From: a virus
Reading direction: 5' to 3' (one strand)
DNA: 22,908 nt
Virus record (IMG/VR): IMGVR_UViG_3300010150_000189
Coordinates: 1-22,908 of that record
In this document: one piece after another, positions 1-22,908 of the stretch
Position numbering within the stretch: position 1 is the first letter of the stretch
Layout of the letters: each line of letters starts with the position of its first letter
Notes under the pieces: model-generated
The model's database searches: none
What the model saw: only the letters and a program-made list of their open reading frames with translations
Told to the model about the DNA's origin: nothing
Translations under genes and position numbers: made by a program

Positions 1-2728
1 CTAATCTCTTCATACCAATTCCATATAAAGGATTGTCATTTTTAACAAAACCTTTACCTATTTCAAAAACCATAGGTGTCATGTTAGATCCTTTTGTAGG
101 TTTAGAATGTCTCATTTCTTTTGTTATTCTACTACCAATACCAACAGCACTATTCATAATTGCAGTTGGAAAAGATGCAAAGTTACCAAAAGGTGTTGAC
201 CTCAAACCTTTTACAATATCAGATACATATGCATAGTTGGGTACAGTGTTTCTTACAATGTTAGCTGCTTCTTCTTCTAATTGTTGATTAGTTTTTTTAA
301 TACCAGCTTTTAAATATGCATCACCTAATCTTTCTTTTTCTACCCAATAGTTATAAATTTTATAAACATCATCTTCAGCTGTGTATAAATCTGTTGCAGG
401 TTTAGTTGCTCTAGATAATTTTTGTAGCATTCTTTTAAATGCATTAGTTGAGAAACCACCATCAGGATTTAATTCAATATCTTTTAACAAAGCTTGATAG
501 TCTCCCATTTTTGTTTGGGTATTCACAACACCTAACTCTAACAATCTTCTATATTCATCCATCGCCTCAGGTGATCTAACACCTAACTGAACAGACTTAC
601 GTGCTTTGTTCATTGCTCTTACAATCAATGAAGGATTTGTAAATAATGTACCGTTAGCAACAGAGAAAGCAGATGCAGATAAAAAGTTTCTTATGTGTGT
701 TGTAGGTGATAGAACTGTTTTTGCAATCTGTGCTCCTGCCTTTGGATATAAAAATATATACTTATATGCATCAGCTACTTTACCTTCTCGTATAAAAAAA
801 TTACTAAGTTTGTTTACTGCTTCAAAAGAATCGGCTATCTCTTGTGTTGTGTGTAATCCTTTTAGTCTGTTTACAAGAACTCCATTCTTAAACATACCTT
901 CCAGTGTTTCATCTAAAGATACAATTTTATTTAGACCACCGGCTCCAAGTTGTTTAATTGCTTCATTTTTATCTGCATAAAAAAGTTTTCTAGTCTGTTT
1001 TTCTAGAGCTTCATCATTTGCTTTTAATACATCATCAATAAACTCTGATCTTCTTGCAAGATTAGATAATAATCCAATTCCACTATAAATAGATTCTCTT
1101 GCATCATCTACTTCTCCAAATAATTCTCTAAATGCCTTACTTCCTTTACCAATAATCTCAGTAGCAGGATCACCATTTTTATTTTTTTTGCTCATCATTT
1201 GTACAAAGTTTTTTCTAACATCTGGAGTCTTTGCACCTATGGTTAAATCAGTCATTTTAAATGATGGTAATTGTGTTTTAGGTGTAAACTTAATTGCACT
1301 ATCTAATATTTCATTTACTCTGTATGATAATTCATCATCAGATAATTCTCTTCCATGTTTTTGACCGTGTCTTTTTAATATTTCTTTTACATTATTTATA
1401 GATTGATCCGTTGGTTTATAACCTGTTAATGCATCTACATATGGGTTTTGAAATATTTTATATGTGCCGCCCAACATAATTTTTAATCTATCACCCATTA
1501 GTCCCGATAGTTTTCTTACATCTTTTGGTAATGTTACAGCAGCTGTGCTACCTTCTTTAATAGTTTCAACTAAATTTACAAACTTTTGTCTAGAATTATA
1601 TATAGCATCAAAAACTATTTTTCTTGATTCTGAATTTAAACCACCATCAGTCATTGTTTTTTGTAATTTTTTAGCGATAGGTGTATCACCTAATTTTTTA
1701 GACATATCACCTTCAAACATTAAAGTTTTTAGATCTTTGTAAAACTCTGCTTGTTGTTTTTGATAATCTTCTCTTAGACCTTTATTAAATAAAGTTTTAA
1801 TACTTGGAAACATTTTACCAACTTCATTATCTATTCTTTTTACTTGTTCCATTGCAAAGTTAGCGTCAGCAGATTTACGAGCATTCTCTTGATTCTTTGC
1901 TAAAAACATAGCCTCTGGTTTATTTGATGTTGGCCTTACGGCTCCTGCTATTTGATCTATTCTTTTATTTATTTTAGAAGAACTAAATGCTAAATCTTTT
2001 CCAAACTTACCAACCTTACCTACTATTTTAGTTGCACCATATACAAATGGAAAATATAATACTGAATCTGCACCAAATTTAACTCTGTTTAAAAGCTTTC
2101 TTGCTGCATCTTCTTTTGGATCAGCTGATTCTTCTGTATCTAATTGTGTTGGTCCAATTTGAAATGCATCTCCAAATGTTCCTATCTTTTCTGCATCACC
2201 TACAAATACTTCACCGGTTGCACCTCCAACCACTGCAGCTCCAAATCTTGTAGCTCTTGCTTTATCATTTAATTTATAAACTTGTTGCATACCTTTACGT
2301 ACGTTTTTACCTTTTAGATTTACATACGTTCCAGCTTTTCTTGCTTGTAATGCTTTGGTTGCTAATTTAGATGCAATTTTTGCACCAATACTTGCGGGCA
2401 CACCCATTTGTATTAATGCTTCTACAATTTTACCTGCAGCTTTTTGCTCTGCTATTTCTTCAAATGGATTTATTTTGTCAAAAACTTGTTCTACTTTTGC
2501 CGCTGCATTTTGTGATAAACCTGTTGCATCCATAAGTTCAGCACCTAAAGATACAAAGCCTTCAGGTATTTTTAAAATACCTGATGCAACACCTGCAAGT
2601 CCAGCTTCAAATTGTGATATCTCGTTATCTTCTTCAGCTTCAGGAGTAAGATCAATATAATCTTCTATTTCACCTTTTGCTAACTTCTTTTTTGTGGGGA
2701 AGTTTTTTGTTGGGTCATATGTCGCCAT
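1..2728 (-). CDS. Giant internal-virion/polyvalent-like protein, C-terminus cut off by window edge
   Basis: Reading leftward from an ATG at 2728, preceded by a strong AGGAGG-type ribosome site at 2733-2740, the frame stays open for 909 codons to the window edge, so the protein is longer than 909 residues. It starts MATYDPTKNF and has an acidic stretch near residues 25-45, a hydrophobic Ala/Gly-rich region near 80-105, long Lys/Glu-rich helical stretches through the middle, and around residue 675 the segment VLSPTTHIRNFLSA followed by an AEDDVYKIYNYWVEKERLGDAY-like helix. The last pattern resembles large polyvalent/internal phage proteins (LPD38-like, from memory). It follows three ejection-type proteins and is the last gene of that block, the place where podoviruses encode their largest ejected protein. 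A DNA-ejection or head-interior role is inferred; no catalytic motif was recognised. The reading frame is certain, the function is not. Confidence 0.8.
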   Translation of the reverse strand, partial: MATYDPTKNFPTKKKLAKGEIEDYIDLTPEAEEDNEISQFEAGLAGVASGILKIPEGFVSLGAELMDATGLSQNAAAKVEQVFDKINPFEEIAEQKAAGKIVEALIQMGVPASIGAKIASKLATKALQARKAGTYVNLKGKNVRKGMQQVYKLNDKARATRFGAAVVGGATGEVFVGDAEKIGTFGDAFQIGPTQLDTEESADPKEDAARKLLNRVKFGADSVLYFPFVYGATKIVGKVGKFGKDLAFSSSKINKRIDQIAGAVRPTSNKPEAMFLAKNQENARKSADANFAMEQVKRIDNEVGKMFPSIKTLFNKGLREDYQKQQAEFYKDLKTLMFEGDMSKKLGDTPIAKKLQKTMTDGGLNSESRKIVFDAIYNSRQKFVNLVETIKEGSTAAVTLPKDVRKLSGLMGDRLKIMLGGTYKIFQNPYVDALTGYKPTDQSINNVKEILKRHGQKHGRELSDDELSYRVNEILDSAIKFTPKTQLPSFKMTDLTIGAKTPDVRKNFVQMMSKKNKNGDPATEIIGKGSKAFRELFGEVDDARESIYSGIGLLSNLARRSEFIDDVLKANDEALEKQTRKLFYADKNEAIKQLGAGGLNKIVSLDETLEGMFKNGVLVNRLKGLHTTQEIADSFEAVNKLSNFFIREGKVADAYKYIFLYPKAGAQIAKTVLSPTTHIRNFLSASAFSVANGTLFTNPSLIVRAMNKARKSVQLGVRSPEAMDEYRRLLELGVVNTQTKMGDYQALLKDIELNPDGGFSTNAFKRMLQKLSRATKPATDLYTAEDDVYKIYNYWVEKERLGDAYLKAGIKKTNQQLEEEAANIVRNTVPNYAYVSDIVKGLRSTPFGNFASFPTAIMNSAVGIGSRITKEMRHSKPTKGSNMTPMVFEIGKGFVKNDNPLYGIGMKRL

Positions 2729-2737
2729 TTAACCCTC

Positions 2738-3589
2738 CTATTCTAATGGTATTTCTCTTAATTTTTTACCTGAATACGGATCATATTCAATTAATATGTT
2801 TTGTTCCGGATCTCTTTCATACAATCTTTTTGTGTCAGGTTTAAAATAAATAGCACCCGGAATCATTTCATCAAATATATATTCTCTTGTTTTTCCTTTT
2901 TTTCTATTAGGTAAAGTTCCTATAAAACCACCTTTTAAATTTTCGTTTTTTCTAATCGATGGTCCAATATATGCAGCAAATTCTGCGAATGCTTCAGGAT
3001 ATTCTTGTTGAATTGTAGTAATATAACCAGCAGCTTTTGGATCAGTATATTCTTTTAAAGTTTCATAATAAACTCTTTCTGGTGAATAATCTTTTTGTAA
3101 AGTAGAAGCTCCTGTTCCATACTGATCTTTTAATTCATATTCTCTCTCTAACTTTTTTATATCAGCTTTTGATTTAGTATCTATTTTACTTAAATCAAAA
3201 TCTTGGTCTTCTTTTCTTTGTTTAGCTTCTCTTGCAAGATCTTCTATTCTTCTCTCTTCTCCAATATCTATTTCTAAACCTGTTAGTGCAGCTTGTTTTG
3301 CTGCATCTCTTTGGCTTCCCATAGTTTGAAATGCTTGACCAACTGCAGGTTCAAAAGCTTTCGCTAAATTACCTAGTGTTGAACCGCCACCTGTTTCTGA
3401 AAAACCTCTTAGTCCACCTTGTATTAATAACTGTGCAATAGGATCAACAGCAGGTGCTGAATAATCTTGCATAATTTTATCAAATCTTTCTCTGTATGAA
3501 CCCTGACTAAAATTTGATCTCATACCAGAAGTGATGCCACCATCGACTTCACCTCCTCTTCTAAACATAGGTCTTCTTAAAGTTTTCAT
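2738..3589 (-). CDS. Ejection/internal virion-type protein, 283 aa
   Basis: The start ATG at 3589 overlaps the stop of the upstream gene as TAATG, indicating translational coupling. The N-terminus is basic (MKTLRRPMFRRGGEV), which I remember as a recurrent opening in uncultured marine phage proteins. Residues about 55-100 are Gly/Ala-rich and helical; about 105-155 are dense in Lys, Glu, Asp and Arg and look like a coiled coil; the C-terminal third is more globular with many Tyr and Pro. No enzymatic motif is visible. Its place between an Ala/Gln-rich protein and the giant left-end protein suggests an internal or ejected virion protein analogous in position to the P22 gp7/gp20/gp16 or T7 gp14-16 sets; that is inference from context. 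The function is otherwise unknown. Confidence 0.75.
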   Translation of the reverse strand: MKTLRRPMFRRGGEVDGGITSGMRSNFSQGSYRERFDKIMQDYSAPAVDPIAQLLIQGGLRGFSETGGGSTLGNLAKAFEPAVGQAFQTMGSQRDAAKQAALTGLEIDIGEERRIEDLAREAKQRKEDQDFDLSKIDTKSKADIKKLEREYELKDQYGTGASTLQKDYSPERVYYETLKEYTDPKAAGYITTIQQEYPEAFAEFAAYIGPSIRKNENLKGGFIGTLPNRKKGKTREYIFDEMIPGAIYFKPDTKRLYERDPEQNILIEYDPYSGKKLREIPLE

Positions 3590-4497
3590 TATGATTGTTT
3601 TCCTGGTGGGTTAAATAATCTATAGATACCAGCCAACGTTGCACCTGTGGTTAATCCAGTTTGTAATGCACTTGGTGAAGGAGAAACTTCTTGTACAGTT
3701 TTACCTGGGTATCCTGAAATTAAACTTGTAACTCCAGAACCATATTGTTGTGCAGCTGTTAAAGGTTGATTTAATTGTTGTTGAGCTAGCTGTTGACTTG
3801 CTTGTAACTCTGCTTGTTTCTGTGCTTGGTTTTGTGCACCTAAAGTTGATAAAGCTCCTACATCTTGACCTAAGAATGATTGCTGTGCACTACCTAATCC
3901 TAATTGAGCTGCGGCAAGTTGTTGTTGTTGGTTTGCTAAAGCTTGTTGTTGACCAAAAGCTCTACCCGATGCCTGTTGAGCTTGACCAAATGCTTGTCCT
4001 AATAATTGTGCTTGTAGTGCAGCTCTGTTTCTAGCTTGACCAGATAAAAATTCTGCTTCTTGAACACCTTCTCTTGCTCCACCAAATGCACCGGCTTGAA
4101 TCGCTTGATTTCTAAGTGATGGTAAACCTGCTTGTGTTTGTCTGTCAAATTCTGAAAGAGTTGTATCAATTATCTCCTGTTGATAAGGAGACATAAAATC
4201 TTTATATGCATCAGGTCCTACAAATTGACCTGCTGCTTGAGCAGCTTCTGCAGCTCGTGCTTGAGCAGCTTGTGAACTTTGTAAGAATGGTTGATAACCA
4301 CCAATACCTGTTTCCGCTAATTCCTGCGCTCTTTTTTGTAATGCGTCTTGTTCTGCTATAAACTGTGGACCAAATGTTTTAGTTAGATCTGCAGTTTTAT
4401 ATCCACCAATCGCTTTTTGTAAATCATCTAAATAAAGTTTTGCTTCCGCTTCTATAAACGGCGCTGGTAATACTCTACTCTCTTGGACTTCTGCCAT
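3589..4497 (-). CDS. Ala/Gln-rich ejection-type virion protein, 302 aa
   Basis: The middle of the protein (about residues 65-245) is dominated by Ala and Gln with few aromatics, and includes runs such as QQQQLAAAQLGLG. Residues about 100-145 hold the pattern YKDFMSPYQQEIIDTTL followed by QAIQAGAFGGAREG, a signature I recall from many marine phage virion proteins near ejection genes. The extreme C-terminus is short and hydrophobic (GATLAGIYRLF). The composition resembles podoviral ejected proteins such as P22 gp20/gp7, which form helical conduits during DNA delivery. Both ends use TAATG overlaps with the neighbouring genes, so the three proteins are probably made in coordinated amounts. The role is inferred from composition and neighbours; the gene itself is secure. 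Confidence 0.75.
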   Translation of the reverse strand: MAEVQESRVLPAPFIEAEAKLYLDDLQKAIGGYKTADLTKTFGPQFIAEQDALQKRAQELAETGIGGYQPFLQSSQAAQARAAEAAQAAGQFVGPDAYKDFMSPYQQEIIDTTLSEFDRQTQAGLPSLRNQAIQAGAFGGAREGVQEAEFLSGQARNRAALQAQLLGQAFGQAQQASGRAFGQQQALANQQQQLAAAQLGLGSAQQSFLGQDVGALSTLGAQNQAQKQAELQASQQLAQQQLNQPLTAAQQYGSGVTSLISGYPGKTVQEVSPSPSALQTGLTTGATLAGIYRLFNPPGKQS

Positions 4498-5777
4498 TAT
4501 ACTCTTCCTCCGTTTTCTAATGTTTTCATCATAGCGTACATACGTTCTGCACCCTTATCGACGTCACCGTCTCCAAATTCTCTTACAGCGTCTGCTGTCA
4601 TTACAAATTCGTTATTTGATAACATTGCTGGAATGTCATCTGCCTTTTCTTTTACACCAACTGGAGGAATAAATCCACCTGTTTCTCTAAGGTCTAATTC
4701 AGTTACTCCTGCAGGGTTTTTATTTAATCGAAGACCCTCGATGCCTGCTGCCTGAATCGCGTTATCTTCTGGACTACCCATAGCATAACCGATTCTACCT
4801 CCTTCTGCTACATTTGTTCTTACAAATTCAGCAACTTCTTCGTCTGACACACCTGGATTTAAATTTCTGTATCCTTTTTCTAACAACATAGCTAGTTTTC
4901 CTGAATCTTGTTGAAGTTCCGGCATATCTTCTTCTTTAGCTCCTGCTGCAGCTAATACAGATGGAATAACTGTTGAAGCTATTGTACCTATATTTGAACC
5001 TACAAAATTTTTAAGTGCGCCAAAAATACCTGGTTTTGAAACTGCAGCACCTTTTACTGCAGGTCCTGGTAAAAATTTTGTACCTCCACCAAATAAAAAT
5101 TGTTTTGCTCCAGTTTTAAAAGCTTGTGGTAAAAAACCTTTCATACCCAATGCTCCTCCAGGTAATCCAAAAGCAGTTACACCTAAAAGTGCTGCTTTAC
5201 CTAAATCAGATTTAACAAATTTTTTAATCCCTTTACCAATTGATTTAACAAGGCTACCTAAGCCATAATTTTGTCTACCCATCATTCCACCATCTGCTGC
5301 CATGCCTCTCATAGCTCCTACTATTGGTGATTGAAATGGTGTTTGATTTGTTAAACCGGAACCAGGTAATGCCATTGATGGTCCACCAACTAAACCAGTT
5401 CCATATCTTTGATCTCCTAATCTAAATCCATCTGTATCAAACAAAGGTTGACCAAAAAAGGATTCCCTACCTTGAGATACATTATTTGCAGTTGGTATTG
5501 TAGGACCTAACATACCACCAAGAGGAAGTTGCATAAGACCAACAGTTCTTCCATTAAAAGGAGTCGTTTGTGTTGGTTGTCCAATTGGTTGTTGCAAAGC
5601 GGGTTGTTGCATAGCACCACCTTCACCTAAAGTAGATTCAGCTGAATCTAATCTTTGATTAATACCTTGTAACATTTGTTCTGCAGAAGAAACACCACTA
5701 CCTAATTGATTTAGTCTAGGCATGATGCTGCCATCCTGATACATTTGTCTCGGTTGTTGCATACGTGATATTGTCAT
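4497..5777 (-). CDS. Internal/tail-associated protein with cationic helix and tape-measure-style C-terminal motif, 426 aa
   Basis: The first 160 residues are Gln/Gly/Pro-rich and probably disordered, with coiled-coil potential around 28-50. Residues about 171-210 (YGLGSLVKSIGKGIKKFVKS, then a hydrophobic LGKAALLGVTAFG stretch) form a cationic amphipathic helix next to a membrane-like segment. A second hydrophobic stretch lies at about 251-280. Residues 324-333 contain AEGGRIGYAM, a motif I recall from marine phage proteins. Residues 380-400 carry DDIPAMLSNNEFVMTADAV, matching the D-x-[IV]-P-A-[ML]-L-x-x-x-E-[FY]-V pattern often seen in tape-measure and related phage proteins. No Shine-Dalgarno sequence is evident before the ATG. 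It begins the left-end internal protein block after a 52-base gap. A membrane-active ejection role is inference. Confidence 0.7.
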   Translation of the reverse strand: MTISRMQQPRQMYQDGSIMPRLNQLGSGVSSAEQMLQGINQRLDSAESTLGEGGAMQQPALQQPIGQPTQTTPFNGRTVGLMQLPLGGMLGPTIPTANNVSQGRESFFGQPLFDTDGFRLGDQRYGTGLVGGPSMALPGSGLTNQTPFQSPIVGAMRGMAADGGMMGRQNYGLGSLVKSIGKGIKKFVKSDLGKAALLGVTAFGLPGGALGMKGFLPQAFKTGAKQFLFGGGTKFLPGPAVKGAAVSKPGIFGALKNFVGSNIGTIASTVIPSVLAAAGAKEEDMPELQQDSGKLAMLLEKGYRNLNPGVSDEEVAEFVRTNVAEGGRIGYAMGSPEDNAIQAAGIEGLRLNKNPAGVTELDLRETGGFIPPVGVKEKADDIPAMLSNNEFVMTADAVREFGDGDVDKGAERMYAMMKTLENGGRV

Positions 5778-5829
5778 ATATATAAATTAAACTAGTTTAG
5801 AGCAGGTATAATTCCTGTAGTATCTCAGT

Positions 5830-6729
5830 TTATTTGATTTTTTCGCTATCGTCAACACGTTTTAAAGACTGTAATTCATCTAAGAAACGACCACAATAAG
5901 AGTGCTCTCCAACATGTGTTATATAGTCAGACACATAAGCAAATACTTTACCACCCATATCTGTCCATCTTTGACAAAAACCAAAGTCCTCGCCATAGTA
6001 TCTCTTAGTATCTGGGTCATGTAAAGTATCAAATAAATTATAAAAATTAGGTTTCTTTACTTCTTTACCATTAATAATAGTTGGTTGAAATATCTCTAAT
6101 TCAGGATATTTTTCTATCATTTTTGTAAGAACATGTCTTTTTATTAACATACATCCTGTAGGCACATGCGTTGTTTCTATTATATCATTCTCCATAACAA
6201 TTCTGTTTTTATCTGGTACCTTTATTGGATACATATATCCAGACTTGATAACATCGCTTTTCTTTCTTATCATTTCATACTTTTCTGTAAGTGCTAGCCA
6301 CATTTTATCTTCATCGATAGTCTTCATTGGATATGGACATGCGATAACATCTTTATCTTTTTCAATCATTTTCATGATAGTAGAAAACTGAAAATCTATA
6401 TCTGAATCTATAAACAATAAATATTCATAATCGTGTTCATGACTCAAGAAATCAGCTACACATAGATTTCTACCTTGTGTAACTAAAGATGATTTTAGTA
6501 ATGTAAAACTAACTAGTATATTATTTTTAATACACTCTTGTTGAAACTTTAACACTGCTTGTGTGTAATGCATAGATACATCAGAGTGACATGGTGTACA
6601 TACCATAATTTTATACTTAGGTTTACCACCTACATTTATTTCGGTAACAACACTACCTGTTTTTATAGTTTGATAAGTGTCTTTATTTGGTTCTTGTTTA
6701 TTAAACCATATTGGATCATTGTTTTGCAT
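5830..6729 (-). CDS. GT-A-fold (family 2-like) glycosyltransferase, 299 aa
   Basis: The protein opens a nucleotide-sugar-binding fold at residues 39-60 (KYKIMVCTPCHSDVSMHYTQ) and has the metal-binding DxD motif at 108-110 inside LLFIDSDIDF, followed by IACPYPMKT, typical of GT-A enzymes that transfer a sugar from a nucleotide donor using a divalent metal. A later GEDFGFCQRW segment (246-255) resembles the ED acceptor/catalytic motif of family 2 enzymes, and H272 near the C-terminus could be a metal ligand. It overlaps the upstream glycosyltransferase gene by 14 bases and is the last of four overlapping genes (His-rich protein, oxygenase, two glycosyltransferases). No signal peptide or membrane segment is visible, so it is probably cytosolic. 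Whether it modifies a virion protein, DNA base or host glycan is not readable from sequence. Local base composition is very AT-rich. Confidence 0.85.
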   Translation of the reverse strand: MQNNDPIWFNKQEPNKDTYQTIKTGSVVTEINVGGKPKYKIMVCTPCHSDVSMHYTQAVLKFQQECIKNNILVSFTLLKSSLVTQGRNLCVADFLSHEHDYEYLLFIDSDIDFQFSTIMKMIEKDKDVIACPYPMKTIDEDKMWLALTEKYEMIRKKSDVIKSGYMYPIKVPDKNRIVMENDIIETTHVPTGCMLIKRHVLTKMIEKYPELEIFQPTIINGKEVKKPNFYNLFDTLHDPDTKRYYGEDFGFCQRWTDMGGKVFAYVSDYITHVGEHSYCGRFLDELQSLKRVDDSEKIK

Positions 6730-7663
6730 TGATTGCTCCTTGTAAAAATCGTGTCCAAGATAAACCCTGTTTATCCCAATTATAATATTTATTTGTATAT
6801 TTAATTTGAAATTTTAAATGTTCGTTTACTGCTTCACTTTCTAAAGATTGTGCAGCTGCTTCGATAGCAGCAGCAAATTTAGTAGCCAATAATTTATAGT
6901 TATCTGTATATGGAATGTAGATAGGAAACTCTGCACCTGTTTCAAACAATGCACCCAGATCTGTTGTTATACAATACAAACCTGCTGACATACATTCTAA
7001 TAAAGAGATACAAGATGTTTCTTCAAATGTACTTGGATATGCATACATTCTATAATTTTTTAAATGTTCTCTAATATATTCATTTGATTTGTAACCGATG
7101 TAATTTACATTAGGTAATAAATCTGCTTGTTCATAAAGTGTTTTATAATATTTATCATTCTGTTCGTAAAAATCTTTTCCATATACTTCTGTAGAAGAAT
7201 ATACGTCTAATGTAATTAGTGGGTTCTTTATTAACTGCATCGCACCTAATAAAACATTCAATCCTCTCCAAGGTGTGTTTTGATGTATTATCTTAATTTC
7301 TTTTCCCTTCTGATATGTAGTTGCTACAGGTTCTATTTTCTCTACACCGTTTTTTATAACAACACATTTTTCAGTAGGTAATTTAAAGTATGTTCTAAAC
7401 TTTTCATATGACCAATGACTATTAAATACATACCAATCGTACTTACTGTGATTAGTTGAATCACTAAACCATGGTGCAAGATTCGGTTGATCGTAAGAAT
7501 TTTTTTGCCAAAGTATATTTACTTTAGTTGGATGTAATGGAATCTTTTCAGGCACTGATGTACATATTTGTACCTGATTTAATATTTTAGAATCTACATG
7601 TTTTTGTAAAAACTCAAATTGTAATTCTGTTCCACCTCTAGGATTATTATTTGTGAATGACAT
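6716..7663 (-). CDS. GT4-like glycosyltransferase, 315 aa
   Basis: The architecture is a GT-B enzyme. The N-terminus has a glycine-bearing NPRGGTELQ segment (residues 7-15), as in family 4 transferases. The second domain starts near residue 121 with KEIKIIHQNTPWRGLNVLL. The E-x7-E nucleotide-sugar motif is intact as E215...E223 in FEETSCISLLECMSAG, followed by CITTDLGALFE. Family 4 members move a sugar from a nucleotide donor with retention of configuration. The gene overlaps the upstream 2OG oxygenase by 17 bases and the downstream GT-A enzyme by 14, so the three are translationally coupled. A real start at 7663 is supported by the NNPRGG motif following immediately. Substrate unknown; LPS, capsule or virion glycosylation are all possible. 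Confidence 0.87.
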   Translation of the reverse strand: MSFTNNNPRGGTELQFEFLQKHVDSKILNQVQICTSVPEKIPLHPTKVNILWQKNSYDQPNLAPWFSDSTNHSKYDWYVFNSHWSYEKFRTYFKLPTEKCVVIKNGVEKIEPVATTYQKGKEIKIIHQNTPWRGLNVLLGAMQLIKNPLITLDVYSSTEVYGKDFYEQNDKYYKTLYEQADLLPNVNYIGYKSNEYIREHLKNYRMYAYPSTFEETSCISLLECMSAGLYCITTDLGALFETGAEFPIYIPYTDNYKLLATKFAAAIEAAAQSLESEAVNEHLKFQIKYTNKYYNWDKQGLSWTRFLQGAINAKQ

Positions 7664-8171
7664 AACTAACTGATGTTCTCCAATATGGTATTTTTTTTAT
7701 TGGTTGTGATGCATGTAGTTGGTTAGAGTCAAATAATATAAAATCACCTGGATTATATTTAATAACTTTTCCTTCTATATTTAATTCTCCTCCCCAATCT
7801 TCGGCCCATTGCGGTGTTAAAAATCCTACAATACTATAACTAGTATCATTACTGTCTTGATGAAATTCTGTAAAATGATTATCATTTTGAGCATTCAAAG
7901 CTATTCTTTTTATTCTTCTTTGAATTTGAAAATTATGTTGTTTTCGTAATTCTGTATTTATTCTATCAAATAAACAATTAAAATATCCCAACCAATAAGA
8001 ATCATTATATACTACTTCCTCATTATCCATAAATATAACTCCAGGAAAAGCACCACCTATTCCATTTATTGTGCTATTTCTATTTAATGACCACATATTA
8101 TTTGAAACCAAACCTGTATGCAGGGCAAACAACTCTTCTTTATTTAAGACGTTACTTATTATCTTTATCAT
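7647..8171 (-). CDS. 2OG-Fe(II) oxygenase, 174 aa
   Basis: This is a compact double-stranded beta-helix oxygenase. The iron-binding triad is visible as H104-x-D106 in EFHQDSND and H153 in NQLHAS, with R165 in YWRTSVSYV placed to bind 2-oxoglutarate. Between them lie the expected GGELNIEG and YNPGDFILFDS strands. Such enzymes hydroxylate a protein, lipid or sugar substrate while decarboxylating 2-oxoglutarate. It overlaps the His-rich gene upstream by 20 bases and the GT4-like gene downstream by 17, so it belongs to a coupled oxygenase-glycosyltransferase set. A hydroxylate-then-glycosylate sequence is an attractive inference, not shown. All catalytic residues are intact. Confidence 0.88.
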   Translation of the reverse strand: MIKIISNVLNKEELFALHTGLVSNNMWSLNRNSTINGIGGAFPGVIFMDNEEVVYNDSYWLGYFNCLFDRINTELRKQHNFQIQRRIKRIALNAQNDNHFTEFHQDSNDTSYSIVGFLTPQWAEDWGGELNIEGKVIKYNPGDFILFDSNQLHASQPIKKIPYWRTSVSYVIHK

Positions 8172-8415
8172 TTTTTTGATTCATTACTTTCTGAAATACT
8201 TCAAGACCTTTATTAGTAATTTGAACTGTAACATCTTGTACAATATCAGGTCCTTCTACTTTCTCTTTAAACACTTCTCCAGTTTTAGTATTTCTGTATG
8301 TTGTTGTACTAACACAATCTATTTTTGGTATATCATGTGTATGTGGAACATCACCACCTTCATGAGAGTGAGTAACGCCATTATCGTGAGTGTGTTCTAA
8401 TTTATCTTTATTCAT
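8152..8415 (-). CDS. Small His-rich protein with three HxH repeats, 87 aa
   Basis: The N-terminal 30 residues hold three evenly spaced pairs of histidines, each followed by an acid: HTHD (8-11), HSHE (16-19) and HTHD (25-28), giving a repeat of about 9 residues. This is a plausible metal-binding tail. The rest (YRNTKTGEVFKEKVEGPDIVQDVTV, about 40-64) looks like a small beta domain, and the C-terminus is Lys/Asp/Asn-rich and hydrophilic. There is no signal peptide or transmembrane segment. It overlaps the 2OG-Fe(II) oxygenase start by 20 bases, so the two are translated together; supplying metal to the oxygenase, or acting as a virion component, are both guesses. The family is not recognised. 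Confidence 0.72.
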   Translation of the reverse strand: MNKDKLEHTHDNGVTHSHEGGDVPHTHDIPKIDCVSTTTYRNTKTGEVFKEKVEGPDIVQDVTVQITNKGLEVFQKVMNQKNDKDNK

Positions 8416-8433
8416 TCTGTTATTCTAATAACA

Positions 8434-8763
8434 CTAATCTTTATTAATTTCAAGTATAGATACAATTACTATTAATCTATCAGCTACACTGGCTGTGCAT
8501 TTTAACGCTTCACTTTCTTCAAGAATTAATGGCTCAGTCAATATTTGACTTGTTGATCTAGCAGTTGTTGAAAGTTGTGTAAATATAGGAAACTCTGCTG
8601 AAGAAGCATTAACAACTTTCATTGAAATATCAGCACCAGATCCTGAATCATTATGAAGTAAAATAGATTTTATTATAGCTCTAGAGTTTGAAGGTGAAGT
8701 ATATAAAGTTACTTCACTTGTAGAATCTAAATCTGCCTTTGCGTTTTTATATATGTTAGCCAT
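8434..8763 (-). CDS. Small beta-rich virion protein, 109 aa
   Basis: The sequence alternates Ser/Thr with aliphatic residues (MANIYKNAKADL, IIKSILLHNDSGSGADISMK, EPLILEESEALKC), giving a likely beta-sandwich without enzymatic motifs. Its layout, a short N-terminal strand, an Arg-then-hydrophobic strand followed by a Gly/Ser/Ala loop, and a late 'plil-eg-lk' strand pair, resembles the 94-residue protein at 20341-20625, suggesting the same small structural fold. The ATG at 8763 overlaps the end of the upstream 55-residue gene by 8 bases. It is probably a decoration, fibre-base or tail-associated protein; exact role unknown. Confidence 0.7.
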   Translation of the reverse strand: MANIYKNAKADLDSTSEVTLYTSPSNSRAIIKSILLHNDSGSGADISMKVVNASSAEFPIFTQLSTTARSTSQILTEPLILEESEALKCTASVADRLIVIVSILEINKD

Positions 8764-8923
8764 GCATTAACCAAGTAAATCTTTCTTGCTCCTGTTTTAA
8801 ATCTTCTAAGAAAGATGTATTAAGTTCATTTTTGATTGTATCAATTGCACGAAGAATCTGTCTTTGGTTTTCAGCATCATATTCTTCCTTTGGTTCAGGT
8901 ATGTATGAAGTTATTTTAGCCAC
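8756..8923 (-). CDS. Small helical protein, GTG start, 55 aa
   Basis: I chose the GTG at 8923 rather than the upstream in-frame ATG at 9094, because the upstream part would lie wholly inside the preceding gene and reads as low-quality sequence (for example VELIVLLLLEDTATV), whereas from GTG the peptide runs (V/M)AKITSYIPEPKEEYDAENQ. This opening resembles short proteins I remember from marine phage late operons. A GGAAAGAG ribosome site lies about 8 bases before the GTG. The body is a charged helix (residues about 18-50, rich in Asn, Lys, Leu, Glu) ending QERFTWLMHG. It overlaps the stop of the upstream gene by 8 bases and the next ATG by 8. No function can be assigned. Confidence 0.65.
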   Translation of the reverse strand: MAKITSYIPEPKEEYDAENQRQILRAIDTIKNELNTSFLEDLKQEQERFTWLMHG

Positions 8924-9611
8924 CGTGAAAACTCTTTCCAAATGATGAACTGTCTCTACTGTAGCTGTGTCCTCTAGAAGAAGTAGAACGATTAGCTCCA
9001 CCAGGTCTATCTCCTCTACCTCTATCTTGATCAGTTTGAACAGCTGATGATCTGTTTGCCATTTCAGTTTGTAGGTCTGCTGCTGAAGAATCATTTGTTC
9101 TAGTGTTTTTGTTTCTTATTCTATCTAAAAATTCCATATGAGTTTCTGATTGAGCAAAATCAGATTGACCTAATCTTCTTAATCCGTCTAAACCACCTCG
9201 AGCCATATTTTTTAGTATACCATAACCAGGTATTGCTATGCCTGCAAATAAATCTAAAATGCCTCCTAATTTATTTGGTTCTTTTCTATAACCAAATTCA
9301 TCAACTTCATATTCTTCTGTTTCTTCATCAGCCTGAGTAGCAACACCTAGATTTGGAGGTAGACTACTAAAGGTTGTAGGAATGTTTTGAGCTAATTGTG
9401 GAGTAACTCCCATAGCTCCCATGTCTATTTTTGGTGTAAGAAATTGCTCATACGGTAATGTAGTATTCATTAAAAAACCTTCACCATATTCAGGTGCGTA
9501 TGGTAGATCATCTTCCATAGGTGGAATTTGATTTAAAGTTTCTATACCTATAGCTGGAGTTCGTGGATATATAATTGAATTATAAAGTGGTACATCAAAA
9601 ATGTTTGCCAT
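8916..9611 (-). CDS. Uncharacterised virion-region protein, 231 aa
   Basis: The ATG at 9611 overlaps the stop of the nozzle-like gene as TAATG. Residues 1-95 are Pro-rich and acidic (for example DDLPYAPEYGEG and a DEETEEYEVDEFGY patch near 92-105). A short hydrophobic Gly-rich stretch follows (LGGILDLFAGIAIPGYGILKNM trimmed to about residues 114-137), which may be a membrane-interacting or buried helix. The C-terminal 60 residues are Ser/Arg/Gly/Asp-rich and look disordered, ending SFGKSFHGG. I do not recognise a family. Its position immediately after the tail hub suggests a tail-internal or needle-associated component. The gene is secure because of its coupling and its length. Confidence 0.65.
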   Translation of the reverse strand: MANIFDVPLYNSIIYPRTPAIGIETLNQIPPMEDDLPYAPEYGEGFLMNTTLPYEQFLTPKIDMGAMGVTPQLAQNIPTTFSSLPPNLGVATQADEETEEYEVDEFGYRKEPNKLGGILDLFAGIAIPGYGILKNMARGGLDGLRRLGQSDFAQSETHMEFLDRIRNKNTRTNDSSAADLQTEMANRSSAVQTDQDRGRGDRPGGANRSTSSRGHSYSRDSSSFGKSFHGG

Positions 9612-11578
9612 TATCTTCTTCCGTCTGGTTGTGCATCAAGTCTTAGAGTTCCATATCTCCAAGTTTCACCTGTGCCATCGTTTTCTATCTTTAGTGCTAC
9701 GAGTCTTCCTCTTGCACGGGTATCTACTTTATCAGTAGATGATGTAATTGTAAAGGGACCTAACGGTGAGCTAGATGCTGTATTGTTCGGATAGTTATTT
9801 AATAGTAATGTGATTTTTGTATTACCTGTTTGTATAGCAAAATCAGGTATAAATCTTTTAACAGACATAAAGAACTCTCCATCTCCTTTGTAGTTTACCA
9901 TTCCTGTGGCCTGACCCAGGGCGCTTTTACTTGATGTAATATCATAATCTCCAGATTTAATAAAAGCAGCAATCGCTGTTGTACCTGAACTGTTTACCTG
10001 ATCAGTTCCTACTTCATGAGCATAATAAGTTGATGCTCCAAATCTATTTGTTATACCTTGAATTTGAAAATTTGGAGTTGCAGTTTTATTATATTCTGTT
10101 GCATAGGGTGCATCAAATACACCTGTATCTATATAACTTGTTCTAGCTAGTGATCCTGTAGTCCAAACCTGTTCCCCATAATTATATGTAACCACTCTAT
10201 CTATTTGCTCTGATCCTGATTTTGGATAAAACCAATTTACTTCATTATAAAGTGTATTATGCTCTGCATACACAAGTTCGCTTGCATTAAAGTTTATACC
10301 TAAATTATCACCATCAGTATTAAATACAAAGTCTTCAACTAAACAAGGTAATGATTTAACAGTACCATCGTATGCAAAAAATCCACCTTCACCTGACATC
10401 CAGAATACAATACCATTAGAGTAACTCAAAGCTTTTTGACCAATCAATCCACAATTTGTACCAACTTGTTTTACAGAAAAAGTAAATGGTGGACCAACAA
10501 ATTGAATTACATACGCAGAGCTATCAGTTAAAACTAAAGTATAATCTTTACCAGATACAGCTCCTACAATTTTATTTCCTTTATCCAATCTAAAACTACC
10601 TGCAGTATTTGTAATATTTGATGCATACGTATTTAAATCTTCTTGATTAGAAAATCTTATAAACATCGGATCAACAGTTAATGAATTACCAATTGTTGTT
10701 TCTGTTCCAAAATGAAACAAGTGTCTATCTCTATCTGACACTTGTGTTAATCTAGATGACGTTGGATTGTTTGTTGTTTCAAAATTTGTAGTTGTTGTTG
10801 ACGCTCTAATTGTTCTTGCGCTTGCTGCACCTGCATTCCAAGTAAATGTTTTTCCTCCTGCAATAGTTGCGACTAATACTTGTCCAAAATTATCAAGACT
10901 CCATTTTCCTGGTTCCAGAATTACGTCACTAGTTGTTCTCTCTGTGCCCCAAGTTGATGTGCTCCAAGTATCTGTGCCCCAACCATATCCTGCTGTTTGA
11001 AATGTAGGACCAACTTGAACGTAAGGATTAACAGTTGCAGAACCTGCAGCTGTCATTCCAGTTCCAGATTCATTTGATGCCATCGTAATTGTAAAACTAT
11101 TTGTATCTGCTGTTACAACTTCATAAGGCGTGTCTTCAAAATCAGATGTTGTGTATCCTGTAGCACCGCCTCCAGGTAATGTTACAGAAGTAAATGTAAA
11201 AAATCTACCTGCAGTTAAACCATGAGATGTTTTATTAATTGTAACGGTTGCTGATCCAGTTGTAGATGTAAAAGTAAATCCAGTAATAGCAGTATCTAAC
11301 GGAGATATATCGTAAAAGTCATTTCCATAATATAGAAATAAACCTTGTGATGTTCCTATCACTGCATATTTTTCTCCAGCGATACTTGTAAAACTGTGTT
11401 GAGCACGTGCTACTCCAGGTAAAGTTAGACTACCTGCTGTTAATTGATTCCAACCACCTATTTTTTCAGGTAGTCCATATCTAAATCTGACAAAATCACC
11501 ATCAACCCATTGAGACTCGGCTCCGGATTCTGTTGTCATCTTATTAAAACCAGGCTTGAAATTTAATTTTTGTAGCAT
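9611..11578 (-). CDS. Tail hub/nozzle-like beta-propeller protein, 655 aa
   Basis: The opening LNFKPGFNKMTTESGAESQW then VDGDFVRFRYGLPEKIGGW is an N-terminal block I recall from marine podovirus-like structural proteins. After it come repeated beta strands with AVIGTSQGLFLYYGN, GIVFWMSGEGGFFAYDG and ELVYAEHNTLYNEVNWFYP, the blade-like spacing expected of P22 gp10 or T7 gp12-type tail tube proteins that close the portal vertex. A Thr/Gly/Ser-rich insertion (about residues 100-185) may be an added domain. No Shine-Dalgarno sequence precedes the ATG, but a good promoter (TTGATA, 17 bases, TATAAG) lies directly upstream in the divergent gap. The four plus-strand oxygenase genes separate it from the rest of the tail genes. 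The assignment to nozzle/stabiliser is inferred; structural identity is more certain. Confidence 0.75.
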   Translation of the reverse strand: MLQKLNFKPGFNKMTTESGAESQWVDGDFVRFRYGLPEKIGGWNQLTAGSLTLPGVARAQHSFTSIAGEKYAVIGTSQGLFLYYGNDFYDISPLDTAITGFTFTSTTGSATVTINKTSHGLTAGRFFTFTSVTLPGGGATGYTTSDFEDTPYEVVTADTNSFTITMASNESGTGMTAAGSATVNPYVQVGPTFQTAGYGWGTDTWSTSTWGTERTTSDVILEPGKWSLDNFGQVLVATIAGGKTFTWNAGAASARTIRASTTTTNFETTNNPTSSRLTQVSDRDRHLFHFGTETTIGNSLTVDPMFIRFSNQEDLNTYASNITNTAGSFRLDKGNKIVGAVSGKDYTLVLTDSSAYVIQFVGPPFTFSVKQVGTNCGLIGQKALSYSNGIVFWMSGEGGFFAYDGTVKSLPCLVEDFVFNTDGDNLGINFNASELVYAEHNTLYNEVNWFYPKSGSEQIDRVVTYNYGEQVWTTGSLARTSYIDTGVFDAPYATEYNKTATPNFQIQGITNRFGASTYYAHEVGTDQVNSSGTTAIAAFIKSGDYDITSSKSALGQATGMVNYKGDGEFFMSVKRFIPDFAIQTGNTKITLLLNNYPNNTASSSPLGPFTITSSTDKVDTRARGRLVALKIENDGTGETWRYGTLRLDAQPDGRR

Positions 11579-11600
11579 ATAGTGCTTTATATCTTATAAA
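11570..11600 (+). promoter_or_regulatory. Weak rightward promoter candidate for the oxygenase cassette
   Basis: On the plus strand, TTGTAG (11570-11575) and TATAAA (11595-11600) could act as -35 and -10, but the spacing is 19 bases and the -35 match is partial. The -10 physically overlaps that of the leftward promoter, so the two could not be fully used together. A short reading frame MKVSI with an AAGGAA ribosome site (11602-11607) starts at 11609 and stops one base before the first oxygenase ATG, which could deliver ribosomes by reinitiation. Candidate only. Confidence 0.3.
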
Positions 11601-11621
11601 TAAGGAAAATGAAAGTATCAA
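11593..11621 (-). promoter_or_regulatory. Leftward sigma70-like promoter for the tail-hub gene
   Basis: On the minus strand a TTGATA -35 box (11616-11621) and a TATAAG -10 box (11593-11598) are separated by exactly 17 bases; each matches the bacterial consensus at five of six positions. Transcription would start near 11586, only about 8 bases before the ATG at 11578, giving an almost leaderless message, which fits the absence of a ribosome site there. It would free the tail-hub gene from reading through 2.2 kb of opposing genes. Confidence 0.5.
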
Positions 11622-11627
11622 TATAAT

Positions 11628-12131
11628 ATGGTAAAGTTTGATCCATTTGCTCATGAAAATCTATTCTATGAATATATATTAAAAATTACCAATGAAGAAG
11701 TAAATCAAATTTTAATGATGGTAAAAAATTTAGATGCATATGGGTCCAAAGAAATCTCAGAGTGTAAAACTACTTTTACCACATTTAACATCTTGAATTT
11801 TCCTATATTAAAAAATTTAAAAAAACAAATCACTAATATTTTAGATAAACATAAATTGTTTCTAGATAACAATTGGGCTCAGTTATATAATACAGATCAT
11901 GGTCACTCTATTCACTTTCATGAATCTTCTATATATTCTGGAATTATTTATATAAAAGGAAACAATCCTAGCCCAACTGTTTTCTACAGTAAAAAGTTTA
12001 ATCCATATGATCATAAATTTAAAGCTAATACATTATTATTGTTTCCTTCAATGATTCCTCATGAAGTTAAAACATTGAAAAAAGACGAGGAAAGATTAAT
12101 AATATCTTTCAACGCTGGGAAAGTTTGTTAA
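11628..12131 (+). CDS. 2OG-Fe(II) oxygenase-like protein (PF13759-like), 167 aa
   Basis: First gene of the plus-strand cassette. The core signature is HSIHFHESSIYSGIIYIKG (residues 93-111), then FNPYDHKF, LLLFPSMIPHEV and EERLIISFN, which follows the pattern of the '2OG-FeII_Oxy_5' family of putative oxygenases (pairs of His, SG-x-x-Y, then FPS-x-x-x-H and a final R-x-x-x-S-F-N). Likely iron ligands are H96/H98 and H145, with R156 for 2-oxoglutarate. The N-terminal 90 residues are helical and lack a signal peptide. There is no good ribosome site at the correct distance, though a five-codon upstream reading frame may couple to it. The substrate is unknown. Sampled lines are markedly more AT-rich than flanking structural genes. 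Confidence 0.78.
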   Translation: MVKFDPFAHENLFYEYILKITNEEVNQILMMVKNLDAYGSKEISECKTTFTTFNILNFPILKNLKKQITNILDKHKLFLDNNWAQLYNTDHGHSIHFHESSIYSGIIYIKGNNPSPTVFYSKKFNPYDHKFKANTLLLFPSMIPHEVKTLKKDEERLIISFNAGKVC

Positions 12132-12138
12132 TAAAATT

Positions 12139-12684
12139 ATGGATCATTTAGAAGCAGTTGTTAAATTAGATAATATAATTGATAAAGATTTTATAAAAAA
12201 AATGATACCATTTATAGATCATAGAGCAAAAGAATATTTAACTACCACTGGAGGCTTACATAAAAATGTAAGAAATGTAAAAGGCTTTCATGTAAATAAT
12301 GAAACTCCTACAAACATTTTTTATTGGAATTATATAAAGAAAGAAATAGAAAGATTATATAGTTTTTATAAAATTAAATTTCCAGCGATGGAAAGTTCTG
12401 AAATTAATCAAATAGATTTATTAAAATATGGGGTTGGTGGAAAATATGATTCACATACCGATCAAGGCACATCTGCACCAAGACATTTAAGTATTATTAT
12501 GAATTTAAATAATAAGTATGAAGGTGGAGATTTAGTTTTTGCAGATCAAAAACAAAAAGAAATAAAAAGATTAAAACTAAACACTGGATCAATAGTATTT
12601 TTTCCAAGTAATTTCATGTATCCACATGGTATTCAACCCATTACAAAAGGAACAAGGTATAGTATAGTTGCATGGCTACAATAA
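12139..12684 (+). CDS. Prolyl-4-hydroxylase-type 2OG-Fe(II) oxygenase, 181 aa
   Basis: All catalytic residues are visible: H106-x-D108 in YDSHTDQG, H163 in MYPHGIQP and R173 in GTRYSIVAWLQ. The strands EGGDLVFAD and LNTGSIVFFPS sit between them as in prolyl 4-hydroxylase-like enzymes. These hydroxylate proline or related residues of proteins, or small molecules, using iron, oxygen and 2-oxoglutarate. The length, about 180 residues, is the minimal catalytic domain. It starts 7 bases after the stop of the first oxygenase and overlaps the start of the third by 13 bases, so the cassette is one operon. No clear ribosome site precedes its ATG. Tail or collar proteins are nearby candidate substrates, by context alone. 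Confidence 0.9.
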   Translation: MDHLEAVVKLDNIIDKDFIKKMIPFIDHRAKEYLTTTGGLHKNVRNVKGFHVNNETPTNIFYWNYIKKEIERLYSFYKIKFPAMESSEINQIDLLKYGVGGKYDSHTDQGTSAPRHLSIIMNLNNKYEGGDLVFADQKQKEIKRLKLNTGSIVFFPSNFMYPHGIQPITKGTRYSIVAWLQ

Positions 12685-13250
12685 AAAATAAATTAATTAA
12701 AAATTTTTTTAGTAAAGAAGAATTAAATATTCTTCAGAAATATTGTATTAATAAACTACATTCCACTACAGATTATTTTATTGATCCTCAATCTTTTTCT
12801 CCGGCGTGGTACAATGATTCTTTAATGGATACTTTGTTAGAAACTAAATTATCTTTTGTAGAGAAAGAATCTAAATTAAGTTTGTTTCCAACATATACAT
12901 ATTGGAGATATTATGTATACGGAGGATCGCTACGTAAACATAGAGATAGACCTTCTTGTGAAGTATCTATTACTGCATGTATTAAAAAAAATGATAACTG
13001 GCCTATTGTAATTGAAGGTAAAAAATTTGAATTGGATGAAGGTGATGGTATTATATATAATGGAGTTTTTCAAAAACATGAAAGACCAGGCATATATAAA
13101 GGTGAAGGTATGGCACAAGTTTTTTTTCACTATGTAGATAAAGCTGGACATTTCACAAGACATCAATATGATAAGTATTTTAAAAATACAGGAAATAAAG
13201 CACACGAAGAGGATTTAAAATGGATGCGATTGAAAAAACCGTTAATATAA
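12672..13250 (+). CDS. 2OG-Fe(II) oxygenase with HRD iron motif, 192 aa
   Basis: The iron motif is H90-x-D92 in LRKHRDRPSCEVS, followed by DEGDGIIYNG and H136 in FQKHERPG; the terminal strand reads AQVFFHYVD (148-156). This set (HRDRP-C-E-S, then H-x-RPG, then QVFFHYVD) is one I recall from cyanophage and other marine phage oxygenases. The usual 2-oxoglutarate Arg is replaced or displaced, with Q149 at the expected strand; this may be normal for the subfamily. It overlaps the second oxygenase by 13 bases and the fourth by 31, arguing for strict co-expression. No membrane or export signal is visible. The substrate is unknown. Confidence 0.85.
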   Translation: MATIKNKLIKNFFSKEELNILQKYCINKLHSTTDYFIDPQSFSPAWYNDSLMDTLLETKLSFVEKESKLSLFPTYTYWRYYVYGGSLRKHRDRPSCEVSITACIKKNDNWPIVIEGKKFELDEGDGIIYNGVFQKHERPGIYKGEGMAQVFFHYVDKAGHFTRHQYDKYFKNTGNKAHEEDLKWMRLKKPLI

Positions 13251-13819
13251 CTAACTTCATAGGTGTCTATGATAATTATATTAGACCAGAAGAATGCGAT
13301 AAAGCTATTAAATTATTTGAAGATCAAAATAAATTTAATAATACATTAAATAGAATAGCTTTTGAAAAATCATCTATAACACATAAACAAGATCAACAAT
13401 ATTTTGCAGCACCTAATAATATAGATGTTTGGTGGGAATCATTAAAACCAATGATGTTAAATTTTGATATAGCTTGGAATCATTATGTAAAAAATACAGG
13501 TGCAGACCAAGCTTATGAAGAGTCTTTTTATTTTACAGATTTAAAAATACAAAAAACTTTACCTACAGAAGGTTATCATGTTTGGCATATAGAACATGGA
13601 AAAGGACATGAAAATGAACCTAGAGCTTTTGTTTATTCAATATATTTAAATGATGTTGAAGAAGGTGGAGAAACAGAATTCTTACATTTTTCAAAAAGAG
13701 TACAACCTAAAAAAGGTAGAATAGTTATTTGGCCTGCAGCATTTCCTTATTTACACAGAGGTAACCCACCACTTTCTGGTGAAAAATATATTTTAACATC
13801 TTGGATGATGTTAAAATAA
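13220..13819 (+). CDS. 2OG-Fe(II) oxygenase with HxE triad, 199 aa
   Basis: The catalytic pattern is H123-x-E125 in VWHIEHGKG, the typical IYLNDVEEGGETEFL strand-turn (141-155), GRIVIWPAAF, then H169 in YLHRGNPP and K179 in GEKYILTSW. Prolyl 4-hydroxylase-like enzymes commonly use Lys for 2-oxoglutarate, so the site looks functional, although Glu rather than Asp in the iron motif is a minor variant. A clear AGAGGA ribosome site lies 6 bases before the ATG at 13220, inside the previous gene. Its TAA (13817-13819) directly abuts the TAA of the opposing collar gene, with no intergenic space for a terminator, so the two converging transcripts probably overlap. Confidence 0.9.
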   Translation: MDAIEKTVNITNFIGVYDNYIRPEECDKAIKLFEDQNKFNNTLNRIAFEKSSITHKQDQQYFAAPNNIDVWWESLKPMMLNFDIAWNHYVKNTGADQAYEESFYFTDLKIQKTLPTEGYHVWHIEHGKGHENEPRAFVYSIYLNDVEEGGETEFLHFSKRVQPKKGRIVIWPAAFPYLHRGNPPLSGEKYILTSWMMLK

Positions 13820-14401
13820 TTAAGTTTTTATAAGATACATTACAGTTAGATAAGGCTGCACAACCGAAGTAGCATCCCCAGAAAAATTGGCACTCATATT
13901 GTGGGAGTGACCACCACCTGAACCTGTATTACCTGAACCAGATGGACTGGCTGTAGGTCCTTGATATGGGTGACTCATTGGTCTATTAGATCTATAAGCA
14001 GGATTAAAATTAGCGTATCCTTTGGGGTGACTATGAGAAGCAAGTTGTGGAGTTGATAAAGTTGCATTGGCTGTACTCCCCGCAACGTTTCCAGTTGTTG
14101 TTACAGTATTAGCACCACCTGTTGATGCTAAAGCTTTATTATTAGATTTTCCAATTGCTACATTGTCAGACAAATTAGGAACAGCAAAAGTAGAGGAACC
14201 ATCACCTGCACCATAAGTTGTCCCTACAATTGCAAATAATGCTGAATAAGTACTTCTTGAAACTGTTTGGCCATTACATTCTAAATATCCAGACGGCACT
14301 GAAGAATCAGACCAAGGAATAATAGTTGCTGTAGGGATACCTTCAATGTCAGTAAGGTTTGCCCCATCGAAATCATATTTTGTTGCTTCGTAATTTGACA
14401 T
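13820..14401 (-). CDS. Tail collar-domain protein, copy A, 193 aa
   Basis: Residues about 27-80 form a phage tail collar domain (PF07484-type): IIPWSDSSVPSGYLECNG, SRSTYSALFAIVGTTYGAGDG and FAVPNLSDN. After it come a Gly/Thr-rich linker, an HSH motif (123-125), a divergent tip (126-158, rich in Pro, Asn, Tyr, Ser) and a second HSH (165-167), then NFSGDATSVVQPYLTVMY, which is nearly identical in all three copies. In T4-type fibres, HxH motifs bind metal and the segment between them forms the receptor-contacting tip, so the same role is inferred here. It is last of three tandem paralogs and ends against the plus-strand oxygenase cassette. The ribosome site is TTAGGATAAATT before ATG. Confidence 0.88.
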   Translation of the reverse strand: MSNYEATKYDFDGANLTDIEGIPTATIIPWSDSSVPSGYLECNGQTVSRSTYSALFAIVGTTYGAGDGSSTFAVPNLSDNVAIGKSNNKALASTGGANTVTTTGNVAGSTANATLSTPQLASHSHPKGYANFNPAYRSNRPMSHPYQGPTASPSGSGNTGSGGGHSHNMSANFSGDATSVVQPYLTVMYLIKT

Positions 14402-14409
14402 AATTTATC

Positions 14410-14997
14410 CTAAGTTTTAATAATATATATTATAGTTAAATAAGGTTGTAAAACTGAAACAGCATCACCACTAAAGTTTGCACTCATATTATGACTATGT
14501 GCACCTCCTGAACCAGCGTTACCTAAACTAGTATTTGTGTTACCGAATGCTGTATACTCTGGGTTATCTTGTCCAGGGTTGTTGTTTTTATTTGGAGGTC
14601 TAACATAAGTTGCAGCTCTTGGGTGACTATGAGAAGCAAGTTGTGGAGTTGATAAACTTGCATTAGCTGTTGAACCACCTACGTTTCCAGTGGCTGCTAC
14701 AGTATTAGCACCACCTGTTGAACCTACTGCTTTGTTATTTGATTTTCCAACCGGTACGTTATCTTGTAAGTCAGGTACATTAAAAGTACTTGAACCATCC
14801 CCAGCGCCATAAGTTGTACCTACAATTGCAAACAATGCAGAGTAAGTTGATCTTGAAACTGCTGCACCATTACATTCTAAAAAACCTGATGGGACTGAAG
14901 AATCAGACCAAGGCACAATAGTTGCTGTAGGAATTCCTTCAATACCTGTAAGGTTTGCTGCGTCGAAATCATATTTTGTTGCTTCGTAGTTTGACAT
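14410..14997 (-). CDS. Tail collar-domain protein, copy B, 195 aa
   Basis: Same layout as its neighbours: collar domain at about residues 27-80, Gly/Thr linker, HSH at 123-125, variable tip at 126-160, second HSH at 167-169 and the conserved NFSGDAVSVLQPYLTIIY end. The tip is distinct from copies A and C: Asn/Pro-rich with an aromatic start (ATYVRPPNKNNNPG) and a Thr/Asn stretch. The N-terminal 120 residues differ from copy A at few positions, so this is a recent duplication with a replaced or rapidly changing tip. Eight bases separate it from copy A, and the intergenic sequence with its ribosome site (TTAGGATAAATT) is repeated almost exactly. Probably a receptor-binding or short-fibre subunit. 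Confidence 0.88.
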   Translation of the reverse strand: MSNYEATKYDFDAANLTGIEGIPTATIVPWSDSSVPSGFLECNGAAVSRSTYSALFAIVGTTYGAGDGSSTFNVPDLQDNVPVGKSNNKAVGSTGGANTVAATGNVGGSTANASLSTPQLASHSHPRAATYVRPPNKNNNPGQDNPEYTAFGNTNTSLGNAGSGGAHSHNMSANFSGDAVSVLQPYLTIIYIIKT

Positions 14998-15005
14998 AAT
15001 TTATC

Positions 15006-15581
15006 CTAAGTTTTTATTACGTATATAATTGTTAAATAAGGTTGAATAACTGAAGTTGCATCCCCAGAAAAATTGGCGCTCATATTGTGAGAATGTCCAC
15101 CACCTGAACCTGTATTTGGTGTAGCTGATCCATTTTTAGCTGCTGCTTGATATTGGGGTATACTTATTTTTCTAAATCTACCTGGACCTGCAGCTACTCC
15201 TTGATTGTGATTATGAGAAGCAAGTTGTGGAGTTGATAAAGTTGCATTGGCTGTTGAACCACCTATATTTCCAGTTTTAGCTACAGTATTAGCACCACCT
15301 GTTGACGCTAAAGCTTTGTTGTTAGATTTACCTAATGCTATATTATCTTGAAGATCTGGAACAAGAAAAGTAGATGAACCATCACCTGCTCCGTAAGTTG
15401 TACCTATGATTGCAAATAAAGCAGCATACGTTGATCTTGAAACTGCTTGACCATTACATTCTAAATATCCTGATGGTACTGAAGAAGAAGACCATGGTAT
15501 AATAGTTGCTGTAGGGATACCTTCAATACCAGTAAGGCTTGCACCTGAGTAATCATATTTAGTCGCTTCGTAATTTGCCAT
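15006..15581 (-). CDS. Tail collar-domain protein, copy C, 191 aa
   Basis: First of the three collar paralogs in transcription order. The collar domain (residues about 27-80) and linker match copies A and B, but the first His motif is HNH (123-125) rather than HSH, and the tip (126-156) is Ala/Gly/Gln-rich with basic residues (GRFRKISIPQYQAAAKNG). The second HSH is at 163-165 and the NFSGDATSVIQPYLTIIY end is conserved. It has a stronger ribosome site (GTAGGAGAAAAC before ATG) than the other two and a different upstream sequence, consistent with being the original copy. It is probably a metal-stabilised fibre tip that recognises a host surface structure; this follows from the family, not from direct evidence. 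Confidence 0.88.
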   Translation of the reverse strand: MANYEATKYDYSGASLTGIEGIPTATIIPWSSSSVPSGYLECNGQAVSRSTYAALFAIIGTTYGAGDGSSTFLVPDLQDNIALGKSNNKALASTGGANTVAKTGNIGGSTANATLSTPQLASHNHNQGVAAGPGRFRKISIPQYQAAAKNGSATPNTGSGGGHSHNMSANFSGDATSVIQPYLTIIYVIKT

Positions 15582-15589
15582 GTTTTCTC

Positions 15590-15997
15590 CTACGAAGAAT
15601 ATGATGTAGGTCTTGCGCCTAGTCTAGCAATTTTCTCCGATTCTGTTTCGTCTCTAAAAGTTTCTGATCCTTCTGGATCTTCAATTGATAAAGTATCTTC
15701 ATCCCAATCTGACTGTAATTTAGATAAGTGAGCTGAGTCCCATCTATTACTAAATTGACTAATGTCACCTAAATCTGCATCTGCATAACTACAATGAGGA
15801 GTTTCATCTCTGTGCTCTACTTCGTCAGAAGTATTAGAAGTGCCGTATTGAATAGCCCAAATATTAGAAAATTTTGATTCATTCCAAAAAGCATCATCAT
15901 CAATTCTGTATCCAACACCTTCATTAGCACCTTCTGCATAATTTTTAATGATTGCTTTATCTTCAAATACTATTGTCCAATTTCCTTTTGCTGCCAT
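15590..15997 (-). CDS. Small acidic protein next to tail fibre genes, 135 aa
   Basis: I place the start at 15997 (MAAKGNWTIVFEDK), not at the in-frame ATG at 16036, because the later ATG follows the upstream stop by one base, has a GGAGAA ribosome site, and gives the expected MAAKG opening. The protein is rich in Asp, Glu, Ser and Trp, with W residues at regular intervals (NWTIVFED, DDDAFWNESKFSNIWAIQYG, FSNRWDSAHL, QSDWDED) and an ETPHCSY segment near the centre. The C-terminal 35 residues look disordered. No enzymatic motif is visible. Being wedged between a tail fibre protein and the collar proteins, it could be a fibre-assembly chaperone or a fibre-attachment protein; the family is not recognised with confidence. 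Confidence 0.72.
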   Translation of the reverse strand: MAAKGNWTIVFEDKAIIKNYAEGANEGVGYRIDDDAFWNESKFSNIWAIQYGTSNTSDEVEHRDETPHCSYADADLGDISQFSNRWDSAHLSKLQSDWDEDTLSIEDPEGSETFRDETESEKIARLGARPTSYSS

Positions 15998-15998
15998 A

Positions 15999-16700
15999 TT
16001 ATTTCTCCGTGTAAGTCCATCCTGTTGTTGCATCACCTGAATAAACTAATTCAAGACCTGCACCTTGTGTATTAACAACAAGGTCAGATGCTGCGTTTAC
16101 TATATTAGAGCTGTTTCTGCCAATAGTCAACGCGTTAGTATTAAAATCGTATCCTTGATCTACAAATGATACCGTGTCACCAGTGCTTGGTGATGCAGGT
16201 AGCGTAATTGTTACAGCTCCTCCATTTGTATTCACTAAGCATTTAGCACCTGCTTGAACTGTTTCAGATGCTGTAAATACTCTCCAATTTCTTTGTTCAG
16301 ATAATTTTACAATGTTTGTACCATCAGAATATAATACATAGTTATTTCCTTCACATAAAAGAACACCTGTACCTGATGATGTTTTAAAAGTTAAAGTGTT
16401 TCCTGCATGGTCACATGCATCTTGTACATTATAAACTTTTTCAATTCCATCCGGAATTGTTACATTTAAATTTCCCGCTAGAGTTCCTGTTAATTTAATA
16501 ACATCATTTTTACCATTTGATATTGCACCATTAGTAAATGTTAGTGCTCTACTAGCATTAGTTACGTTGAAAGTTGTAAAACCACCGATTGCTTGTTCTA
16601 AAATTAATAAGTTTGTATTTGTAATTTGTCCCCAAGTTCCCGAGTTTTCACCAGTAGCTTGAACCGTTAATTTTAAATTAGCTGATGTTGAATTTGCCAT
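15999..16700 (-). CDS. Tail fibre protein, 233 aa
   Basis: The N-terminus MANSTSANLKLTVQATGENSGTWG (split by the NLLILEQAIGG helix around residues 30-40) is a motif I recall from tail fibre and baseplate-adjacent proteins of marine cyanophages and pelagiphages. The remainder is beta-rich and Thr/Asn/Gly-rich, with repeated strand-turn units (LTFTNGAISNGKND, GNNYVLYSDGTNIVKL, GGAVTITLPASPSTGDTV), typical of trimeric fibre shafts. It has an AAGGAA ribosome site and is preceded by a terminator hairpin overlapped by a promoter, so it may head its own transcript with the 135-residue protein and the three collar genes. No catalytic domain seen. Confidence 0.82.
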   Translation of the reverse strand: MANSTSANLKLTVQATGENSGTWGQITNTNLLILEQAIGGFTTFNVTNASRALTFTNGAISNGKNDVIKLTGTLAGNLNVTIPDGIEKVYNVQDACDHAGNTLTFKTSSGTGVLLCEGNNYVLYSDGTNIVKLSEQRNWRVFTASETVQAGAKCLVNTNGGAVTITLPASPSTGDTVSFVDQGYDFNTNALTIGRNSSNIVNAASDLVVNTQGAGLELVYSGDATTGWTYTEK

Positions 16701-16723
16701 AATTTAAATTCCTTATTGTCGTT

Positions 16724-16752
16724 AATTTACTAAAAAATTGAGTTTGTGTCAA
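16724..16752 (-). promoter_or_regulatory. Sigma70-like promoter embedded in terminator
   Basis: A perfect TTGACA -35 (16747-16752) is followed after exactly 17 bases by TAAATT (16724-16729, four of six consensus matches). The -35 lies in the loop and descending arm of the terminator hairpin and the T-run is the spacer. Predicted start is near 16717, leaving a short leader with the AAGGAA ribosome site before the ATG at 16700. Confidence 0.5.
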
Positions 16753-16757
16753 ACTCA
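16731..16757 (-). terminator. Rho-independent terminator after the repeat-rich fibre gene
   Basis: Directly after the stop codon, the minus strand reads an 8-base perfect stem TGAGTTTG / CAAACTCA with a 3-base ACA loop, followed by A and six T residues. The stem is modest in GC, so termination may be partial, letting some transcription reach the downstream fibre and collar genes. Confidence 0.65.
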
Positions 16758-17717
16758 TTATGCAGCTCTCGTTGGTACTTCTTGCCAACCTGGTGGATCT
16801 ATAGGTGCTGAACCTGTATTTACATTGTTCCAGATCAAAGCATTAGCAGAATTTAATGACATAGTCAAGGCGATTCCAGTGCATTGAGCAGTAGCATCTC
16901 CAACAACACTTTCTTCACTTAAAACTACTGTTATTGGTATTCCTGAAGGACTTGCAATAGTATTTGCATTTCCAATTGCAGTTCCTAGATTAGCTGTCAT
17001 AGCTATTCCAGTAATATCTGTTTCACCGGTACCTGTAACTACAGTTCCTGTGGCAACAGCCATACCAAATCCAATACCTGTAACTGTTGCATCTGGAGAA
17101 GGATCAACTGTTCCTTCATCAGCAGTCATACTAATACCAGTTAAAATTACACCACCGGTTCCTGCTGCTAATATTGTTCCAACATTTGAAGACATTGAAA
17201 TGCCTGTTGGTGTTACAAATTCCCATTCACCTGAAACACCCCAATCAAATATACCCCAACCATATCTACCCCAACCTTCAGCGTTAAATGCATCAAGAGT
17301 TCCTACGTTAGCACTAAAACTAATTCCAGTTGCCATTGCATCAGGACCAGCATCAGCTGTTCCTAAATTTGTAGAAATAGATATACCTGTTACTGAACCT
17401 ACACCAGTTGCATCTAAAACTGCTGTACCTAAATTTGATGTTGCAGAAACTCCGGTTGGAATTACATTTGCATCTATAACAATTGATTCATTACCTAAAG
17501 AAGCAGAAGCAGTTACTCCAGTAACTCTAACGTCTCCTGAAATACCCCAAGCGTTTTCACCCCAAGCTAATCTCGACCAACCGAACTCTACAGTTCCGTC
17601 CGCTGTACTGCTTCCTGTAGAAGCAGACATAGCTATCCCGCTTATAGAGACAGTAGAATCAGTCTGACTGCCCCAATCTCCTACGCTCCATGCGAGTGAA
17701 CCCCAAGTTTTAGACAT
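16758..17717 (-). CDS. Repeat-rich fibre/structural protein with TGI and W-G repeats, 319 aa
   Basis: Two repeat types are interleaved. About ten copies of a 20-24 residue unit follow the pattern TGI-x-x-S-x-N-x-GT (for example VTGISISTNLGTADAG, ATGISFSANVGTLDAF, ITGIAMTANLGTAIGN). Three Trp/Gly modules follow the pattern W-G-x-x-x-W-x-x-x-x-WG: SKTWGSLAWSVGDWG at the N-terminus, FGWSRLAWGENAWGIS near 45 and GWGRYGWGIFDWGVSG near 150. The Trp-Gly modules may dock onto another tail protein while the TGI repeats form a beta shaft; that is inference. The start codon and ribosome site lie inside an 8-base hairpin at 17714-17735, so translation is probably controlled. A long opposite-strand reading frame over this gene is a by-product of the repeats. 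Confidence 0.8.
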   Translation of the reverse strand: MSKTWGSLAWSVGDWGSQTDSTVSISGIAMSASTGSSTADGTVEFGWSRLAWGENAWGISGDVRVTGVTASASLGNESIVIDANVIPTGVSATSNLGTAVLDATGVGSVTGISISTNLGTADAGPDAMATGISFSANVGTLDAFNAEGWGRYGWGIFDWGVSGEWEFVTPTGISMSSNVGTILAAGTGGVILTGISMTADEGTVDPSPDATVTGIGFGMAVATGTVVTGTGETDITGIAMTANLGTAIGNANTIASPSGIPITVVLSEESVVGDATAQCTGIALTMSLNSANALIWNNVNTGSAPIDPPGWQEVPTRAA

Positions 17718-17735
17718 AGGAAGCTGCTCCTATGT
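17714..17735 (-). promoter_or_regulatory. RNA hairpin covering ribosome site and start codon
   Basis: The transcript reads ACATAGGA, loop GCAGCT, then TCCTATGT: an 8-base perfect stem. The left arm contains the AGGA of the only ribosome site and the right arm contains the ATG of the repeat-rich fibre gene. It begins one base after the upstream stop codon, so ribosomes finishing the upstream gene would melt it. This is the layout of strict translational coupling. Confidence 0.55.
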
Positions 17736-17736
17736 A

Positions 17737-18177
17737 TTACCCAGAAATTCTTAGAATCGCTGCTGCTGTTGTAAAAGCTGGAAACTGTATCGTAAAAGTT
17801 CCTGATGTAGCTGTTTTATCTGCCCCAAAATCTAAAGCCGCAACAGCTGCATTAGTTGCAGTTGATGAAGTGTTATAGATTAAAGCTCCTCTAGCAGTCA
17901 ATGTTACACCTGTGAAAGATCTATCAGCAAAATCTACAATCGCAACACCTGATGCAATTGAAGTGTTATTGCCTGTAAGTTTTCCGCCACCAGAAGTATA
18001 TTGACCCGTGTTACTAACTTGATTACCTGCAGTAAAAGAAGTTGTAGCTGAGTTTAGAGTAGCTGAGGAAGTATAAAGAGCTATTTTAAAAACGTCACCA
18101 CCCGAACTCGCGAACGAATGATCACCGTCTAACAGTTGCTTTTTGAACGAGTTTGCAAGTGCTTGTGTAATCGCCAT
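17737..18177 (-). CDS. Small beta-rich virion protein, 146 aa
   Basis: The opening MAITQALANSFKKQLLDGDHSF and the FKIALYTSSATL strand followed by a long Ser/Thr/Gly/Ala-rich beta region are features I recall from small structural proteins of marine phages encoded beside tail fibres. The C-terminal half alternates aliphatic residues with Thr and Ala (IVDFADRSFTGVTLTARGAL, then TFTIQFPAFTTAAAILRISG), consistent with a beta sandwich. No membrane segment or enzymatic motif is seen. A strong AAGGAG ribosome site precedes the ATG. Its stop is one base from the hairpin that covers the next gene's start, so its translation probably opens that gene. The exact virion location is unknown. Confidence 0.75.
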   Translation of the reverse strand: MAITQALANSFKKQLLDGDHSFASSGGDVFKIALYTSSATLNSATTSFTAGNQVSNTGQYTSGGGKLTGNNTSIASGVAIVDFADRSFTGVTLTARGALIYNTSSTATNAAVAALDFGADKTATSGTFTIQFPAFTTAAAILRISG

Positions 18178-18192
18178 AGTTTTTTCTCCTTA

Positions 18193-18846
18193 TTATTTTC
18201 CACCGACTCGAGGAACACCACTTTGATATTCATCTCGTCTTCGTCTTCCCATTTGTTCTACTGAGAAGCCTTCAACAACTTGTTTATACTTTCCTTCGTA
18301 TAATTGCAACAAATCATTTGGGCCCTTCAGAAAAGAAAATGCTTCAACTAAGCACGCATATAATAAGCCATTGGGAAATTGTTGACTTAGATATGTAGTA
18401 GCATTTGTACTAGATAATCCGCTTGGTTTCAAGATATAATTTACCTGAATAGTATATGTAGCATTAGGTGTAGGAGATACAACTATAGTATTTTCGTCCC
18501 AGTTGCTATAGTATTTTGGAACTCCTGTAGATTCAGTAGGATTAAATTCAGACATAAAACTAGTATCTCTATATTGTAAAAAATCTCTATTATTGGCTGC
18601 TCCCGTACCATCAGAATCTACAATCTGAGCTGATCTAATAGTTAATAAATTTTCTGGTGTAGTTATAAATCTTGTTCCAGAAACTAATTGAGCAGTTACA
18701 TATCTTCTATTATTATCTGAATCTACATCTCTTAGTATTCTAAATTCTGCGTCAGATATAATTCCATTTACAATAGTTGAAGTCAAAACATTTGCATCAA
18801 CTTCTGTGTAATCCCTAATTTTTTGTACTAGTTCATCATACGTCAT
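18193..18846 (-). CDS. Head-tail adaptor-like protein, 217 aa
   Basis: The layout matches small phage adaptor proteins that bind below the portal: an N-terminal helix MTYDELVQKIRDYTEVD, a helix with DAEFRILRDVDSD, a central beta part with RFITTPENLLTIRSAQI and TIQVNYILKPSGLSS, then the helical GLLYACLVEAFSFLKGPND segment and a basic tail (MGRRRRDEYQ). The 'YILKP-LS ... LL-ACL-EA-FLKG' pattern is one I associate with SU10-type adaptor proteins. It overlaps the cupredoxin-bearing gene by 4 bases (ATGA). A second adaptor-like gene lies at 19609-20331, as in short-tailed phages that use more than one accessory protein at the connector. Confidence 0.8.
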   Translation of the reverse strand: MTYDELVQKIRDYTEVDANVLTSTIVNGIISDAEFRILRDVDSDNNRRYVTAQLVSGTRFITTPENLLTIRSAQIVDSDGTGAANNRDFLQYRDTSFMSEFNPTESTGVPKYYSNWDENTIVVSPTPNATYTIQVNYILKPSGLSSTNATTYLSQQFPNGLLYACLVEAFSFLKGPNDLLQLYEGKYKQVVEGFSVEQMGRRRRDEYQSGVPRVGGK

Positions 18847-19616
18847 GATATATTAATTTGACCTCCCATTCCAGAGTGATTTGTACAATAGTAGTATAAC
18901 GTACTAGGTGCACTTGCATCAACAGTTATTTCAGTATAAGCACCTGCTTGTCCAGCTATGCCAGATGTAGTAACACCTGTTGTATATTCTGTTCCACCAG
19001 AATGTGTTCCACCACTTGTTGTTGAAAATCTTAGTGGATGATTATCATTTGAAGCATCAGACTGATCAAATCTATATGTTGATCCTATTGTTAAAGATAA
19101 AGTATCTTGTTGAACTCCATCTATATAATACTTGTTTCCAGATCCAGGATTAGCAACTGTCACTGCATAAACTGTAACTGAAGTAGTTGTAGTTGTAACA
19201 CTATTTAAAGATAGACTTGATGATATAGCAGTAGGAATAACTAGAGTATTATTTACAACTCCGGTTATACTTACGTTACCTAAAGACATAAATGCTTGTC
19301 TTTTATTATTTACAGAAGATCCATCATCAGGAATCATACCACTTGACTGAAATGCAAAATCTCCTGGTAAATTTAAATCTACATTCATAAAACCACCATC
19401 ACCTGATGCCTGAGTAAAGATTTGTGGTCTTGCGTTTCTTAAACCTTGACCATCTGCTGTGGTTGGTTTTGGTTCTAACTGTGGATGCTTTTCTTCAAAT
19501 TCAGAAACATGTACTCTTGATCCATTCCATTCAATAACCATTTCTGAATATGGAAATGCTTGACCAGAACGATCAGAAATAAATTGTGCATATTTTCCTC
19601 TAGATAAATTAGACAT
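18843..19616 (-). CDS. Virion protein with C-terminal cupredoxin (blue copper-like) domain, 257 aa
   Basis: Residues 1-120 are a structural N-terminal region (RGKYAQFISDRSGQAFPYSE, then NARPQIFTQASGDGGFMNVD) without recognised fold. A Thr/Ser-rich linker (about 130-155) leads to residues 160-257, which read as a cupredoxin: NKYYIDGVQQDTLSLTIGS, H193 in NDNHPLRFS, and C244, H247 and M250 in YYYCTNHSGMGG. These are the four ligands expected for a mononuclear type 1 copper site (His, Cys, His, Met), with C-x2-H-x2-M spacing. I recall the CxxHSGMGG ending from marine phage virion proteins. It sits between the two adaptor genes, overlapping one by 8 bases and the other by 4, so it is very likely a connector or tail component. 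Whether copper is bound is untested. Confidence 0.8.
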   Translation of the reverse strand: MSNLSRGKYAQFISDRSGQAFPYSEMVIEWNGSRVHVSEFEEKHPQLEPKPTTADGQGLRNARPQIFTQASGDGGFMNVDLNLPGDFAFQSSGMIPDDGSSVNNKRQAFMSLGNVSITGVVNNTLVIPTAISSSLSLNSVTTTTTSVTVYAVTVANPGSGNKYYIDGVQQDTLSLTIGSTYRFDQSDASNDNHPLRFSTTSGGTHSGGTEYTTGVTTSGIAGQAGAYTEITVDASAPSTLYYYCTNHSGMGGQINIS

Positions 19617-20331
19617 TTGGATAATAAGTTTTTGGTGTTATGAAAGAACTTGAAGCAGAACCATCTTCTTCTAGTGCTCTTTTTAATTCATCTTCATACA
19701 ATAATTTCATTTGTTGTGTAAGTTGTGGATTTATTTTTTGTGATAGATAGTAAGATAAACCTGCAACCATACAAGGCACAAATCTATATGGTACATCTGC
19801 TTCGTTAGTATAGTTTCCGGCATCCTGTATTCTGCTTACATAATAGTAATTTAAAAAATTACCTGCTTCGCTTGCACCAGGCGTCAGGTACAAAGTAATT
19901 GTAATTTTATCAATAAATCTTTGAACATAGTATTGGGTAGGTACACCTGTTTGAGTTTTATTTGAAAGACCTTGATATGCTGATCTATTTATTTTTGTAA
20001 GAGGAAAATCAACTGAAGAAGAGTTTCTATACACAGCTTCTAGTATATCATCTACGCCATAAACTGCAGTTGCATCAGAAGTTCCATCAGATGTTGATCT
20101 AAACATTGTATAAACTGATTGACCATTTACTAATGTGATTGAATTATTTTTTACTTGCCAATAATGCAAACCTCTGTTCGCCCATTCTTGAAACATTATA
20201 TTTAAAGAACGTCTTGCAGATCTTAAATCGTTTCCTGAATAATCAAAACGACCTAATCTTTCATACGCTTCAGTAATAATATCATCAATACTAAACGTAG
20301 ATTCAAATGTTGTTGTACCAGAAGTTGCCAT
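19609..20331 (-). CDS. Head-tail connector/adaptor-like protein, 240 aa
   Basis: Residues about 13-60 (FSIDDIITEAYERLGRFDYSGNDLRSAR) form a helical bundle followed by LNIMFQEWANRGLHYWQVK, typical of P22 gp4/T7 gp11-like tail accessory or adaptor proteins. A central beta domain (QYYVQRFIDKITITLYLTPG) and a helical end (YRFVPCMVAGLSYYLSQKINP, then KLLYEDELKRALEEDGS) complete the pattern. It would bind the portal ring and receive the tail hub. Its ATG has an AGAGGT ribosome site, and its end overlaps the cupredoxin gene by 8 bases. Together with the adaptor at 18193-18846 it marks the connector assembly. The family assignment rests on pattern memory. Confidence 0.82.
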   Translation of the reverse strand: MATSGTTTFESTFSIDDIITEAYERLGRFDYSGNDLRSARRSLNIMFQEWANRGLHYWQVKNNSITLVNGQSVYTMFRSTSDGTSDATAVYGVDDILEAVYRNSSSVDFPLTKINRSAYQGLSNKTQTGVPTQYYVQRFIDKITITLYLTPGASEAGNFLNYYYVSRIQDAGNYTNEADVPYRFVPCMVAGLSYYLSQKINPQLTQQMKLLYEDELKRALEEDGSASSSFITPKTYYPNV

Positions 20332-20340
20332 TTAAACCTC

Positions 20341-20625
20341 TTATTTATCTATAAGTAATGTTGCACCTGCAATATTTGTGATAGTAGAAACTTTCATTCC
20401 TCCAGGAAATAATATTCCATCTTCTGGAATATTAAATGCAAAAACATCTCCTGTTGGACAGTCTCCTTGAAATAAAGTTGTACTATCAGTATTGTCTTGT
20501 AGAATTATTGAACCTGCACCGCCACCATCAGAAGCAAGAATAAGTCCTCTTAGTCTTGTTCTTCCAGCGAATACTGCGCCCGTTCCTGCAACTCTTACTG
20601 CTTTTACGTCACCTTTTGCCGCCAT
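20341..20625 (-). CDS. Small Gly-rich beta structural protein, 94 aa
   Basis: The sequence (MAAKGDVKAVRVAGTGAVF, then RTRLRGLILASDGGGAGSII, LFQGDCPTGDVFAFNIPEDG and GGMKVSTITNIAGATLLID) is an all-beta pattern with Gly turns and no helices or enzyme motifs. Its strand order resembles the 109-residue protein at 8434-8763, so the two may share a decoration or plug fold. A TAGGAGAAAAC ribosome site precedes its ATG, and a very stable UUCG-loop hairpin lies between it and the gene upstream in the transcript. Position next to capsid and connector genes suggests head decoration or head-tail interface; unproven. Confidence 0.72.
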   Translation of the reverse strand: MAAKGDVKAVRVAGTGAVFAGRTRLRGLILASDGGGAGSIILQDNTDSTTLFQGDCPTGDVFAFNIPEDGILFPGGMKVSTITNIAGATLLIDK

Positions 20626-20645
20626 AGTTTTCTCCTATTAAAATT

Positions 20646-20667
20646 GTGTGGGCCCGAAGGCCCACAT
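20646..20667 (-). terminator. UUCG-tetraloop hairpin between two small structural genes
   Basis: The minus-strand transcript forms TGTGGGCC / GGCCCACA, an 8-base mostly GC perfect stem closed by the exceptionally stable UUCG loop, extendable by one G-T pair, then CAATTTTAAT. The T-run is short, so it may act as a partial terminator, a 3'-end stabiliser or a barrier setting the ratio of the genes on either side. Confidence 0.6.
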
Positions 20668-20677
20668 TAATTATTTA

Positions 20678-20956
20678 TTACGATGCAGATATGTTTGCTA
20701 ACGTGTCTAATCTTTTCCAGTTTGTACCATCTGAAAAAGCATAAACAGCTGAGCCTGCTGCACCATCTTGTACGTAAACTAATACACCTTCATTAGCAGA
20801 TGCTTCAAGACTATTAGTTCCGTCTGTGATTGTGTTAGCGTCTGTAACTGTATAAGGAGTTTTTCCACCTTGTTGGGTGTCTCCTGCGTTAACGTTAGGT
20901 CCACCAATAAAACCATTTAATGATGTTACCGGTCCTGTAAATGTAGTGTTTGCCAT
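20678..20956 (-). CDS. Small virion protein, 92 aa
   Basis: The opening MANTTFTGPVTSLNGFIGGPN and the ending AYAFSDGTNWKRLDTLANISAS pattern (VYAFSDGTNWKRLDT) are features I recall from small head-associated proteins in marine phage operons. It is Gly/Asn/Thr-rich and beta-like, with GDTQQGGKTPYTVTDANTI in the centre, and lacks cysteine and any enzymatic motif. A strong CTAGGAGGATAC ribosome site lies before the ATG, and the 162-base region upstream holds a promoter candidate and a structured leader, so it may be highly expressed. A decoration role is likely but inferred only from position next to the major capsid gene. Confidence 0.75.
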   Translation of the reverse strand: MANTTFTGPVTSLNGFIGGPNVNAGDTQQGGKTPYTVTDANTITDGTNSLEASANEGVLVYVQDGAAGSAVYAFSDGTNWKRLDTLANISAS

Positions 20957-20977
20957 AATTGTATCCTCCTAGTTTCC

Positions 20978-21018
20978 GAACATAGTCTCTAGGCCGTCGA
21001 CTATACGCGTCTATGTTC
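20978..21018 (-). promoter_or_regulatory. Structured 5' leader hairpin
   Basis: An 8-base perfect inverted repeat GAACATAG / CTATGTTC encloses 25 bases; inside it, TAGTC and GACTA can pair instead, sharing three bases with the outer right arm. It ends 8 bases upstream of the AGGAGG ribosome site of the 92-residue gene. Either form would leave the ribosome site free. It may be a stability element or a binding site; no known riboswitch class is recognised. Confidence 0.4.
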
Positions 21019-21041
21019 TAATTTAATTGTATAGTAAAGTT

Positions 21042-21070
21042 TTTATATACTAGTTTTTAGTAGAGTGCAA
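21042..21070 (-). promoter_or_regulatory. Promoter candidate in the 162-base gap downstream of the capsid genes
   Basis: On the minus strand TTGCAC (21065-21070) and TATAAA (21042-21047) are separated by 17 bases. The -10 matches five of six consensus positions, but the -35 only three. A second -10-like word, TATACA, follows at 21028-21033. The gap from 20957 to 21118 contains no gene, is the longest non-coding stretch in the window, and precedes genes with strong ribosome sites, so a promoter is expected here. Confidence 0.35.
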
Positions 21071-21118
21071 GAGAGCCTGTGATGTGGAGTGGATTTTTTC
21101 CAACGATGTAGCTTTTTA

Positions 21119-21343
21119 TTAAGTAGCTACAGAAACTTGTGGAGCAATGGCATCAACTTTATTTCTAAGGTGGGCTTCTTTGGCCTCAGCCTTTTTTATA
21201 TGTTGAACGATCTTTTTAACTTGGTCGTCGATCCTTACCATATTCAAGGTATATCTACCTTGATTAAGATGCTCTTGCTTCCATTTTAGGTCCAGTGTCT
21301 CCTTTTGTTTGTAGAGATCCTGGATGTGCGGTTGCATCGTCAT
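21119..21343 (-). CDS. Small basic coiled-coil protein, 74 aa
   Basis: An AGGAGG ribosome site lies at ideal distance before the ATG at 21343, which is why I accept this gene although its first 80 bases overlap the upstream gene in a different frame. The protein is a single charged helix: MQPHIQDLYKQKETLDLKW, then QVKKIVQHIKKAEAKEAH, with heptad-like hydrophobics, ending in a short Ala/Val tail. It could be a scaffold-like or head-maturation helper, given that it follows the capsid gene, but no family is recognised. The end of the gene can pair with the bases just after it (7-base stem, 21107-21113 with 21125-21131). Confidence 0.65.
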   Translation of the reverse strand: MTMQPHIQDLYKQKETLDLKWKQEHLNQGRYTLNMVRIDDQVKKIVQHIKKAEAKEAHLRNKVDAIAPQVSVAT

Positions 21344-21536
21344 TTATAACCTCCTCATAGGTTATTCTGTACTTGTTGGAGTCAAATACATTTTCTCCAA
21401 CATATTCCCATTTTATATCATTTAGTCCTAGTTTGTCAACTATTGCTTGCTCGAGGGAAACTGCATCATCGTTAGATGATACTATAAATTTTGCATAATG
21501 ACCGTACGCGTTTATGGTAACTGTAAATTTTTTCAT
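21264..21536 (-). CDS. Small protein following major capsid gene, 90 aa
   Basis: The N-terminal two thirds look like a compact alpha/beta domain (MKKFTVTINAYGHYAKFIVS, SLEQAIVDKLGLNDIKWEYV, then NKYRITYEEV). The last 27 residues (from INDDATAHPG) are polar and low-complexity and lie exactly where the next gene overlaps in another frame, so the tail may be under constraint from that gene instead of its own function. The ribosome site is weak (AAAGAAA). It begins after the hairpin that follows the capsid gene, so its dose relative to capsid may be set by that hairpin. Function unknown. Confidence 0.68.
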   Translation of the reverse strand: MKKFTVTINAYGHYAKFIVSSNDDAVSLEQAIVDKLGLNDIKWEYVGENVFDSNKYRITYEEVINDDATAHPGSLQTKGDTGPKMEARAS

Positions 21537-21558
21537 GAGTATTTCTTTTTACTTTCTA

Positions 21559-21587
21559 AATGAGGCGAGATTGTGTCTCGCCTCATT
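21559..21587 (-). terminator. Strong hairpin after the major capsid gene
   Basis: A 12-base perfect stem (AATGAGGCGAGA with TCTCGCCTCATT) and a 5-base loop lies 12 bases past the capsid stop codon. Little T-run follows on the minus strand (ATTTAG), so it is better seen as a partial terminator or 3'-end protector. A leaky terminator directly after the capsid gene is a known device in T7-like phages. Confidence 0.6.
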
Positions 21588-21598
21588 CAAATTAATTA

Positions 21599-22501
21599 TT
21601 ATGCACCTGGTGATGCGAAAATACCTCTAAAGTCAGATACACCAAATGAGTATCTTTCTCTAGCTTTGTATCTCACGTTACCAGTATCGAAGTCGCCTTC
21701 CATAGCCGTTTTAATTGGGCTTCTGTCAAACATCTTCATACCGTTAGGCACGTCAGTTAAGATGTAGAACGCATCTGGGTCTGTTAAGAAATTGTTCACT
21801 CTGTAACCTTGAGGAACCATTCCCATAGACACGATTGCGTTAACATCGTTGTCTGCTGTTCCGACTCTACCTTGAGATTTCATTAATCTCTCAGCTGTGA
21901 ATTGAAGCTCAGAAGGAATAATCATTTTTGTACCTCTTGCAGCAATTTTTAGACCTCTTTCGTCTGTCATTGCAGCAATGTCAATTAATGATTGCTCTAA
22001 TGAAGTTTCATTTAAGTCAGCAGCCACTGCTAATGTGTTTGATACAGTTCCACTTACAGTTGGGTGGTTAGTTGCAAATAATGCAGAACCATCACCTGAA
22101 GTGAATGTACCGAAACCATTAATCAATGGATTAACAGCTTTAACTTGTTTAGTGTTCGCCATAGATCTAGCTAATGCTTTAGTATATCTACTAGCAAGTC
22201 TGTCATACAAGTTATCCTCAATTGCTTCTTCAGTTATAGAGAAGGCAAGAGCCACAGTTTCGTGTGTATATCTTGCAGTGAAAGTCTCTTGAGCATTGTC
22301 AAAAGTTACTCCACTTCCTTCTGGTTTAACTTGAGCTTGAGCGAAACCTGATAACATAACTTCTTCTTCAAACGCTCTGTCTGAAGATTCAGTAGTGTAT
22401 ATTTCAGCATGCTGATTCTCATAACGTTTATATTCCAGGCCGAATAAAGCATTCAAACCTGGCTCTAGTTCTTTAACTAGTTGTCCTCGTGATATCGCCA
22501 T
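21599..22501 (-). CDS. Major capsid protein (HK97-fold type), 300 aa
   Basis: The length and order fit an HK97-fold head subunit of the Mu gpT-like type: an N-terminal arm (MAISRGQLVKELEPGLNALFG), an extended E-loop-like region (EEVMLSGFAQAQVKPEGSGV), the helix-rich AFSITEEAIEDNLYDRLASR and YTKALARSMANTKQVKAVN segment (about 88-125), FATNHPTVSGTVSN, then the A-domain-like MIIPSELQFTAERLM and FYILTDVPNGMKMFDRSP, and the ending RERYSFGVSDFRGIFASPGA. A strong AAAGGAG ribosome site precedes the ATG, as expected for the most abundant protein. The gene upstream is a decoration-like protein and a strong hairpin follows. The spread of conserved patches I recall from marine phage capsids makes this the firmest functional call here. 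Confidence 0.92.
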   Translation of the reverse strand: MAISRGQLVKELEPGLNALFGLEYKRYENQHAEIYTTESSDRAFEEEVMLSGFAQAQVKPEGSGVTFDNAQETFTARYTHETVALAFSITEEAIEDNLYDRLASRYTKALARSMANTKQVKAVNPLINGFGTFTSGDGSALFATNHPTVSGTVSNTLAVAADLNETSLEQSLIDIAAMTDERGLKIAARGTKMIIPSELQFTAERLMKSQGRVGTADNDVNAIVSMGMVPQGYRVNNFLTDPDAFYILTDVPNGMKMFDRSPIKTAMEGDFDTGNVRYKARERYSFGVSDFRGIFASPGA

Positions 22502-22516
22502 AATTATTCTCCTTTA

Positions 22517-22908
22517 TTAGATACCTGCGGTTTGTTTCAAGAAGTGTTCGTTAATAGTAACGATTAAGTTCGTATTAGCTGAACCTAATTCATTATTATC
22601 CGGATCTTTTGAAACACCGATTATTTTAAGTTGAGCAGCTCCCGCAGCCATTGTTCCAGAAGCTTCTACTTTTGAAACATAGTTTGGTGAACTACCGGCT
22701 GTGTACGCAATATCTGCACAATTACCAATATTAGTTTGAGCAGGTGTACCAGCACTTTGTATTTCAAACCTCTGATACGGATCATCAGATACAAACCCAA
22801 CGATATCAGTCGCTGTGTTTGATGCGTTTAAATGATTCGCAAAAGTAGGTTTTTCAGTTGTTGCATCAGTAAAGAAAACACCAGTAAGTGATCCTAATAA
22901 AACATCAG
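22517..22908 (-). CDS. Head decoration-like protein, N-terminus beyond window edge
   Basis: Reading leftward from the window edge, 130 codons are open and end ...VTINEHFLKQTAGI at a TAA (22517-22519), immediately followed in frame by a second TAA. The visible part begins DVLLGSLTGVFFTDATTEKP, followed by GFVSDDPYQRFEIQSAG and an IIGVSKDPDNNELGSANTNL segment. These recall the small beta-rich head proteins encoded just upstream of major capsid genes in many marine phages (LLG-F-G, VYDDP--FEIQ and a VLINEH-type ending). It has no hydrophobic segment. The start and full length cannot be seen. The likely role, capsid stabilisation or decoration, is inferred from position and pattern. Confidence 0.8.
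   Translation of the reverse strand, partial: DVLLGSLTGVFFTDATTEKPTFANHLNASNTATDIVGFVSDDPYQRFEIQSAGTPAQTNIGNCADIAYTAGSSPNYVSKVEASGTMAAGAAQLKIIGVSKDPDNNELGSANTNLIVTINEHFLKQTAGI

Follow-up and report, generated by a model that had tools for sequence, protein, structure and literature searches.

The window analysed here, a 22.9-kb viral record, derives from a relative of Pelagibacter phage HTVC027P; its hub protein is 73% identical to HTVC027P gp75. Phages of this type are abundant in the ocean. Within a series of leftward virion genes, four rightward genes (g1 to g4, 11628-13819, plus strand) lie between the gene for a P22-gp10-like hub protein (STAB) and three genes for tail-collar-domain proteins. 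Over this array, a 53.9-kb IMG/VR contig shows a 100% match to the window sequence. The features discussed below, several of them oxygenases of the 2-oxoglutarate (2OG)/Fe(II) superfamily, are as follows.

5830-6729, minus strand: GT-A-like protein (phrog_1574, 5e-34; weak match to Anp1, 0.001, below the cut-off)
6716-7663, minus strand: GT4-type glycosyltransferase (PF00534, 3.6e-13), syntenic in HTVC027P and HTVC023P
7647-8171, minus strand: g5, a fifth 2OG oxygenase, HQD...H...R (PF13640, 1.3e-8)
9611-11578, minus strand: STAB, P22-gp10-like hub/DNA-stabilisation protein, left boundary of the array (phrog_3287, 8e-79)
11579-11627, no strand: divergent STAB-g1 region of 49 nt, of which about 38 nt form a conserved core
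11628-12131, plus strand: g1, 2OG oxygenase, 2OG-FeII_Oxy_5/TIGR02466-like, HxH...H...R (PF13759, 9e-12; phrog_81, 6e-23)
12139-12684, plus strand: g2, PKHD/P4H-type 2OG oxygenase, HTD...H...R (PF13640, 2e-18)
12672-13250, plus strand: g3, PHROG 2954 'ferrochelatase', here re-assigned to the 2OG oxygenase fold, HRD...H (phrog_2954, 2e-39)
13220-13819, plus strand: g4, prolyl-4-hydroxylase-like 2OG oxygenase, HIE...H...K (PF13640, 6e-12)
13789-13818: hairpin where g4 and the collar genes converge (self-complementary match; -12.1 kcal/mol, z -3.1)
13820-14401, minus strand: tail-collar-domain fibre-tip protein 1 (PF07484, 6e-22)
14410-14997, minus strand: tail-collar-domain fibre-tip protein 2, a paralogue whose differences are concentrated in a loop flanked by two HxH motifs
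15006-15581, minus strand: tail-collar-domain fibre-tip protein 3, a paralogue differing mainly in the same loop

The array is compact, with gaps of 7, -13 and -31 nt between successive genes, and it ends 49 nt from the hub gene and 0 nt from the first collar-domain gene. A sequence-only reading had described four consecutive plus-strand oxygenase genes with small gaps or overlaps, set as a reversed cassette into a leftward virion operon; the open reading frames were found at these places, and the reversed orientation between hub and collar-domain genes was confirmed. What it had called collar genes do lie at the edge of the array, but their products carry PF07484, a tail collar domain belonging to fibre tips. 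The hairpin at the convergent end is a possible bidirectional terminator, and it was not among the matches of a terminator scan. At the other end, the core of the STAB-g1 region is kept across 92 junctions from related phages, whichever oxygenase comes first. We rejected the idea that this conserved leader is a cassette-specific promoter: a similar sequence lies elsewhere in the window (21043-21071) and a syntenic one at 9476-9504 of L083. Since the leader recurs near 21043 and at the syntenic HTVC027P site, the 49-nt region probably includes, at least in part, the promoter of the hub gene itself.

That the array genes encode four different 2OG/Fe(II) oxygenases is supported by family profiles and by conserved residues, to which predicted folds can be added in the case of g1 and g3. 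Pfam models matched g1, g2, g4 and g5 above cut-off, while g3 matched PHROG 2954 only. In non-redundant family alignments, the four motif types proposed earlier held as read, with triads that are ≥ 95% conserved: H96xH98...H145...R156 in g1, H106xD108...H163...R173 in g2, H90xD92...H136 in g3 and H123xE125...H179...K189 in g4. g2 and g3, like g5 (also ≥ 95% conserved), carry HxD plus a distal His and g4 carries HxE plus a distal His, while the conserved HxH...H of g1 has no invariant acidic ligand at the carboxylate place of the triad. The Arg or Lys that binds 2OG stands ∼10 residues past the distal His in g1 (R156), g2 (R173), g4 (K189) and g5 (R165). A conserved iron-ligand pattern was found in all four, and the array enzymes are presumed to be catalytic.

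The nearest relatives of the individual enzymes are as follows. The AlphaFold2 model of g1 (pLDDT 85.6) had 3bvc and 2rg4 as its best Foldseek matches in the PDB, followed by P4H and PHD2. g2 matched 3dkq/PiuC at ∼2e-4 and scored 64 bits against the NCBIfam PKHD-type equivalog, which has a cut-off of 143; judged by these matches, it is related to the PKHD-type hydroxylase YbiX/PiuC and is not a member. g4 is related in sequence to a characterised prolyl 4-hydroxylase, its closest solved relatives being BaP4H (3itq, 1e-8) and PBCV-1 vCPH (5c5t, 6e-5); it differs from both in its conserved HxE instead of HxD, and the window lacks a collagen-like substrate (no collagen-like repeats in the window's virion proteins; longest Gly-X-Y run, 3). 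The resemblance of g4 and g2 is to protein hydroxylases (BaP4H, vCPH, PKHD, P3H1). The fifth oxygenase, g5, had been missed before. Its gene belongs to the leftward operon and lies just upstream of the GT4 glycosyltransferase gene, one of the two glycosyltransferase genes beside it; in relatives L025, L029, L031, L033 and L036, members of the g5 family are found inside the reversed array.

The label 'ferrochelatase' of the g3 family (PHROG 2954) required separate attention. g3 had no Pfam match in the profile search, its family profile matched no PDB sequence at E ≤ 1, and no ferrochelatase family appeared among the Pfam matches of 54 g3-family members at E ≤ 1. An AlphaFold2 model built from an alignment of 54 relatives (pLDDT 95.4) gave 50 best Foldseek matches in the PDB that were 2OG oxygenases or AlkB-type relatives of the same fold (top E ∼1e-7), among them PKHD 3dkq, a Dictyostelium PHD, PBCV-1 vCPH, PiuC and Pseudomonas putida P4H; no ferrochelatase was among these 50. 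In BFVD, the 'ferrochelatase' of cyanophage S-SM1 is a neighbour of g3, among many 2OG oxygenases. Moreover, H90, D92, H136 and R138 are invariant as far as the cyanophage proteins annotated as ferrochelatase, and R79 is likewise unchanged in distant relatives. Because of the fold, the invariant HxD...H and the absent ferrochelatase matches, the identification of g3 as ferrochelatase (HemH) was rejected, the label being wrong for the whole family, and we conclude from its predicted fold and conserved residues that g3 is an oxygenase of the 2OG fold. It lacks the canonical 2OG-binding Arg or Lys, the place being taken by Gln (Q149; His once), which suggests an unusual co-substrate pocket and makes a non-catalytic role possible; the invariant R138 and R79 may substitute for the missing residue.

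g3 is coupled to g2. Among 77 distinct g3 proteins, 65 have g2 directly before g3, with an identical 13-nt overlap in 62 of these 65, and the sequence distances of the two proteins are correlated (0.82, Pearson; 0.59, rank). Cyanophages encode fusions of g3-like and g2-like domains, namely ACG-2014f gp210 (362 aa) and S-SCSM2R_301 (427 aa). The overlap, the correlation, these fusions and Q149 would all suit a g3 that serves as a non-catalytic structural partner of g2, leaving fewer enzymes than genes, and a fungal heterodimer of this fold, TlxIJ, was among the structural matches of g1. We consider such a heterodimer a distinct possibility but lean against it, as the unchanged H90, D92, H136, R79 and R138 of distant relatives suggest that iron chemistry was kept. 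Relatives of the pair also occur outside fibre regions, in cyanophages P-SSM7, ACG-2014f and S-SCSM2R. This speaks in part against the link to fibre genes that the earlier reading had proposed; the array as a whole is fixed beside them in its own phage group (see below).

To place the array in its phage group, we compared the same junction in relatives. Sampling by the hub gene, i.e. with no selection for oxygenases, yielded 63 closed junctions, all of which contain oxygenases (one to eight each). In 57 of the 63, the array lies beside the collar-domain gene and is wholly reversed against it, and in five it is forward, a HTVC023P-like type. Occurrence in every sampled junction excludes chance and, together with the conserved motifs, rules out mis-called open reading frames. 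A larger set of 92 distinct junctions, many of them found through g3 so that counts of g2 and g3 are biased upward, comprised 32 oxygenase families in 50 combinations, with g4 nearly universal (91/92). The commonest number of oxygenases in this partly g3-derived set was four; hence, the earlier impression that four in series is unusual does not apply within this phage group. Oxygenases account for 32 of the 51 families of junction open reading frames. Family labels beyond g1 to g5 stem from iterated profiles; Pfam oxygenase models match many, not all, of the families, and an alignment with one representative per family has two invariant His columns. The other cargo of the arrays (a NodU-like carbamoyltransferase, Trp halogenase, a methyltransferase and a JmjC protein) are tailoring enzymes. 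A candidate fibre chaperone, ORF124, had no profile match.

The closest named relative, HTVC027P (MN698241), has a reversed array at the same junction: gp72 corresponds to g1 (55%), gp73 to g4 (85%) and gp74 is a PF13759 oxygenase. It differs from the window in having three oxygenases and one collar gene, and it lacks both the g2-g3 pair and a g5 beside the glycosyltransferase. Across the junctions, the oxygenase combinations are unrelated to hub phylogeny. Whereas the hub-proximal backbone proteins h17737 and h18193 track STAB (r = 0.95-0.98), neither the collar protein (r ∼0.1) nor g2, g3 and g4 (-0.18 to 0.05) do so, from which it follows that the tip and the oxygenases share one exchange hotspot and that their turnover is independent of the hub backbone.

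Outside the loop between the two HxH motifs, the window's three collar proteins hardly differ. This loop is hypervariable, with 115 distinct versions of 29-48 residues, in which Pro, Arg, Asn, Gln and Gly are over-represented; Pro makes up 9.7% of the loop as compared with 3.8% in the rest of the protein. This composition is as expected for a receptor-binding tip with hydroxylatable residues, and equally for exposed loops in general; it bore no relation to the number of oxygenases. Co-variation between enzymes and tips was weak. For g4 and the collar protein, which are encoded by neighbouring genes, r was 0.46 in single-collar phages (partial r = 0.16, p = 0.06). The higher values for g2 and g3 (0.61-0.63 overall) were discounted, because they arose from comparing triple-collar with single-collar phages and disappeared once only the latter were considered. 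Whole cassette content was not associated with collar sequence (partial r = 0.08, p = 0.10), and partial Mantel tests of cassette content against collar, TAILa, h16758, h8434 and others gave nothing convincing. Co-location of oxygenase and tip genes may also stem from a tolerant recombination hotspot.

Oxygenase arrays were also found beside fibre genes in other phages. HTVC008M (KC465899), a T4-like pelagiphage, likewise has a reversed array, here between a distal tail fibre/Gly-rich gene and the neck genes; five of its genes bear oxygenase, dioxygenase or 'ferrochelatase' annotations. It differs in its unrelated virion type, its gene set, and an extra dioxygenase and Trp halogenase near the terminase gene. 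In S-RIM44 and S-RIM44-like cyanophages, several oxygenases follow the tail-fibre gene and precede neck gene gp13; in S-RIM44 itself, the stretch from a giant tail fibre and its assembly genes to gp13 encodes two Trp halogenases and a JmjC protein as well as oxygenases. These blocks differ from the pelagiphage arrays in that they are mostly on the strand of the virion genes and have Trp halogenase, JmjC and Gly-rich fibre-like proteins interspersed. Across 52 related loci of T4-like cyanophages, the region upstream of gp13 has 23 times the oxygenase gene density of the region downstream (92 in 233 kb, 0.395/kb, versus 3 in 173 kb, 0.017/kb), and the dense upstream region comes after the tail-fibre gene and is interspersed with Gly-rich phrog_2295 proteins and Trp halogenase. 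Where cyanophage loci offered enough sequence, at least one oxygenase lay within 3.5 kb in 33 of 40 and at least two in 22 of 40. A Gly-rich phrog_2295-type gene was within two genes of 14 of the 36 arrays of at least two oxygenases, a count whose p-value is only indicative because the sequences are related. The arrangement is not universal: the HTVC008M set had arrays within 3.5 kb in only 3 of 27 cases. Of two outgroups, Roseobacter phage CRP-902 has no gene annotated as an oxygenase in the stretch from fibre to hub; DSL-LC04 has one, upstream of its lectin-like fibre gene.

Part of this picture was already published. HTVC023P-type pelagiphages were described as carrying eight non-orthologous oxygenases and an oxygenase-ferrochelatase adjacency (Wittmers 2022; PMC9599517), so that both the oxygenase richness and this adjacency were known for pelagiphages. 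In that work the oxygenases were described as nearby but not adjacent, and their partner was read as an iron chelatase; phrog61 and phrog2954 are reported as enriched in seasonal marine phages (PMC11561400). The phage group and gene families are shared with PMC9599517; the differences are that here the genes adjoin one another in a reversed slot of fixed position, and that its fold and conserved residues make the 'ferrochelatase' one more oxygenase. As far as a non-exhaustive literature search reaches, four points are new: the g3 family is mislabelled as ferrochelatase, the reversed slot is fixed, g2 and g3 form a coupled and in places fused pair, and such arrays recur next to fibre genes in phages of unrelated virion type. 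Once PHROG 2954/3531 is moved from ferrochelatase to 2OG oxygenase, the heme/iron-chelation reading of PMC9599517 and PMC11561400 falls away; its place is taken by a testable one, in which a dedicated island of oxygenases is linked to the tail tip.

Enzyme family, iron-ligand pattern, fixed location, rapid turnover, g2-g3 coupling and recurrence in other lineages are directly established, and their most economical reading is hydroxylation of tips and fibres with optional further decoration, to which we give slightly less than an even chance of being correct. The enzymes would be made late in infection and would act on the phage's own receptor-binding tips and on adjoining parts of the fibre by hydroxylating side chains, with Pro, Asn and Arg of the hypervariable loop as candidate residues. 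In some phages, the resulting hydroxyls or the residues might then receive further groups from the glycosyltransferases, carbamoyltransferase, methyltransferase or halogenase encoded beside the oxygenases, and swapping of enzymes and tips could then alter receptor chemistry and host range. Action on the neighbouring fibre proteins, as first proposed, is plausible: within its own phage group the array always adjoins the fibre-tip genes, and T4-like cyanophages and pelagiphages have similar arrays placed between fibre genes and neck genes. Against this stands the weakness of the enzyme-tip co-variation.

The g2-g3 relatives that lie away from fibre genes in cyanophages leave room for a glycan or host target. 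The enzymes could tailor the host surface (lipopolysaccharide or other glycans) together with phage glycosyltransferases and, for example, block superinfection or aid release. Two glycosyltransferase-type genes in the same genome region, also present in HTVC027P and HTVC023P, would suit this, as would the carbamoyltransferase and methyltransferase in relatives' arrays and the g3-g2 fusions, which in S-SCSM2R lies in a glycan gene block adjoining glycosyltransferases and in ACG-2014f has sugar epimerases a few kb away. However, the junction sits among virion genes and not in a glycan operon, no sugar-nucleotide genes were noted in the window, and g4 and g2 are most like protein hydroxylases; we thus regard a host-surface target as unlikely. 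A role as metabolic helpers, with small molecules of a starved host as substrates (metabolites of sulfur, phosphorus, nitrogen or amino acids) and the fibre-side place as no more than a tolerant insertion site, seems less likely still. The oxygenases and 'ferrochelatases' were published as partner auxiliary metabolic genes (PMC9599517, PMC11561400), and the very fast turnover with no phylogenetic signal fits an accessory hotspot, but a hotspot for unrelated genes predicts mixed cargo instead of the predominance of oxygenases seen here, with at least one per closed junction, and a similar neighbourhood recurs in unrelated T4-like phages. Modification of host translation or oxygen-sensing machinery in favour of phage protein synthesis, in the way that EF-Tu is modified by P4H-type enzymes, is improbable: the Foldseek neighbours of g3 and g1 include the P. 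putida P4H-EF-Tu complex (4iw3) and PHD-type enzymes, but an unchanging host target should call for the same enzymes throughout rather than 50 combinations, and it gives no reason for the fibre linkage.

Collectively, the locus is a fixed reversed slot between hub and fibre tip in which HTVC027P-like pelagiphages carry an exchangeable set of 2OG/Fe(II) oxygenases, with slightly less than an even chance that this island serves late hydroxylation of the fibre tip. A broader form of this idea, which we advance as doubtful though possible, is that exchangeable oxidative tailoring would act on the tips of marine phages in general, with interchangeable hydroxylases, joined in some phages by carbamoyl-, methyl- and glycosyltransferases and halogenases, diversifying the hypervariable loop, such that host range would depend on chemistry as well as sequence. 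If the tips are hydroxylated, this would constitute a post-translational route to host-range variation in phages.

The three tail-collar-domain (PF07484) genes at 13820-15581 are tandem paralogues, almost identical except for a single loop between HxH motifs, and some relatives share the triple arrangement (12 of the 48 junctions examined). Possibly, the three paralogues serve as alternative receptor-binding tips within one genome. Beyond them, on the side away from the array of four 2OG-Fe(II) oxygenase genes, 15590-15997 encodes a protein whose family members measure ∼125-135 aa; in most relatives, this gene is flanked by the array on one side and by the collar gene on the other. In relative L095, the array includes a NodU-like carbamoyltransferase that is divided over two neighbouring ORFs (2335-3796); in L076 and L144, this protein is unsplit (∼480 aa).

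A fifth oxygenase gene (7647-8171) is located immediately upstream of genes for a GT4 glycosyltransferase (6716-7663) and a GT-A-like protein (5830-6729) in a leftward operon. HTVC027P lacks this oxygenase gene at that position. Also near the glycosyltransferases, 8152-8415 encodes a small His-rich protein with three HxH motifs that is conserved in relatives.

Two AT-rich sequences resemble each other, reading leftward as AAAAACTA-G/A-TATATAA; one (11579-11627) precedes the P22-gp10-like hub gene, the other (21043-21071) the gene ending at 20956. HTVC027P carries a similar sequence at the syntenic site. This element is a candidate late promoter of these phages.

Oxygenase genes were also found in a cyanophage block upstream of the neck gene gp13 (L364, L367, L369 and L371), in the order tail fibre, Gly-rich phrog_2295 protein, two oxygenases, ∼518-aa ORF, two oxygenases, ∼400-aa ORF, gp13. 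In L369, the ∼518-aa ORF is a Trp halogenase and the ∼400-aa ORF belongs to phrog_2295. This block may be informative on the natural substrate of phage Trp halogenases.

Follow-up and report, generated by a model that had tools for sequence, protein, structure and literature searches.

The Collar Locus and Its Neighborhood

The window comprises an IMG/VR virus record of 22,908 bases. Its closest relative among phage records is Pelagibacter phage HTVC027P, which infects SAR11 bacteria, and the record represents part of a related virus. On the minus strand, the genes run in the order T, M, p1, p2, and p3, followed by plus-strand 2OG-Fe(II) oxygenase genes (Table 1). The starts of p2 and p3 share an identical arrangement of stop codon, ribosome-binding site, and start codon, with an intergenic spacing of 8 nt, and exact repeats of up to 43 nt adjoin the variable tips of the encoded proteins. 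At least two other metagenome contigs (L005 and L015) encode the p1, p2, and p3 proteins in the same order, so the array in the window is not an assembly error of its contig. HTVC027P has the same locus with the same neighbors, and its gp70 is 71% identical to p1 and 77% identical to p2. Unlike the window, however, HTVC027P has gp70 as its single collar gene, with gp71 (M) behind it. Gene M also lies downstream of the collar gene in the other single-copy phages.

Four genes of the 2OG-Fe(II) oxygenase type are found around the tail module, at 7647–8171 (−), 11628–12131 (+), 12139–12684 (+), and 13220–13819 (+), three of them on the strand opposite the structural genes. At the equivalent place, HTVC027P has one gene annotated as a 2OG-Fe(II) oxygenase, with a hypothetical gene on either side. 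An 87-residue ORF at 8152–8415 (−) that has no Pfam match carries a His-rich N-terminus (HTH, HSH, HTH) and is possibly a small metal-binding protein. At 5830–7663 (−), a glycosyltransferase (group 1, PF00534) adjoins a protein with a sub-threshold Anp1 match.

Table 1. Features of the collar locus in the window
Feature	Position	Strand	Basis or remark
p1, first collar protein, 191 aa	15006..15581	-	ORF; PF07484 E 1.1e-22; arm marks Y11, G13, G18
p2, second collar protein, 195 aa	14410..14997	-	ORF; PF07484 E 5.6e-22; arm marks F11, A13, G18
p3, third collar protein, 193 aa	13820..14401	-	ORF; PF07484 E 5.9e-22; arm marks F11, G13, D18
Gene M, ~135 aa, no assigned function	15590..15997	-	between T and p1; GTG start at 16036 listed, ATG at 15997 likelier
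Gene T, tail-type protein, 233 aa	15999..16700	-	census anchor
p1/p2 junction: stop, AGGA-type ribosome-binding site, start	14990..15014	-	within 25-nt exact repeat
p2/p3 junction: second copy of the 25-nt repeat of the p1/p2 junction	14394..14418	-	exact repeat
p1 variable tip, 31 residues (126-156)	15114..15206	-	segment alignment
p2 variable tip, 35 residues (126-160)	14518..14622	-	segment alignment
p3 variable tip, 33 residues (126-158)	13928..14026	-	segment alignment
p1 first HxH, HNH, residues 123-125	15207..15215	-	translation; His invariant, 93-row alignment
p1 second HxH, HSH	15087..15095	-	translation; 93-row alignment
p2 first HxH, HSH	14623..14631	-	translation; 93-row alignment
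p2 second HxH, HSH	14491..14499	-	translation; 93-row alignment
p3 first HxH, HSH	14027..14035	-	translation; 93-row alignment
p3 second HxH, HSH	13901..13909	-	translation; 93-row alignment
p1 N-terminal arm, residues 8-20, subunit-specific	15522..15560	-	arm comparison
p2 N-terminal arm, residues 8-20, subunit-specific	14938..14976	-	arm comparison
p3 N-terminal arm, residues 8-20, subunit-specific	14342..14380	-	arm comparison

Anatomy of the Three Collar Proteins

All three proteins match the PF07484 Collar family at 78–80 bits, against a curated cut-off of 24. Their pairwise identity is 75–77% overall (77% for p1 and 75% for p2, each to p3). A sequence-only reading of this DNA had described three adjacent paralogs that share nearly the whole N-terminal part and carry unrelated tips of variable length between two HxH motifs; it left the strand unstated, and its tip coordinates correspond to the minus-strand residue ranges in Table 1. 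The description of the tips is borne out: they are 17–30% identical between pairs, and their alignment scores were equalled by 65 to 355 of 2000 shuffles for the window trio, which amounts to no detectable relation. The flanks are indeed shared, at 80–89% identity in the part after the tip, although "nearly the whole" is slightly strong wording for residues 1–125, which are 83–86% identical. The DNA-level alignment that the same reading called for gives 82–83%, 51–54%, and 75–83% identity for the N part, tip, and C part, respectively.

The histidines of the HxH motifs are invariant in 93 aligned proteins, and two such motifs, 28–70 residues apart, occur in all 447 full-length relatives examined. 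Tip length in relatives ranges from 30 to 48 residues, a variation that we take to be unlike that of a diversity-generating retroelement target. The arrangement does not match an invertible, phase-variable tail-fiber system, as the copies lie head-to-tail on one strand and each is a complete ORF. The two invariant HxH motifs would also be candidate iron sites in the context of the Ferrojan Horse idea; iron in tail proteins is discussed in a pelagiphage infection study (PMC12753301). An AlphaFold2 monomer computed from the 93-row alignment is a poor model (mean pLDDT 55.7, with residues ~31–80 at 69–84), so the tip is placed in the particle by homology only. An intertwined trimer may be the cause of the low quality.

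Comparison with Known Receptor-Binding Proteins

The T4-type layout proposed from the sequence holds, in that a PF07484 collar is joined to an HxH-bounded tip, as in gp12 and gp37. The tip of T4 gp37 (2XGF) and gp12 (1OCY) resemble the trio in having a collar-like domain and an HxH-bounded distal region. In T4, however, each is one long gene product, whereas the window encodes a stand-alone protein of ~190 residues in three versions. T4 gp12 and gp37 are homotrimers, and phage receptor tips of the collar/HxH type are known as homotrimers, which produces a three-fold symmetric binding site. The sequence match to T4 gp12 (1ocy) is weak (E 0.0044). The best solved sequence relative is the tail fiber of cyanophage A-1(L) (8KEC), with an E value of 1.3e-8, or 1.3e-9 with a profile. 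A Foldseek search of the PDB with the poor monomer model gave 8KEC (E 1.2e-3), 2xgf (E 0.021), and 1ocy (E 0.11), all of them weak. Among solved structures, the A-1(L) fiber is thus nearest to the trio by sequence and, weakly, by fold. Unlike the trio, it is described in the paper on this phage as a trimeric fiber of one protein, with the fibers given as gp33 and gp34 trimers. Structure 9QGO has the same layout as the window proteins, running from the collar through HxH, tip, and GHNH to the C-terminus.

Three other systems have adjacent genes of this kind. In virophage DSLV2, according to the published description (PMC12724248), three consecutive PF07484 genes (QIG59353-55) encode proteins of similar size with a conserved collar and a variable receptor end, as in the window. 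These three proteins co-purify with one tagged subunit as a heterotrimer, in a complex of approximately the expected mass (58.3 kDa for three), and the authors report that proteins of this type group by gene position (PMC12724248). By the same description, DSLV2 differs from the window in being a virophage with a jelly-roll capsid and a trio beside a minor capsid gene, whereas the window belongs to a tailed SAR11-type phage with tail-gene neighbors. A minor capsid neighbor of the DSLV2 type is absent at the window trio, which adjoins tail-type and 2OG-Fe(II) oxygenase genes. The window's phage group further differs from DSLV2 in including single-copy relatives, in which the condition preceding triplication can be seen.

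Methanosarcinales virus vir515 (BK063672.1; L495, positions 3075–5178), which is tailed, has exactly three tandem tail-protein genes (00035-00037) with a layout of CNG...HxH-variable-HGH-PPYYAL; the proteins are 46–51% identical to the first, and the starts and stops of the genes overlap. Unlike the window proteins, these have no Pfam Collar match and have a longer N-terminus, and the virus is unrelated. The array of vir515, a virus of a methanogen, suggests that the three-gene arrangement extends beyond the window's phage group. Burkholderia Bcep22-like phages (Lessievirus) also have adjoining collar-related tail-fiber paralogs, but their proteins are longer and the genes number three or four, so three is not a universal limit for collar paralogs. 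No report of a heterotrimeric collar tip in tailed phages was found among the open-access papers listed, of which the DSLV2 paper alone was judged relevant. The accessible text of a study of uncultivated HTVC023P-type pelagiphages (PMC9599517) has no mention of "collar," "tail fiber," or "duplicat".

Copy Number among Relatives

Relatives were gathered from IMG/VR by collar queries and by the T gene, together with bacterial and archaeal genome contigs, with the best 80 matches taken per scan. A locus was counted as complete when it had T on its upstream side and, on the other side, M or a stretch of 700 nt or more; 56 of 319 distinct loci were left out for an incomplete flank, and repeat fetches of known contigs were dropped. 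Among the matches listed, the 263 complete loci divide into 195 with a single collar gene, 11 pairs, and 57 triples, and no larger array was seen. Because collar-anchored scans are biased toward arrays that resemble the query, the T-anchored count, which favors no copy number, is fairer. In that count, 95 of 110 contigs were complete among the matches listed, with one, two, and three copies in 81, 1, and 13 cases and none above three. A later set likewise gave no array above three among the matches listed (45 of 50 contigs complete; 14, 1, and 30).

With C denoting a collar gene, the single-copy and triple orders among the 263 listed loci are T-C-M (195), T-M-C-C-C (38), T-C-M-C-C (13), and T-C-C-C-M (6); M therefore separates the first and second collar genes in 13 of 57 triples. 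The two-copy orders in the same listed set are T-C-C-M (6), T-C-M-C (3), and T-M-C-C (2). An apparent four-copy array in L051 was rejected; we read it as a triple whose third gene carries a frameshift. A single-copy T-C-M relative (L420) lies on a 47.8 kb contig of the Pelagibacteraceae record AG-919-D18 and gives a possible host link.

One locus, L301 (602–1812), has p1 and p3 identical to those of L007 and lacks p2. Compared with L104, it shows a clean loss of 596 nt, located at a perfect repeat of 55 nt that runs across the gene junction. If this loss is real and viable, it is evidence against an obligate trio; if it is an assembly collapse, it is not.

Subunit-Specific N-Terminal Arms

Across 152 distinct single-copy proteins, eight arm positions (9, 11, 13, 16, 17, 18, 19, and 20) are each fixed to at least 98%, and 149 of the proteins show no deviation at any of them. 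In trios, by contrast, the arms of the three copies are mutually different in 31 of 31 representatives; all three subunits deviate from the single-copy type in 22 trios and two deviate in the other 9. Three different arms were also computed for 10 of 10 trios in later contigs, and inspection by eye gave the same result for the remaining four (L508, L509, L538, and L542). Residue 8 (K or R) was rejected as a subunit mark, since single-copy proteins vary there too (122 K, 73 R).

Exactly one Y11 is present in 28 of 31 trios, at array position 1, 2, or 3 and in all three gene orders. Y11 and A13 never occur in one subunit among the 17 trios that have both. Of the 11 trios that carry a single Y11, a single A13, and a single D18, 10 have each mark on a separate subunit, the window included. 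On a tree built without residues 1–20, Y11 needs 17 changes, so it has been gained repeatedly or moved. One Y11 per trio failed as a general rule on the later contigs, which belong mostly to a divergent T-C-C-C-M group: a single Y11 occurred in 4 of their 14 trios and was missing from the other 10. It was kept only for the T-M-C-C-C and T-C-M-C-C groups. What carried over to the later contigs was the difference among the three arms and a single D18 (12 of 14). T-C-C-M pairs have single-type arms, with 0 of 6 copies deviating. Tips that were interchangeable on a shared platform would preserve a single arm, as in these pairs; the arms of trios differ.

Evolution of the Tips

Pooled dN/dS values for seven pairs at three positions are 0.79 for the tip and 0.17 and 0.12 for the flanks. 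Purifying selection on the collar backbones is thus strong, and it is the tip that is hypervariable and evolves rapidly. Tip variation among relatives, which the sequence-only reading had predicted, is present, but it takes different forms in single-copy phages and in trios. For single-copy representatives whose N-part DNA is at least 90% identical, the tips are unrelated in 238 of 252 pairs, whereas for triple representatives under the same cut-off they are unrelated in 0 of 7. With non-overlapping pairs, the contrast is 33 of 44 versus 0 of 5 (Fisher p 0.0023), the triple side consisting of these five pairs. Single-copy loci L115 and L119, for example, are 93% identical in N-part DNA and have unrelated tips; on sequence grounds, a receptor tip of approximately 100 nt has been naturally replaced between these closely related phages. 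The window's cluster (L005) and L007, by comparison, keep all three tips despite T genes that are only 79% identical.

The tips of a trio tend to be retained or lost to recognition together, a pattern that depends on the identity threshold: at 0.5, 435 pairs of trio representatives give 8 with all three tips related, 422 with none, and 5 mixed (mostly borderline), and at 0.45, with fewer arrays, 435 pairs give 25 with all three, 409 with none, and 1 of the pattern 010. L027 and L100, whose tip identities are 0.68, 0.67, and 0.38, may represent one real single-tip change. Swappable tips, as proposed earlier, are therefore found in single-copy relatives, but no exchange was seen among trio genes. 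The further proposal that flanking identity lets the trio tips recombine is not supported for this array: across 30 clusters, no tip exchange between positions was seen, the top cross-position identity of 0.56 being at the chance-match level of triple-versus-single comparisons, and the genes cluster by position. For 46 of 60 tips, 52 of 60 N parts, and 37 of 60 C parts, the best match occupies the same array position. None of 2000 label permutations gave as large a same-position excess in identity for any of the three segments, a result inflated by related arrays.

Origins of the Trios

On the T tree, triples are interspersed with single-copy phages, and the M genes of T-M-C-C-C phages fall in three places on the M tree. 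On the collar tree, several copies from the same array are sisters (copies 1 and 2 of L177, 99/91; copies 2 and 3 of L223, 99/92; copies 1 and 2 of L163, 98/80), and the L226 and L193 copies branch outside all others. One earlier collar tree was built without 11 unsplit rows, L193 and L226 among them; both are present in the later tree. Four full-length proteins were left out of the tip comparison because the segment pattern did not split them. Trio genes cluster by position (11 label changes versus 35.7 when shuffled), but the positions are not clean clades, and a separate single origin for each position, as three clades, was rejected by the trees.

Young two-copy arrays (L091, L094, and L137) have tips that are 72–85% identical, and the tips of the L223 trio are still recognizably alike at 45–48%; in most older trios, the tips are unrelated. 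Since young duplicates carry near-copies of one tip, duplication does not start with the acquisition of a new one, and these sequences suggest that tips change in situ once a gene has been duplicated and are not imported. A single origin is improbable in view of gene order, the M tree, and the tip series combined. These data suggest that triples arose several times, although the number of origins is a matter of judgment and gene conversion could also make sister copies. In the T-C-M-C loci (L091, L094, and L095), the collar genes flank M and have different N-terminal arms, one of them with Y11. The tips of L091 and L094 are 72–83% identical despite their different arms, and by sequence arm divergence precedes tip divergence at the three loci.

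A Probable Heterotrimeric Receptor-Binding Tip

We conclude that p1, p2, and p3 occupy assigned positions and do not stand in for one another, and we propose that they are probably subunits A, B, and C of one heterotrimeric receptor-binding tip. For a protein that forms trimers, a heterotrimer is the simplest structure to require three different subunits and no other number. The distinct arms and the positional orthology would be explained equally well by three homotrimers (AAA, BBB, and CCC), each docked via its own arm and giving three receptor specificities per particle; an arm code is just as expected from three homotrimers at three sites. The homotrimeric T4 gp12 and gp37 speak for this alternative, as do the A-1(L) gp33 and gp34 trimers of the published description. 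However, it offers no natural reason for a limit of three that is reached repeatedly, it leaves without a reason that all three tips are kept or diverge together, and the DSLV2 virophage precedent, which involves the same type of protein, is reported to be a heterotrimer (PMC12724248). We regard the homotrimers as unlikely. The existence of two-copy arrays (11 of 263 loci among the matches listed), including T-C-C-M pairs with single-type arms, counts against the heterotrimer, which the limit of three and the linked tips lead us to favor over docked homotrimers as a preferred, not a proven, structure. Also counting against it are the failure of the Y11 rule on later contigs, the lack of clean clades for the positions, the small number (five) of non-overlapping triple pairs behind the tip linkage, and the three or four fiber genes of Bcep22-like phages.

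The earlier reading offered alternative or co-assembled tips. Co-assembly fits the data, whereas a repertoire fits poorly with linked tips that have their own arms. In such a repertoire, tips that can replace one another would share one docking platform, serve as alternatives or in random mixtures, and be shuffled through flanking identity; the exact repeats beside the window tips, the replacement of tips on near-identical backbones in single-copy relatives, and the gene lost at a repeat in L301 speak for it. Against it, tips are not common to different positions, the arms differ in 31 of 31 trios and are nearly fixed in single-copy proteins, arrays above three are absent among the matches listed, and the tips of young duplicates are near-copies (72–85% in L091, L094, and L137). 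These observations make a repertoire quite improbable. We give still less weight to the notion that the array has no special role, having arisen by recombination and been kept by drift or dosage, with three as a sampling accident. Tandem duplicates are common in phages, and copy loss through the junction repeat was seen once (L301), but drift does not account for backbone dN/dS values of 0.12–0.17, for the arm code, or for 57 threes against 11 twos and no fours among the matches listed for 263 loci.

Most relatives, with their single collar gene, would make a homotrimer, and the favored heterotrimer would take its place. A single gene would have been duplicated within a lineage, after which tips and arms would diverge. 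Translation would proceed in tandem from the adjacent genes, which have 8-nt spacing and like ribosome-binding sites, and the subunit-specific arms would bring together one A, one B, and one C or seat them asymmetrically on the tail. The collar domains would trimerize, the two HxH sets would coordinate metal along the three-fold axis in the manner of T4 gp37 and gp12, and three different loops would form one composite receptor-contacting head. The anatomy, the limit of three, the repeated origin, the distinct arms, and the linked tips are observed at these loci, and from them we infer the trimer, its stoichiometry, the metal, and the receptor contact in this model.

Somewhat less firmly, we lean toward a broader statement: tailed phages belonging to one of the most abundant types in the ocean may repeatedly have turned a homotrimeric tip into an obligate three-gene heterotrimer with private arms and a composite head whose loops evolve jointly, and virophages and perhaps the archaeal vir515 may have arrived at the same solution. 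If true, the heterotrimer would permit a composite binding site that lacks three-fold symmetry and would account for the side-by-side position of three genes whose tips are unrelated. The single, double, young-triple, and old-triple arrays in one phage group would form a natural series from homomer to heteromer after duplication. Metagenomic "tail collar" paralogs would then be parts of one receptor-binding unit and not host-range spares.
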